DNA from: Rhodovulum adriaticum
GTDB taxonomy: Bacteria > Pseudomonadota > Alphaproteobacteria > Rhodobacterales > Rhodobacteraceae
Direction: 5' to 3'
DNA length: 64,000 bases
Assembly: GCF_004345735.1 (NCBI RefSeq)
Contig: NZ_SLXL01000004.1
Span: 62,001-126,000 of the forward strand
This document shows, in pieces, positions 1 to 64,000 of the stretch. A model generated the notes under the pieces. The model saw only the letters and a list, made by a program, of their open reading frames with translations, was not told the DNA's origin and searched no databases. The translations under genes and the position numbers were made by a program. The stretch's first letter is position 1. Each line of letters begins with the position of its first letter.

Positions 1-54
1 GGCCGGTCCCGCGGCGAGGGCGGCAAGGGCCAAGGCTGCGCTCCAGCGTTTCAA
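1..54 (-). CDS. 5' end of a gene for a probable exported protein (partial)
   Basis: Only 18 codons lie in the window. A TTG start preceded by a G-rich GGGGGGTGATCC stretch opens a peptide beginning MKRWSAALALAALAAGPA: a positive n-region followed by an alanine/leucine-rich hydrophobic core, as in a Sec signal peptide. It lies 106 nt downstream of the thiC stop on the same strand and could be co-transcribed with thiC. A perfect palindrome CGCAATTGCG (75-84) sits just upstream. The product cannot be named, and the TTG start is inferred from frame and composition. Confidence 0.35.
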   Translation of the reverse strand, partial: MKRWSAALALAALAAGPA

Positions 55-160
55 GGATCACCCCCCGTGTCTTGCGCAATTGCGGAACAATACCGGAAAA
101 ACCGCCCCGGGACCAGTCCGGCCCCAGGGCGGCGGGCACCTTTCCGCCAGCCCGCGCGAC

Positions 161-2155
<1,995 letters not shown>

Positions 2156-2286
2156 ATGGCGCCAGCAAACCAGCCCGCGGCGCCGGGGTCAAGCATGCGG
2201 CGCCGGGCGGGCTTGCATTCGGGCCGCCGCCCGATAGATGCTGCCGCCGCCGTCCGTCCCAGCCCACAGGCCCGAAAGGAGTTGCA

Positions 2287-3318
2287 ATGCAAGACGCCAG
2301 CGCCCTGACGCCCGACCGGATCCGCGAAATCCGCCAGCAGAAATCCACGATGCGCAGCCGCGACCTGGCGGACTCCCTGGGTATTGCAGAGGCCATGGTG
2401 GTCGCCGCCGAAATCGGCCACGGCGTCACCCAGATCGACGCCACCCCGGACGCGCTGATGCCGCTGATCCCCGCGATGGGCGAGGTCATGGCCCTGACCC
2501 GCAACGAAAACGCGGTGATCGAAAAGACCGGCCCCGTCACCGGCTATACCCCCGACACCGCGACCGTGCAGGGCCAAGGGTTCGAGTTGCGCCTGACGCC
2601 GCGCCACTGGATCCACGGGTTCGCCGTGGAAGAGCAGAAGGGCAAGCATCTGCGCCGTTCGATCCAGGTCTATGACGCGGCGGGGGACGCGGTGCACAAG
2701 ATCTATATCGGCGAGGACGCGACCGACGCAGACTGGGCCGGGCTGGTGGACAGCCTGCGGACCGAGGATCAGGGCCGCGTCCTGCCGCTGACCCCACGCC
2801 ACCCCGTCGCGCCGCCCCACGCCGACCCCGACCAGCGCGAGGCGCTGCGCGCCGCGTGGGACAGGCTGGGGGGGCGCAGCACGTTCCAGGGCATGCTGCA
2901 GGACCTGGGCATGAGCCGCCTTGCCGCCTATCGCGCGGCGGGGGCGCCCCATGCGCGCCCACTGTCCACCGATTGTATCGGGACGCTGCTGGACGGGCTG
3001 GCCGACCGCGCCCTGCCCTTTACCCTGCTGGTCGGCAATCCGGGCTGCACCGAAATCCACACAGGCCCCGCCGAAACGATCAAGCCCACCGGTCCGTGGC
3101 AGAACATCCTGGACCCCGCCTTCAACCTGCACCTGCGCGCCGATCGGGTGGCGGAACTGTGGGCGGTGACCAAGCCCGGCCAGCACGGCCCCGCCCTGTC
3201 GGTCGAGGCCTTCGACGCCGGGGGCGAGCTGATCGCGCAATTCTTCGGCCTGCGTGGGGGCGGCGCGGAAAACGCCGCCCAGTGGGCCGATTTGGTCGAC
3301 AGCCTGCCCGCGGCGTAA
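2287..3318 (+). CDS. hmuS: HemS/HmuS-family hemin-degrading or heme-trafficking protein
   Basis: 343-aa cytoplasmic protein with the duplicated HemS/ChuS architecture and the usual length (about 340-350 aa). Members bind heme brought in by TonB/ABC uptake and degrade it or pass it to heme oxygenase. Recognisable parts are the N-terminal REIRQQKSTMRSRDLADSLG helix region, LTPRHWIHGFAVEEQ (about 103-117) and GNPGCTEIHTG in the C-terminal half. Start ATG follows AGGAGTTGCA. Where characterised members carry the axial heme His (the region HxF in ChuS/HemS/PhuS), this one reads GGRSTFQGML (195-204), with no His; see findings. It is divergent from thiC, convergent with tex, and no heme transporter genes are nearby. 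Confidence 0.88.
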   Translation: MQDASALTPDRIREIRQQKSTMRSRDLADSLGIAEAMVVAAEIGHGVTQIDATPDALMPLIPAMGEVMALTRNENAVIEKTGPVTGYTPDTATVQGQGFELRLTPRHWIHGFAVEEQKGKHLRRSIQVYDAAGDAVHKIYIGEDATDADWAGLVDSLRTEDQGRVLPLTPRHPVAPPHADPDQREALRAAWDRLGGRSTFQGMLQDLGMSRLAAYRAAGAPHARPLSTDCIGTLLDGLADRALPFTLLVGNPGCTEIHTGPAETIKPTGPWQNILDPAFNLHLRADRVAELWAVTKPGQHGPALSVEAFDAGGELIAQFFGLRGGGAENAAQWADLVDSLPAA

Positions 3319-3322
3319 GCCC

Positions 3323-5623
<2,301 letters not shown>

Positions 5624-5716
5624 GGGCAACTCCTCGGCGATGTGGGAGCGCCTTGATAGCCGATGCCCCCGAACCCGCCAAGCCAGCCGTGACCTTTCAG
5701 ACCGGCGCCGGGCCGA

Positions 5717-6616
5717 TCATTCCGCCGCGACCTGCAGGGCGATGCCCGCCCGATGGGACGCGATCACATCCGACAGGTCCGGGTGCCGGCTGGCCATCGC
5801 CAGCGTCGCCTCCAGCATGCCCTGCTTGGACCCACAGTCGAACCGCCGCCCAGAGAAGTTGAACCCGGCCAGCCCCAGCCGCGCTGCATCGCGTGCGATG
5901 GCGTCGGTCAACTGGATTTCACCGCCCGCGCCCGGCGTCTGGCTGGCCAGCGTGTCGAAGATTGCCCCATCCAGAACATAGCGTCCGACCACCGCGTTCA
6001 TCGAGGGCGCATCTTCGGGCGCAGGTTTTTCGACCATACCGCGCGCGTGGATCAGGGGCCCCGTCTGCGAAATCGGATCAAGGACGCCATAGCGCGACAC
6101 GGTTTCCGGCGTGACCTCCATCGTGGCGACCATGTGGCCCGCGGAACTGGCCGCGTAGGCGTCAATCATCTCGCTCAGGCAGCCGGGTTCGGACAGGATC
6201 AGGTCGTCGGGCAGGATCACCGCCACCGGGCCGGGCAGCACATGGGACCGCGCGCGCAGCACCGCATGGCCCAGCCCCAGCGGTTCATGCTGCATGACGA
6301 ATTCCACCTCGTGTTCGTCCTCGTCCAGCGCGGCGGCGTGCAGGTTCTGGGCAATCTCGCTTTTTCCGCGGGCATGCAGGGTCGCGATCAGGTCGTGATC
6401 TGCGCGCACATGGCGTTCGATCGCGGATTTCGACGGGTGGCTGACGAAGACCATACGCTCGACCCCGGCGTCGCGCGCCTCGTCTATGGCGAACTGGATC
6501 AGCGGGGTGTCGATGACCGGCAACAGCTCTTTCGGGGTGGCCTTGGTCGCGGGCAGGAAACGGGTTCCCAACCCGGCCACGGGAAAGATCGCAGTGCGCA
6601 CTGTGTCGGTCGTCAT
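5717..6616 (-). CDS. galU: UTP-glucose-1-phosphate uridylyltransferase
   Basis: Makes UDP-glucose from UTP and glucose-1-phosphate for polysaccharide, LPS and osmolyte synthesis. 299 aa, normal for GalU. The nucleotidyltransferase signature AIFPVAGLGTRFLPATKATPKE lies at the N-terminus, with DTPLIQFAIDEA and the catalytic-region VEKPAPEDAP and FDCGSKQG motifs later. ATG at 6616 is supported by CCGAGGAG 6 nt upstream; an in-frame extension runs through a repeat and is rejected. A perfect 23-bp tandem repeat lies 40-86 nt upstream and may be its control site. The gene faces away from the gpsA-ggpS operon. Confidence 0.96.
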   Translation of the reverse strand: MTTDTVRTAIFPVAGLGTRFLPATKATPKELLPVIDTPLIQFAIDEARDAGVERMVFVSHPSKSAIERHVRADHDLIATLHARGKSEIAQNLHAAALDEDEHEVEFVMQHEPLGLGHAVLRARSHVLPGPVAVILPDDLILSEPGCLSEMIDAYAASSAGHMVATMEVTPETVSRYGVLDPISQTGPLIHARGMVEKPAPEDAPSMNAVVGRYVLDGAIFDTLASQTPGAGGEIQLTDAIARDAARLGLAGFNFSGRRFDCGSKQGMLEATLAMASRHPDLSDVIASHRAGIALQVAAE

Positions 6617-6656
6617 CTTGGTCTCCTCGGGGTTGGCTTTGCGGCGGCAGCACCGC

Positions 6657-6702
6657 AATACGCTTTGTTTCCCTAAATAAATACGCTTTGTTTCCCTAAA
6701 TA
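6657..6702. repeat. Perfect 23-bp tandem duplication upstream of galU
   Basis: Two identical, directly adjacent 23-bp units (6657-6679 and 6680-6702), each containing ACGCTTTGTTTCCCTAAA on the plus strand. The units are AT-rich in an otherwise GC-rich chromosome and lie 40 to 86 nt before the galU start codon. Spacing of 23 bp is about two helical turns, so two protein copies could bind the same face. No further copy was found in the window. Either a paired operator or a recent slippage duplication. Confidence 0.9.
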
Positions 6703-7223
6703 ATTGCTGCCATGCAGCGAAGCGGTCAAGCGCCACGCCAAGCGGCCAACGCACGGGCACCGGCACGTTTTAAAGCCTTCCAGGATTTGGGGTGAACCTG
6801 ATGGCCCTCCACAGCTCACAACCATATCCACTTGATATACATTTATTTTACAAGATCCCCACCCACGGCCCGCCACCCAAATGACAGTACAAAGCCCCAG
6901 GCCACACAGGCCGATTGCTCAGAAAGGTGGCGACAGCCTCACCCACGGGCTTGCCCAAGAATTAAGCAGTCGGTATATTTCCTACGCTTACTGAAGGAAA
7001 AAGGCTCGAAAACGGCACCACCACAATGCTGCACGGCGGCAGCGCCTTGAAACGAAGGCCCGGCCGCGTAGCTTGTAACATGTAAGGCCGCGCACCCTTG
7101 GATCCGGGCGAAACGACCAGGGATCGGTTGCGCGGCGAAAGACCGGGGCGCGCCCGTATGTGCCCTGGGCGACCGCATCGCCCCAAGGCGGTCGAAAGCT
7201 CTAGATCGGCAGACCCTAACCGG
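6703..7223. other. Gene-free interval between galU and the glucosylglycerol operon
   Basis: About 520 nt without a convincing gene: short ORFs on both strands lack ribosome sites and plausible protein composition. It contains locally AT-rich stretches, notably around 6825-6855 (TTGATATACATTTATTTTAC) and 6960-7000 (ATTAAGCAGTCGGTATATTT), that are the likeliest places for promoters of gpsA (rightward) or galU (leftward). No tRNA-like fold or clear terminator was recognised. The rightward leader to gpsA could exceed 200 nt. Confidence 0.6.
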
Positions 7224-8348
7224 ATGAGAGACAACATCGCATCAGACCCGTCATCAGCCCCCTACCGCCGCATCGCGGTGCTTGGCGCGGGATCCTGGGG
7301 AACCGCGCTGGCCGCGGTCCTTGCCCGTAACGGCCAATCCGTCGCCCTGTGGGCACGGCGGCCCGAACTTGCCGAACAGATCAACACGACCGGCCAGAAC
7401 CCCGATTACCTGCCCGGCATCGCCCTGCCCGACGGTATCACCGCAACCGCCAACCTGGCCCGCGCGCTGAGTGGGGCAGAGGCGGTGTTGATGGTCACCC
7501 CCTCTGCCACGCTACGCCAGATGTGCCGCAACGCGGCGCCGCACCTGCCCGACGGCATCCCCATTGCGCTGTGCGCCAAGGGGATCGAGCGGGGCAGCGG
7601 CCTGCTGCTGTCCGAGGTCGTCGCGCAAGAGTTGCCGGGCCACCCGGTCGGCGCGATCTCGGGGCCGACCTTCGCGCGCGAAACCGCTTTGGGGCATCCC
7701 ACCGCCGCGACTGTGGCCTTCCCCTTTGCCTATGCCGACCGGCTGGCACCCCTGGCCAGCCCGGCCGCACGGCTGGCCATGTCGCTGGGCGGCGGCGGGT
7801 TCCGCCCTTATGTCTCGGACGATCTGGTCGGGGTAGAGGTCGGCGGCGCGATCAAGAACGTGATTGCCATTGCGTGCGGGATGATGTCTGGCGCGGGCTT
7901 TGCCGAAAACACCCGTGCCGCCCTGATCGCCCGCGGCATGGACGAGATGAAGGCCCTGGCCGAGGCATTGGGCGGCAAACGCGAAACCGTCACCGGCCTG
8001 TCCGGCGCAGGCGACCTGACGCTGACCTGTTCTTCGGCAACCTCGCGCAACATGTCGCTGGGCATGCAGCTGGGCCAGGGTCTGCCGCGCGCGGTCTGTT
8101 TCGATGGCAGCCCCGTGGTGGTGGAGGGCGAGGTAAACGCCGCCTCGGTCATCGACCTGGCGCGCCGGATCGGCGTTGCCATGCCGATCTGTGAAACCGT
8201 GCACGCCATCCTGCACGAGGGCGCCGACCTGGAGCGCAGCTTTTCCGACCTGTGGACGCGCCCGATCGAGGCCGAGCCGCGCGCGCTGGACCTGATGCTG
8301 GACCATCCCTCGCCGACCGATCCCCTGCCCTTCGGAGAACCCGCATGA
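7224..8348 (+). CDS. gpsA: Glycerol-3-phosphate dehydrogenase [NAD(P)+]
   Basis: Reduces dihydroxyacetone phosphate to sn-glycerol-3-phosphate. 374 aa; Rossmann motif GAGSWG at 21-26, AISGPTFARE in the middle and the substrate/catalytic region EVGGAIKNVIAIACG and GLSGAGDLTLTC. ATG 7224 is chosen as it leaves a short N-terminal lead (MRDNIASDPS) before the Rossmann strand; no strong Shine-Dalgarno is visible, and a longer in-frame form from 7098 looks non-coding. Its stop overlaps the next start (ATGA), and two genes later is a glucosylglycerol-phosphate synthase, so this copy probably feeds glycerol-3-phosphate to osmolyte synthesis as well as to lipids. C-terminus has a roughly 25-aa extension. 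Confidence 0.95.
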   Translation: MRDNIASDPSSAPYRRIAVLGAGSWGTALAAVLARNGQSVALWARRPELAEQINTTGQNPDYLPGIALPDGITATANLARALSGAEAVLMVTPSATLRQMCRNAAPHLPDGIPIALCAKGIERGSGLLLSEVVAQELPGHPVGAISGPTFARETALGHPTAATVAFPFAYADRLAPLASPAARLAMSLGGGGFRPYVSDDLVGVEVGGAIKNVIAIACGMMSGAGFAENTRAALIARGMDEMKALAEALGGKRETVTGLSGAGDLTLTCSSATSRNMSLGMQLGQGLPRAVCFDGSPVVVEGEVNAASVIDLARRIGVAMPICETVHAILHEGADLERSFSDLWTRPIEAEPRALDLMLDHPSPTDPLPFGEPA

Positions 8349-9127
8349 CCATTGCACAAACCCTGACCCCGCCGCTGTCGGCCCGCCGCTTCGTGCTGGC
8401 CACCGATCTGGACGGCACCTTCTTGGGCGGATCGGAATCCGACCGGCGCACGCTTTATGACTGGATCGAGGCCAACCGCGTCAGCGTCGGGCTGATCTTC
8501 GTCACCGGCCGCGACCCTGCGTTCATCATGGAAATGTGCGCAGAGCGCGGGCTGCCCTGGCCCGATTACGTCGTGGGCGACGTGGGGACCACCATCGCCG
8601 AGGTGGTGCCGCGCCGCGCGATCAACCCCATCCCCGCGCTGGAGGCTGACATCGCCAACCGATGGGGCGACAAGGGCGCGGAGGTGCGCGAAACGCTGGA
8701 CGGGCACCCCGGCCTGACCCTGCAACCCACCGCGTTCCGCCACCGGGTCAGCTTCGATCTGGACCCGGCTGCCTATTGCCCCAGTGCCGAGGACAAGATC
8801 GCAGGCCTGGGCCTGGACTGGCTGATTTCGGACAACCGGTTTTTCGACGTGTTGCCCAAGGGTGTCTCCAAGGGGCCGTCGCTGCGGCGGCTGGTAGAGC
8901 ATCTGGGCATCCCCGAACATCGCGTGCTGGCTGCTGGCGACACGCTGAACGACCTGTCCATGCTGGAATGCGGGTTGAATGCGGTGGCCGTCGGCAATTC
9001 CGAACCCGCGCTGCTGGATCGCGTGCGCGAACTGGACCATCTGCACACCGCCCGCGCCCACGGCGCCGGCGGTATCCTGGAGGCCATCGCCGCCTTCGCC
9101 CTTCACGACACCCCGCAAGGAGCCTGA
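8345..9127 (+). CDS. HAD-family phosphatase, probable glucosylglycerol-3-phosphatase
   Basis: 260-aa HAD hydrolase of the sucrose-phosphatase/mannosyl-phosphoglycerate-phosphatase type (Cof-like cap). Nucleophile motif DLDGTF at 21-26 and the late GDTLNDLSML motif giving the Mg-binding acidic pair; FVTGRDP corresponds to motif II. Start overlaps the gpsA stop by 4 nt and its own stop is 1 nt from the ggpS start, so the three genes are translationally coupled. In Pseudomonas-type GgpPS enzymes a HAD phosphatase is fused to the synthase; here the same pair appears as separate genes. Function is inferred from this context; sucrose- or trehalose-phosphate are the alternative substrates. Confidence 0.8.
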   Translation: MTIAQTLTPPLSARRFVLATDLDGTFLGGSESDRRTLYDWIEANRVSVGLIFVTGRDPAFIMEMCAERGLPWPDYVVGDVGTTIAEVVPRRAINPIPALEADIANRWGDKGAEVRETLDGHPGLTLQPTAFRHRVSFDLDPAAYCPSAEDKIAGLGLDWLISDNRFFDVLPKGVSKGPSLRRLVEHLGIPEHRVLAAGDTLNDLSMLECGLNAVAVGNSEPALLDRVRELDHLHTARAHGAGGILEAIAAFALHDTPQGA

Positions 9128-9128
9128 A

Positions 9129-10628
9129 ATGCCCTCGAACCTGGTCATCGTCTATCACCGCCAACCCTATGAGGAGGTGGAAGTCGATGGGAAAACCGTC
9201 TTTCGCGAGAACAAGAGCCCCAACGGCATCGTGCCCACGCTGAAAAGCTTCTTCGGGCGGTTCGAAAGCGGCGCCTGGGTCGCCTGGAAACAGGCCGAGG
9301 ATACCTCTAACCCCGATTTCGACCGGGTGGTCGAGATCGAGGACGCCTATGGCAAATACACCGTGTCGCGCCTGCCGCTGACCGCCGAACAGGTCAAAAG
9401 CTTCTACCACGTTACCTCGAAAGAGGCGTTCTGGCCAATCCTGCATTCCTTCAAGGAACGCTATAACTACGACCCGGTCGATTGGCCCACCTTCCGCGAG
9501 GTGAACTGGGCCTTTGCCGAGGCCGCCGCCGCCGAGGCGGCAGAGGGCGCCGTGGTCTGGGTGCATGACTACAACCTGTGGCTGGTGCCGGGCTATCTGC
9601 GCACCATGCGCCCCGACCTGAAGATCAGCTTTTTCCACCACACGCCGTTTCCGTCGGCCGACATGTTCAATGTGCTGCCCTGGCGCAAGGAAATCGTCGA
9701 AAGCCTGCTGGCCTGCGACGTGGTCGGCTTTCACATCCCGCGCTATGCGGCAAACTTCGTGTCCGTTGCGCGCAGCCTGTGCGATGTCGATGTCACCCGC
9801 CGCGAAAAGGTAGACCCCGAATTCGCGGCCGAGGTCACGGCGCTGTCCGAACGCAGCGTGCCGACCGAACTGGTGCATGACGGGCGCGTCGTGGCGGTGC
9901 AGGCCTCGCCGGTGGGGGTGGATGCCGAGTATATCGACCGCGTCGCCCGCCTGCCCGAAACCGAGGATCGGCTGACCGATATTCGCGCCGATCTGGGCGG
10001 GGGCAAGCTGATCCTGTCGGTCGGGCGCACCGACTATACCAAGGGCGGGATCGAACAGTTGCTGAGTTTCGAACGCCTGCTGGAAACCCGCCCCGATCTG
10101 CGGGGCAAGGTGCGGCTGATGCATGTGTCCGTGCCCGCCAACCGCAACATGACCGTCTACGAGAATATCCAGAGCGACCTTGAGCAGATGGCCGGGCGCA
10201 TCAACGGCCGTTTCGGTACGCTGGACTGGCAGCCTATCGCGCTGATTTCCCGCGCGATCCCGTTCACCGAACTGGTGGCCTATTACCGCGCGGCGGATGT
10301 CGCCTGGATCACGCCACTGGCCGACGGGATGAACCTGGTGGCCAAGGAATTCTGCGCTGCCCGCGTCGATGGCGACGGGATGCTGGTGTTGTCGGAATTC
10401 GCGGGCGCCGCCGTGGAAATGGGGTCGGCCCTGCTGACCAACCCGTTTTCGCACCGTTCCATGGACAGCGCGATTTCACAAGCGCTGGAGATGGCCGAGG
10501 ACGAACGCCGCGACCGCATGGCGGCGCTGCATGACATCGTGCACCGCCACGATATCCGCTTCTGGGCAGAGGACCAGATGCGCGCCCTGCTGCCCGGCAC
10601 GTCGCCCGCCCCCTCGGCGGCGGCCTGA
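9129..10628 (+). CDS. ggpS: Glucosylglycerol-phosphate synthase (GT20)
   Basis: Transfers glucose from ADP-glucose (family activity) to glycerol-3-phosphate, giving glucosylglycerol phosphate, precursor of the compatible solute glucosylglycerol. 499 aa. The opening VIVYHRQPYEEVEVDGKTV and SPNGIVPTLKSFF (30-42) is the GgpS pattern rather than that of trehalose-phosphate synthase; shared GT20 elements follow: HDYNLWLVP (146-154), FFHHTPFPS (168-176), GRTDYTKGG, and DGMNLVAKEF. AAGGAG precedes the ATG. Position after gpsA and a HAD phosphatase gives all three steps from DHAP to glucosylglycerol. An OtsA assignment is less likely. Confidence 0.9.
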   Translation: MPSNLVIVYHRQPYEEVEVDGKTVFRENKSPNGIVPTLKSFFGRFESGAWVAWKQAEDTSNPDFDRVVEIEDAYGKYTVSRLPLTAEQVKSFYHVTSKEAFWPILHSFKERYNYDPVDWPTFREVNWAFAEAAAAEAAEGAVVWVHDYNLWLVPGYLRTMRPDLKISFFHHTPFPSADMFNVLPWRKEIVESLLACDVVGFHIPRYAANFVSVARSLCDVDVTRREKVDPEFAAEVTALSERSVPTELVHDGRVVAVQASPVGVDAEYIDRVARLPETEDRLTDIRADLGGGKLILSVGRTDYTKGGIEQLLSFERLLETRPDLRGKVRLMHVSVPANRNMTVYENIQSDLEQMAGRINGRFGTLDWQPIALISRAIPFTELVAYYRAADVAWITPLADGMNLVAKEFCAARVDGDGMLVLSEFAGAAVEMGSALLTNPFSHRSMDSAISQALEMAEDERRDRMAALHDIVHRHDIRFWAEDQMRALLPGTSPAPSAAA

Positions 10629-10637
10629 GGGCGCACG

Positions 10638-10654
10638 GCCCCGAATTTCGGGGC
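10638..10654 (+). terminator. Small hairpin after ggpS
   Basis: GCCCCG / CGGGGC, a 6-bp perfect stem with loop AATTT, starting 10 nt after the ggpS stop. There is no T-run behind it, so it may be a 3' stabiliser or a weak or Rho-assisted terminator separating the osmolyte operon from chrA. Confidence 0.35.
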
Positions 10655-10714
10655 TGGGCACCGCCCGGCGATGCGCTACCCTGTTCGCGGGCGTCAAGGC
10701 GACGGGCGGATGCA

Positions 10715-11905
10715 ATGAGCAACGACACCGAACACAGGCCGGCAGAGGTGTTTGCCGTCTTTCTGCGGCTGGGGCTGACCTCTTTCGGCGGGCCCATCGC
10801 GCATCTGGGCTATTTCCGGGACGAATTCGTGACCCGGCGGCGCTGGCTGTCGGACGCGGCCTATGCGGATCTGGTCGCGTTGTGCCAATTCCTGCCCGGC
10901 CCGGCGTCCAGCCAGGTGGGGTTTGCCCTGGGGTTGATGCGCGCGGGATGGCGCGGGGCGCTGGCGGCCTTTGCCGGGTTCACCCTGCCCTCTGCCCTGT
11001 TGTTACTGGCCTTTGCTCTGGGGGCGGATGCGATCGACGGCCCGCTGGGCACCGGCGCGCTGGCGGGGCTGAAGATCGTGGCCGTGGCCATCGTCGCGCA
11101 GGCGGTTCTGGGCATGTCGCGCAGCCTGTGCCCGGACCGCCCGCGCGCGGCCATCGCCCTGGGCGCGGTGGCGGTTCTGGCCTTTGTGCCGGGGGCCGCC
11201 GGCATGATCGGGGCCATCGTTCTGGGCGCGCTGGCAGGGCTGGTGCTGGGCGGCGAGGGCCGGTCCCTCGGCGGCCCGGTGGCCCCCGGCGTGACCCGGC
11301 GACAGGCCGGGCTGGCGCTTGCGGCCTTTTTCGGGCTGCTGATCCTGCTGCCGCTGGTGGCGGGCTGGGCGCAGGGATTGGCCGTGATCGACGGGTTCTA
11401 CCGCGCGGGGGCGCTGGTCTTTGGTGGCGGGCATGTGGTGCTGCCGCTGTTGCAGGCCGGGGTTGTCGCGCCCGGCTGGGTGTCCGAGGCCGATTTCCTG
11501 ACCGGCTACGGCGCGGCACAGGCGGTACCCGGCCCGCTGTTCACTTTCGCCGCCTACCTGGGCGCGATGCTGGACCCGGCCCCCAGCGGCATCACGGGCG
11601 CGGCGCTGGCACTGGGGGCGGTGTTCCTGCCCGGCTTTCTGGTTTTGGTGGGCGTTCTGCCGTTCTGGGACAGGTTCCGGGCGATGGGCCGGGCGCAGGC
11701 CCTGATGCGCGGGGCGAATGCGGCGGTCGTCGGCATCCTGGGTGCCGCGCTTTACGACCCGGTCTTTACAACGGCCATTGGGGACATGCGGGATTTCGCG
11801 CTGGCGCTGGCCTGTTTCCTGGCCCTGACCCTGTGGAAGGCCCCGGCACTGGCCGTCGTCGCCCTGGGCGCAGCGGGCGGCGCGGGGTTGGCGCTGCTGG
11901 GCTGA
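10715..11905 (+). CDS. chrA: Chromate transporter, ChrA family (two-domain)
   Basis: 396-aa inner-membrane protein with two homologous CHR halves, the long form of the family; characterised members export chromate by proton-linked transport. The N-terminal FLRLGLTSFGGPIAHLGYF and CQFLPGPASSQVGFALG motifs recur in the second half as GALVFGGGHVVLPLLQ and YGAAQAVPGPLFTFAAYLG. Many hydrophobic helices separated by short loops. The ribosome site is weak (GGGCGGATGCA). No chrB-type regulator is nearby, so the physiological substrate is uncertain. Confidence 0.9.
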   Translation: MSNDTEHRPAEVFAVFLRLGLTSFGGPIAHLGYFRDEFVTRRRWLSDAAYADLVALCQFLPGPASSQVGFALGLMRAGWRGALAAFAGFTLPSALLLLAFALGADAIDGPLGTGALAGLKIVAVAIVAQAVLGMSRSLCPDRPRAAIALGAVAVLAFVPGAAGMIGAIVLGALAGLVLGGEGRSLGGPVAPGVTRRQAGLALAAFFGLLILLPLVAGWAQGLAVIDGFYRAGALVFGGGHVVLPLLQAGVVAPGWVSEADFLTGYGAAQAVPGPLFTFAAYLGAMLDPAPSGITGAALALGAVFLPGFLVLVGVLPFWDRFRAMGRAQALMRGANAAVVGILGAALYDPVFTTAIGDMRDFALALACFLALTLWKAPALAVVALGAAGGAGLALLG

Positions 11906-11962
11906 CCCCGTTCAGGGGCCGCCAAACCACGCCATTCTTATGGTCCCCTTTGCGGACAGCGC

Positions 11963-12367
11963 TCAGGCGCCGGTTTCGCCCAGCTTGTCGTCGACCCGGG
12001 CGGCCAGCGCCTCGCTGCGGGCGGCCAGTTCGGCCAGGCTGTCGCTGACCGATTGCGGGATCACGGGAATTTCCACCCGCTCGGGCGGGGGCGGCGGGGC
12101 GGCCGCCATTTCAGCCAGTTCGGCCTCGGTCTCGGCCAGCTTGGCCTCTGCCGCGGCCAGCCGCTCTTCCATAGAGGCGGTGCGATCGGCCAGCATCAGA
12201 CCGGCCATCAGCAGCATGCGCGCCTCGGGCAGTCGTCCGATCTGCGACACCAGCGAGGAGGCCTCTGCATCCAGCGCGCGCGCGGCGGCCTGCAGATAGG
12301 CCTCTTCGCCCTCCTTGCAGGCCACCTCAAAGCTGCGCCCGCCGATCTCGATCTCGACATTAGGCAT
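11963..12367 (-). CDS. zapA: Cell division protein ZapA
   Basis: 134-aa ZapA-type protein that bundles FtsZ filaments at the division ring. N-terminus MPNVEIEIGGRSFEVAC and the EARMLLMAGLMLADR helix match the family; a long coiled coil follows (about 65-95), then a proline run (AAPPPPPERV) and a C-terminal extension. ATG 12367 follows AAAGGAGGACGGCA. Its start overlaps the 3' end of the upstream coiled-coil gene by 8 nt, so the two are translated together. The tail beyond residue 100 is longer than in E. coli ZapA. Confidence 0.9.
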   Translation of the reverse strand: MPNVEIEIGGRSFEVACKEGEEAYLQAAARALDAEASSLVSQIGRLPEARMLLMAGLMLADRTASMEERLAAAEAKLAETEAELAEMAAAPPPPPERVEIPVIPQSVSDSLAELAARSEALAARVDDKLGETGA

Positions 12368-12848
12368 TGCCGTCCTCCTTTGCGGCCATGGGCGCCAGAT
12401 CGGCGATGATCGCCTCCAGCTCGGCCCGGTCACCCGCGCGCAGGGTGGCCAGCGCCTCCAGCTCGGCCTTCATTGCGGTATCGATGGCGCCGGCATCGGC
12501 CAGGCCCTCGGCGTTGGCCGCGCGCAGGGCGGCAGACGTTTCCCGAAGGCGGGCGTTGACGGCGCGCAGCCGGGCAATCTGGTTCTCGGCCTCGGCCAGG
12601 CGCAGCCGGGCCTCCTCTGCGCGTTCTTCCAGCCGCGCAACCTGAACCTCTTGCCGTTCGCGGATCGCCTTGACCCGTTCGTTGAGCTGCGCATTGGCGG
12701 TGCGCTCGGCCTCCAGCGCCTCGCGCAGGGCGGCATGTTCGTCCGCGTCCGGACGGTCGGGATTGATCCGTTCCAACCCGTCCAGCCCTGTGCCGATGCG
12801 TTCCAGCGCGGCGGCAATCCGCCGCTCCAGTTCGGTGATGTCGCTCAT
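12360..12848 (-). CDS. Coiled-coil protein encoded immediately upstream of zapA
   Basis: 162 aa, almost entirely helical and charged: heptad-like Ala/Leu/Glu/Arg patterns run from about residue 5 to 140 (ELERRIAAALERI, EALEAERTANAQLNERVKAI, LEERAEEARLRLAEAENQI). No enzyme motif, signal peptide or membrane segment. It overlaps zapA by 8 nt, and this pairing suggests a role with the Z-ring, perhaps analogous to ZapB, but I know of no demonstrated function. ATG 12848 was chosen because the protein character begins there; the upstream in-frame extension is arginine/proline-rich non-coding sequence. Confidence 0.85.
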   Translation of the reverse strand: MSDITELERRIAAALERIGTGLDGLERINPDRPDADEHAALREALEAERTANAQLNERVKAIRERQEVQVARLEERAEEARLRLAEAENQIARLRAVNARLRETSAALRAANAEGLADAGAIDTAMKAELEALATLRAGDRAELEAIIADLAPMAAKEDGNA

Positions 12849-13045
12849 CGCTGCCTGTTCCCCGGCCTGCTTGTCCCGCGCCCCGTCCCACCCGTGACAC
12901 GAATCGGGCCGGCGGGGCGTTCGCCCAAGTTTATCGCAAGCCCCCACCGAATGCGCCCCCCTTTGCCGTCAATGGCTTACCCGGCGGCTTTCCGTCAGGG
13001 CATCAAGCTGCTATCCCGCCCTGGCCGGTCCTCAAGGGGATAACG

Positions 13046-13189
13046 ATGACCAACACGATTTCCGCCGCGCTGTTCGGCCTGATCGTTCTGGCGGTTCTGG
13101 GGGACATCACCCTGAACGACCATGACGGCGTGCTGTTCCTGGCACGCAAGCTGACCGATCTGATCGATTACCTGGCCTTCTGGCGTTAG
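13046..13189 (+). CDS. 47-aa single-pass membrane peptide
   Basis: A short ORF with AAGGGGA 5 nt before the ATG. The peptide starts MTNTISAALFGLIVLAVLGD, one hydrophobic segment (about 6-18), then a polar stretch and the C-terminal LARKLTDLIDYLAFWR. The pattern of a short TM helix followed by a conserved-looking LFLxRKxxDLIxxLAFWR end resembles a small Rhodobacterales family that, from memory, is often misannotated as glyceraldehyde-3-phosphate dehydrogenase, to which it bears no similarity. Its TAG stop overlaps the coaD stop codon on the other strand. Function unknown. Confidence 0.75.
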   Translation: MTNTISAALFGLIVLAVLGDITLNDHDGVLFLARKLTDLIDYLAFWR

Positions 13190-13689
13190 CCGGTCGGGCG
13201 GCCGAATTTCGCAAGCAGGCGGTCGCGCACCGGCGGTGTCACAAAGCTGGACACATCACCGCCCAGCCGGGCGATTTCCTTGACCAGCTTGGACGCGATC
13301 GCCTGGCGCCGCGCATCGGCCATCAGGAACACCGTTTCCACGCTGGAATCCAGCGCCCGGTTCATGCCGACCATCTGGAATTCGTACTCGAAATCCGCCA
13401 CCGCGCGCAGGCCCCGCACGATCATCGTGGCCCCCACATCTCGCGCGCAGTCGATCAACAGATTCTCGAACGGATGGGCGATGATCTCTGTCCCGGTGCG
13501 CGCGCTGAGGGCGGCACATTCGGTCTCGATCATCTCGACACGCTCTTCCAGATCAAAGAGCGGGCCCTTGTCCCGGTTGATGGCCACGCCGATGACCAGG
13601 CGATCCACCAGCGCGCAGGCCCGCGTGATGATATCTATATGGCCCAGTGTCACCGGGTCGAACGTGCCGGGGTAAAGACCGATGCGCAT
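13186..13689 (-). CDS. coaD: Pantetheine-phosphate adenylyltransferase
   Basis: Adenylates 4'-phosphopantetheine to dephospho-CoA, the penultimate step of coenzyme A synthesis. 167 aa, typical length. The nucleotidyltransferase motif GTFDPVTLGH is at residues 9-18, VRGLRAVADFEYE in the middle and the SSFVTPPVRDRL helix at the C-terminus. ATG 13689 is preceded by GGAGGGGCCC. It converges on the 47-aa ORF with a 4-nt overlap in which both stop codons share bases. Confidence 0.96.
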   Translation of the reverse strand: MRIGLYPGTFDPVTLGHIDIITRACALVDRLVIGVAINRDKGPLFDLEERVEMIETECAALSARTGTEIIAHPFENLLIDCARDVGATMIVRGLRAVADFEYEFQMVGMNRALDSSVETVFLMADARRQAIASKLVKEIARLGGDVSSFVTPPVRDRLLAKFGRPTG

Positions 13690-13768
13690 GGGCCCCTCCT
13701 GCGGTGGTTTTCACGCACGCAACTATATTGCGCGCGGTTTTGCAAGTGCAGCATTTCCCCGCGCCCGC

Positions 13769-14656
13769 TCAGAGCGCCTCTAGCCGGGCCAGTTCGGCGC
13801 GCACGCCCTCGGCCAGCAACCCGGCAAAACGGGACAGCCGGGCATTGCGCCGGTCGTCGCCATGGCGCACCAGATAAAAGCTGCGCCGTAACGCCAGCCG
13901 GTCCGGCAACACCTTGACCAGGCCCGGCGCAAAGGGCATCGCGAAATCGTGGACGATCCCCAGCCCGGCCCCCGTGCGCAGCCAGTTCAGTTGCACCACC
14001 ACAGAGTTCGAGGCCAGCGTCACCCGCGCGGCGCCGACCTCGGAGAGATAGTCCAACTCGCTGTCGAAGATCAGGTCGGGGATATAGCCCACGATGCGGT
14101 GCCCCGCGACATCCGCCAGTTCGCGGATCGGCGGGTGCTGTTGCAGGTAGCTGCGGGTCGCGGCCAGGTGCAGGTGGTAATCGGTGATCTTCTGCACGGT
14201 CAGGCGCCCGGTCTTGGGGGGACTGACGGCGATGGCCATGTCGGCCTCGCGCCGGGACAGGTTGAAGACGCGCGGTTGCGCGACGATCTGAACCTCCAGC
14301 CCCGGATTGGCATCGCATAGCGCGGCCGTGACCTGCGGCAGCAGGAAATTGGCCACCCCGTCCGGTGCCCCCACGCGGACAGAGCCGGTCAATTGCCCCT
14401 CTTGTTCGCGCAATTCCTCGGCCCCTTCCTGCAGGGCCTGCTCGGCATGGATCGCACGGGCCATCAGACGCTCGCCCGCCTCGCTCAGCCCATATCCACG
14501 GGGCGAGCGGACGAACAGCGCCGTGCCCAGGGTTTCCTCAAGCCGGGCGATGCGGCGGCCCAGGGTGGCCGGGTCTAGCCGCAGCGCCTTGCCCGCGCCG
14601 GTCAGGCTTTCGGCCCGTGCCACGGCCAGGAACAGGCGGATATCGTCCCAGTTCAT
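13769..14656 (-). CDS. LysR-family transcriptional regulator, divergent from mmsA
   Basis: 295 aa with an N-terminal winged helix-turn-helix (MNWDDIRLFLAVARAESLTGAGKAL ... LGRRIARLEETLG, about 1-60) and a LysR substrate-binding domain. Divergent from mmsA with 119 nt between start codons, a layout in which LysR regulators usually control the neighbour; regulation of mmsA is therefore inferred. ATG 14656 is used because MNWDDIRLF is the standard opening of this subgroup; upstream in-frame methionines exist. The effector cannot be read from sequence. Confidence 0.9.
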   Translation of the reverse strand: MNWDDIRLFLAVARAESLTGAGKALRLDPATLGRRIARLEETLGTALFVRSPRGYGLSEAGERLMARAIHAEQALQEGAEELREQEGQLTGSVRVGAPDGVANFLLPQVTAALCDANPGLEVQIVAQPRVFNLSRREADMAIAVSPPKTGRLTVQKITDYHLHLAATRSYLQQHPPIRELADVAGHRIVGYIPDLIFDSELDYLSEVGAARVTLASNSVVVQLNWLRTGAGLGIVHDFAMPFAPGLVKVLPDRLALRRSFYLVRHGDDRRNARLSRFAGLLAEGVRAELARLEAL

Positions 14657-14775
14657 TCCAGCGCATCCTTGCATTATTGCAAAACGTTTTTGGAAAACTG
14701 CCGCTTTCGCGTTGAATTTTGCAAGCCTATCCTCACGTCCAACAGCCATATGGCGAAAAAGAGCGGGAGGACGCG

Positions 14776-16275
<1,500 letters not shown>

Positions 16276-16305
16276 GTATCCGTCTGCACCTCCAGGGAGG
16301 AGGAG

Positions 16306-16338
16306 ACCCCGCGGGCCGCAAGGTCCGCGGGGTTTGCA
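16306..16338 (+). terminator. Hairpin terminator after mmsA
   Basis: A 12-bp stem (16306-16317 with 16322-16333, one G-T pair) capped by a GCAA tetraloop, followed by TTGCATTTG. Stem core is ACCCCGCGG / CCGCGGGGT. It lies 30 nt after the mmsA stop and before the transglycosylase gene, and fits an intrinsic terminator with a modest T-tract. Confidence 0.75.
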
Positions 16339-16436
16339 TTTGTGCTGCTGTCGCATCGGCGGTGCCCCGCCGGGCCGTTTGGCAAGTGGGCCCGGGTGGC
16401 GTATGCGATGGGGATCAGCCGAAAGGATCCGTCGCC

Positions 16437-16907
16437 ATGCCCACCCTGCCCCGCCGTGCCGCCCTGGCCCTGATCGCCGCCGCCCCGCTGGCCGCCTGCG
16501 GATCTGGCCGAAAACGCAAATCGGCCAAGGTACCTGCAACGCTCTACCCGGGTGAAACGCCGGAAATGCGGCGGCTGGTGCGCAAATACGCCAAGCGCCA
16601 CGGTATCCCCGAAAGCCTGCTGCACAAGGTCATCCAACGCGAAAGCGACTATAACCCGGCGGCGCGCAATGGGCCCTATTACGGGCTGATGCAGATCCTG
16701 CCACAGACCGCACGGACCATGGGCTATCGCGGCGAACCCGCAGGTCTGCTGGATGCGGAAACCAACCTGGAATATGCGGGGAAATACCTGCGCGGGGCCT
16801 GGATCGTTTCCGACGGGGACGAGGACGCGGCGGTCATGTGGTATGCGCGCGGCTATTACTACGAGGCCAAGCGCCTGGGCCTGCTAAAGGAAACCGGCCT
16901 GCGCTAG
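16437..16907 (+). CDS. Lytic transglycosylase lipoprotein (SLT domain)
   Basis: 156-aa murein-cleaving enzyme. The N-terminus has arginines, a hydrophobic core and the lipobox LAAC with Cys21, so it should be a lipoprotein. The SLT fold follows: IPESLLHKVIQRESDYNPAARN with catalytic Glu69, then YYGLMQILPQTARTMGY and the ETNLEYAGKYLRG helix. It is short, catalytic domain only. Start ATG 16437 lies after AAAGGATCC. The TAG stop shares a CTAG palindrome with the holC stop on the other strand. Confidence 0.9.
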   Translation: MPTLPRRAALALIAAAPLAACGSGRKRKSAKVPATLYPGETPEMRRLVRKYAKRHGIPESLLHKVIQRESDYNPAARNGPYYGLMQILPQTARTMGYRGEPAGLLDAETNLEYAGKYLRGAWIVSDGDEDAAVMWYARGYYYEAKRLGLLKETGLR

Positions 16908-17371
16908 CCCTGCGGCGCGGCGCTTTCGGCCTTCTTCTCCCAGCGGCCCGACTCCTCGGACCAGTATTGCGCGGGTACCCCGGCCCCGGTCAGCGCGCGC
17001 CACTGGCCGCGGGCATGGTCCACCGCCGCCGGGTCGTTGCCATCGAACAGGATGCAGACCCGTTCCAGCGCCTCGGCCTCTGCCGCGGCAACCTCGGCCC
17101 CGTCCACGGCCATCAGGCAGGCGGCACGGTTCGGCATTTCCGGCGCGGTTGTCAGCAGGACCGGCTGATCCGCGTCGAACCCGCCCCCGGCCCGACCGTG
17201 GGGCAAGAACCCGTCGCCCATCCACAGGCGTTCATCCAGCCAGTCCAGCCGCCCGGCATCGGTGCCGCGCACCGCCACGCGCCAGCCCGCCGCCAGGGAT
17301 TTTTCCAGCAGCATCGGCAATGTCGCCTCCAGCGGGCGGCGGGTCAGGTGATAGAACAGCGCGTTGCCCAT
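16904..17371 (-). CDS. holC: DNA polymerase III chi subunit
   Basis: 155-aa clamp-loader accessory subunit that links polymerase III holoenzyme to SSB. Recognised by the N-terminal ALFYHLTRRPLEATLPMLLEKSLAAGWRV, by DERLWMGDGFLPHG and by VLLTT and CILFDGNDPAAVDHAR, in family order. ATG 17371 is the start consistent with this N-terminus. It is downstream of pepA on the same strand but a hairpin lies between them; pepA-holC adjacency is common in Proteobacteria. Convergent with the transglycosylase gene by 4 nt. Confidence 0.92.
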   Translation of the reverse strand: MGNALFYHLTRRPLEATLPMLLEKSLAAGWRVAVRGTDAGRLDWLDERLWMGDGFLPHGRAGGGFDADQPVLLTTAPEMPNRAACLMAVDGAEVAAAEAEALERVCILFDGNDPAAVDHARGQWRALTGAGVPAQYWSEESGRWEKKAESAAPQG

Positions 17372-17450
17372 TCGACTCTCTGTCTGTGGGGTATCGGCCA
17401 GGGTGTTGTAACACAGGGGGCTGTTGCGCAATCAAGTAACACGCGACAAG

Positions 17451-17486
17451 GGCCACGCCTGCCCTTCGCAGGCAGGGCGCGGCCCT
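17451..17486 (-). terminator. Imperfect hairpin downstream of pepA
   Basis: GGGCCACGCCTGCC and GGCAGGGCGCGGCCC can pair over about 14 bp with one bulge and a short CTTCGC loop. It lies just past the pepA stop, followed on the minus strand by TTGTCGCGTG. No strong T-run, so attenuation or mRNA 3'-end protection between pepA and holC is equally possible. Confidence 0.5.
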
Positions 17487-17497
17487 TCGCGCGCCGC

Positions 17498-18967
17498 CTA
17501 CCCCTCGAACCGATCCGCCACCAGCCGGTTCAGCGCCAGCACACCCCAGCCGGTCGCACCCTTGGGCGCCAGCATCGTATCCTCGCCAACCCGCGCCACG
17601 CCCGCGATATCCAGGTGGATCCAGGGGCAGCCGTCCTTGACGAAGCGTTGCAGGAACTGCGCCGCGGTGATCGAGCCCGCAGCACGCCCGCCCACGTTCT
17701 TCATGTCGGCATATTGCGATTTCAGCTGCCGGTCGTAGGCCTCGCCCAAGGGCATGCGCCAGGCGCCCTCGGCCTCGGCCCCGGCGGCCTTGAGGAAGGC
17801 ATCGCACAGCGCGTCGTCGTTGGAAAACACGCCCGCATGGTGATGCCCCAGCCCGATGATGATCGCCCCGGTCAGGGTCGCCAGGTCGATCACGCCCGCA
17901 GGCTGGAACCGATCTTGCGCGTACCACAGCACATCGCACAGGACCAAGCGGCCCTCGGCATCGGTGTTGATGACCTCGACCGTGTCGCCCTTCATCGTGC
18001 GCACGACATCGCCGGGTCGTTGGGCGCGCCCGTCGGGCATGTTTTCCACCAGCCCGACCAGGCCCACGACATTGGCCTTGGCCTTGCGCAGGGCCAGCGT
18101 GCGCATCACGCCCGCCACGACACCCGCACCGCCCATATCCATGGTCATCTCTTCCATGCCGGCCGCCGGCTTGATCGAGATGCCGCCGGTGTCGAACACC
18201 ACGCCCTTGCCGACCAGCGCCAGCGGGGCCTGGTCGGCGTCACCGCCGCGCCACTGCATCACCACCACCTTGGAGGGGCTTTCGGACCCCTGCCCCACCG
18301 CCAGCAGCGCGCGCATGCCCAGCTTTTCCAGATCGGCCTCTTCCAGGATCTCGACCTCCAGCCCCAGTTCCTGCATCGCGGCCAGGCGTGCGGCGAAATC
18401 GTCGGTCGTCAGGATGTTGGCCGGTTCGTTGACCAGATCCCGGGTAAAGAACACCCCCTCGGCCAGCGCGGCCATCGGCCCGGCCTTGGCGGCGACCTCC
18501 TCGGGTTTGGTCGCCATCACCTTGACCGCACCGGGCACCGTCGGTTCGGCGGTCTTGTGGGCGTCGAACCCGTAGGCGCGCAGGGCAAGGCCGAACGCCA
18601 CGTCGCTGGCCCGCGGATTGGACCCGGCCAGCACCAGCATGCCCGCCGTGTCCAACAGCCGCGCCAGCGCGGCCCCGGCCTTGCGGGCCTCCTCGACCGT
18701 GGGGCGGCGATCCAGCCGAACCACGTCAACCGCCTGGGCCGCCATGTGGGCGGGAAAGGCCAGCGTCGCGGCCTCGCCCGGCTTCAGCTTGGAAAACGTG
18801 TCGCTTTCGATGAAACGGGCCAGCGCACCGCGCATCAGGCGGTTCACGCGCCGGCCGGCGGGGTCCAGCTTGCCCTCGGCATCGACAAAGACGGCGACGC
18901 GGCCGGCTGCCTCCTCGATCGCATCTAGGTCGGTCTCGGCGAAGGTGATCCCGATAGGGGTGGTCAT
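17498..18967 (-). CDS. pepA: Leucyl aminopeptidase (M17)
   Basis: 489-aa cytosolic dinuclear-metal aminopeptidase. The M17 signature NTDAEGRLVL is present, with upstream metal/catalytic elements VGKGVVFDTGGISIKP and MDMGGAG and the RDLVNEPAN motif before the catalytic domain. Length is usual. Opposite strand to lptF, so the 129-nt gap contains divergent promoters. In some bacteria PepA also binds DNA; nothing here shows that. Confidence 0.96.
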   Translation of the reverse strand: MTTPIGITFAETDLDAIEEAAGRVAVFVDAEGKLDPAGRRVNRLMRGALARFIESDTFSKLKPGEAATLAFPAHMAAQAVDVVRLDRRPTVEEARKAGAALARLLDTAGMLVLAGSNPRASDVAFGLALRAYGFDAHKTAEPTVPGAVKVMATKPEEVAAKAGPMAALAEGVFFTRDLVNEPANILTTDDFAARLAAMQELGLEVEILEEADLEKLGMRALLAVGQGSESPSKVVVMQWRGGDADQAPLALVGKGVVFDTGGISIKPAAGMEEMTMDMGGAGVVAGVMRTLALRKAKANVVGLVGLVENMPDGRAQRPGDVVRTMKGDTVEVINTDAEGRLVLCDVLWYAQDRFQPAGVIDLATLTGAIIIGLGHHHAGVFSNDDALCDAFLKAAGAEAEGAWRMPLGEAYDRQLKSQYADMKNVGGRAAGSITAAQFLQRFVKDGCPWIHLDIAGVARVGEDTMLAPKGATGWGVLALNRLVADRFEG

Positions 18968-19096
18968 GGCGGTCTCCGTGATCTGGGGTGTCTCATCCTA
19001 CCTAGTCCCCCGCCCCGCCCTTGACCAGATAGCAGTTTTCGCCCCGTACCGATTGGTCTAGTGTCGCTGGGAAACTGGCTGTCCTGGGGGGGATAG

Positions 19097-20212
19097 GTGC
19101 CGAGATTCGACAGATACATGCTGTCGCAACTGACGATACTGTTCGGCTTCTTCGGGCTCGTCCTCGTGTCGCTTTACTGGCTGAACCAGGCCGTAAAGCT
19201 GTTCGAGCGCCTGATCGGAGACGGGCAATCGGCGCAGGTTTTTCTTGAGTTCACGGCACTTACCCTGCCCGACATCATAGGACGTGTGCTGCCGCTGGCC
19301 GCCTTTGCCGGCACCGTGCAGGTGATGAACCGCATGAGCAACGAAAGCGAACTGGTCGTGATGCAGGCCACCGGGCTGAGCCCCTGGCGCATGGCCCGCC
19401 CGGTGCTGGTCTTCGGGCTGGGCGTGGCGGTGCTGGCCTCTGTGCTCAGCCATGGGCTGGTGCCCGCCAGCCAGGCGCAACTGGCAGAGCGCCGCGCCGA
19501 GATCGCCCGCGACGTGACTTCACAGGTGTTGTCGGAGGGGCGCTTCCTGCACCCCGCGCCCGGCGTCACCGTCTATATCCGCGAGATCACGCCGGCCAGC
19601 GAGTTGCAGGACATTTTCCTGTCCGATGCGCGCGAAGAGGGGCGGCAGGTCACCTACACCGCCAAGCGGGCGCTGCTGGTCGACAGTGCAACCGGCCCCA
19701 AGCTGGTGATGTTCGACGGCATGGCGCAATCCCTCTCGGACGAGAACGGCCGCCTTTCGACCGCGCGCTTTGCCGATTTCACCTATGACATCGGCGCGCT
19801 GGTCGACAGCGGGACCACCGGGCGCACACGACTGACCACGCTGCCCACCCTGGCGCTGCTATCGCCCTCGCCCGCCCGGCTGGAGGCGGCCCGCGCCACC
19901 CGGGCCGAGGCCCTGCAAGAGGGGCACGAACGCTTTGCCGGGCCGCTGCTGGCGGTGGCCGGGGCGCTGGTGGGGTACGGAGCGCTGCTGCTGGGCGGTT
20001 TCTCGCGTTTCGGGGCGGGGCGGCAGATGGTGCTGGGCGTGGTGCTGCTGATCGCGATCCACCTGTTGAACAACTCGGCCAGCGATATCGCCCGGCGCGA
20101 CGCGGCGCTGTGGCCGGTGACCTACCTGGCGCCCTTGGCGGGCATGGCGATGGGAACAGTACTGATCGCGATGTCGGGGCGGCGACGGCGGTTGCGGGGG
20201 GCGATGACGTGA
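19097..20212 (+). CDS. lptF: LPS export ABC permease LptF
   Basis: 371-aa inner-membrane subunit of the Lpt machine (LptB2FG) that lifts lipopolysaccharide into the periplasmic bridge. YjgP/YjgQ topology: three N-terminal helices, a periplasmic beta-jellyroll (about 120-250) and three C-terminal helices. Motifs include LPDIIGRVLPLAAFAGTVQVMNRMSNESELVVMQA and LLNNSASDIARRDAALWP. GTG start with GGGGGGATA upstream. First gene of lptF-lptG-lptD-surA-pdxA-rsmA; its stop overlaps the lptG GTG. Confidence 0.95.
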   Translation: MPRFDRYMLSQLTILFGFFGLVLVSLYWLNQAVKLFERLIGDGQSAQVFLEFTALTLPDIIGRVLPLAAFAGTVQVMNRMSNESELVVMQATGLSPWRMARPVLVFGLGVAVLASVLSHGLVPASQAQLAERRAEIARDVTSQVLSEGRFLHPAPGVTVYIREITPASELQDIFLSDAREEGRQVTYTAKRALLVDSATGPKLVMFDGMAQSLSDENGRLSTARFADFTYDIGALVDSGTTGRTRLTTLPTLALLSPSPARLEAARATRAEALQEGHERFAGPLLAVAGALVGYGALLLGGFSRFGAGRQMVLGVVLLIAIHLLNNSASDIARRDAALWPVTYLAPLAGMAMGTVLIAMSGRRRRLRGAMT

Positions 20213-21309
20213 CCCTGCACCTCTACTTCGCGCGCAAGTTCGCCATCAGTCTGCTGACCGTGACGGCGCTGTTCACAGCACTTTTCCTGCTGATCGACAT
20301 GGTCGAACAGTTGCGCCGGTTCGACATCGGCGTGATCGGACCTGCGCAGGCGCTGCACCTGTCCGCACTGAAGGTGCCCGCCGACCTGTATGGCCTGCTG
20401 CCGCTGATCGTTCTGCTGGCGACGGTAGCGCTGTTCCTGGGCTTGGCGCGCACCTCGGAACTGGTGGTCACCCGCGCCTCGGGCCGGTCGGCGCTGCGCA
20501 GCCTGGTCGCGCCGGTGGCCACGGCCGTGGCCCTGGGCGCGGGGGCCGTGGCCGTTCTGAACCCGATCGTCGCGGCCACGACCACGCAATACGAAACGGT
20601 GGCCACGCGCTATTCGCAGGATGAGATTTCTGTCCTTTCGGTCAGCGACGAGGGGCTGTGGCTGCGCCAGGGCACGCCCGAGGGGCAGATGGTGATCCAT
20701 GCGGCGCGGACCGACGCGGACGCGACCCGATTTATCGAGGTGACGTTTCTGGGGTTCGATCTGACCGGCGATCCGCGCCTGCGGATCGCGGCCGACCATG
20801 CCATCCTGACCCCGGCGGGGTGGGATATCCGCAACGCCAAGCGGTGGGATCTTGGCCCCGACACCGCCAACCCCGAGGCCAGCGCAACCCTTCACGACCG
20901 GCTGGCCCTGCCCTCTGACCTGACGCGCGAACGGATCCGGGACAGTTTCGCCAGCCCCTCTGCCATCCCGATATGGGAATTGCCCGCCTTCATTCAGGGG
21001 ATGGAGCGGGCCGGGTTTTCCGCCCGCGCGCACCGGGTCTGGCTACAGACCGAGTTCGCCCGCCCGGTTCTGCTGGCCGCGATGGTGCTGCTGGGCGCGG
21101 GGTTCACCATGCGTCACAGCCGTTTCGGACGGACCGGCACAATGGTCATGCTGGCCTTTGCCGCGGGGCTGGGCCTGGTTTTTCTGCGCAATTTCGCCCA
21201 GGTCCTGGGCGAAATCGGCGAAATCCCCGTCGCCCTGGCCGCATGGAGTCCCCCCGCCGCCGGCATCCTGCTGTCGCTGGGCCTGCTGCTGCACCTGGAG
21301 GACGGGTGA
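20209..21309 (+). CDS. lptG: LPS export ABC permease LptG
   Basis: 366-aa partner of LptF in the LPS transporter. Same topology: N-terminal helices containing LLTVTALFTALFLLIDMVEQLRRF, a periplasmic domain, and C-terminal helices ending [23 protein letters not shown] is the permease coupling region. GTG 20209 overlaps the lptF stop in GTGA, and its TGA overlaps the lptD ATG by 1 nt, so translation is coupled on both sides. Confidence 0.95.
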   Translation: MTLHLYFARKFAISLLTVTALFTALFLLIDMVEQLRRFDIGVIGPAQALHLSALKVPADLYGLLPLIVLLATVALFLGLARTSELVVTRASGRSALRSLVAPVATAVALGAGAVAVLNPIVAATTTQYETVATRYSQDEISVLSVSDEGLWLRQGTPEGQMVIHAARTDADATRFIEVTFLGFDLTGDPRLRIAADHAILTPAGWDIRNAKRWDLGPDTANPEASATLHDRLALPSDLTRERIRDSFASPSAIPIWELPAFIQGMERAGFSARAHRVWLQTEFARPVLLAAMVLLGAGFTMRHSRFGRTGTMVMLAFAAGLGLVFLRNFAQVLGEIGEIPVALAAWSPPAAGILLSLGLLLHLEDG

Positions 21310-23477
21310 TGCGGCGGCTGTTGCTTTCCCTTGTCGCGCTCTGCGCACTGGCCCTGCCCGGTGCGGCGCAACAGGCGCCGGGCCCCGCGACGCTGATTGC
21401 CGACAGCATTTCGGTCGGTGAGATGTCCAACCTTGTCGCGGAAGGCAATGTCGAGGTTTTCCAAGACGGCGCCCGCCTTACCGCGCGGCGCATCGTCTAT
21501 GACCGCCGCGGCGAAACACTGGAAATCACCGGCCCGCTGACCCTGACCACCGGCGGCGAAACGGTCCTGCTGGCCGACAGCGCCGCGCTGTCGCCGGACC
21601 TGACCGAGGGCATCCTGCATTCCGCGCGCATGGTGCTACAGCAACAGGTCCAACTGGCCGCCGCCGACATCCGGCGCGTGTCGGACCGCTATACGGTCTT
21701 GGACCGCACCGTTGCCTCCTCTTGCCGGGTTTGCGAGATGTCCGAGGTTCCGCTGTGGCAGATCCGGGCGAAACGCATCGTGCACGACCAAGAGGAACGC
21801 CAACTCTATTTCGACCATGCGCGGCTGGAACTGGGGGGCTTGCCCATCTTCTATCTGCCGCGGCTGCGCCTGCCCGATCCCACGCTGAAGCGGGCAACCG
21901 GGTTCCTGGTGCCGGAACTGACCGCCAGCAACCGGCAGGGGACAGGGGTCAAGCTGCCCTATTTCATCGCGTTGGGACCGCATCGCGACCTGACCCTGAC
22001 CCCCCATGTCACGACCGGCGGCACCCGAACGCTGGGCCTGCGCTATCGCCAGGCGTTTGCCCGCGGCGACCTGGCCTTTGAGGGGGCGGTGACGCGCGAT
22101 GACCTGGTAACGGGGAAAACCCGCTATTACGCCTTCGTCGACGGTGAATTCGCCCTGCCCCGGGATTTCAAGCTGAGCTTCGACATCGAAACCACTTCGG
22201 ACCCGGCCTACCTGCTGGATTACGACTTTTCCGACAAGGACCGCCTGGACAGCGCCCTGACCCTGACCCGCGCCCGGCGGGACGAATTGATCTTTGCCGA
22301 GCTGGTACATTTCAAGTCGCTGCGCGACACCGAGACCAATGACACGATCCCCTCGGTCGTGGGCGATCTCAGCTATCGCCAACGCTTTGACCCGCCCGGC
22401 GGCATCGGTGGGATGTTCGGGCTGACGCTGTCCGCGCACGGGGCCTGGCGGCGATCGGACGATCCCCTGGACCTGCCGCTTGCCACCCCGTTCGGCGATC
22501 CCGACCCCTATGGGCAGGGCATGGATGTCGGACGGCTGAGTGCCAAGCTGGACTGGCAGGGGCGGCAGGTCGTCGGCGGCGGTCTGGTGCTGGGCGGAAT
22601 GGCGGAACTGGCGCTGGACCATTACACGGTCGCCGACGATGCCGCGCTGGCGGGCGATTACACGCGGCTAACGCCCGCAGCCGCCGCAGAGTTGCGCTGG
22701 CCCCTGGTGCGCAACGACGCCAACGGGGTCGGCCACCTGCTGGAGCCGGTCTTGCAACTGGCCTGGGCCGAGCGCGACACCAGCGGCATTCCCAACGACG
22801 ACAGCGTGCTGGTCGAGTTTGACGAGGGCAACCTCTTCTCGCTTACCCGGTTCGCGGGCGAAGATGTGCGCGAGTCGGGGCTGCGACTGAACGCGGGGCT
22901 GGGCTGGACGCGCTACGACCCTGCGGGCTGGTCGTTGTCGATGCTGGTCGGGCGCATCTGGCGCGAACGCGATGACGGCCAGTTCGCGGCCGGGTCCGGG
23001 CTGGACGGTCTGCGCTCTGACTGGCTGACCGCGCTGGAGCTGCAATTGCCCAGCAACCTGACGCTGGCCAACCGCGCGCTGCTGGACGATGACGGGGTGA
23101 CGCGATCGGACCTGCGGATCGACTGGCATTCCGACACGGTCAAACTAGGCTCCAGCCTGCTGTGGGCCGAGGCCAATATCGCTGAAAACAGCCTGACGGA
23201 TCGGTCCGAATGGGTGATGGACGCGGCCTATCGCTTTCGTGACAACTGGACCGCAGAGGCCGATTGGCGCTACGACTTCGTCGGGGGCGAGGCGGCCTCG
23301 GCCAGCCTGGGGCTGGAATACCGCAACGAGTGCATCGCGGTCGATCTTTCGCTCTCGCACCGCTTCACCTCATCCACTAGTGTGAAGCCATCGACAGATT
23401 TCGGCCTGACGCTTTCGCTGGGCGGCTTCGGCAGCGAAACCCGGGCCGCCACGGATACCCGGCGGTGCATGCGATGA
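21309..23477 (+). CDS. lptD: LPS-assembly outer-membrane protein LptD
   Basis: 722-aa OstA/Imp protein that inserts LPS into the outer leaflet of the outer membrane. Signal peptide of about 20 residues (MRRLLLSLVALCALALPGAA), an OstA/LptA-like domain (ISVGEMSNLVAEGNVEVFQDGARLTARRIVYD), then a beta-barrel rich in alternating aromatics. Cysteines in SSCRVCEM and near the C-terminus (NECIAV, RRCMR) could form the disulfides needed for barrel maturation, though spacing differs from E. coli. It overlaps lptG by 1 nt. Confidence 0.95.
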   Translation: MRRLLLSLVALCALALPGAAQQAPGPATLIADSISVGEMSNLVAEGNVEVFQDGARLTARRIVYDRRGETLEITGPLTLTTGGETVLLADSAALSPDLTEGILHSARMVLQQQVQLAAADIRRVSDRYTVLDRTVASSCRVCEMSEVPLWQIRAKRIVHDQEERQLYFDHARLELGGLPIFYLPRLRLPDPTLKRATGFLVPELTASNRQGTGVKLPYFIALGPHRDLTLTPHVTTGGTRTLGLRYRQAFARGDLAFEGAVTRDDLVTGKTRYYAFVDGEFALPRDFKLSFDIETTSDPAYLLDYDFSDKDRLDSALTLTRARRDELIFAELVHFKSLRDTETNDTIPSVVGDLSYRQRFDPPGGIGGMFGLTLSAHGAWRRSDDPLDLPLATPFGDPDPYGQGMDVGRLSAKLDWQGRQVVGGGLVLGGMAELALDHYTVADDAALAGDYTRLTPAAAAELRWPLVRNDANGVGHLLEPVLQLAWAERDTSGIPNDDSVLVEFDEGNLFSLTRFAGEDVRESGLRLNAGLGWTRYDPAGWSLSMLVGRIWRERDDGQFAAGSGLDGLRSDWLTALELQLPSNLTLANRALLDDDGVTRSDLRIDWHSDTVKLGSSLLWAEANIAENSLTDRSEWVMDAAYRFRDNWTAEADWRYDFVGGEAASASLGLEYRNECIAVDLSLSHRFTSSTSVKPSTDFGLTLSLGGFGSETRAATDTRRCMR

Positions 23478-23503
23478 GACCGGGGCGCAAACGGAGGTTG
23501 AGC

Positions 23504-24391
23504 ATGATGCGAATGACGGTTTGGCTGGCCGCGGCCGGAATGGCACTGTGGGCAACGGGGACGGCAGCGCAACAGGGTGGCCCCTTTGCACCGCGCCTGA
23601 TCGTCAACGAAAGCGCGGTCACCAATTTCGAGATCGACCAGCGCCTGCGGTTCCTGACCATCCTGGGCGCCCCTGCTGAAATGCGCAACAACGTGTTGCA
23701 GATCCTGACCGACGAACGGTTGCAGATGCAGGCCGCCAAGCGGCTGGGCGTGATGCCCGAAGAAGAGGCCGTGCGCAGCGGGATGGAGGAATTCGCCGCC
23801 CGCGCCAACATGACCCCCGAGCAGCTGGTCACCGCGCTTGGGCAGCAGGGCATCGCCCCCGAAACCTTCCGCGATTTCGTGGCCTCCGGCATCGCATGGC
23901 GGCAAGTGGTGCGCAGCCGTTTCGGGCCGCGCCTGCAGATCACCGAAGCCGAGATCGACCGCGCCATCGCACGGGCGGCAGAGGGCGGGCCGCGCACCGT
24001 TGCGGTGGAATACGCCCTCTTTACCATGCCCGGCAAGACCCGCGCCGACGCCGAAAGGGTGCGCGCGCGCGTGGATACCTGCGACGACCTGTTCGGCGAG
24101 GCGCTGGATGCACCGCAGGACCGGCTGATCCGCGAAACCCGGGCCGTGGCCGATCTGCCTGCGGATATCGCCGGCCAGATCGGGCGACTGGATGCCGGCG
24201 AAAGCACCCTGGCGCTGAGCACGCCGCAGGCTGCGGTCCTGCTGATGGTCTGCGGCCGCACCCCCGCGCTCGGGGATGCCGAGGTCGACCGCGGCCAGAT
24301 CCGCCAGCAACTGCAGAACCAGCGGCTGGTATCCTATGCCGACAGCTATCTGGCCGAACTGCGCGCCGACGCGATCATCCGCGAACCATGA
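23504..24391 (+). CDS. surA: SurA-like periplasmic chaperone / peptidyl-prolyl isomerase
   Basis: 295 aa with a signal peptide (MTVWLAAAGMALWATGTAA) and a SurA N-terminal domain (IVNESAVTNFEIDQRLRFLTILG, then two amphipathic helices). The C-terminal half is a divergent parvulin-like region (TVAVEYALFTMPGKTRADAERV ... LSTPQAAVLLMVCGR) with two cysteines; a canonical active site is not evident, so chaperone activity is more certain than isomerase activity. GGAGG lies 6 nt before ATG 23504; earlier in-frame methionines overlap the end of lptD. Position after lptD matches its expected role in LptD folding. Confidence 0.88.
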   Translation: MMRMTVWLAAAGMALWATGTAAQQGGPFAPRLIVNESAVTNFEIDQRLRFLTILGAPAEMRNNVLQILTDERLQMQAAKRLGVMPEEEAVRSGMEEFAARANMTPEQLVTALGQQGIAPETFRDFVASGIAWRQVVRSRFGPRLQITEAEIDRAIARAAEGGPRTVAVEYALFTMPGKTRADAERVRARVDTCDDLFGEALDAPQDRLIRETRAVADLPADIAGQIGRLDAGESTLALSTPQAAVLLMVCGRTPALGDAEVDRGQIRQQLQNQRLVSYADSYLAELRADAIIREP

Positions 24392-25362
24392 CCGACCGCC
24401 CCATCGTGATGAGCTGCGGCGAACCGGCCGGCATCGGCCCCGAGATCGCCGCCAAGGCCTGGGAGGTGCTGGGCGCGCGCCTGCCCTTTGCCTGGATCGG
24501 CGATCCGCGCCACCTGCCCGAGGGCACGCCGCACGCGGAAATCCACGATCCCGCACAGGCGCTGCACGTCGCGGCAACGGCGCTGCCGGTTCTGCGCCTG
24601 CCCTTCGCGGCGCCGGCCACGCCGGGCCGACCCGCCCCCGAGAACGCCGCCGGGGTGATAGAGGCCATCGCGCGCGGCGTGGATCTGGTGCAACGGGGAA
24701 GCGCCAGCGCCCTGTGCACCGCCCCCATCCACAAAAAGGCGCTGCAGGACGGCGCGGGTTTCGCCCATCCCGGCCATACCGAATACCTGGCCCATCTGGC
24801 GGGCGTGGATCGAGTGGTGATGATGCTGGCCTGCGAGGCGCTGCGAGTGGTGCCGGTCACGATTCATATCGCCCTGCGCGACGTGCCCGGCGCCCTGACC
24901 ACCGACCTGCTGTCCGACACGATCCGCATCACCCATGCCGCCCTGATCCGCGATTTCGGGATCGAGACACCCCGCCTGGCCGTGGCCGGCCTGAACCCCC
25001 ATGCGGGCGAAGGCGGCGCGATGGGGCGCGAGGAAATCGAGATGATCGCCCCGCTGCTGGAGGGGCTGCGCGCCGAAGGGCTGGCAATTTCCGGTCCCCT
25101 GCCCGCCGACACGATGTTTCACCCAGAGGCACGGGCGGGCTATGACGCGGCGGTTTGCATGTATCACGACCAGGCGCTGATCCCGATCAAGACGCTGGAT
25201 TTCGCCCATGGGGTCAACGTGACCCTGGGCCTGCCCTTTATCCGAACCTCGCCCGATCACGGAACCGCCTTCGATATCGCGGGGACCGGGCAGGCAGATC
25301 CCTCCAGCCTGATCGCCGCGCTGGAGATGGCGCGCGACATGGCACGGGCGCGCGGCGCATGA
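24388..25362 (+). CDS. pdxA: 4-hydroxythreonine-4-phosphate dehydrogenase
   Basis: NAD-dependent enzyme of the DXP-dependent pyridoxal-phosphate pathway. 324 aa. PdxA features: [13 protein letters not shown] at the N-terminus, [11 protein letters not shown], the metal-ligand regions GHTEYLA and [11 protein letters not shown], and [14 protein letters not shown]. The ATG overlaps the surA stop (ATGA). Conserved place between surA and rsmA. Confidence 0.96.
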
Positions 25363-25410
25363 ACGGCGCGCCTTGTGGCACGCGGCCGGGCGTTTGCCAC
25401 CCCCGGACCC

Positions 25411-25440
25411 CCGGCGGGTATTTTTGCCAAGAAGAAGGAG
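25411..25440 (+). repeat. Dispersed intergenic element, copy 1 (before rsmA)
   Basis: CCGGCGGGTATTTTTGCCAA followed by GAAGAAGGAG. It matches the pattern GGGTATTTNNNCCAAGAAGA seen at 48371-48400, 58925-58946 and 58994-59020. In this copy the purine-rich right end supplies the Shine-Dalgarno of rsmA, 7 nt before its GTG. Confidence 0.75.
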
Positions 25441-25447
25441 AGCCGCG

Positions 25448-26287
25448 GTGAGTGCCATCGACGGTCTGCCCCCCCTGCGCGAGGTGATCGCAACCCACGA
25501 GCTGAGCGCGAAGAAATCGCTGGGGCAGAACTTCTTGCTGGACCTGAACCTGACCGCCAAGATCGCGCGGGCCGCGGGCGATCTGGGCGGCGCCGACGTA
25601 CTGGAGATCGGGCCGGGTCCGGGCGGACTGACCCGGGGCCTGTTGTCCGAGGGCGCGCGCCGCGTGCTGGCAGTGGAGAAGGACGCGCGATGCCTGCCCG
25701 CACTGGACGAGATATCGGCCACCTATCCCGGGCGCTTGGAGGTGATCAACGCCGATGCGCTGGCGCTGGACCCGCTGGCGCATCTGACCCCGCCGATCAA
25801 AGTTGTGGCGAACCTGCCCTATAACGTGGGCACGGAATTGCTGGTGCGCTGGCTGACGCCGCCTGCATGGCCGCCCTTTTGGGACAGCCTGACGCTGATG
25901 TTCCAGCGCGAGGTTGCCGAGCGGATCGTGGCCGCGCCGGGATCCAAGGCCTATGGCCGGTTGGCGGTTCTGGCGCAATGGCGTTGCGAGGCGCGGATCG
26001 CGATGCGCCTGCCGCCCGAGGCCTTTACCCCGCCGCCCAAGGTTGCCTCGGCGGTGGTGCACCTGACCGCCCTGCCGGCGCCGCGCTATCCCGCCGATCC
26101 GGCGGTTCTGGAACGGGTGGTGGCAGCGGCCTTTGGCCAGCGGCGCAAGATGCTGCGGGCCAGCCTGAAGGGGCTGGCCCCCGATATCGAGAGCGTTCTG
26201 CAAGATGCGGGAATCGCGCCCACCGATCGCGCCGAACAGGTGCCGGTAGAGGGGTTCTGTACCCTGACCCGGGCGCTGGCGCCCTAG
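25448..26287 (+). CDS. rsmA: 16S rRNA (adenine1518/1519-N6)-dimethyltransferase
   Basis: KsgA; dimethylates two adjacent adenosines in the 3' hairpin of 16S rRNA during small-subunit maturation. 279 aa. Motifs: [16 protein letters not shown]-binding [15 protein letters not shown], catalytic-motif [13 protein letters not shown], and [17 protein letters not shown] 25448 with AAGGAG upstream is chosen over an in-frame extension that runs into the intergenic repeat. Last gene of the lpt-surA-pdxA operon, after an 85-nt gap. Confidence 0.96.
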
Positions 26288-26310
26288 GCAACACAGTGCG
26301 GCGGGCGGCG

Positions 26311-26910
26311 TTATTCCGCGGCCGGGGCCTCGTCCGGGGTGGACGCGGACGGCGTGTCGTCTTCGCCAGTGCCATCCTCATCGGCTTTCGCGGCCTTCGC
26401 CTTGCCCCGGGGGCGCGGGGCGCGGCGCGGGCGGCTGGCCGGTTTTTCCTCGGGGGTTTCGACCAGCGCGCTGTCCTCGCCACCCTCGTTCAGGTCGATC
26501 ACATCGGCCCCGCCATCGGTTCCCGACGCGTCAGCGGCCGGCTTGTCCGGCTGGGTGTCCTGATTGCGCGGGGCGCCCTGATCCTCGTCACCGGAATCAT
26601 CGCGCGGGCGGCGTTGCTCGCGCGCCTGGGCCTCTTGCTGGTCGCGGTCGCGCTTGGCCTCCTGGCTGCGCTGCGCCTCGCCCAGCAGGCGGGCGTAATG
26701 CTCGGCGTGCTGCTGGAAGTTTTCGGCCGCGATGCGATCGTTGCCCAGCTGCGCATCACGGGCAAGCTGATTGTACTTGTCGATGATCTGCTGCGGCGTG
26801 CCGCGCACCTTGCCCTCGGGGCCCGAACTGTCAAAGACGCGGTTGACGATGTTGCCCATCGACCGCGAGCGGTTGGACTTCGAGCGCGAACGTGACTTGG
26901 ATGATCTCAT
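26311..26910 (-). CDS. DUF4167 domain protein
   Basis: 199 aa. Starts with a very basic, Ser/Arg-rich stretch (MRSSKSRSRSKSNRSRS), then the DUF4167 core, roughly residues 18-80, with MGNIVNRVFDSSGPEGKVRG and NQLARDAQLGNDRIAAENFQQHAEHY, then an acidic, proline/alanine-rich low-complexity tail with basic patches. The composition suggests RNA or ribosome association but no role has been shown to my knowledge. It follows prfA-prmC on the same strand with a 242-nt gap, a neighbourhood conserved in Alphaproteobacteria. Confidence 0.88.
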   Translation of the reverse strand: MRSSKSRSRSKSNRSRSMGNIVNRVFDSSGPEGKVRGTPQQIIDKYNQLARDAQLGNDRIAAENFQQHAEHYARLLGEAQRSQEAKRDRDQQEAQAREQRRPRDDSGDEDQGAPRNQDTQPDKPAADASGTDGGADVIDLNEGGEDSALVETPEEKPASRPRRAPRPRGKAKAAKADEDGTGEDDTPSASTPDEAPAAE

Positions 26911-27152
26911 GCGTTTACTGGTTTCCAGCCTAGTTGGCGTTATCGAGCGGGCGCCGCACCGCGGGGGGCGGATCGCGCGGCCCCGTCCGGCGGTTTACAT
27001 GCCGACATGTGTCAGGCTTGCCCTGCGCCGCGGGCCAACAAGGCCCCTCCAAGCGCAGGAACGACTAAGCACGCCCCCAAAGGCGAGACAAGAGGAAAAT
27101 ACATCCGGTGCGGCCATTTGACAAAAGATGCGTCTGGCCTGTCGCATAACGG

Positions 27153-27989
27153 TTACGCTTCACGGACGGTGAGGCGGGCCTCGACCACCCGATCCCTGTT
27201 ATCAAGGTCGGGATGCATGGCCACGATGTCAAGCCCGACAGCGGCCAGGATCGCCTGGACATCGGCGGCCTGGGTCGCGCCGATCTCGACCAGAAGGCGG
27301 CCGCCGGGGGCCAGCACACGCCCTGCCCCGGCGGCAATGGCGCGATAGGCGGTCAGCCCGTCGGCGCCGTCACTCAGCGCAGCTTGCGGTTCGTGGGAGA
27401 GCTCCGGCGCAAGAGCGGGCATTTCGGCGGCGGCAATATAGGGCGGGTTGGACACGACCAGATCGAACCGGCCCGTGACATCGGCAAACCAGTCCGATTG
27501 CAGGAACCGTGCCGTTTCAATGCCCAGCCGGGCGGCATTGTCACGGGCAACCGCCAACGCATCGGCAGAGATGTCCACGCCCAGCCCCGCGCTGCCGGGC
27601 CGTTCGGCCAGCAGCGACAACAGGATGCACCCCGACCCAGTGCCAAGATCCAGCACGGTTTGGAACGGCGCGGCCAGTGCCGCGGCAATCAGCGTTTCGG
27701 TTTCGGGGCGCGGGTCCAGAACATCCGGCGTGACGCGGAAATCCCGTCCATAAAAGGCGCGGGTGCCGGTGATGTGCGAAACGGGTTCGCGGGCGCAACG
27801 GCGGGCAAGCGCCTGGTCCAGCCGCGCCGCTGCCGCCGGGGCCAGCGGTTCGGGCAGGACCAGTGTCAAACGACCGGGCGCAATCCCCAGAGCATGGGCC
27901 AGCAGCCGCCTTGCATCGCGGGGGGCATCGGGCACGCGCGCATCCCGCAGCCGGGCCACCGCCGCGGCCAGCGCCTGGCTTCCGGTCAC
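27153..27989 (-). CDS. prmC: Release factor glutamine methyltransferase PrmC
   Basis: Methylates the glutamine of the GGQ motif in release factors 1 and 2. 278 aa. Substrate-binding NPPY is present in [19 protein letters not shown]-binding [15 protein letters not shown] and [10 protein letters not shown] upstream are family markers. GTG 27989 overlaps the prfA stop (GTGA), coupling the modifying enzyme to its substrate. Confidence 0.96.
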
Positions 27990-29038
27990 GACTCCATCTC
28001 GGCCAGTTGTGCGGCCTGGTCGTCCGCGATCAGGGCATCGATCACCTCATCCAGGTCGCCGGCCATGACCTGATCCAGCTTGTAAAGCGTCAGGTTGATG
28101 CGATGGTCGGTCATCCGGCCCTGGGGAAAATTGTAGGTGCGGATACGTTCCGAGCGATCGCCGGACCCCACCTGTGACTTGCGCGCCGCGGCGCGTTCCT
28201 CGGCGGCCTTGCGCCGCTCCAGGTCGAACAGCCGCGCGCGCAGCACCGACATGGCGGCGGCACGGTTCTGGTGCTGCGATTTCTCGGAACTGGTCACGAC
28301 GATCCCGGTGGGCAGGTGGGTGATGCGCACGGCGGAATCGGTGGTGTTCACGTGCTGGCCGCCCGCGCCGCTGGCGCGCATGGTGTCGATGCGAATGTCG
28401 TTTTGCGCGATGTCGATATCCACATCCTCGGCCTCTGGCAGGACCGCGACGGTGGCGGCAGAGGTATGGATGCGCCCGCCGGATTCGGTTTCGGGCACGC
28501 GCTGGACGCGGTGCACGCCGGATTCGTATTTCAGCCGGGCAAAGACCCCCTCGCCCTGGATGCGGGCCATCACCTCCTTGATGCCGCCCAGTTCGGTCTG
28601 GTTCTCCTCCAGGATGGAAAAGCTCCAACCGCGCGCCTCGGCATAGCGCTGGTACATGCGCAGCAGATCACCGGCGAACAGCGCGGCCTCTTCGCCGCCC
28701 GTTCCGGGGCGGATCTCGACGATGGCGGGGCGGGCATCGGCCGCATCGCGGGGCAGCAGGGCCAGGCGCAGGGCCTGTTCCAGCTCTGGCAAACGGTCGC
28801 GCAGGGCGGGCAGTTCTTCCTCGGCCAGGGTGCGCATTTCCGGGTCGTCCAGCATCGCCTCGGCCTCGGCGATATCGTCCAGCAGGCCGCGGTAATCGGC
28901 GATGCGTTCGACAACCGGCCTCAGTTCCGCGTATTCGCGCCCCAGCTGGGCGAAATCCCCCGACGCCCCTTCGGCAAGCCGGGCCTCAAGGAATTCGAAC
29001 CGCTGGGTGATCTGATCGAGTTTATCTAGGGGGACCAT
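27986..29038 (-). CDS. prfA: Peptide chain release factor 1
   Basis: 350-aa RF1, which terminates translation at UAA and UAG. The GGQ hydrolysis motif is in [14 protein letters not shown], and the anticodon-like tripeptide is PET in [16 protein letters not shown], placing it in RF1 (PxT) rather than RF2 (SPF). [20 protein letters not shown] is also characteristic. Overlaps prmC by 4 nt. Confidence 0.97.
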
Positions 29039-29068
29039 GACGCTTCCTCGCCCGAAGGCGCGGCGCGG

Positions 29069-29539
29069 TCAAGGGGCCAGCCGTTGCTCTAGCGCGACCT
29101 GCCAGCGGGCCATGCGCGCCGCGTTCACCCCCAGGTCGGAATAGCCGTACCGCGCGCGGGAAAAGGCCGCGTAGGTCGCCCCGCCCTCTACCGGCACGAC
29201 CTTGATGGAGATGTAGTCGGGAAAGGCCCACAGCGCGGAACGCTGAACAAAGGTCTGCCACAGCGCATCCGGCGCCCCGGCGATCCGTTTGGTATTCGGT
29301 TCGGCAAGGGCCACCGAGGCAAGGGCAATTGCCAGGGCCTTGGGCGGCACGTCGTAGACCGGGGCCGAGTCGTCCCCCCCCTCGGGCCGGATCAGCACGG
29401 CGTTGGGGCTGCGCGGCTTGACCGCGGTCAGGGGATCGACATGCCAGCGGTCGGGATCGTCGGGAACCATGCGGAAATAGAAGGCGCCCGCCAGCCCTGC
29501 GGCGGCGATTACCGCAATCAGAAAAATCAGGATTTTCAT
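29069..29539 (-). CDS. DUF1499 family membrane-anchored protein
   Basis: 156 aa. One N-terminal hydrophobic helix (KILIFLIAVIAAAGLAGAFYF), then a DUF1499-type domain with SPNAVLIRP, QTFVQRSALWAFPDYISIKVV and YGYSDLGVNAARMARWQVAL. Probably anchored in the inner membrane with the domain outside; no activity is known for the family. ATG 29539 is chosen since the hydrophobic segment starts there. It sits 30 nt downstream of prfA's start on the same strand, so prfA is the next gene of the same transcription direction. Confidence 0.8.
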   Translation of the reverse strand: MKILIFLIAVIAAAGLAGAFYFRMVPDDPDRWHVDPLTAVKPRSPNAVLIRPEGGDDSAPVYDVPPKALAIALASVALAEPNTKRIAGAPDALWQTFVQRSALWAFPDYISIKVVPVEGGATYAAFSRARYGYSDLGVNAARMARWQVALEQRLAP

Positions 29540-29668
29540 CAGGTTTCCCCCGTTCGCGCGGCATTCTGCCAAGGCGTTAGCCTAGCGGGTTTGCGCGCGA
29601 GGGCCAGACATACTTTACATCCGCCCGCGCTTTTGCCCAAGTCGCCCCATCTGCGCAAGGAGGCCCCG

Positions 29669-30502
29669 ATGACCCGTTCCCCGTCCGACGCCCTGGTTCA
29701 CGATCCCAAGGGCGGCCTGCCGCGTTTGCTGGAAATCATGCGCCGGCTGCGCGACCCCGAAACCGGCTGCCCCTGGGACATCGAGCAGGATTTCACCTCG
29801 ATCGCGCCCTACACAATCGAAGAGGCCTATGAGGTCGCCGACGCCATCGAGCGCCAGGCCTGGGACGAGTTGGAGGGGGAGCTGGGCGACCTGCTGTTGC
29901 AGACCGTCTATCATACGCAGATGGGCGAGGAAGCGGGGCTGTTCACCTTTGACACGGTCGCCAATGCCATCGCCGACAAGATGGTCGCCCGCCATCCCCA
30001 TGTTTTTGGCGCGGACAGCCGGGACAAGTCCGCCGACCAGCAGACCCGCGACTGGGAAACGATCAAGGCGCGGGAGCGGGCCGCCAAACGTGCCCATGGC
30101 GTGCTGGACGACGTGGCGCTGGCGCTGCCGGCGCTGACCCGTGCGGTCAAACTGCAAAAGCGGGCCGCCCGGGTGGGGTTTGACTGGCCCGAGGTTGGAC
30201 AGGTCGTGGACAAGATCGCCGAAGAGGCCCGCGAACTGGCCGAGGCCCGGGACACCATGAGCCAGGCCGAGGTCGAAGAGGAATTCGGCGACATGCTGTT
30301 TGCCGTGGCGAACCTGGCCCGCCACCTGAAGGTCGAGCCGGAGGATGCGCTGCGCGCCGCCAATGCCAAGTTCAACCGCCGCTTTCGCGGGGTAGAGGCA
30401 AAGCTGGCCGCGCGTGGCAAGCGGCCAGAAGAGTCGGACCTGACAGAGATGGACAGCCTGTGGGACGAGGTGAAGGCAGAGGAACGCGGAAATTTAACCT
30501 GA
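29669..30502 (+). CDS. mazG: Nucleoside triphosphate pyrophosphohydrolase MazG
   Basis: 277-aa cytosolic all-alpha NTP pyrophosphatase with two tandem MazG domains. First: CPWDIEQDFTSIAPYTIEEAYEVADAIE and ELGDLLLQTVYH; second: IAEEARELAEA and EEEFGDMLFAVANLARHL, each with the acidic metal-binding pattern. AAGGAGG precedes ATG 29669. Removes non-canonical nucleotides or lowers ppGpp in characterised species. Confidence 0.95.
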   Translation: MTRSPSDALVHDPKGGLPRLLEIMRRLRDPETGCPWDIEQDFTSIAPYTIEEAYEVADAIERQAWDELEGELGDLLLQTVYHTQMGEEAGLFTFDTVANAIADKMVARHPHVFGADSRDKSADQQTRDWETIKARERAAKRAHGVLDDVALALPALTRAVKLQKRAARVGFDWPEVGQVVDKIAEEARELAEARDTMSQAEVEEEFGDMLFAVANLARHLKVEPEDALRAANAKFNRRFRGVEAKLAARGKRPEESDLTEMDSLWDEVKAEERGNLT

Positions 30503-30586
30503 GTGAAACAATCGACCATTGACCCGACAAATTCTCTCGGCTTTTATCCGCCTGGGAAACGCAATCGCGAAGAACAGGGAGATTCC

Positions 30587-31594
30587 ATGACGTTCCGCAC
30601 CCTTCTGATGGCCAGCACCGCTGCCGCGCTGCTGGCCCCCGCGGCACAGGCCGACGTGAACATCTATTCCTACCGCCAGCCGGAACTGATCCAGCCGATG
30701 CTGGACGCCTTTACCCAGGAAACCGGCATCCGCACCAATATCGCCTTCCTGAACAAGGGGCTGGTGGAGCGGCTGCAGGCCGAGGGCGACCGCAGCCCCG
30801 CCGATATCATCCTGACGACCGACATCTCGCGCCTTTCGGCAGCCGTCGCCGCCGGCGTGACCCAGCCGGTCGACAGCGCGGTGCTGGAGGAAAACATCCC
30901 CGCCGCCTTTCGCGATCCGGGCGACCAGTGGTTCGGCCTGACGACCCGCGCCCGCATCGTCTACGCCAGCAAGGACCGCGTGGACCCGGCCGAGGTGACC
31001 ACCTACGAGGATCTGACCGATCCGAAATGGCAGGGGCGGATCTGTACCCGCTCGGGGACGCACCCCTATAACCTGGCGCTGGTCGCGGCGGTGATCCACC
31101 ACCACGGCGAAGAGGCCGCGAAGACGTGGCTGGAGGGCGTCAAGGCCAACCTTGCCCGCAAACCCCAGGGCAATGACCGCGCACAGGTCAAGGCGATCTG
31201 GGCCGGGGAATGCGACATCAGCCTGGGCAACACCTATTACATGGGCAAGATGCTGGAGGACGAGGAACAGCAAGACTGGGCCAACGCGGTGAACGTGCTG
31301 TTCCCCGAATTCCAGAACGGCGGCACCCATGTGAACGTCTCGGGCATCGCCATGACCCGCGCCGCGCCGAACCGCGACGACGCCCTGCAACTGATGGAGT
31401 TCCTGGCCTCGCCCCGGGCGCAGGCGCTGTATGCCGAGGTCAACCACGAATACCCTGTCAGCCCCACGACCGAGGCGTCCGACCTGGTGCAAAGCTGGGG
31501 CACGTTCACGCCTGACGACGTGAACCTGATGGACCTGGCCGCCCTGCGCGGTACAGCGCTGCGGCTGGTCGAAGAGGTCGATTTCGACGGCTGA
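30587..31594 (+). CDS. Periplasmic Fe(3+)-binding protein of an ABC transporter (orphan)
   Basis: 335 aa with a Sec signal peptide (TLLMASTAAALLAPAAQA) and the FbpA/FutA fold: VNIYSYRQPELIQPMLDAF, ERLQAEGDRSPADIILTTD, and the iron-coordinating tyrosine pair Tyr217-Tyr218 in ISLGNTYYMGK. Start ATG 30587 after CAGGGAGATT. No permease or ATPase gene follows; the next gene, cbbR, is convergent. It must work with a transporter encoded elsewhere. Confidence 0.9.
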   Translation: MTFRTLLMASTAAALLAPAAQADVNIYSYRQPELIQPMLDAFTQETGIRTNIAFLNKGLVERLQAEGDRSPADIILTTDISRLSAAVAAGVTQPVDSAVLEENIPAAFRDPGDQWFGLTTRARIVYASKDRVDPAEVTTYEDLTDPKWQGRICTRSGTHPYNLALVAAVIHHHGEEAAKTWLEGVKANLARKPQGNDRAQVKAIWAGECDISLGNTYYMGKMLEDEEQQDWANAVNVLFPEFQNGGTHVNVSGIAMTRAAPNRDDALQLMEFLASPRAQALYAEVNHEYPVSPTTEASDLVQSWGTFTPDDVNLMDLAALRGTALRLVEEVDFDG

Positions 31595-31615
31595 GCCGCC
31601 CCGCGGCATGCAGGA

Positions 31616-32536
31616 TCAGCGCGGCAGAAACGCGCCGCGCTGATCCACGATATGGGCATGCACCCGCCGCGCCGCGGAACTCAGCGGTGTTTCGCTGCGA
31701 TGGACAAGGAACCACTGCCGGACCAAGGGCAGCGTGTCGGCCTGCAACTCGACCAGGCGCCCCAGCCGCAGTTCATCGGTCACCGTGTGGCGCGAGATGA
31801 AGGCGATCCCAAGCCCGGCCATGACCGCCTGCTTTATGGTTTCGTTGGTCTCCAACTCCATCACCCGCGCCGGGCTGCCGCTGGCAAGCCGCTCTATGAA
31901 ACGGTCCATCAGGATGCGCGTGCCCGACCCTTCCTCGCGCGCCAGAAAGGTTTGCGCCAGGATCGCCTCGGGCGGCAACGCCCCCTGCCCGGCCAGTGGA
32001 TGATCCGGCGGCGCGATCAGCACATGGGGGTGCGGCCCCAGCACGGTGGCCTGAACCTCGGGCACGCGGGGTGGCCGCCCCATGATCGCCAGATCGACCG
32101 AGGCGCTTTGCAGCGCGTTTACGATGGTATCGCGGTTTCCCACACGCAACAGCACATCGACCGTCGGAAAGGCACGCTGCAACTCGGCCACCAGGCGGGG
32201 CGCGAAATACTTGCCCGTGGACACCACGCCCAGGGTCACCATCCCCTCCATCCCCTCGTTCAGGGCGCGGACATGGTCGGCACAGGATTGCAGGGCGGTA
32301 TCAATGGTGCGCGCGCCCACCAGCACGGCCTCGCCCTGCATGGTCAGGCGGACAACGCCCTGCCCGCCCCGCTCTACCAGACGGGCGTTGAAGCTGGACT
32401 CCAGCTGGCGCAGCTGCGCATGCACCGCCGGCGGGGTGAGGCGGATTGCCTCAGCCGCGGCGGTGATCGAGCCATGTTCCGCGATCGCCTGCAACGCCCT
32501 GAGTTGCTTGAATGTTACCGCTTCGGGACGGGGCAT
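31616..32536 (-). CDS. cbbR: CbbR, LysR-type activator of the cbb operon
   Basis: 306 aa. N-terminal helix-turn-helix (VTFKQLRALQAIAEHGSITAAAEAIRLTPPAVHAQLRQLE), then an effector domain with GVVSTGKYFAPRLVAEL and the CbbR-typical MGRPPRVPEV and VLIAPPDHPLAG. It is divergent from fbp with 117 nt between starts, the classic layout in which CbbR activates Calvin-cycle genes in response to metabolites such as RuBP (known for the family). Confidence 0.95.
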   Translation of the reverse strand: MPRPEAVTFKQLRALQAIAEHGSITAAAEAIRLTPPAVHAQLRQLESSFNARLVERGGQGVVRLTMQGEAVLVGARTIDTALQSCADHVRALNEGMEGMVTLGVVSTGKYFAPRLVAELQRAFPTVDVLLRVGNRDTIVNALQSASVDLAIMGRPPRVPEVQATVLGPHPHVLIAPPDHPLAGQGALPPEAILAQTFLAREEGSGTRILMDRFIERLASGSPARVMELETNETIKQAVMAGLGIAFISRHTVTDELRLGRLVELQADTLPLVRQWFLVHRSETPLSSAARRVHAHIVDQRGAFLPR

Positions 32537-32653
32537 CGTGCACCTGAATTAAATTTTTTTTACGCCAGCTTTGGGGTTTTTAAATTCTCTACATTCCGGC
32601 TTTTCAACTAGCAAGCTGCAACGGCAAATCGCCGTCAGATTCGGGAGGAAATT
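32537..32653. promoter_or_regulatory. cbbR-cbb intergenic control region
   Basis: 117 nt between divergent cbbR and fbp. It is much more AT-rich than its surroundings, containing TTAAATTTTTTTTACG (from about 32549) and TTTTTAAATTCTCTACATTC (about 32576). Both contain T-N11-A-like spacings of the kind bound by LysR regulators, consistent with CbbR operators, but the assignment of individual half-sites is uncertain. GGGAGGAAATT before 32654 is the fbp ribosome site. Confidence 0.65.
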
Positions 32654-33661
32654 ATGCAGAACGAGAATCCGATCCGGGATTTGCAGCATATCCCCGCAGC
32701 CCTTCAGCCCCTTATGAATGCGCTGTGCGAGGTCGGTGCCGAGCTGGCCCATACGATTCAGCGCGGCCCCCTGGGTGGCGCCCTGGGTGCCTCGGTCGGC
32801 GAAAACCTGGGCGGCGACACGCAAAAGGCGCTGGACGTGATGGCCGATGACGCCTTCGCCGAAAAGCTCAAGACCGCCGATGTGCGCTGGTATGCGTCCG
32901 AGGAACAGGACGATGTCGTCGAACTGGACCCCAACGGCACCTACGCCCTGGCGATCGACCCGCTGGACGGCTCGTCCAACATCGACGTGAACGTGTCCAT
33001 CGGCACCATCTTCTCGATCTTCGATGCCAAGGCGGACGGCGACGCGTCCTTCCTGCGTCCGGCGAACGAACAGCTGGGCGGCGGCTATATCATCTACGGG
33101 CCGCAGACCATGCTGGTCGTCACCTTCGGCAAGGGTACGCAGGAATACCTGCTGGACCCCGATAGCAAGCAGTTCGTGCTGGTCGACGAGGCGGTGAAGG
33201 TTCCGCAGACCTCGCGCGAATTCGCGATCAACGCGTCCAACTACCGCCACTGGCCGAAACCGATCCGTGCCTATATCGACGACTGCCTGGCCGGCGAAGA
33301 GGGGCCGCGCGAAAGCAACTTCAACATGCGTTGGGTGGCCTCGCTGGTGGCTGAAACCCACCGCATCCTGACCCGCGGCGGCGTGTTTCTGTATCCCGGC
33401 GACTCGCGCAAGGGGTATGAGCAGGGCCGCCTGCGCATGATCTACGAATGCGCCCCCATCGGATTTGTCATCGAACAGGCCGGCGGCCTGGCCACCGATG
33501 CGCAAGACCCGATCCTGTCGAAAACCGCCGACAAGCTGCACGCCCGCACGCCCTTCGTCTTCGGCTCGACCGACAAGGTCAGCCGTGTTGCCGCCTATCA
33601 CGATCTGCCCGAGCAAGAAGTCAACGCGCTGTTCGGCAACCGCGGCCTGTTCCGCGTCTAA
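32654..33661 (+). CDS. fbp: Fructose-1,6-bisphosphatase, class I (CbbF)
   Basis: 335 aa. Removes the 1-phosphate of fructose-1,6-bisphosphate (and sedoheptulose-bisphosphate in many cbb-encoded forms). Class I motifs: [12 protein letters not shown], the metal site [14 protein letters not shown], and [22 protein letters not shown] near the C-terminus. First gene of the cbb operon, with GGGAGG upstream. Confidence 0.96.
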
Positions 33662-33681
33662 GAGTTCCTGGGAGGACAGTC

Positions 33682-34554
33682 ATGAGCAAGAAACACCCGA
33701 TCATTTCCGTCGTGGGCTCCTCCGGGGCCGGCACGTCGACCGTCAAGCACACCTTCGACCAGATCTTCCGCCGCGAAGGCGTCAAGGCCGTGTCGATCGA
33801 GGGCGACGCGTTCCACAAGTTCAACCGCAAGGACATGAAAGCCGAGCTGGACCGCCAATATGCCGCCGGCAACCACGGCTTCAGCCATTTCAGCTATGAG
33901 GCGAACGAACTGAAAGAGCTGGAACGCGTGTTCCGCGAATACGGTGAAACCGGCGCCGGCAAGACCCGCCACTATGTCCATGACGACGAAGAATCCGAAA
34001 GATACGGTGTCCCGCCGGGCAATTTCACAGAATGGGCCCCGTTCGAGGACGGTTCGGACCTGCTGTTCTATGAGGGCCTGCACGGCGCGGTCGTCAACGA
34101 CGAGGTGAACCTGCCGCAATATGCCGACCTGAAGATCGGCGTCGTGCCGGTCATCAACCTGGAGTGGATCCAGAAGATCCACCGCGACAAGGCCAAGCGC
34201 GGCTACACCACCGAGGCGGTGACCGACGTGATCCTGCGCCGGATGCATTCCTACGTGCACTGCATCATCCCGCAGTTCACCGAAACCGACATCAACTTCC
34301 AGCGCGTGCCGGTGGTCGACACCTCCAACCCGCTGGTCGCCCGCTGGATCCCCACCCCGGACGAAAGCCTGGTGGTCATCCGCTTCAAGAACCCGCGCGG
34401 GATCGACTTTTCCTACCTGATCTCGATGATCCACGGTTCGTGGATGAGCCGGGCCAACTCGATCGTCATTCCCGGCGGCAAGCTGGACCTGGCGATGCAG
34501 CTGATCCTGACGCCGATGATCGAGCGTCTTGTCTCTGAATCCAAGCGCGCCTGA
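33682..34554 (+). CDS. prkB: Phosphoribulokinase (CbbP)
   Basis: 290 aa, the octameric bacterial class. Phosphorylates ribulose-5-phosphate to RuBP, a step unique to the Calvin cycle. Nucleotide loop GSSGAGTS at residues 12-19 (the lysine-less loop normal for this class), [25 protein letters not shown] and [24 protein letters not shown] upstream; 20 nt after fbp. Confidence 0.97.
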
Positions 34555-34567
34555 GGAGGCACCGACA

Positions 34568-36562
34568 ATGAACGCCCCCACCCAGATCGACACCTCTGCC
34601 GAAGACCTGATGGCGAACGCCATCCGGGCCCTGTCCATGGACGCGGTCCAGGCTGCGAATTCCGGCCACCCGGGCGCGCCGATGGGCACCGCCGACATCG
34701 CCGCGGTGCTGTTCAACCGCTTCATGAAAATCGACCCCAGTGCCGACAAATGGGCCGACCGCGACCGCTTCGTCATGAGCGCGGGCCACGGCTCCATGCT
34801 GGTCTATGCGATCAACCACCTGCTGGGCTATGATGACATGGATATGGACCAGCTGCGCAACTTCCGCCAGATGGGCTATCGCACAGCCGGGCACCCGGAA
34901 TACGGGCATGCCAAGGGCATCGAGGTCACGACCGGCCCGCTGGGCCAGGGCTTTTCCTCGGCGGTCGGCATGGCGCTGGCCGAGCGGATGCACAACGCCC
35001 GCTTTGGCGACGAACTGGTCGATCACTATACCTACGTGATCGCCGGCGACGGCTGCCTGATGGAAGGCGTCAGCCACGAGGTCATCGACTTTGCCGGCCA
35101 CCACGGTCTGGGCCGTCTGATCGTGCTGTGGGATGACAACCAGATCACCATCGACGGGTCCACCGACGTGTCCACCTCGATGAACCAAAAGATGCGGTTC
35201 GAGGCCGCCGGCTGGCACGTACAGGCCGTTGACGGCCACGACAAGGAGGCCGTCGCCGCCGCGATCCAGGCCGCCCGCGAGGTGACCGACAAGCCCTCGA
35301 TGATCGCCTGCCGCACCATCATCGGCTTTGGCGCGCCCAACAAGCAGGGCAGCCACAGCGTGCACGGCGCCCCCCTGGGCGACGAGGAAATCGCCGCCGC
35401 GCGCGAGGCGCTGGATTGGCCCCACGCCCCCTTCACCGTCCCGCAAGAGGTGTACGACGCCTGGCACGCCGTGTCGGCCCGCGGCCGCGCCGCGCGCGAG
35501 GCCTGGGAAACCCGCCTGACCGCCAGCGCCCACAAGGACGCGTTCCAGACCTCGATGGCCAACCCCGACGCCGCCGCGCTGGATGCCGCCATTGACGCCT
35601 ACAAGGCGAAACTGTCGGCGGACGCGCCCAAGGTGGCCACCCGCAAGGCCAGCCAGATGGCGCTTGAGGTCATCAACGCCACCCTGCCCAACACCGCGGG
35701 CGGCTCTGCCGACCTGACGGGGTCCAACCTGACGATGACGGGCGACATGACCGACGTCACCGCCAGCGATTTCTCGGGCAACTACATCCGCTACGGCGTG
35801 CGCGAACACGGCATGAACGCCATCATGAACGGGATCGCGCTGCACGGGGGGTTCATCCCCTATGGCGGCACTTTCCTGATCTTTGCCGATTACGGGCGCG
35901 GTGCGATCCGCCTGGCCGCACTGATGGGCGTGCGGGTGATCTACGTGCTGACCCACGACTCCATCGGTCTGGGCGAGGATGGCCCGACCCACCAGCCGGT
36001 CGAGGTTCTGGCCTCGTACCGTGCGATGCCCAACCTCAACGTCTTCCGCCCCGCCGACGTGGTGGAAACCGCCGAGGCCTGGCAGGCCGCGCTGAAGTTC
36101 GAAAACACGCCCTCGATGCTGTCGCTGTCGCGCCAGGGCCTGCCCTGCCTGCGCACCGAGCATGTGGCGGAAAACATGGTCGCCAAGGGCGCCTATGTCC
36201 TGCGCGAGGCCGAGGGCGGACGCGACGTCACGCTGATCGGCACCGGCTCCGAGGTCGAGATCGCGATGAAGGCCGCCGACCTGCTGGCCGAAGAGGGCAT
36301 CAAGGCCGCCGTTGTCTCTGCCCCCTGTTTCGAGCTTTTCGCCGCGCAGGATGACGCCTACAAGACATCCGTGCTGGGCGACGCGCCCCGCGTGGGCGTG
36401 GAAGCCGCTGTCGAACAGGGCTGGGCACCGCTCCTGGGCCAGAACGCGGCCTTCGTGGGCATGACCGGCTTTGGTGCCTCGGCGCCGGCGGGCGAACTGT
36501 ACAAACATTTCGGCATCACTGCCGAAGCGGTGGCCGCGGCCGCCAAGGAACTGATCAAGTAA
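34568..36562 (+). CDS. tkt: Transketolase (CbbT)
   Basis: 664-aa thiamine-diphosphate enzyme transferring two-carbon units in the regenerative half of the Calvin cycle. Motifs: [12 protein letters not shown], the ThDP/Mg site [13 protein letters not shown] through [23 protein letters not shown], and [20 protein letters not shown] 34568 is the start 13 nt after prkB; GAGGAGG precedes it. A large antisense ORF (34466-36703) is a shadow. Confidence 0.97.
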
Positions 36563-36575
36563 GAAGGGATGGAAG

Positions 36576-37577
36576 ATGACTGTTAAAGTTGCAATCAACG
36601 GCTTCGGCCGGATCGGCCGCAACGTTCTGCGCGCCATCGTGGAATCGGGCCGCACCGATATCGAGGTGGTCGCCATCAACGACCTGGGTCCGGTGGAAAC
36701 CAACGCCCACCTGGTGCGCTATGACAGCGTCCACGGCCGTTTCCCCGGCGAGGTCAAGGTCGACGGTGACACCATCGATGTGGGCCGTGGCCCGATCAAG
36801 GTGACCGCGATCCGCGACCCCAAGGAACTGCCCTGGGACGGTGTGGACATCGCGATGGAATGCACCGGCATCTTCACCGCCCGCGAAAAGGCCGCGATGC
36901 ACCTGGAAAACGGCTCCAAGCGGGTTCTGGTCTCGGCGCCCGCCGCCGGTGCGGACAAGACCATCGTCTACGGTGTGAACCATGACGTGCTGACCGCCGA
37001 CGACATGGTCGTGTCGAACGCCTCCTGCACCACCAACTGCCTGTCGCCGGTGGCCAAGGCGCTGAACGACGCCATCGGCATCAACCGCGGCTTCATGACC
37101 ACGATCCACAGCTACACCGGCGACCAGCCGACGCTGGACACCATGCACAAGGACCTGTACCGCGCCCGTGCCGCCGCGATGTCGATGATCCCGACCTCGA
37201 CCGGTGCGGCCAAGGCCGTGGGTCTGGTGCTGCCGGAACTGAACGGCAAGCTGGACGGCGTCGCGATCCGCGTGCCCACGCCGAACGTGTCGGTCGTGGA
37301 CCTGGTGTTCGAAGCCTCGCGCGAGACCACTGTCGAGGAAGTGAACGCCGCGATCCGCGCCGCCGCCGATGGCCCGATGAAGGGCGTTCTGGGCTACACG
37401 GACGAGCCGAACGTTTCCACCGACTTCAACCACAACCCGCATTCCTCGGTCTTCCACATGGATCAGACCAAGGTGATGGACGGCACGATGGTTCGCATTC
37501 TGACCTGGTACGACAACGAGTGGGGCTTCTCCTCGCGCATGTCGGACACCGCTGTCGCGATGGGGGCGCTGCTCTGA
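36576..37577 (+). CDS. gap: Glyceraldehyde-3-phosphate dehydrogenase, type I (CbbG)
   Basis: 333 aa. [10 protein letters not shown]-type Rossmann start ([14 protein letters not shown]), catalytic Cys151 in [14 protein letters not shown], followed by the conserved histidine region ([11 protein letters not shown]) and SSRMSDTA at the C-terminus. Reduces 1,3-bisphosphoglycerate in the cycle. The cofactor-specificity residue region reads AINDLG, in which the Asp suggests NAD preference. Its TGA overlaps the pgk ATG by one base. Confidence 0.96.
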
Positions 37578-38785
37578 TGACGCTGACGCCCCTGACATCT
37601 TGGGATGTTTCGGGCGCGCGCCTTGCGGTGCGGGCAGACCTGAACGTGCCGCTGATACATGAGGGGCTGGGCGATACCACGCGTATCGCCCGCTTCGCCG
37701 AAGGGATGAAACCCCTGCTGGACCAGGGTGCGCGCATCGTCGTGCTGACCCATCTGGGCCGGCCCGAGGGCGAGTTGACGCCGCACCTGACCACAGAGCG
37801 GCTGAAACCCGCGCTGGAGGCGGCACTGCAACGTCCCGTCATCTTTAACGACACTTGCGCCGGGCCGATCGTCGAACGCGCCAGCGAGTTGCTGGAACCC
37901 GGCCAGGTCTTGCTGTGCGAGAACCTGCGCTTCGAACGCGGCGAAGAGCAGAACGACCCGATGCTGGGCGCCCAACTGGCCAAGCTGGGCGATATCTACG
38001 TCAACGACGCCTTTTCCTGCTGTCACCGGGCGCATGCCTCGACCACCTCGGCGGTGCTGGCCGCCGAAACCGTCGCCGCCGGGCCGCTCTTCATGAAAGA
38101 GATGACCGCCCTTGAAAGCGCGTTGGACGAACCGCAATACCCCTCGGTCGCGGTCATCGGGGGGGGCAGCATCGCGCCCCGGCTGGGCGTTCTGAAACGT
38201 CTGGCCCCCAAGATCGACACGATCCTGCTGGGCGGCGGGCTGGCAAACGCCTTTCTGTTCGCGCGCGGCTATTCCATCGGCCGGTCCTTCGTGGAACGCG
38301 AATATGCCGAGGACATTCTGGAAATCTCGGCCCTGGCGATGGTCGCCGGCTGCGAGATCGTGACGCCAAAGGATTTCATCGTCGCCAGCAACCAGCGCAG
38401 CGACGTGAAATCCTATCCCGTGCCGCTGGGGGGCATCCGCGCCAACCGGCGCATCCTGGATATCGGCCCCGAAACGGTCGCCCATTATCAGGACATCCTG
38501 CGCGGCGCGCGGACGATCCTGTGGAACGGCCCGGTTGGCACCTATGAAACCCCGCCCTTCAACGCGGGCACCAACGCGCTGGCCAAGACCGTGGCCGAGC
38601 ACAGCCGCGCCGGTCTGTGCGTCTCGGTGGCGGGGGGCGCGGACACGATGGCGGCGCTGAACGCGGCCGGCGTGATGAAAGACTTTACCCATGTCTCCAC
38701 CGCCGGTGGGGCATTCCTGGACTGGCTGGAGGGCCGCACCCTGCCCGGCCTTGCAGCCTTGGAACGCAAAGAACACGCAGCCTGA
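37577..38785 (+). CDS. pgk: Phosphoglycerate kinase, divergent copy in the cbb operon
   Basis: 402 aa, usual length. The 3-phosphoglycerate side looks intact: RADLNVP (19-25), TRI with Arg36, HLGRP (59-63), ENLRFERG with Arg118 and CCHRAHAST with Arg151. The nucleotide side is altered: the normal GGAKVxxK motif reads GGGSIAPR (195-202), so the two lysines are Ser198 and Arg202, and GGGDT is [13 protein letters not shown] and the GGGLANAFL loop remain. Translationally coupled to gap (TGATG). It may be a slow, specialised or regulatory paralogue. Catalytic competence is uncertain. Confidence 0.88.
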
Positions 38786-38796
38786 CGGAGGATACG

Positions 38797-39861
38797 ATGG
38801 CTCTTATTACCATGCGGCAACTGCTGGATCACGCGGCCGAATACGGCTACGGCGTCCCGGCCTTCAACATCAACAACATGGAACAGGGTCTGGCGATCAT
38901 GAACGCGGCGCAAAAATGCGACGCGCCCGTCATCATGCAGGCCAGCCGCGGCGCCCGCAAATACGCCGGCGACATCATGCTGCGCCACATGATCCAGGCC
39001 CTGGCCGAGATGTTCCCGAACATCCCGCTGTGCATGCATCAGGACCACGGCAACAACGAGGCCACCTGCCTGAGCGCCATCAAGCACGGCTTTACCTCGG
39101 TCATGATGGACGGCTCGCTGCAAGAAGACATGAAGACACCCGCCGATTGGGACTACAACGTCCGCATCACCAAGGCCGTGTCGGACATGGCCCACTGGGT
39201 CGGTGCCTCGGTCGAGGGCGAGCTGGGCGTTCTGGGCAACCTGGAAACCGGCGAGGCCGCGAAAGAGGACGGATCGGGCGCAGAGGGCAAGCTGTCGAAA
39301 GACCAGCTGCTGACCGACCCCGACGAGGCCGCCGACTTCGTCAAGTTGACCAAGGTCGACGCCCTGGCCATCGCCTGCGGCACCAGCCACGGCGCCTACA
39401 AGTTCAGCCAGAAACCGACCGGCGAAACCCTGGCGATCAGCCAGATCGAGAAGATCCACGCCAAGATCCCGGACGTGCACCTGGTGATGCACGGCTCGTC
39501 CAGCGTGCCGCAATACCTGCAAGACCTGATCAACGAGTTCGGCGGCGAGATGCCCCAGACCTACGGCGTGCCGGTCGAAGAGATCGAGCGCGGCATCAAG
39601 TCGGGCGTGCGCAAGGTCAACATCGACACCGACAACCGCATGGCCCTGACCGGCCAGTTCCGCAAGGTCGCGATGGAAAAGAAAACCGAATTCGACCCGC
39701 GGAAATTCATGATCCCCGCGATGGAAGAAATGACCAAGCTGTGCCTCGACCGGTTTGAACGTTTCGGCACCGCGGGCAACGCCTCCAAGATCGACGTGAT
39801 CTCGATGGATGACATGGCCGCCCGCTACGCCGATGGCAGCCTGGACCCCAAGGTCAACTAA
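38797..39861 (+). CDS. fba: Fructose-bisphosphate aldolase, class II (CbbA)
   Basis: 354-aa zinc-dependent aldolase condensing DHAP with glyceraldehyde-3-phosphate or erythrose-4-phosphate. Motifs: [17 protein letters not shown], the zinc ligand region [28 protein letters not shown] and [19 protein letters not shown]. Belongs to the CbbA subgroup found in autotrophs. GACGGAGG upstream; 11 nt after pgk. Confidence 0.97.
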
Positions 39862-39876
39862 GACCTGACGACACCG

Positions 39877-39908
39877 GGTGCCCGGCTGCGTGGAAACGGC
39901 CGGGCGCC
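39877..39908 (+). other. Intercistronic stem-loop between fba and cbbM
   Basis: GGTGCCCGGC and GCCGGGCGCC pair over 10 bp (one G-T) around a 12-nt loop, in the 99-nt gap before cbbM. No T-run. Such hairpins often protect or partly terminate messages to give RuBisCO a different level from the other cbb genes; that role is inferred. Confidence 0.6.
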
Positions 39909-39960
39909 TGCGAAAAACCGGAAACGCGCGAAACCGAAACCCCTCGGGAGGAATAACCGA

Positions 39961-41343
39961 ATGGACCAGTCAAACCGCTACGCGCGTCTTGACCTCGATG
40001 AGAAAGCGCTTATCGAAGGCGGCCGCCACGTTCTGTGTGCCTACATCATGAAGCCGAAAGAGGGCTTTGGCGACTACCTGTCCGTCGCCGCCCATTTCGC
40101 CGCCGAAAGCTCGACCGGCACGAATGTCGAGGTCTGCACCACCGACGATTTCACCAAGGGCGTCGACGCGCTGGTCTATGAGATCGACCCAGAGAAAGAG
40201 CTGATGAAGATCGCCTATCCGATCGAGCTGTTCGACCGGAACATCATCGACGGCCGCGCGATGCTGGCGTCCTTCCTGACGCTGACCATCGGCAACAACC
40301 AGGGCATGGGCGACGTTGAATACGCCAAGATGCACGACTTCTACGTGCCGCCCGCCTATCTGCGCCTGTTCGACGGCCCGTCGATGAACATTCAGGACAT
40401 GTGGCGCGTTCTGGGCCGTCCGATCGAAAACGGCGGCATGGTCGTGGGCACCATCATCAAGCCGAAACTCGGCCTGCGCCCGCAGCCCTTTGCCGATGCC
40501 TGCTATGAATTCTGGCTGGGCGGCGATTTCATCAAGAACGACGAACCCCAGGGCAACCAGGTCTTCGCACCGCTGAAGGACACGATCACCCTGGTCGCCG
40601 ACGCGATGAAGCGCGCCCAGGACGAAACCGGCCAGGCCAAGCTGTTCTCGGCCAACATCACCGCCGACGATCCGGCCGAGATGATCGCCCGCGGCGAATA
40701 CATCCTGGAAACCTTTGGCCCCGACGCCGATCACGTCGCCTTCCTGGTGGATGGCTACGTTGCCGGCCCGACTGCCGTGACCGCCTGCCGCCGCAACTTC
40801 CCCAAGCAGTTCCTGCACTACCACCGTGCGGGCCACGGCGCCGTGACCTCGCCCCAGTCCAAGCGCGGCTATACCGCTTTCGTGCACTGCAAGATGTCGC
40901 GCCTGTCGGGGGCCTCGGGCATCCACACCGGCACCATGGGCTTTGGCAAGATGGAAGGCGACGCCGCAGACAAGGCCATCGCCTTCATGCTGGAGCAGGA
41001 CGCCGCCGATGGCCCCTACTACCACCAGGAATGGCAGGGCATGAAGCCGACCACCCCGATCATCTCGGGCGGGATGAACGCGCTGCGCCTGCCGGGCTTC
41101 TTTGACAACCTGGGCCACGCCAACATCATCCAGACCTCGGGCGGCGGCGCCTTTGGGCATCTGGACGGTGGCACCGCCGGGGCCAAGTCGCTGGGTCAGG
41201 CGCATGACGCCTGGAAGGCTGGCGTGAACCTGGTGGACTACGCCAAGGAGCACAAAGAACTGGCCCGCGCCTTCGAAAGCTTCCAGAACGACGCTGACAA
41301 GCTCTACCCGGGCTGGCGCGAGAAACTGGGCGTTGCCGCCTAA
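39961..41343 (+). CDS. cbbM: Ribulose-1,5-bisphosphate carboxylase/oxygenase, form II (CbbM)
   Basis: 460 aa, form II length, no small subunit gene nearby. Active-site residues are all present: Lys167 in [10 protein letters not shown], carbamylated Lys192 with metal ligands Asp194 and Glu195 in [10 protein letters not shown], loop-6 Lys330 in MGFGKMEGD, and the N-terminal-domain TIGNN. Strong ribosome site GGGAGGAA. Form II enzymes have low CO2/O2 specificity and suit high-CO2, low-oxygen growth. No cbbQ/O or cbbX activase gene is adjacent. Confidence 0.99.
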
Positions 41344-41360
41344 GCGCGCCCAGTCCAACG

Positions 41361-41400
41361 GCGCGGGCCGGGGGGTCTTCCCTTCCCTCCCGGTCCGCGC
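41361..41400 (+). other. Stem-loop between cbbM and rpe
   Basis: GCGCGGGCCGGGGGG pairs with CCTCCCGGTCCGCGC over about 15 bp with two imperfect positions around a 10-nt pyrimidine-rich loop. It immediately follows cbbM; together with the hairpin before cbbM it brackets the RuBisCO message. Could act as a partial terminator reducing rpe, or as a 3' stabiliser of cbbM mRNA. Confidence 0.6.
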
Positions 41401-41429
41401 ACCCCAAACCTTCGGGAGGAAACGAAGAG

Positions 41430-42125
41430 ATGTTTGACCGTTCCATCAAGATCGCGCCGTCGATCCTGTCGGCCGATTTCGCCAATTTCGGGCAGGAAAT
41501 CCGGGCCATCGAGGCGCAGGGCGCCGATTGGGTGCATGTGGACGTGATGGACGGGCATTTCGTCCCGAACCTCACCTTCGGCCCCCCCGCGGTGAAGGCG
41601 TTCCGCCCGCATGTCAAAACCTTCATGGACGTGCATCTGATGATCGCGCCGGTGGACCCCTATATCGAAGCGTATGCCGAGGCCGGCGCGGACATGATTA
41701 CCGCCCATGTCGAGGCGGGCCCGCATATCCACCGCACGTTGCAGGCGATCAAGGCGCAGGGCGTCAAGGCCGGTGTCGTGCTGAACCCCGGCACCCCCGC
41801 CGAGGCGGTCGAGGACGTGCTGGACCTGTGCGACATGGTCCTGATCATGACGGTGAACCCCGGTTTCGGCGGGCAGAAGTTCATCCATTCCGGCGTGGAA
41901 AAGACCCGCAAGATCCGCAAGATGATCGGCGACCGCCCGATCCACATCCAGATCGACGGCGGCATCACGCCCGAAACCGCGCCGCTGGTCGTGGCAGCGG
42001 GCGCCGACGTTCTGGTCGCGGGCTCTGCCGTGTTCAAGGGCGGCTCGGTCGATACGCCCGAGGTCTACGGCGCCAATATCCGCGCCATCCGCGAGGCCGC
42101 CGAGGCCGCGCAACAGGCCGCCTGA
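41430..42125 (+). CDS. rpe: Ribulose-phosphate 3-epimerase (CbbE)
   Basis: 231-aa TIM-barrel enzyme interconverting xylulose- and ribulose-5-phosphate. Motifs: [49 protein letters not shown] and [11 protein letters not shown] with the catalytic Asp and metal-binding His residues. CGGGAGGAAACG precedes ATG. Last gene of the cbb operon, ended by a hairpin. Confidence 0.97.
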
Positions 42126-42137
42126 TCCATCATATCC

Positions 42138-42173
42138 AACGCTCCGCGCCCGACACCCGGACGCGGGGCGTTT
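42138..42173 (+). terminator. Intrinsic terminator after rpe (end of cbb operon)
   Basis: AACGCTCCGCG and CGCGGGGCGTT form an 11-bp stem (one G-T pair) with a 13-nt loop, followed by TTCG. It lies 13 nt after the rpe stop and fits the end of the fbp-rpe transcript. Confidence 0.75.
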
Positions 42174-42309
42174 CGCCCTCTGGCCCATGGCGATGTAATC
42201 CGCCGCCCAGTGCCCCCACCCCGCCCCAACGGGCCGGGTGCCGCGTCTTCCCCCTAGCCTCACACATATGAATGCGTCTATGCTTGTGGCATAAGGGAGG
42301 AATTCAACC

Positions 42310-43254
42310 ATGATCCGCAAAGCACTTGCTTGTGCCTTGCTGGCAGCGCCCGCGTTCGCCAGCGAGGATATCGCAGACCAGTACCCCCAATCGGTTCTGT
42401 ACGAAAAGCCGGTCGAGGTGATCCCGCATGTCTACTCGGCCATCGGAGCCACCGCGCCGCCGACCTATGAAAACGCAGGCCATAACAACAACCTGTCCTT
42501 CATCGTGACCGGCGACGGGGTGATCGTTGTGAACGCGGGCGCCAACGCCAAACTGGCCGAGGCGCTGCATCAGGAAATCAAGGCCGTCACCGATCAGCCC
42601 GTGCGCCTGGTCATCAACGAAAACGGCCAGGGCCACGCCATGCTGGGCAACAGCTACTGGGCGGCGCAGGGGGTGGATATCCTGGCCCACGCCGATGCCA
42701 AGGCGGTGTTCGAGGACAACGCCTTTCAGATCCTGTCCGGCATGCAGCGCTACGCCCGCGAGAATTCCGACGGCACCGAGGCGGTCGGCCCGAACCTGAC
42801 CTTCGAGGACCGCTACGACATCGAGATGGGCGACATGACAATCGAGGTGCTGCACCTTGGCCCTGCCCATTCGGAGGGCGACATTTCCGTCTGGCTGCCC
42901 GAACAGAAGCTGATCATCGCGGGCGACGTGGCCTTCCACGAACGCATGCCGCCGATCTTCTCGGAAACCTGCACAAGCTGCTGGATCGAGACCTGGAACG
43001 AGGCATTCGAACCCCTGGGTGCGCTTTACGTCATTCCGGGCCACGGCCACCCGACCAACGTGGCCCAGGTGCGCCGCTACACCCATGATTACCTGGTCTA
43101 CCTGCGCGGCAAGATTGGCGAACATCTGGACAACGGTGGCAGCCTGAATGACGCCTACTATGTGGACCAGAGTCCTTACGCGCATCTGGACACCTACGAA
43201 GAGTTGGCAACCAAGAACGCCGGCGTCGTCTACACGGAAATGGAGTTCGAATAA
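42310..43254 (+). CDS. Exported metallo-beta-lactamase-fold protein with degenerate metal motif
   Basis: 314 aa with signal peptide (MIRKALACALLAAPAFA). MBL-fold pieces are present: His187 in GPAHSEGD, Asp206 in IIAGDVAF, His245 in VIPGHGHPTN. The primary HxHxDH motif is not: the equivalent segment reads NGQGHAMLGN (105-114), and the usual VDTG is VVNAG. So one metal half-site looks destroyed while the other remains. AAGGGAGGAATTC upstream. First of a coupled operon with a thioredoxin-fold gene (1-nt overlap), gph and cbbY. Substrate unknown; SoxH or quinoprotein-relay hydrolase families are related possibilities. Confidence 0.8.
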   Translation: MIRKALACALLAAPAFASEDIADQYPQSVLYEKPVEVIPHVYSAIGATAPPTYENAGHNNNLSFIVTGDGVIVVNAGANAKLAEALHQEIKAVTDQPVRLVINENGQGHAMLGNSYWAAQGVDILAHADAKAVFEDNAFQILSGMQRYARENSDGTEAVGPNLTFEDRYDIEMGDMTIEVLHLGPAHSEGDISVWLPEQKLIIAGDVAFHERMPPIFSETCTSCWIETWNEAFEPLGALYVIPGHGHPTNVAQVRRYTHDYLVYLRGKIGEHLDNGGSLNDAYYVDQSPYAHLDTYEELATKNAGVVYTEMEFE

Positions 43255-43811
43255 TGGCCGTTTCGACCCCGATCTGCGATTTCGGCTGGCAGGCCCCCGA
43301 TTTTGCCCTGCCCGGCACCGACGGCAAGACCTGGCGGTTGGAGGACGTGCGCGGCCCCAAGGGAACGCTGGTGATGTTCATCTGCAACCATTGCCCCTAC
43401 GTGATCGCGGTGCGCGACCGGATCATCCGCGATGCGCGCGCGTTGCAGGGACTGGGGATCGGGGTCGTGGCCATCAGCTCCAACGACGCGGACGCCTACC
43501 CCGAGGACAGCTTCGACAAGATGAAGGAACTGGCCAGGGAACTGGACCTACCCTTCCCCTATCTCTATGACGAGGATCAGTCGGTCGCGCGCGCCTATGA
43601 TGCCGTCTGCACCCCCGATTTCTTCGGCTTCGATGCCGGTCTGGGGTTGCAGTATCGCGGTCGGCTGGATGCCTCGCGCAAGCAGGCCGGTCCCCCCGAC
43701 CTGCGCCGCGATCTGTTCGAGGCAATGAAACAGGTGGCCGAAACCGGCCACGGACCAGAGGAGCAGATCCCCTCCATGGGCTGCTCGATCAAATGGAAGG
43801 ACGCCGCGTGA
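43254..43811 (+). CDS. Thioredoxin-fold (redoxin) protein with CxxC
   Basis: 185-aa cytosolic redoxin of the AhpC/TSA-thioredoxin superfamily. APDFALPGTDGKTWRLEDVRG is the redoxin opening and MFICNHCPYV carries CNHC, a CxxC pair at the thioredoxin position. VCTPDFFGFDAG holds the cis-proline-like turn; another Cys is near the C-terminus (SMGCSIKWK). No signal peptide, so it is not a TlpA-type exported reductase. Starts inside the stop of the MBL gene and overlaps gph (GTGA). Role in the autotrophy cluster is unknown; thiol-based redox protection is plausible. Confidence 0.82.
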   Translation: MAVSTPICDFGWQAPDFALPGTDGKTWRLEDVRGPKGTLVMFICNHCPYVIAVRDRIIRDARALQGLGIGVVAISSNDADAYPEDSFDKMKELARELDLPFPYLYDEDQSVARAYDAVCTPDFFGFDAGLGLQYRGRLDASRKQAGPPDLRRDLFEAMKQVAETGHGPEEQIPSMGCSIKWKDAA

Positions 43812-44467
43812 AGGCCATCATCTTCGACCTCGACGGCACGCTGATCGACAGCGCGCCCGACATCCATGCCGCCGTGAATAAGACGCTGGCCGAAACCGGC
43901 GACGGCGAACTGGATCTGGACACAGTGCGCGATTTCATCGGCAACGGCGTCCATGTGCTGATCGAACGGGTGATCGCGGCGCGCGGCCTGTCTGCCGACC
44001 GCCACCCGGCGATGCTGGAAAGCTTCCTGAAGCATTACGAGGCCGACCCCGCCACGCTGACAACGCTGTTTCCCGGCGTTCAGGACTGCGTGGAATCCCT
44101 GCATGACGAGGGGTTCGCCCTGGGCCTGTGTACGAACAAACCCGAGGGACCGTCGCGCGCGATCCTTCAGGCCTTTGGGCTGGACAAGTATTTCGGCGCC
44201 GTGGTCGGCGGCGACACGGTCGGGACGAAAAAGCCCGATCCCGCGCCGCTGCTGGCGGTCAAGGACAAGCTGGGGGCGCGCGTGGCCGTCTATATCGGCG
44301 ACAGCGAAATCGACGGTGAATGCGCACAGCGCGCGGGTATGAAATTCGCCCTTTTCACCGAGGGGTATCGCCACAAGGGCCTGCACGAAATCCCGCACGA
44401 GGCCCGCTTTGACGATTTCGATGTGCTGAGTGCCATCGCCGGCCGCCTGGCGGAAGAAAACCGATGA
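43808..44467 (+). CDS. gph: Phosphoglycolate phosphatase (CbbZ/Gph)
   Basis: 219-aa HAD phosphatase that removes 2-phosphoglycolate made by the RuBisCO oxygenase reaction. Nucleophile motif IIFDLDGTLIDSAPDIHAAVN, then PGVQDCVESL, LCTNKPEG (motif II), GTKKPDPAPLL (motif III lysine) and YIGDSEIDGECAQRAGM (motif IV). GTG 43808 overlaps the upstream stop; an ATG 15 nt earlier inside the previous gene gives a slightly longer form. Location next to cbb genes supports the assignment. Confidence 0.93.
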   Translation: MKAIIFDLDGTLIDSAPDIHAAVNKTLAETGDGELDLDTVRDFIGNGVHVLIERVIAARGLSADRHPAMLESFLKHYEADPATLTTLFPGVQDCVESLHDEGFALGLCTNKPEGPSRAILQAFGLDKYFGAVVGGDTVGTKKPDPAPLLAVKDKLGARVAVYIGDSEIDGECAQRAGMKFALFTEGYRHKGLHEIPHEARFDDFDVLSAIAGRLAEENR

Positions 44468-45168
44468 CCTTGCAGGCGTTGATCTTCGACGTGGACGGCA
44501 CGCTGGCGGAGACGGAAGAGCTCCACCGGCAGGCCTTCAACGAAACCTTCGCCGAATGGGGGCTGGACTGGAGCTGGAGCCGCGACGACTACCGCGTGCT
44601 GCTGAAGACTGGCGGCGGGAAGGAACGGATCGCAGCCTTTCAGGCCACCCTGCCCGAGGGTGCGCGCCGTCTGTCCGGGGACGAGATCAAGGCCCTGCAC
44701 AAGGACAAGACCACGCGCTATGGCGCGCTGATCGCCCACGGTCATCTGGAACTGCGCCCCGGCGTGGCCGACCTGATCGAAAAGGCACGCGAGGCCGGTC
44801 TGAAACTGGCGCTGGCCACCACCACCTCGCGCCCCAATGTCGAGGCGCTGACCCGCGCCTGCTGGGGCAAGGCAGCCGCCGATGTGTTCCCCGTGATCGC
44901 CTCGGGCGACGAGGTGGCGCACAAGAAGCCCGACCCAGAGATCTACAACCTTGCGCTGAAACGGCTGGGCCTGCCGCCCAAGGATTGCATGGCCTTCGAG
45001 GACAGCCGCATCGGCCTGCATTCCGCGATGGGGGCCGGGCTGCCTGTGGTGGTCACACCCAGCCTTTATACCGACGAGGAAGAGCATATGGGCGCGGCCC
45101 ACCGCATCCCCGATCTTTCCCGCCAGAACTGGCCGCTGATGCTGGTGGCCCGGCTCTGTTCCGACTGA
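44464..45168 (+). CDS. cbbY: CbbY, xylulose-1,5-bisphosphatase-type HAD phosphatase
   Basis: 234 aa. IFDVDGTLAETEELHRQAFNETFAEWGL is the CbbY opening, followed by LLKTGGGKERI, ATTTSRP, KKPDPEIYNLAL and FEDSRIGLHSAMGAGL. Characterised CbbY proteins hydrolyse xylulose-1,5-bisphosphate, a misfire product that inhibits RuBisCO; I infer the same here. Its start overlaps the gph stop (ATGA), giving a two-gene metabolite repair unit. Confidence 0.93.
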   Translation: MTLQALIFDVDGTLAETEELHRQAFNETFAEWGLDWSWSRDDYRVLLKTGGGKERIAAFQATLPEGARRLSGDEIKALHKDKTTRYGALIAHGHLELRPGVADLIEKAREAGLKLALATTTSRPNVEALTRACWGKAAADVFPVIASGDEVAHKKPDPEIYNLALKRLGLPPKDCMAFEDSRIGLHSAMGAGLPVVVTPSLYTDEEEHMGAAHRIPDLSRQNWPLMLVARLCSD

Positions 45169-45193
45169 TCGCGTCGACCGGCCCTTGCCGGGC

Positions 45194-45220
45194 GGGGGCC
45201 AGCCGATAGGATTGGCCCCC
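45194..45220 (+). terminator. Hairpin after cbbY
   Basis: GGGGGCCA and TGGCCCCC form a perfect 8-bp stem with an 11-nt loop, 25 nt after cbbY and 33 nt before the next start. No T-run. Possible attenuator between cbbY and the DUF442-oxidoreductase gene. Confidence 0.45.
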
Positions 45221-45252
45221 ACCGCCGCCATCAGAGGAAGGATACCCGCCGC

Positions 45253-46929
45253 ATGGAAATCAGGCCGATCTCGCCCAGTTTCGCGGCCGCGCCGCAGATC
45301 GGCCCCGAGGATGTGCCCGGCATCGCCGCAGCGGGCTACAAGACCATCGTCTGCAACCGCCCCGACGGCGAGGCCGACAACCAGCCCCGCGCCGCCCAGA
45401 TCGCCGAGGCGGCGCGCGCCGCCGGGCTGGAATACCGTTTCCTGCCGATCCGTCCGGGCCGGATGACGCCCGAGGCCGTCGCCCGGTTCGACGAGGTGCT
45501 GAAAACCTGCAAGGGGCCGATCCTGGCGTATTGCCGGACCGGGAACCGCTCGTCCTCGGTCTGGGCGCTGGCGCGGGCCCGGTTGCTGTCGCCACAGGCT
45601 ATCCTGGCTGCGACCGCGCAGGCGGGATACGATCTGGAGGGGTTGAAACCCCTGCTGGACGAGGCCTTCGGCGCCCCGGTCGGCAGCACGGAACCCGTGC
45701 GCTATGACGTGCTGGTGATCGGCGGCGGCGCGGGCGGGATCGCTGCCGCGGCCTCGCTCCTGAAACGGCGGCAAGGTCTGAAGCTGGCCATTGTAGAGCC
45801 GAGCGAGCACCACGATTATCAGCCCGGCTGGACGCTGGTCGGCGCGGGTCTGCTGGACCGCGCCGATACCGTGCGCCGCACAGCCGACATCCTGCCCAAG
45901 GGCGCCAAGTGGATCCGCGGCGCCGTGGCCAGTTTTGACCCCGATACCTCCGAGGTGACGCTGGAGGATGGCGCGCGCTTCGGCTATCGGGTGCTGCTGG
46001 TCGCGCCGGGCCTGAAACTGGACTGGGACGCGGTGCCGGGCCTGCGGGAAACGCTGGGCGAACACGGCGTCACGTCGAATTACCGGGGCGAGTTGGCCCC
46101 CTATACCCGCGATCTCGTGCGGGGAATGCGGTCCGGCCGGGCGCTGTTCACCGCGCCGCCCCTGCCCTACAAATGCCCCGCCGCACCGCACAAGGCGCTG
46201 TTCATGTCCGCCGACACCTGGCGCCGGGCGGGTGTTCTGGACGAAATCGACGTCACCTTCTGCACGGCGGCCGAGCGTTTCTTTCACGTACCCGCCTTCG
46301 CCCCCGCGCTGGACGGTTATGCAAGGCGCTATGGCGTGAACATCGCATGCGGTCACACCCTTGTTGCCGTGGACGGCCCCGCCCGGCGCGCGACCTTGCA
46401 GACCGGCGACGGCGCGCAGGTCGAACACCCCTTCGACATGCTGCATGTCAGCCCGCCCCAGGCGCCCCTGGACGTGGTGGCCGGATCGCCCCTTGCCGAT
46501 GCGCAGGGTTGGGTGGACGTGGACCCCGGCACCCTGCGCCATACGCGGTTCGACAACATCTTCGGGCTGGGGGACGGCTGTTCCACCCCCAACGCCAAGA
46601 CTGCCGCCGCGGTGCGCAAACAGGCCCCCGTCGCCGCGGTCAACGCGCTGGCCACCCTGGATGGCACCGCCCTGCCCGCACGCTATGACGGCTACGGATC
46701 GTGCCCGGTGACGGTGGAACGGGGCAAGGTGGTGCTGGCGGAATTCGGCTATGACGGCGCGCCTCTGCCCAGCCTGCCGACCTGGCTGATCGACGGCACG
46801 CGCCCCTCGCACCTGGCGTGGATGCTGAAGGAACGGCTGTTCCCGCCGATCTACTGGCAGGGCATGTTTAAGGGGCGGGAATACCTGGCCGGGCCGCAGA
46901 TGACATTCCGGCCCGTGGCGCAGGACTAG
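45253..46929 (+). CDS. DUF442 (TIGR01244) - sulfide:quinone-oxidoreductase-like fusion protein
   Basis: 558 aa. Residues 1-135 are a DUF442/TIGR01244 phosphatase- or rhodanese-like domain with loop CRTGNR (Cys94, Arg99). Residues 150-555 are a type II SQR-like flavoprotein: FAD-binding GGGAGGIAAA (157-166), EPSEHHDYQPGWTLVGAG, PYKCPAAPHKALF with Cys308, and DGCSTPNAKTAAAVRKQAPV with Cys443, matching the two redox cysteines of the mitochondrial-type SQR. Cysteine chemistry suggests oxidation of sulfide to polysulfide, with the N-terminal domain handling the sulfane sulfur. It follows the gph-cbbY operon on the same strand. Confidence 0.88.
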   Translation: MEIRPISPSFAAAPQIGPEDVPGIAAAGYKTIVCNRPDGEADNQPRAAQIAEAARAAGLEYRFLPIRPGRMTPEAVARFDEVLKTCKGPILAYCRTGNRSSSVWALARARLLSPQAILAATAQAGYDLEGLKPLLDEAFGAPVGSTEPVRYDVLVIGGGAGGIAAAASLLKRRQGLKLAIVEPSEHHDYQPGWTLVGAGLLDRADTVRRTADILPKGAKWIRGAVASFDPDTSEVTLEDGARFGYRVLLVAPGLKLDWDAVPGLRETLGEHGVTSNYRGELAPYTRDLVRGMRSGRALFTAPPLPYKCPAAPHKALFMSADTWRRAGVLDEIDVTFCTAAERFFHVPAFAPALDGYARRYGVNIACGHTLVAVDGPARRATLQTGDGAQVEHPFDMLHVSPPQAPLDVVAGSPLADAQGWVDVDPGTLRHTRFDNIFGLGDGCSTPNAKTAAAVRKQAPVAAVNALATLDGTALPARYDGYGSCPVTVERGKVVLAEFGYDGAPLPSLPTWLIDGTRPSHLAWMLKERLFPPIYWQGMFKGREYLAGPQMTFRPVAQD

Positions 46930-46961
46930 CCCCCGGCGACACCGCCGCCGGGGGCCGAAGA

Positions 46962-48332
46962 TCAGCCCAGAACCGTACGAATGGCCTTGGCAGTGGTGGC
47001 GACGATCTGGTCGGCCTCTTCGCGGCTCAGGCTCAGCGGCGGGGCAAAGCCCAGGATGTCACCCTGCGGCATGGCGCGGGAAATCACGCCCTCCTTGACC
47101 ATCTCGGCGACCACGGCCCCCGCCGTCTTGCCCGCCGGGTCGTAAAAGGTCCGCGCGCCCTTGTCCGCGACCAGTTCCACGGCGCACAACATCCCCTCGC
47201 CGCGCACCTCGCCCACGTGGGGGTGTTCGAGCAGGGCCTCTGTCATGGCTGCGGTGAAATAGCCACCGACCTCGGCCGCGTTCTGCACCAGGTTCATCTC
47301 GTCGATCAGTTTCAGGTTGGCGACCCCGGCTGCCGCCCCGATCGGGTGGGCCGAGTAGGTCCAGCCATGGCCGATGGGGCCGTTTTCGTCGGTGCCCTGT
47401 TCCAGCACCTTCCACATGCGGTCCGACACGATGGACCCCGACAGCGGCGCATAGGCCGAGGTCAGGCCCTTTGCGATGGTGATCAGGTCCGGCTTCAGCC
47501 CGTAATGGTCCGAGCCGAACATGCTGCCCAACCGGCCGAAGCCGGTGACCACCTCATCCGCAATCAGCAGGATGTCGTGCTTTTCCAGGATCGGCTGGAT
47601 CGCCTCCCAATACCCGGCGGGCGGTGGCACGATGCCCCCGGTGCCCATCACCGGCTCGCCGATGAACGCGGCGATGGTCTCCGGGCCCTCGCGCTCGATC
47701 AGCGCTTCCAGCTCGGACGCGCAATGGGCGACGAAATCGGCCTCGGACATATCCAGATCGGGGCGGCGGAAATAATAGGGCGCCTCGGTGTGCAGCACAG
47801 CGTCCAGCGGCAGGTCGAACTTGTTGTGGAACAGCCCCAGCCCGGTCAGCGACCCGGTCATCAGCCCCGACCCGTGATAGCCCCGCCAGCGCGAGATGAT
47901 CTTCTTCTTCTCGGGGCGGCCCAGGATGTTGTTGTAATACCAGACCAGCTTGATGTTGGTCTCGTTCGCGTCCGACCCGGACAGGCCGAAATAGACCTTG
48001 GACATGTGATCGGGGGCGCGGTCCATCACCATCTTGGCAAGCGTGATGCTGGCCTCGGTGCCGTGGCCGACATAGGCGTGGTAATAGGCCAATTCGCGCG
48101 CCTGTTCGGCGATGGCCTCGGCGATCTCTGTCCGGCCATAGCCCACGTTCACGCAATAAAGCCCGGCAAAGGCGTCCAGCAGGCGGTTGCCCTCGCGATC
48201 CTCGATGAAGGAGCCCTGACCGCCCTTGACCACCCGCTGCGGGGCCTCGCCACGGGCGAATTGCGCCAGGTGGGTCGAGGGGTGAAAGAAGTTATCCCGG
48301 TCCCATTGCTCCAGCATGTCGTTCTTCAGCAT
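46962..48332 (-). CDS. Class III aminotransferase, probable diaminobutyrate transaminase of ectoine breakdown (DoeD-like)
   Basis: 456-aa PLP enzyme. PLP-binding Lys288 in ITIAKGLTSAY, Asp259 in LLIADEVVTGFGR, GLSGSDANETNIKLVWYYNN and WTYSAHPIGAAAG mark the putrescine/GABA/omega-amino-acid aminotransferase group. Sequence alone would also fit putrescine or beta-alanine transamination. The order AsnC regulator, semialdehyde dehydrogenase, aminotransferase next to doeA matches the asnC-ssd-atf block of marine Rhodobacterales ectoine clusters, so L-2,4-diaminobutyrate to aspartate-semialdehyde is the favoured role. 110 nt after the dehydrogenase gene. Confidence 0.85.
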   Translation of the reverse strand: MLKNDMLEQWDRDNFFHPSTHLAQFARGEAPQRVVKGGQGSFIEDREGNRLLDAFAGLYCVNVGYGRTEIAEAIAEQARELAYYHAYVGHGTEASITLAKMVMDRAPDHMSKVYFGLSGSDANETNIKLVWYYNNILGRPEKKKIISRWRGYHGSGLMTGSLTGLGLFHNKFDLPLDAVLHTEAPYYFRRPDLDMSEADFVAHCASELEALIEREGPETIAAFIGEPVMGTGGIVPPPAGYWEAIQPILEKHDILLIADEVVTGFGRLGSMFGSDHYGLKPDLITIAKGLTSAYAPLSGSIVSDRMWKVLEQGTDENGPIGHGWTYSAHPIGAAAGVANLKLIDEMNLVQNAAEVGGYFTAAMTEALLEHPHVGEVRGEGMLCAVELVADKGARTFYDPAGKTAGAVVAEMVKEGVISRAMPQGDILGFAPPLSLSREEADQIVATTAKAIRTVLG

Positions 48333-48370
48333 TTCGCGTCCTTCTCCGTTCGGAAGGGGTCACTGCCCCC

Positions 48371-48400
48371 TCCTTCTTCTTGGTTCAAATACCCCCGCCG
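48371..48400 (-). repeat. Dispersed intergenic element, copy 2 (before the aminotransferase)
   Basis: On the minus strand, CGGCGGGGGTATTTGAACC followed by AAGAAGAAGGA, between the dehydrogenase stop and the aminotransferase start. Same pattern as at 25411-25440. Here its purine end is about 39 nt before the ATG, so it is not acting as that gene's Shine-Dalgarno. Confidence 0.75.
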
Positions 48401-48442
48401 GAGGCCCGATTTTCGCAGAAACATCGATCCCCGGCGGCATCA

Positions 48443-49927
48443 TCATGCCCAGTCGCGGCAGACATACTTCACTTCGGTAAAGGCCTCCATCCCCAGCCTG
48501 GCGCCCTCGCGGCCCAGGCCCGACTGCTTCATGCCGCCAAAGGGGATCGGCGCACCGGTGACCTTGGTCCGGTTGACCGCGACCATCCCGAATTGCAGGG
48601 CGCGGGCCACGCGGTAGATGCGGCGCGGCGCGCGGGTGTGGACATAGGCGACCAATCCGTACTCGGTTGCGTTGGCCCGCGCGATCACCTCTTCCTCGGT
48701 CTCGAAGGGGGTGATCGCCGCCACCGGGCCAAAGGTTTCTTCGGCCATGATTTTTGCCCCATCGGGCACGTCGGCCAGTACGGTGGGGCGATAGAACAGC
48801 GGCCCGGCCTCGTGCAGGGTGCCCCCGGTCAGCAGCCGCGCACCCTGATCCAGCGCGTCGGCGACGTGCTCTTCCTGCTTGGCGATGGCGGCCGCGTTCA
48901 TCAGCGGGCCGATGTCGGGGTCGTCAAGGCCCCGCCCCACGCTCAAGTTTGCCGTTGCCTCGGCAAAGCGGGCGCAGAAATCGTCATAGACCGGCGCCTC
49001 GACATAGAAGCGGTTGGCGCCCAGGCAGTCCTGCCCCGAGGTCGCGAATTTCGCCTTGATCGCCTCGGCGACCGCCTCGTCCAGGTCGGCATCGGCAAAG
49101 ACGATGAAGGGCGCGTGCCCGCCCAGTTCCAGCACCAGACGTTTCACCGTTTCGGCCGACTGGCGATACAGCAGCCGCCCCACCTGCGTCGACCCGGTAA
49201 AGGACAGCGCGCGCACGCGGGTATCCTGCGTCCAGGGTGCGACAACAGTGGGCGCATCGCCGGTGACCACGTTGAACACGCCCGGGGGCAGCCCCGCGCG
49301 TTCGGCCAGTTCCGCCAGGGCCAATGCGGAAAACGGCGTTTCGTGCGAGGGGTGCGCAACCACCGTGCAGCCCGCCGCCAGCGCCGCGCCCGCCTTGCGC
49401 GTCAGCATGGCCGAGGGGAAGTTCCACGGCGTGATCAGCGCGGCCACGCCCACGGGTTCGCGCCACAGCTCCATCTCGGCGTCGGCCAGATGGCTGGTCA
49501 CGCCCTCGATATTGGGGCGCTTGGCCTCTTCGGCGTAGAACTCCAGAAAGGAGGCGGCATAGTCGATCTCGCCGCGCGCCTCGGACAGGGGCTTGCCCTG
49601 TTCCAGCACCATCAGGCGCGCCAGATCTTCGCGGTTTTCCTCCATCAGGCGGAACCAGCGGCGCAGCAGGGCGGATCGTTCCTGCGGCAGCATGCCGGAC
49701 CAGATGGCAAAGGCCGCTTGGGCCGCATCGACCGCGGCGGCGCTGTCGGTTTCGGTCAGGGCCGCGACCTCGCCCAGCCACTCACCGCTGGCCGGATCGG
49801 TGACTGCAAAGGTGCCCCCGGCGCTGCCGCCGGTCCACTTGCCCCCCACATAGGCAAAACTGCGCACCAGGCGCGGGTCGCTCAGATCGGCGAGGGCCGA
49901 TTTGGGCAGGGAATGATGCAGGGTCAT
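48443..49927 (-). CDS. Semialdehyde dehydrogenase (SSADH family), probable DoeC-like
   Basis: 494-aa aldehyde dehydrogenase. Catalytic Cys301 in ATSGQDCLGANRF, general-base Glu267 in LELGGHAPF, ITPWNFPSAMLTRK, and the SSADH-like SYVGGKW-type start (AYVGGKWTGG). The usual CTVVLKPxxxTP loop reads CTVVAHPSHETP: the lysine that contacts the cofactor phosphate in NADP-using enzymes is His192. ATG 49927 has GGAAGGAG upstream. In this context it should oxidise aspartate-semialdehyde to aspartate; succinate-semialdehyde is the alternative. Confidence 0.88.
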   Translation of the reverse strand: MTLHHSLPKSALADLSDPRLVRSFAYVGGKWTGGSAGGTFAVTDPASGEWLGEVAALTETDSAAAVDAAQAAFAIWSGMLPQERSALLRRWFRLMEENREDLARLMVLEQGKPLSEARGEIDYAASFLEFYAEEAKRPNIEGVTSHLADAEMELWREPVGVAALITPWNFPSAMLTRKAGAALAAGCTVVAHPSHETPFSALALAELAERAGLPPGVFNVVTGDAPTVVAPWTQDTRVRALSFTGSTQVGRLLYRQSAETVKRLVLELGGHAPFIVFADADLDEAVAEAIKAKFATSGQDCLGANRFYVEAPVYDDFCARFAEATANLSVGRGLDDPDIGPLMNAAAIAKQEEHVADALDQGARLLTGGTLHEAGPLFYRPTVLADVPDGAKIMAEETFGPVAAITPFETEEEVIARANATEYGLVAYVHTRAPRRIYRVARALQFGMVAVNRTKVTGAPIPFGGMKQSGLGREGARLGMEAFTEVKYVCRDWA

Positions 49928-50042
49928 GGCGCGTCTCCTTCCGCTGTCGGGATGGGGGAAGGATGCACCGGCCCGCGCAGAGAAGGGGACCAAATCACCC
50001 GGCCCGCACAGAAGGATCAACTGCGACCCTCGCGCGGGGCAG

Positions 50043-50531
50043 TCAATCCTTCTGCAAACCGGCCAGCAGGGCCAGCGGCGGGGCCTCTGGCCCTTTCACC
50101 GGCTTGGTGACAACGTAAGTGTAGTAGCGCGCCAGCCCGATCCGGTCGGCCAGCATCCGGTCGATCATCCGCTGGTAACTGTCGATATCGCGGGTGACGA
50201 CCTGCATCAGGTAATCGAAGCCGCCCCCAAGCGCCCAGCAGGCGGTAATCTCGGGGTACTCGTCCAGCGCGCCCTCGAACCGGGTGAAATCCTCGACCTT
50301 GTGGCCATCCAGTTCGGCGGCAACGAAAACGGTCACATGGGGCCCAAGCGCCCGCAGCGACAACTCAGCCCGGTAGCCCGCGATCAGGCCCGCCCGTTCC
50401 AGCCGTTTCAGCCGTTCCCAGGCCGGCGTGGCCGACAGGTTGATGCGGCGGGCAAGATCCGCCTTGGTGATGCGCCCCTCTGCCGAGAGGATGCGCAGGA
50501 TGGCGATATCGCGGTCGTCCAGGCGCAGCAT
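50043..50531 (-). CDS. Lrp/AsnC-family regulator, probable DoeX-like
   Basis: 162 aa. N-terminal winged helix-turn-helix (LDDRDIAILRILSAEGRITKADLARRINLSATPAWERLKRLE, about 4-45) and a C-terminal RAM/Lrp ligand domain (ITACWALGGGFDYLMQVV). Divergent from doeA and upstream of the dehydrogenase and aminotransferase, as is the AsnC regulator of known ectoine catabolic clusters. Ligand is presumably a pathway intermediate such as N-acetyl-diaminobutyrate or diaminobutyrate (inferred). Confidence 0.9.
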   Translation of the reverse strand: MLRLDDRDIAILRILSAEGRITKADLARRINLSATPAWERLKRLERAGLIAGYRAELSLRALGPHVTVFVAAELDGHKVEDFTRFEGALDEYPEITACWALGGGFDYLMQVVTRDIDSYQRMIDRMLADRIGLARYYTYVVTKPVKGPEAPPLALLAGLQKD

Positions 50532-50820
50532 CAGGGCCGGTTCCTTCCCGGCACATCCGGGGCGGCTGGGACCGCGACAGGCGACCCGGTCACCGGATGG
50601 CCCCGGATGGGGGCAGCGCCGCCCAAGATTTCATCATGCTTCGGGCGCGCCACCGTCATCCCCTTGTCGTTTCAGCGCAATTTCCCGCCGCCCTTGGACA
50701 GCCCTTGACGCCGATCCTGCTGTTCCGTCACATGGGCCGGTCGCGTCAGGCCCGCCCGGGCAACCCCCGGACAGCATCACGCGGCCCAGCCCGAAGTCAA
50801 GCGCGGCCGAAGGAGCAGCT
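50532..50820. promoter_or_regulatory. Divergent control region between the AsnC gene and doeA
   Basis: 289 nt without a gene, expected to hold promoters for both directions and the AsnC operator. I see no strong palindrome; the AAGATTTCATCATGCTTC stretch near 50625 and CAGCGCAATTTCCCG near 50672 are the most AT-rich parts. The doeA ribosome site AAGGAG is at its right end. Confidence 0.5.
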
Positions 50821-52044
50821 TTGAACACCATGACCGAGCAGATCGTCCAGTTCGGCTATGCCGCCGAGGGGCGCGCCCCCTTCAGCCTGGCCGAGTATGA
50901 ACGCCGCCTGGGCCTTGTCCGCCGCGCGATGGAACAGCGCGGCATCGACCTTCTGTTCGTCGAGGATCCGTCGAACATGGCCTGGCTGACCGGCTATGAC
51001 GGCTGGTCGTTCTACGTCCATCAGGGGGTGCTGATCTTTCACGACGCCGACCCGATGTGGTGGGGCCGCCAGCAGGACGCAAACGGCGCGGTCCGCACGG
51101 TCTGGATGGCGGGGGTGCATATCACCCATTACGCCGACAATTACGTGCAATCCACCGAACGCCACCCGATGCAGCAACTAGCCGGGATCATCCACGACCT
51201 GGGGTATGGTGCCAAACGGATCGGGGTGGAGATGGACAATTACTACTTCTCCGCCAAGGCCTATATGACGCTGCGTGAGTCCCTGCCGCAGGCGGATCTG
51301 GTCGACGCCACCGCCCTGGTGAACTGGCAGCGCACGGTGAAATCCGAGGAAGAGCTAGACTTCATGCGCCGCGCGGCGAAGATCTCCGAAAAGATCATCG
51401 ACGGCGTGGTAGACCGGATCGAACCGGGCCTGCCCAAGAACGAGCTGGTGGCCGATATCTACCGCGACGCCCTGACCGGGCTGGACGGCGATTGGGGCGA
51501 TTACCCGGCGATCGTGCCGCTGCTGCCCTCGGGCGCGGATGCGGCGGCCTCGCACCTGACATGGGACGGGCGCGCCTTTGCAACCGGCGAGGCGACGTTC
51601 TTCGAAATCTCGGGCTGTTATCGCCGCTATCATGCGCCGTTCTGCCGGACGGTGTTCCTGGGTGAGCCGCCTGATTACATGCGCGCCGCCGAAGCCGCGC
51701 TGATCGAGGGGATCGAGGCCGGTCTGTGGGCCGCCAAGGCGGGCAATCGCGCCTGCGACGTGGCCAATGCGCTGGCCGCCCCCCTGGAACGCGCGGGCAT
51801 CGAGCGGGGCGCGCGCTGCGGCTATCCCATCGGCATCAGCTACCCGCCCGATTGGGGCGAGCGGACGATTTCCCTGCGCCCCGAGGATGAAACCGTGCTG
51901 GAGCCGGGCATGACCTTTCACTTCATGCCCGGCCTTTGGATGGAAAACTGGGGGCTGGAAATCACCGAGTCGATCCTGATCCGCGAGGACGGCCCGGCCG
52001 AATGCTTCTGCGACCGGCCCCGCAAGCTGTACGTGAAGACCTGA
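50821..52044 (+). CDS. doeA: Ectoine hydrolase DoeA
   Basis: 407-aa M24 (creatinase/prolidase) family protein. It carries the long near-invariant blocks I recognise from DoeA/EutD: DPSNMAWLTGYDGWSFYVHQ, RRQQDANGAV-type GRQQDANGA, VEMDNYYFSAKAYM, DYPAIVPLLPSGADA, and GYPIGISYPPDWGERTISLRP with FHFMPGLWMENWGLEITESI. DoeA opens the ectoine ring to N-acetyl-2,4-diaminobutyrate. Generic annotation would be Xaa-Pro peptidase. Start: TTG 50821 sits 5 nt from AGGAG; ATG 50830, three codons on, is the alternative. Its TGA overlaps the next ATG. Confidence 0.92.
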   Translation: MNTMTEQIVQFGYAAEGRAPFSLAEYERRLGLVRRAMEQRGIDLLFVEDPSNMAWLTGYDGWSFYVHQGVLIFHDADPMWWGRQQDANGAVRTVWMAGVHITHYADNYVQSTERHPMQQLAGIIHDLGYGAKRIGVEMDNYYFSAKAYMTLRESLPQADLVDATALVNWQRTVKSEEELDFMRRAAKISEKIIDGVVDRIEPGLPKNELVADIYRDALTGLDGDWGDYPAIVPLLPSGADAAASHLTWDGRAFATGEATFFEISGCYRRYHAPFCRTVFLGEPPDYMRAAEAALIEGIEAGLWAAKAGNRACDVANALAAPLERAGIERGARCGYPIGISYPPDWGERTISLRPEDETVLEPGMTFHFMPGLWMENWGLEITESILIREDGPAECFCDRPRKLYVKT

Positions 52045-53207
52045 TGCCCACGCTGGAACAGACCCGCGCGATCCTGGCCGATCTGGTGGCCTTTCCCACC
52101 GTGTCATCGGACAGCAACCTGGAAATGATCGTGCATATCGCCGCGATGCTGGGCGATCTGGGCGCGCATGTGGATCTGTTCCACGACGACGGCGGGCACA
52201 AGGCCAACCTGTTCGCAACGCTCGGCCCGCGCGAGGCGGGCGGCGGGATCGTTCTGTCGGGGCATACGGACGTTGTGCCGGTCACCGATCAGGACTGGGC
52301 CACCGATCCGTTTCAATTGCACGAGGCCGAGGGACGCCTTTACGGGCGCGGCACCTGCGACATGAAGGGATTCATCGCGGCCACACTGGCCATGGCGCCG
52401 ACCTATGCCGCGCTGGATCTGAAGAAACCCCTGCATTTCGCCTTTACCCATGACGAAGAGGTCGGCTGCCTGGGCGGTCAGGCGCTGGTGGCCGAACTGG
52501 CGGCACGGGGCATCCGCCCAGACATTGCGCTGATCGGCGAACCGACAGAAATGCGCATCGTCGAGGCGCACAAGGGCTGCTGCGAATATACCGTGCGGTT
52601 CAATGGGCAAGAGGGGCACGGATCGAACCCCGCGGCAGGCGTGAACGCCGCCGAGGCCGCCGTGCGCTATGTCGCCCGCCTGATGGACCTGGCCGAGGTG
52701 CTTAAGGCACGCGCGCCGGAAAACAGCCCCTTTACGCCCCCGTGGACCACGGTCAACCTGGGCCGGATTGCCGGGGGGCACGCCCATAACGTCATCCCCG
52801 GCCGCGCAGAGGTGGATTGGGAAATGCGCCCCGTGCTGGCCGCCGACATCGCCTTCGTCAAGGACGCGATGGCGACCCATGTCCGCGATACGCTGCTGCC
52901 CGCGATGCGCCAGGTCATGCCCGAGGCCGACATCCTGACCGAGGTGATCGGCGAGGTTGCGGGGCTGGAACCGATGGAGGACAGCGCCGCGCGCGCGCTG
53001 CTGATGGAGCTGACCGGCCAGGACCGCGCCGAAACCGTCCCCTTCGCGACCGAGGCAGGGCTGTTTCAGGGACTGGGCTGCGCGGCAGCCGTCTGCGGGC
53101 CGGGATCCATCGCGCAGGCACACAAGGCGGATGAATTCATCAGTTTCGACCAGTTGGGCCAATGCCTGGACATGCTGCAGGCGTTGGGTGATGTGCTGAC
53201 GCGGTAG
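52044..53207 (+). CDS. M20 ArgE-like deacetylase, probable N-acetyl-diaminobutyrate deacetylase
   Basis: 387-aa zinc peptidase-family deacetylase. Metal and catalytic motifs: SGHTDVVPV (His74), GRGTCDMKG (Asp106), THDEEVGCLG (Glu138, Glu139), GEPTEM and a dimerisation domain with GQEGHGSNP. By similarity it is acetylornithine deacetylase (ArgE). It starts within the doeA stop codon, so it is translationally coupled to ectoine hydrolase, whose product, an acetylated diamino acid, closely resembles acetylornithine. I infer that it replaces DoeB/EutE, which belongs to an unrelated (M14-like) family and is absent here. Biosynthetic ArgE remains possible. Confidence 0.85.
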   Translation: MPTLEQTRAILADLVAFPTVSSDSNLEMIVHIAAMLGDLGAHVDLFHDDGGHKANLFATLGPREAGGGIVLSGHTDVVPVTDQDWATDPFQLHEAEGRLYGRGTCDMKGFIAATLAMAPTYAALDLKKPLHFAFTHDEEVGCLGGQALVAELAARGIRPDIALIGEPTEMRIVEAHKGCCEYTVRFNGQEGHGSNPAAGVNAAEAAVRYVARLMDLAEVLKARAPENSPFTPPWTTVNLGRIAGGHAHNVIPGRAEVDWEMRPVLAADIAFVKDAMATHVRDTLLPAMRQVMPEADILTEVIGEVAGLEPMEDSAARALLMELTGQDRAETVPFATEAGLFQGLGCAAAVCGPGSIAQAHKADEFISFDQLGQCLDMLQALGDVLTR

Positions 53208-53291
53208 GCACAGGGCAGGCGTCGCCGCGCTTGCCCCGCGATATGCGCGTTGCCCCATCGAAATCGGCGGCCGCGCCCCTATCTGTGCCCC

Positions 53292-54725
53292 ATGACCCTG
53301 CATATCCCCTTCGACAACAGCTATGCCCGCCTGCCGGAAACCTTCTACGCGCGGCAGGCCCCGCACCCCGTCCGCGCCCCGCGGCTGATCCGCCTGAACA
53401 CCGCCCTGGCCCGGGAATTGGGCCTGTACCCGGATCAATTGGCATCCGAGGACGGGATCGCCATGCTGGCCGGCAACCATGTACCGGACGGCGCCGCGCC
53501 GCTGGCGCAGGCCTATGCGGGCCATCAGTTCGGCCATTTCGTGCCGCAACTGGGCGATGGCCGCGCGATCCTGCTGGGCGAGGTTCTGGACCGCCACGGC
53601 CACCGCCGCGATATCCAGCTGAAGGGCGCGGGCCGCACGCCGTTTTCCCGCGCGGGCGACGGGCGCGCCGCCCTTGGCCCGGTGCTGCGCGAATACATCG
53701 TGTCCGAGGCGATGCACGCCCTTGGCATTCCCACCACACGCGCCCTGGCCGCCGTGATGACGGGCGAGGATGTCTGGCGCGACACGCGCAGGCCGGGTGC
53801 GGTGCTGACGCGCGTCGCGTCCAGCCATATCCGCGTGGGCACCTTCCAGTTCTTTGCCGTGCGGGGCGAAACCGCGGCGCTGCGCCTGCTGACCGATCAT
53901 GTGATCGCGCGCCACTACCCGCAGGCCGACGATGCGTTGGGGCTGCTACGCGCGGTCCTTGCCGCGCAAGCCCGGCTGGTGGCGCGTTGGATGGGCGTGG
54001 GGTTCATCCACGGGGTGATGAACACCGACAATGCCGCCCTGTCGGGCGAAACCATCGACTACGGGCCTTGCGCCTTCATGGATGAGTACCACCCGGACAC
54101 GGTGTTCAGTTCCATCGACCATGGGGGCCGCTACGCCTATGCCCGGCAGGCGGATATGGCGGTATGGAACATGGCGCAGTTCGCCACCTGCCTGCTGCCC
54201 CTGATCGACGCGGATCAGGACCGCGCCGTCACGCAGGCGACAGAGGCCATCGAATCCTTCGGCGAGTTGTTCAAGGCCGCCTGGCTAGACACCTTCCGCC
54301 CCAAGATCGGGCTGGCCCGTGCCGAGGATGGCGACGCCGAACTGATCCACGGGTTGCTGGATCTGATGGCCGCCGAGGGTGCCGATTTCACCAACACCTT
54401 CCGCGCGCTGGCCGAGGGCACAGCGCTCCTGACGAACGCTGCCGGGTTCACCGACTGGGCCGCGCGCTGGCAGGATCGCCTTTCGCGCGAAGCTGACGGG
54501 CCAGAGGCCCAGACCGCCCGCATGCGCGCGGCCAACCCCGCCGTCATCCCCCGCAACCACCGGGTAGAGGCGGCAATCGCCGCCGCGCTGGTGGGCGATT
54601 TCGCCCCGTTCGAAACGATGCTGGACGTGCTGGCCACACCTTATGACGACCGGCCGGAACACGCCGACTGGCGCCGCCCCCCCACCGTGCATGAAGAGGT
54701 CCGGCAAACCTTTTGCGGCACCTGA
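53292..54725 (+). CDS. selO: SelO/YdiU pseudokinase-fold protein AMPylase
   Basis: 477 aa, typical of bacterial SelO. Motifs: [84 protein letters not shown], and C-terminal [16 protein letters not shown], where the penultimate-region Cys corresponds to the selenocysteine of eukaryotic SelO. Transfers AMP to Ser/Thr/Tyr of protein substrates, linked to oxidative stress. ATG 53292. It precedes fur by 68 nt on the same strand. Confidence 0.95.
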
Positions 54726-54793
54726 GACGCAGCACGGGACTGGAAAAGCCCCCGCCGGCCCTGTAAACCATCCTTCCGAAACCGGGGGACAGG

Positions 54794-55207
54794 ATGCCGG
54801 ACACCATCATTTCCCGCTGCGAGGCAAAAGGCCTGCGCATGACTGACCAGCGCCGGGTGATCGCCCGCGTATTGCAGGACAGCGATGACCACCCCGATGT
54901 CGAGGAATTGTATACCCGCGCCAGCGCCGTGGACCCGCGGATTTCGCTGGCCACGGTCTATCGCACGGTCAAGCTGTTCGAGGAATCGGGCATCCTGGAA
55001 AAGCACGAATTCGGCGACGGCCGCGCCCGTTATGAAGACGCCGAACGCGACCACCACGACCATCTGATCGACCTCAATTCCGGCGCCGTGATCGAGTTCT
55101 GCGACCCCGAAATCGAGGCCCTGCAGGAAAAGATCGCCGAAAAGCTGGGATACCGGCTGAAGGGGCACCGGCTGGAACTCTACGGTGTGCCGCTGAAAAA
55201 GCGCTGA
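54794..55207 (+). CDS. fur: Fur-family metal-responsive regulator
   Basis: 137 aa. Winged helix with HPDVEELYTRASAVDPRISLATVYRTVKLFEESGI, then the metal/dimer domain with HHDHLID (His87, His88, His90) and the C-terminal LGYRLKGHRLELYG. It has a single Cys in the C-terminal domain (EFCDPEIEAL) and no CxxC zinc pairs. In Alphaproteobacteria such Fur proteins often act as Mur (manganese) regulators, so iron or manganese sensing is undecided. Confidence 0.92.
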   Translation: MPDTIISRCEAKGLRMTDQRRVIARVLQDSDDHPDVEELYTRASAVDPRISLATVYRTVKLFEESGILEKHEFGDGRARYEDAERDHHDHLIDLNSGAVIEFCDPEIEALQEKIAEKLGYRLKGHRLELYGVPLKKR

Positions 55208-55269
55208 TCCCCCTTTCGCCGCCGCGCGGGCCGGGCTAATCGGGCTGAACAACCCGAAAGGACAGGCCC

Positions 55270-56145
55270 ATGGAAAACCTGCGCGGCATCGCGCTGATGG
55301 TCGCCGCAATGGCGGGATTCGCGCTGGAGGACATGTTCGTCAAACGCGTGGCCGAGGTGCTGCCCGTGGGTCAGATCCTGGTGATCCTGGGGACCGGCGG
55401 CGCGCTGGCCTTTGGCGCGATGGCGATGGCGCGCGGCCAGCGGCTGTGGTCGCGCGCGCTGCTGACCCGCCCGGTGATCCTGCGCAATACGGGCGAGGTT
55501 GTCGGCACCCTGGGATTCGTCACCGCGCTGGCGCTGACGCCGCTGTCGGTCGCCTCTTCCATCCTGCAGGCCACGCCGCTGGCCGTGACACTGGGGGCAG
55601 CCCTGTTTCTGGGCGCGCAGGTCGGCTGGCGCAGGTGGAGCGCGATTGCCATCGGCCTGTTCGGGGTGCTGCTGATCGTACGGCCGGGGCTGGCGGGGTT
55701 CGATCCCGCCGCCCTGTTCGCCGTCATGGCGGTGATCGGCCTGGCCCTGCGCGACCTTGCCACGCGTGCCACCCCGCGCAGCGTCGGATCGCTGCAACTG
55801 GCCACCTATGCCTTTGCCATGCTGGTGCCGCTGGGGCTTATCCTGTTGGCACTCGGCCCCGCCCCTGCCCCCATTGACGCCGTCACCTGGGCGCGGCTGG
55901 GGGGTGCGCTGGTGATGGGCGTGGCGGGCTATTACGCCATCGTCGAGGCAATGCGGGTAGGCGAAGTCGCGGTGGTCACGCCCTTTCGCTACACCCGTCT
56001 GATCTTTGCGCTGATCATCGGGGTTCTGGTCTTTGGCGAGCGTCCCGACGCGCTGACGCTGGTGGGCGCGGCCATCGTGATCACCTCGGGGCTGTATACC
56101 CTGTGGCGCGAGGCACGTCTGTCGCGCAAAGCGCACAATCGCTGA
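55270..56145 (+). CDS. EamA/DMT-family transporter
   Basis: 291-aa inner-membrane protein with about ten hydrophobic helices in two EamA repeats (first LRGIALMVAAMAGFALEDMFVKRV; second ending LIIGVLVFGERPDALTLVGAAIVITSGLYTLWRE). VVTPFRYTRLIFALIIG is the RhaT/EamA signature of the second half. Exporter of unknown metabolite. AAAGGACAGGCCC before the ATG. Confidence 0.88.
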   Translation: MENLRGIALMVAAMAGFALEDMFVKRVAEVLPVGQILVILGTGGALAFGAMAMARGQRLWSRALLTRPVILRNTGEVVGTLGFVTALALTPLSVASSILQATPLAVTLGAALFLGAQVGWRRWSAIAIGLFGVLLIVRPGLAGFDPAALFAVMAVIGLALRDLATRATPRSVGSLQLATYAFAMLVPLGLILLALGPAPAPIDAVTWARLGGALVMGVAGYYAIVEAMRVGEVAVVTPFRYTRLIFALIIGVLVFGERPDALTLVGAAIVITSGLYTLWREARLSRKAHNR

Positions 56146-56188
56146 CCGCCCCGCCCTGCCCCTTTCCCTTGCGCGCGCCCGGCGCTAG

Positions 56189-57508
<1,320 letters not shown>

Positions 57509-57514
57509 TCGGCG

Positions 57515-57533
57515 CCCGTCGCGCCGCGGCGGG
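57515..57533. terminator. Short hairpin between convergent eno and the 63-aa gene
   Basis: CCCGTCGCG followed almost directly by CGCGGCGGG; realistically a 7-bp stem with a small loop. It occupies the 25 nt between two convergent stop codons and could serve both directions, but has no T-run. Confidence 0.35.
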
Positions 57534-57725
57534 TCATCCCACCAGCCGGTAGGCGCCGTAGCGGGATTGCTCGCGCAGCGCGGCAATCAGGGCCTGCCCG
57601 TCCTTGGTCGGGCGGCCCGCCTCGTCGATCCAGCCCCGCGCTTGCGCAGCCTTGGCCGGGTCCGCCCCGTGGCCGCACTGGCTGGTAAAGGCCACGATCT
57701 GCATGGTCAGGTCATCAGGTGACAT
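57534..57725 (-). CDS. 63-aa conserved-looking small protein
   Basis: Begins MSPDDLTMQIVAFTSQCGHG and ends ALREQSRYGAYRLVG. Soluble, one Cys, no signal peptide. A ribosome site AAGGGAG lies 7 nt before the ATG, and the composition is protein-like in contrast to shadow ORFs nearby, so I take it as real. The DEAGRPTKDGQALIAALREQ segment resembles a small helical fold. No function can be assigned. Confidence 0.65.
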   Translation of the reverse strand: MSPDDLTMQIVAFTSQCGHGADPAKAAQARGWIDEAGRPTKDGQALIAALREQSRYGAYRLVG

Positions 57726-57874
57726 ATGGCTTCTCCCTTTAGGCAGGGATACGCGCCGACATGCTGCGCGGATTTATCGCAGCTATCACGCTTGGGCGAG
57801 CGAATCGTGTATTTGCCGCCCGTGCGGGGCTGATCCCGCTGGCAAGCCCCGGCGCATCGGTGTATTGCTCCGAC

Positions 57875-58918
57875 ATGACCCAGACCCTCACGATCCGCCG
57901 CCCCGACGACTGGCACCTGCACCTGCGCGATGGCGCGATGATGCAGGGTGTCCTGCCCGAAAGCGCGCGCCACTTCGCCCGCGCCATCGTCATGCCAAAC
58001 CTGATCCCGCCGGTGGTGACCTCGCGCGAGGCCGCCGCCTATCGCGACCGCATCCTGGCGGCCCTGCCCGAGGGGGCGGATTTCACGCCCCTGATGACCC
58101 TCTACCTGACCGAGGATACCGATCCCGCCGATGTGGCCGCGGCACATTCCAGCGGGCTGATCGCGGCGGTGAAACTGTATCCCGCAGGCGCCACCACCAA
58201 TTCGGCCAGTGGCGTGACCGATTTCGACAAGGTCCGCCCGGTGCTGGAAAAGATGGCAGAGATCGGCTGCCCCCTTTGCGTGCATGGCGAGGTGGTGGAC
58301 CCCGAAATCGACATCTTTGACCGCGAGGCTGTGTTCATCGACCGCGTGCTGGACCCGATCCGCCGCGCCACGCCGGGGCTGCGCGTGGTGATGGAACACC
58401 TGACCACCGCCGACGGGGTCGAGTACGTCAAGGCGAACGAGACCGACCTGGGCGCCACGATCACCACACACCACCTGATCATCACCCGCAACCACATCCT
58501 GGTTGGCGGCATCAAACCGCATTACTACTGCCTGCCGGTCGCCAAACGCGCCCGCCACCGCGATACGCTGGTGGCCGCGGCGACCTCGGGCGATGCGCGG
58601 TTCTTCCTTGGCACCGACAGCGCGCCGCATACCGACCCGAACAAGGAATGCGCCTGCGGCTGTGCCGGCATCTTCTCGGCCACCAACACGCTGTCCTGCC
58701 TGGCAGAGGTGTTCGAACGCGAAGGCGCCCTGGATCAGCTAGAGGGGTTCGCCTCGCTCAACGGGCCGGCCTTCTACCGCATGCCCCCGAACGAGGACCG
58801 GATCACCCTGACCAAGGGCGCCCCCGTCGTCTACCCCGAAAAGATCGAAACCGGGGCGGGCCCCGTGACCCTCTTCGATCCCGGTTTCCCGCTGCACTGG
58901 CGGGTCGAGGGGCCGTAA
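57875..58918 (+). CDS. pyrC: Dihydroorotase
   Basis: 347 aa, class II (E. coli-type) dihydroorotase in pyrimidine synthesis. Zinc ligands in [27 protein letters not shown] with the carbamylated lysine, HGEV, MEHLTT and [14 protein letters not shown] 57875 opens [13 protein letters not shown]; a longer in-frame reading to 57761 is rejected because it lacks protein character. Upstream of pyrE by 108 nt, with a pair of intergenic elements between. Confidence 0.96.
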
Positions 58919-58924
58919 TGCCCG

Positions 58925-59020
58925 CTTCTTCTTGGTATAAATACCCATTTCCCGACGAAGCCACCCGTCCCCCGCATCGGGCATGACGCCTTCGGCGAGG
59001 ATATTTGGACCAAAGCAGGA
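58925..59020. repeat. Inverted pair of dispersed intergenic elements between pyrC and pyrE
   Basis: Copy 3 on the minus strand at 58925-58946 (GGGTATTTATACCAAGAAGA) and copy 4 on the plus strand at 58994-59020 (GGCGAGGATATTTGGACCAA then AGCAGGA). They are oppositely oriented and could pair in RNA (CTTGGTATAAATACC with GGATATTTGGACCAAAG). The right copy ends in the AGGA that serves as the pyrE ribosome site. Confidence 0.7.
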
Positions 59021-59026
59021 CCAGCC

Positions 59027-59707
59027 ATGATTCCCACCTCCTACCCCGAGAAAGCCGAGATCGCCAGCCTGTCCGCGCGTATGCTGCTGGAAATTGGCGC
59101 GGTGCATTTCAACGCGGATCAGCCGTTCACGCTGGCCTCGGGCCTGCCCTCGCCGACCTATATCGATTGTCGGAAACTCATCTCCTACCCGCGCATCCGC
59201 GCCACGCTGATGGATTTCCTGACCGTCACCGTTATGCGCGAGGCCGGGTTCGAGGCGTTCGACAACATCGCGGGGGGCGAAACCGCCGGTATTCCCTTTG
59301 CCGCGCTGGTGGCCGAGCGCATGGCGCTGCCCATGACCTATGTCCGCAAGAAACCGAAAGGTTACGGCCGCAACGCCCGGATCGAGGGCGTGATGGGCGA
59401 AGGTGACCGGGTGCTGCTGGTGGAGGATCTGACGACCGATGGCGGCTCGAAACTGTCCTTCGTGGACGCGATCCGCGAGACCGGCGCGCAGTGCGGGCAT
59501 ACGGCTGTGATCTTTTACTACGGCATCTTCCCCGAGACCGAGCAGACGCTGGGCGATCACGGGGTTGCGCTGCATCACCTGTGCACCTGGTGGGACGTGC
59601 TGGCAGAGGCGCGCGCGCAAGGTGCCTTCGATGCGGCGACGCTGAAAGAGGTCGAGTCGTTCCTCAGCGCCCCGCGCGCCTGGCAAGAGGCCCGGCGCGG
59701 CGACTAG
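59027..59707 (+). CDS. pyrE: Orotate phosphoribosyltransferase
   Basis: 226 aa. Adds ribose-5-phosphate from PRPP to orotate. PRPP-binding motif [19 protein letters not shown] near residues 126-145, preceded by [22 protein letters not shown] and [19 protein letters not shown] with the catalytic lysines. Follows pyrC in the same direction. Confidence 0.96.
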
Positions 59708-59797
59708 CGCTTTGCCCTTGCGCAGTGCCCTTTGGGACACAGAGTATACCGGATATTGACCTGAGCCCACCTTGCACCGCAAGATAGGGGGCAAAGG

Positions 59798-59825
59798 ATA
59801 TCCACAGACTGTCCACAGGGTTATC
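59798..59825. promoter_or_regulatory. DnaA-box-like sites upstream of dnaB
   Basis: ATATCCACA (59798-59806) and CTGTCCACA (59809-59817) are one and two mismatches from the DnaA box TTATCCACA, spaced 11 bp apart on the same strand, followed by TTATCAAG (59821-59828). They lie about 65-90 nt before the dnaB ATG, in a 179-nt gap with no gene. Possible DnaA control of dnaB; too few sites for a replication origin. Confidence 0.5.
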
Positions 59826-59886
59826 AAGATTGCGGCAGCGGCGGCCCCCCGCCTATAGGGTGGGTCTCACGCGGAAACGGACAGCC

Positions 59887-61386
59887 ATGAACGAGATCAG
59901 CATGATCCAGCCCGGGGGCGGCGAGGGCGAGAGCGGCGGCGCCCTGCCCCACAGCATCGAGGCCGAGCAGCAGTTGCTGGGTGCGATCCTGACCAATAAC
60001 GACATCTACGACCGCATCGCCGCGATCGTTCAGCCCGAGCATTTCTACGAGCCGGTGCACCAGCGCATCTACGAGATCGCCGCCCACCGCATCCAGAAGA
60101 ACGCGCTGGCCTCTCCGGTTACGCTGAAGGCGTTTCTGGAGGATGACGAGGGGCTGAAGGAACTGGGCGGACCGGCCTACCTTGCACGGCTGGCGGGGGC
60201 TGCGATTTCGTCTTACGCGGCGCGCGATTACGCGCAGATGATCTACGACTTAGCGATCCGGCGCGAGTTGATCCGCCTTGGCCAAGACATCGCAGACAAG
60301 GCGGGCAAGGTCGATATCGCCTCTGAACCCAAGGCGCAGATCGTCGAGGCGGAACAGGCGCTCTACAAGCTGGGCGAACAGGGCCACGCCGAATCCGGGT
60401 TTCAGTCCTTCCTGAAGGCGGTGACCGATGCGGTGAACGTGGCCAATGTCGCCTATCAGCGCGAGGGCGGGCTGGCCGGGATTTCCACCGGGCTGATCGA
60501 CATGGACAAAAAACTGGGCGGTCTGCACCGTTCGGACCTGTTGATCCTGGCCGGGCGGCCGTCCATGGGCAAGACCTCGCTGGCGACCAATGTCGCGTTC
60601 AACATCGCCAAGGCCTATAAACGCGGCACCCTGCCCGACGGGCGCGAGGGCGCGGTCGAGGGGGGCGTCGTGGGCTTTTACAGCCTGGAGATGAGTGCCG
60701 AACAATTGGCCGCCCGCGTGCTGTCCGAGGCATCCGAAGTTCCCAGCGAACAGATCCGCCGCGGCGACATGACCGAGGCCGAGTTCCGCCGCTTTGTCGA
60801 GGCCGCCAAGGCGCTGGAATCCTGCCCGCTGTACATCGACGACACGCCGGCCCTGCCGATCAGCCAGCTGGCCGCCCGTGCCCGGCGTCTGAAACGCACC
60901 CATGGGCTGGACGTGCTGTTCGTGGACTACCTGCAGCTTGTCCGCCCGGCCAGCGCCAAAGACAGCCGCGTGAACGAGGTCAGCGAGATCACCCAGGGCC
61001 TAAAGGCCATCGCAAAGGAACTGGATATCCCCGTGGTCGCGCTGTCGCAGTTGTCGCGCCAGGTGGAACAGCGCGACGACAAGCGCCCGCAACTGTCGGA
61101 TCTGCGTGAATCCGGTTCTATCGAACAGGACGCGGACGTGGTGATGTTCGTGTTCCGTGAAGAATACTACAAGGAACGGGAAAAACCGGGCGATCACGAC
61201 CTGGAGGCAATGGCCCAATGGCAAGAGGCGATGGACAAGGTTCACGGCCGGGCCGAGGTCATCATCGGCAAACAGCGCCACGGCCCCATCGGCACGGTCG
61301 ACCTGTCCTTCGAAGGGCGGTTCACCCGCTTTGGCAACCTTGTCAAACCCTGGCAGCAGGGGGGCGAGACCGAGGGCTTCAGCTAA
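59887..61386 (+). CDS. dnaB: Replicative DNA helicase
   Basis: 499 aa. Hexameric helicase at the fork. N-terminal domain (PHSIEAEQQLLGAILTNNDIYDRI), linker, then RecA-like core with Walker A in AGRPSMGKTSLATN, Walker B LFVDYLQL, ALSQLSRQVEQRDDKRPQLSDLRESGSIEQDAD and KQRHGPIGTVDL. A short GTLPDGREGAVEGG insertion follows the Walker A helix, common in Alphaproteobacteria. ATG 59887 chosen; an upstream in-frame extension is arginine-rich non-coding. Confidence 0.97.
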   Translation: MNEISMIQPGGGEGESGGALPHSIEAEQQLLGAILTNNDIYDRIAAIVQPEHFYEPVHQRIYEIAAHRIQKNALASPVTLKAFLEDDEGLKELGGPAYLARLAGAAISSYAARDYAQMIYDLAIRRELIRLGQDIADKAGKVDIASEPKAQIVEAEQALYKLGEQGHAESGFQSFLKAVTDAVNVANVAYQREGGLAGISTGLIDMDKKLGGLHRSDLLILAGRPSMGKTSLATNVAFNIAKAYKRGTLPDGREGAVEGGVVGFYSLEMSAEQLAARVLSEASEVPSEQIRRGDMTEAEFRRFVEAAKALESCPLYIDDTPALPISQLAARARRLKRTHGLDVLFVDYLQLVRPASAKDSRVNEVSEITQGLKAIAKELDIPVVALSQLSRQVEQRDDKRPQLSDLRESGSIEQDADVVMFVFREEYYKEREKPGDHDLEAMAQWQEAMDKVHGRAEVIIGKQRHGPIGTVDLSFEGRFTRFGNLVKPWQQGGETEGFS

Positions 61387-61428
61387 AACGCGCTTGACCT
61401 TGGCCGCGTGCCTGTCAAAAGGCGGAAC

Positions 61429-62481
61429 ATGGCGACTGGTTCTCTGACGATCGATCTCGACGCGCTGATGCGCAATTGGCAGGCCCTGAACCGGGCCAGC
61501 GGCCCGAACGTGGAAAGCGGTGCCGTGGTCAAGGCCGACGGCTATGGCCTGGGCGCGGGGCGCGTGGCACAGGCCCTGGCACAGGCGGGGGCGCGGCGCT
61601 TTTTCGTGGCCGTCGCCGAAGAGGGCGCAGCGGTGCGCCAGGCACTGGGGCCTGGCCCCGAAATCTGCGTGTTTTCCGGCCATATGCCCGGCGATGCGGA
61701 CATGATCCGCGACCTGAACCTTGTTCCGATGCTGAACTCGGTCGAACAGTTGACCGGCCATATGGAGGCCCTGCCGGGCCATCCGTTCGGCATCCAGCTG
61801 GACACGGGCATGAACCGTCTGGGGATGGAACCCGCTGAATGGGCCGCGGTGGCAGAGATCGCCCTGGCCGCCGGGCCGGAGCTGATCATGAGCCACCTAG
61901 CCTGCGCCGACACGCCGGACGATCCGATGAACGCCCGGCAACTCAAGGTCTTTCGCGAGTTGACCGAGGGGTGCGGCGTGCCGCGCTCCCTCTCTGCGAC
62001 CGGCGGCATCCTGCTGGGCCGCAACTATCATTTCGAGGTCACCCGTCCCGGCGTGGGCATCTATGGCGGCGATCCCTTCGTCGAGGCCGCGCCGGTGGCC
62101 TACCTGTCGCTGCCCGTCATCCAGACCCGCGAGGTCGAGCCGGGCGAAAGCGCCGGTTACGGCTGCACCTGGACCGCCGGGGATACCTGCCGCCTGGCCA
62201 CGGTTGCCGCCGGATACGCCGACGGGCTGTTCCGCGCGATGGGCAATCGCGGCCACATGTTCCACGAAGGCGTCCCCTGCCCCATCGTCGGGCGCGTGTC
62301 GATGGACCTAATTACCGTCGATATTTCCCACCTGTCGGTGATCCCCGAGGCGCTGGAAATCCTGGGGGCCGATCAGACCGTGGACGATGTGGCCGACGCG
62401 GCCGGTACGATCGGGTATGAAATCCTGACCTCCCTTGGGCAACGCTATACCCGCAGCTACGCGGGGGGACCGGGGGCATGA
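61429..62481 (+). CDS. alr: Alanine racemase
   Basis: 350-aa PLP enzyme making D-alanine for peptidoglycan. PLP Lys35 in [11 protein letters not shown], the catalytic Tyr in [22 protein letters not shown] and [14 protein letters not shown] 61429 has AAGGCGG upstream; a GTG seven codons earlier is possible. Its stop overlaps mlaE (ATGA). Confidence 0.95.
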
Positions 62482-63257
62482 TCCTGGCGCCCGTCGCCGC
62501 GCTTGGCCGCTCGACCCTGTCGGGGCTGGCTGCGCTGGGGCGGATCGGGCTGTTCTGCATCGCCACGCTGGCCGCGCTGGTACGCCCACCCTTCTACATC
62601 CGCGAATTCGGCCATGCGCTGTGGACCATCGGCTATAACAGCCTGCCGGTGGTGGGCCTGACCGCTTTTTTCACCGGCGGCGCGCTCGCCTTGCAGATCT
62701 ACGAGGGCGGCTCGCGGTTCAACGCGGGGCAGGTCGTGCCCTCTATCGTGGCGATCGGCATGACGCGCGAACTGGGGCCGGTGCTGGGCGCGCTGATGGT
62801 GGCCGCCAGGGTGGCCTCTTCCATCGCGGCGGAAATCGGCACGATGAAGGTGACCGAACAGATCGACGCGCTGGTGACGCTGTCCACCGACCCGATGCGC
62901 TATCTGACCGTGCCGCGCGTTCTGGCCGCGACCCTGTGCCTGCCGGTGCTGGTGGCGATGGGCGATTCCATCGGGATTTTCGGCGGTTACGTCGTGGGCA
63001 CCGGGCGGCTGGATTTGAATGCCGCCGCCTATCTGGAAAACACCGTCGAGTATCTGGAGCCATGGGACGTGACCTCGGGCCTGATCAAGGGGGCGGTGTT
63101 CGGCTTCATCGTAGCGGTGGTCGGCTGCTATTTCGGAATGAACTCTGGCCGCGGGGCGCAGGGCGTGGGCCGGGCCACGAAATCGGCGGTGGTCACGGCC
63201 TCGGTCCTGATCCTGGCGGCCAACTACCTGCTGACAGAGCTGTTCTTTAGCGCATGA
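62478..63257 (+). CDS. mlaE: MlaE-type ABC permease (phospholipid/toluene tolerance)
   Basis: 259-aa inner-membrane permease of the MlaFEDB lipid-trafficking system that maintains outer-membrane asymmetry. MlaE signature [24 protein letters not shown] and several hydrophobic helices; [15 protein letters not shown] is the coupling region. ATG overlaps the alr stop, and its TGA overlaps the mlaF ATG. Confidence 0.95.
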
Positions 63258-64000
63258 TTGAACTTGTCGACCTGCACAAGGCCTTTGGCGCCAACCGGGT
63301 CCTGCGGGGCGTGAACCTGCATGTCCCCAAGGGCAAGAGCATGGTCATCATCGGCGGGTCGGGGACCGGGAAATCGGTTCTGCTGAAGTGCATCCTGGGG
63401 CTGGTCAAACCCGACGCGGGCCAGATCCTGATCCAGGGCAAAGACACGGCCAAGGCCGATCGCGACGCGTTCCTGGCCCGTTTTGGCATGCTGTTCCAGG
63501 GCGGTGCACTGTTCGACAGCCTCAGCGTCTGGCAGAACGTGGCGTTTCGCCTGCTGCGCGGGACACAGAAACGCCCCCGGGCCGAGGCCCGGGAGATCGC
63601 CATCGAAAAACTGCGCCGCGTCGGCCTGAAACCCGAGGTCGCCGACCTGTACCCGGCGGAATTGTCGGGCGGCATGCAGAAACGCGTAGGCCTGGCCCGC
63701 GCCATCGCAGCGGACCCCGAGATCATCTTTTTCGACGAACCCACCACCGGGCTGGACCCGATCATGGCCGGCGTCATCAACGAGCTGATCCGCGAAATCG
63801 TGGTGGAAATGGGCGCCACGGCAATGACCATCACCCATGACATGTCCTCGGTCCGCGCCATCGCCGATGACGTGGCGATGCTGCATGACGGGGTGATCCA
63901 GTGGACCGGGCCGGTCGGCCGGATGGACGCGTCCGGCGACCCCTATCTGGACCAGTTCATCCATGGCCGCGCCGAAGGGCCGATCGAGGCGGTGCGGTAG
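63254..64000 (+). CDS. mlaF: MlaF-type ABC ATPase
   Basis: 248-aa ATPase partner of MlaE. Walker A GGSGTGKSVLLK (about 34-45), Q-loop FQGGALFDSLSVWQNV, signature LSGGMQKRVGLARAIA, Walker B IIFFDEPTTGLDP and the switch His in ITHDMSS. Its stop codon occupies the last three bases of the window; an mlaD substrate-binding gene would be expected next or elsewhere. Confidence 0.96.
   Translation: MIELVDLHKAFGANRVLRGVNLHVPKGKSMVIIGGSGTGKSVLLKCILGLVKPDAGQILIQGKDTAKADRDAFLARFGMLFQGGALFDSLSVWQNVAFRLLRGTQKRPRAEAREIAIEKLRRVGLKPEVADLYPAELSGGMQKRVGLARAIAADPEIIFFDEPTTGLDPIMAGVINELIREIVVEMGATAMTITHDMSSVRAIADDVAMLHDGVIQWTGPVGRMDASGDPYLDQFIHGRAEGPIEAVR

Follow-up and report, generated by a model that had tools for sequence, protein, structure and literature searches.

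The locus lies at positions 46962 to 53207 of the window, by which we mean the whole 64,000-nucleotide stretch of Rhodovulum adriaticum DNA that was analyzed, and it comprises five genes, each at the position given in the original prediction. Three genes are on the reverse strand. The gene at 46962..48332 encodes a class III aminotransferase resembling DoeD/Atf (PRK07482, 825.5 bits against a cut-off of 687; Pfam Aminotran_3) that is probably an L-2,4-diaminobutyrate transaminase. Next to it, at 48443..49927, is a gene for a DoeC/Ssd-like aldehyde dehydrogenase (Pfam Aldedh), a putative aspartate-semialdehyde dehydrogenase. In our reading of the sequence this gene starts at the ATG at 49927 with GGAG upstream, and the top NCBIfam models for its product are SSADH-like, all below their own cut-offs. 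An Lrp/AsnC-family regulator similar to DoeX/AsnC (Pfam AsnC_trans_reg and HTH) is encoded at 50043..50531, and an asnC-type gene holds the equivalent position in other doe clusters. From the gene layout, the spacer that separates the divergently oriented asnC and doeA genes (50532..50829) is the presumed promoter region. On the forward strand, doeA (50830..52044) encodes the ectoine hydrolase DoeA/EutD (TIGR02993, 602.7 bits, E 3e-181; 6TWJ/6TWK, 519 bits). Its start was set at the ATG at 50830, with a TTG 9 bases upstream. The doeA stop codon, TGA at 52042-52044, has one base in common with the ATG (52044-52046) of the gene that follows. This TGATG overlap (52042..52046, forward strand) bears out the earlier claim that the second gene starts inside the stop codon of the first and suggests that their translation is coupled. 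The second gene (52044..53207, forward strand) encodes an ArgE-like M20 metallo-deacetylase, proposed here to be an N-alpha-acetyl-L-2,4-diaminobutyrate deacetylase. DoeA is clustered in the window with AsnC, DoeC, and DoeD homologues, the company by which a doe/eut cluster is recognized.

In the pathway that these genes would form, DoeA would open the ectoine ring to yield N-alpha-acetyl-L-2,4-diaminobutyrate, from which the coupled M20 enzyme, instead of DoeB/EutE, would strip the acetyl group. DoeD would then convert diaminobutyrate to aspartate semialdehyde and DoeC would convert the semialdehyde to aspartate, with the AsnC-type regulator presumably controlling the cluster. On genomic grounds, we consider it highly probable that the ArgE-like M20 enzyme replaces DoeB as the N-alpha-acetyl-diaminobutyrate deacetylase of an ectoine catabolic cluster. 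This replacement, the core of the original prediction, is strongly supported by the position of the M20 gene, the mutual exclusion of the two deacetylases, the single change between them on the DoeA tree, a transaminase common to both types of locus, and loci that combine Ehu, Eut, AsnC, Ssd, and Atf genes with an M20 gene where DoeB would be. The genome also encodes an EctB that scores over its cut-off, and therefore the cluster may serve to reuse ectoine made by the cell itself when external osmolarity falls (osmotic down-shift).

The known clusters doeABXCD and eutDE-asnC-ssd-atf (Halomonas elongata and Ruegeria pomeroyi) have DoeA, an AsnC-type regulator, DoeC, and DoeD in common with the window, and in both arrangements a deacetylase comes directly after the hydrolase. 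However, the deacetylase of those clusters, DoeB/EutE, is of the AstE/AspA type, whereas that in the window is an M20 enzyme (Pfam Peptidase_M20), and the window cluster is without EnuR and without a Ueh or Ehu transporter. As predicted, no ectoine transporter or EnuR was found in the window; none of the queries EhuB, UehA, UehC, EnuR, EutB, and EutC matched there at E 1e-6, and genome-wide searches did not find EhuB (at E 1e-60) or an EnuR orthologue (best match, 33.7 bits) either. The only window matches of the EhuA and polyamine-type ATPase queries, with 30-34% identity, were near 63.3 kb, to what is probably a generic ABC ATPase. The predicted lack of a canonical DoeB/EutE extended to the whole genome, which is 99.9% complete. 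The best TIGR02994 match, on another contig, scored 61.8 bits against a cut-off of 402.7 and is, in our reading, an AstE/AspA-like protein. A hidden DoeB was rejected on the basis of this search.

The occurrence of the gene pair was surveyed in a family sample of 199 genomes, in which 134 doeA loci, among the matches listed, were examined. The 134 exclude a contig-edge doeA fragment (G106, 454 bits), all weaker listed TIGR02993 matches, and locus L051, which is without doeA. An M20 gene was directly downstream of doeA in 65 loci (the window included), DoeB was in 26, and no stretch had both; the remaining 43 had neither, some of them being short contigs. The pairing is beyond chance because the same pair, for which a survey of doeA neighborhoods had been suggested, recurs in 64 further loci. 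Thus, doeA-M20 is the commoner arrangement in the family sample, where DoeA and this M20 are inherited together, and is not peculiar to the window genome. The pair was present in 65 of the 199 genomes, as compared with 28 that have a DoeB over cut-off; these counts are not independent because the sampled genera share ancestry. The only pair-bearing genome with DoeB over cut-off (G012) carries a separate classical doeA-doeB cluster. In 29 of the 65 loci, including the window, the two genes overlap, by either 1 base or 4.

Some of these loci place the M20 gene in the DoeB slot among Ehu, Eut, AsnC, Ssd, and Atf genes. For example, curated cut-offs were passed beside doeA-M20 by EhuB, EhuC, and EutB in L117, by EhuB in L139, and by EhuA in L141, and homologues of EutC, EutB, EhuA, and EhuB face doeA-M20 in Nitratireductor, Chelativorans, and Stappia loci. 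Another locus (L267) has a divergent doeA-M20-asnC-ssd-atf cluster, whose M20 protein is 45% identical to that of the window and keeps E181, F186, and W259. Ectoine is very probably the substrate of the cluster because Ehu, EutBC, AsnC, Ssd, and Atf genes accompany doeA-M20 in some loci. For 42 of the 65 pairs, the surrounding 8 kb contained no further recognizable core ectoine gene, and therefore the pathway context comes from a minority of them.

The window M20 protein was over the cut-offs for TIGR01892 (391.2 bits against 297.7) and PRK07522 (464.2 against 412), NCBIfam models that carry the label acetylornithine deacetylase. Residues H74, D76, D106, E138, E139, E166, and H360, which we take to be the metal-binding and catalytic positions of M20 enzymes, are common to the window protein and E. 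coli ArgE. The window protein differs from ArgE (TIGR01892; E. coli 7RSF) in its linkage to doeA, in the presence of ArgJ in the same genome, and in a doeA-linked signature, E174, C179, E181, F186, and W259, that is absent in E. coli ArgE and nearly absent in paralogues. Both E181 and W259 are present in all 123 doeA-linked M20 rows. Signature positions 174, 179, and 181 flank H176/K177, which we read as aligned to HiDapE Arg178/Arg179 in a DapE alignment. According to the excerpted text of PMC4012986, these arginines bind a sulfate, which may indicate where the substrate sits. A tree of 166 M20 rows (157 different, some identical sequences having come from both collections; L070, with an M20 truncated by a contig edge, was excluded) separated the doeA-linked proteins from 21 paralogues that share 36-45% identity with the window M20.

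It might be argued that the M20 enzyme is simply the acetylornithine deacetylase ArgE, encoded after doeA by accident, as the names of TIGR01892 and PRK07522 imply and as its best-scoring solved structure by sequence, that of E. coli ArgE, might suggest. We regard this as extremely improbable. The protein scored 275 against 460 for the acetylornithine deacetylase equivalog PRK05111, it bears the private signature, and its pairing with doeA is conserved over genera and extends to other families. Furthermore, the search for a second argE that had been proposed found a second PRK07522-family gene in the genome, and ArgJ was over its cut-off (401.5 bits against 298). The presence of ArgJ makes ArgE unnecessary. 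On account of these two genes, the M20 gene as the only argE was rejected, and it is not the sole candidate for the ornithine route. Thus, of the outcomes named in advance as counterevidence to the original prediction, neither a DoeB above cut-off elsewhere nor a sole argE was found. It is also conceivable that deacetylation falls to DoeB2 (M20D) or another enzyme elsewhere and that the M20 enzyme instead uses a by-product, for instance the N-gamma isomer or a hydroxylated form. The excerpted text of PMC3187862 reports that H. elongata DoeA yields both acetyl isomers and that DoeB leaves the gamma isomer unused, and one M20D gene of the genome scores 332 bits with the DoeB2 model NF038260. However, that score is far below the cut-off of 550, and the genome has no DoeB over cut-off. 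The idea that doeA usually has a DoeB2-like neighbor was rejected because relatives of the M20D gene lie in the stretches around just 3 of the 134 loci. EutB was below its cut-off genome-wide (207.5 against 413); hydroxyectoine use is therefore unlikely, and a hydroxyectoine role in this genome was rejected. A side-product role thus seems very unlikely.

The window DoeA shares 60% identity with the crystallized H. elongata DoeA and falls 10 bits short of the curated TIGR02993 cut-off of 613, a cut-off passed in 38 of the 199 family genomes. Many M20-linked and some DoeB-linked DoeAs lie just below it, so the M20 and DoeB types are inseparable by this score alone. The score against the DoeA_2 model NF038259 was 211 against 575. 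The core residues of solved DoeA are retained in the window protein, and M20-type and DoeB-type rows have 112 near-invariant columns in common, whereas three columns discriminate between them at thresholds that we set. Residue 262 of the 6TWJ chain, whose numbering is shifted by 7 relative to 6TWK, is among the 112 columns and presumably corresponds to the catalytic glutamate, Glu255. In a DoeA tree built by a quick method, 64 of the 65 M20-type rows and no DoeB-type row fell into one clade of 76 rows (support, 100); the 12 others in it had neither partner adjoining, some being at contig edges. One change suffices to place the M20 and DoeB labels on this tree. The tree of DoeD-type transaminases mixes the 19 from M20-type loci with the 14 from DoeB-type loci, with 5 changes, and the window transaminase is 70-78% identical to the 14 near doeA-doeB pairs.

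The separate clade of M20-type DoeAs might indicate that the substrates of DoeA and M20 have shifted together and that the cluster degrades another cyclic amidine or polyamine-like compound rather than ectoine. Neighboring genes could be read in the same way. A polyamine-type ABC transporter is near 26 of the 65 doeA-M20 pairs but near none of the 26 DoeB pairs and 5 of the 43 doeA genes with neither partner, whereas EnuR is near 10 of the 26 DoeB pairs and none of the M20 pairs. Among 80 named M20 relatives, 21 had no doeA in their stretch. Of these 21, four are next to a polyamine-type transporter in place of doeA, and 12, of which 11 are from Roseovarius and 1 is from Pelagicola, make up a solitary branch. 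Nevertheless, the near identity of DoeA columns between the two types, the shared transaminase, and the Ehu, EutBC, AsnC, Ssd, and Atf genes found with doeA-M20 make a different substrate very improbable. In addition, the ABC transporter is combined with the DoeD transaminase in four loci. We consider the transporter near doeA-M20 a candidate ectoine importer.

If the M20 enzyme does replace DoeB, one metabolic step would be served by three different enzyme groups. An M20-superfamily deacetylase in the ectoine pathway has already been named, DoeB2 in NCBIfam, for the reaction proposed here for the window M20, which is not the first such enzyme but belongs to another subfamily. DoeB2 was assigned to the superfamily because the 332-bit DoeB2-like protein also matches the TIGR01891 amidohydrolase model. 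By BLASTP, this protein and the window M20 are not significantly similar (E 0.42), and NF038260 is missing from the 25 highest-scoring of the 49 families matched by the window M20, a list that goes down to 72 bits. AbgB is, we assume, a further M20 enzyme. The excerpted text of PMC13188858 describes eutE-less Bacillota clusters that contain abgB, a putative amidohydrolase. These resemble the window in having a putative amidohydrolase where eutE is lacking and differ from it in phylum, gene order, and deep EutD branches. Judging from the excerpted texts, surveys of ectoine users (PMC8739950 and PMC13188858) were built on genomes holding eutD together with eutE, a rule that, from the counts of 65 and 28 genomes above, would miss more candidates in this family sample than it found. 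Many of those missed are ectoine producers, the pair being present in 31 of 50 EctB genomes versus 34 of 149 others. Many marine bacteria, this Rhodovulum included, seem to use an enzyme of another family at the second ectoine step, which, if true, revises who eats or recycles ectoine in the sea.

Only tentatively, and with more doubt than belief, we suggest that in this family, above all in ectoine producers, the usual module is EnuR-free, uses a third, ArgE-like deacetylase family (E181/W259), and often includes a polyamine-type ABC transporter as the true ectoine importer, with related parts present in a few further families as well as a 1.2-Mb low-GC genome of the class. The pair was rarer outside the family. 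In the class sample (241 genomes), 27 genomes of other families had a DoeA match at E 1e-120, and an M20 relative was beside doeA in two of these (G288 and G410), while two genomes of other families (G297 and G384) carry close M20 genes located away from doeA.

In the window, doeA (50830-52044, plus strand) is followed directly by an M20 deacetylase gene (52044-53207, plus strand), with one base common to the doeA stop codon (TGA) and the M20 start codon (ATG). The minus strand carries three genes divergent from doeA, which encode a regulator of the Lrp/AsnC family, an aldehyde dehydrogenase, and an aminotransferase of class III. The window DoeA is 60% identical to H. elongata DoeA and scores 602.7 bits against TIGR02993, slightly below the cutoff of 613. 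The M20 protein exceeds the cutoffs of TIGR01892 and PRK07522, both titled acetylornithine deacetylase, and the closest named relatives of its gene are in four Rhodovulum species (83-85% identity), which places the window in or near that genus. Upstream of the cluster (41430-46929), five genes were read from translations; we take them to encode a ribulose-phosphate 3-epimerase-like protein, two HAD phosphatase-like proteins, a metallo-beta-lactamase-like protein, and a 558-amino-acid protein resembling FAD/sulfide-quinone reductases.

The original prediction was that the coupled M20 gene replaces a missing doeB, and pairing of this kind is widespread in doeA neighborhoods of the family sample. 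Partners directly downstream of doeA, on the same strand and within 400 bases, were scored in 134 loci, comprising the window and 133 stretches extending up to 8 kb on each side of the stronger doeA hits in a sample of 199 family genomes. The partner was a window-type M20 in 65 loci, DoeB in 26, and neither in 43, counts that, like the p values below, overstate independence because genera share ancestry. M20 and DoeB occurred together in none of the 134 stretches. With the nearest plausible start codons taken, 29 of the 65 pairs have overlapping genes (by 4 or 1 bases), and in 56 the spacing is -4 to +13 bases. The pairing of doeA with M20 follows a rule and is no accident. Among the best 80 named relatives of the M20 protein, doeA is directly upstream in 59 and absent from the stretch in 21.

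In a DoeA tree of 135 rows built by a quick method, a 76-row clade with a support of 100 held 64 of the 65 M20-type loci, 12 loci with neither partner, and no DoeB-type locus, and one change suffices to explain the M20/DoeB label. In genome sets compiled by hand, 65 family genomes carry the pair and 28 carry DoeB above the cutoff; the one genome in common, G012, has a classical cluster plus a separate doeA-M20 pair. Neither M20 nor DoeB accompanies doeA in a nine-row branch of the tree (L053, L057, L068, L072, L079, L080, L089, L099, and L156); many of these loci, together with L146 from elsewhere in the tree, are near what we take to be LuxR-, tsf-, or pst-like genes.

In the whole window genome (3.35 Mb, 99.93% complete), no match to the DoeB model exceeds the cutoff; the top match, on a different contig, scores 61.8 bits versus 402.7. 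Arginine synthesis in this organism should not need ArgE because the genome encodes ArgJ (401.5 bits; cutoff, 298), which removes that requirement. A second argE-like gene, the existence of which the original prediction had left to a genome search, was found on contig C2 as a PRK07522 gene whose product is 40% identical to the window M20. The organism probably makes ectoine because EctB is present (594 bits; cutoff, 552). The same genome yielded no EhuB at an E value of 1e-60, no EnuR orthologue, and no EutB above the cutoff.

In the most likely mechanism, DoeA would open the ectoine ring to give N-alpha-acetyl-diaminobutyrate, the M20 enzyme, produced in step with DoeA, would remove the acetyl group, and DoeD and DoeC would convert the product to aspartate. 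We infer the deacetylase activity of M20 on N-alpha-acetyl-diaminobutyrate; this activity fits chemically because N-alpha-acetylornithine, the substrate of ArgE, is one methylene longer. The pair was found in 31 of 50 EctB genomes versus 34 of 149 others (Fisher p 1e-6, uncorrected for kinship), whereas DoeB was found in 9 of 50 versus 19 of 149 (p 0.35, not significant). This enrichment of the pair, unlike DoeB, in EctB genomes suggests that doeA-M20 clusters recycle home-made ectoine.

The substrate of the doeA-M20 clusters is very probably ectoine. Genes facing doeA-M20 encode EhuB, EhuC, and EutB in locus L117, EhuB in L139, and EhuA in L141, all above curated cutoffs; the L117 EutC is below the TIGR02992 cutoff (455.8 versus 471.65 bits) and passes that of PRK08291. 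Homologues of EutC, EutB, EhuA, and EhuB are also encoded opposite doeA-M20 in Nitratireductor pacificus, Chelativorans petroleitrophicus, and Stappia sediminis, which we take to be outside the Rhodobacterales. Of the 65 pairs, 19 had a DoeD-type transaminase within 8 kb, 9 had EutB plus EutC, 7 had AsnC, and 5 had EhuB; 23 pairs had some core ectoine gene, and none was recognized near the other 42. In the DoeD-type transaminase tree, M20-type (19) and DoeB-type (14) loci are intermixed, with 5 changes, and the window transaminase is nearest by tree path to one from a DoeB locus. The M20-type and DoeB-type DoeAs share 112 near-invariant columns; 3 columns separate them by the thresholds applied. 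The 8-kb surroundings contained EnuR for 10 of 26 DoeB pairs versus 0 of 65 M20 pairs. A gene family (fam 13), presumably GntR, occurs in 12 M20-type loci.

A polyamine-type ABC transporter is nearby in 26 of 65 doeA-M20 pairs and in 5 of 43 doeA loci with neither partner, versus 0 of 26 DoeB pairs; it also stands beside M20s of the doeA-linked group in named loci with no doeA in the stretch (L171, L182, L196, and L242). This transporter may be an ectoine importer or may instead signal a different substrate, and we keep both readings. Its loci, such as L091:10912-16555, encode an ATPase, a binding protein, two permeases, and often a small extra protein that we take to be DUF1330-like. One L091 permease is PotB-like, below the cutoff, and for the L091 binding protein no NCBIfam model gave a match at an E value of 1e-20. 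In the window genome, genes for the ATPase and the binding protein lie on a different contig from the window (locus L274, C2, about position 410303).

In a FastTree tree, the doeA-linked M20s fall together with unlinked relatives in a group of 144 rows, separate from 21 PRK07522 paralogues. The group has metal and catalytic positions in common with ArgE and a private signature, numbered on the window M20, of E181 and W259 (123/123 linked rows), C179 and F186 (122/123), and E174 (117/123). In the paralogue groups (9 and 12 rows), at most one row per group has the same residue. Aligned with DapE, positions 174, 179, and 181 flank residues that could face the substrate. Twelve named M20s related to the doeA-linked ones (11 Roseovarius and 1 Pelagicola) make up a solitary branch whose stretches contain no doeA: L198, L200, L209, L218, L220, L223, L225, L227, L232 (which begins at a contig edge), L233, L235, and L238. 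The M20 neighbors in L200 and L223 presumably correspond to metK and trmB.

Canonical DoeB/EutE is an AstE/AspA-type enzyme, and the separation of doeA from doeB in Ruegeria sp. TM1040 has already been remarked on (PMC3187862). NCBIfam holds a DoeB2 model (NF038260), which has matches in common with M20 amidohydrolases. A methanotroph DoeB is only 22% identical to that of H. elongata, and N-alpha-acetyl-diaminobutyrate was seen in its mutant after down-shock (PMC7192451); our guess is that this protein founded NF038260. In Bacillota, eutE-less clusters with abgB are described (PMC13188858). No proposal that an ArgE-like M20 takes the place of EutE was found in the accessible open-license ectoine literature, with subscription journals mostly outside that scope. 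On this basis, the ArgE-like M20 makes this a new version of a known pathway and not a new kind of system.

The pair is rarer outside the family. Of 241 genomes sampled from the class, 31 had a DoeA match at an E value of 1e-120, and 27 of the 31 were from other families; among these 27, an M20 relative (E value of 1e-100) adjoined doeA in G288 and G410, and G297 and G384 had close M20s, but distant from doeA. Adjacency was taken from the coordinates of two match lists, which more divergent M20s would escape. In L268, the G288 locus, DoeA and M20 are 57% and 64% identical to those of the window and lie beside AT, LRP, EutC, and EutB homologues. Two deep cases, L267 and L271, preserve part of the M20 signature. 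Locus L267 (4313-10333), from another family, has the order doeA-M20-asnC-ssd-atf, which is that of H. elongata (PMC3187862). Its DoeA scores 702 bits, and its M20, only 45% identical to that of the window, keeps E181, F186, and W259 but not E174 and C179; this M20 is perhaps an independent recruitment. Locus L271, a stretch of 32% GC from a 1.2-Mb genome, carries in one direction (3026-9490) an EutA-like gene (192 versus 318 bits), a doeA of divergent sequence (464 bits), and the genes of a polyamine-type ABC transporter, the ATPase of which scores 375.9 bits, over the TIGR01187 PotA cutoff of 355.6. The L271 M20, about 10 kb from doeA, has C179, E181, F186, and W259.
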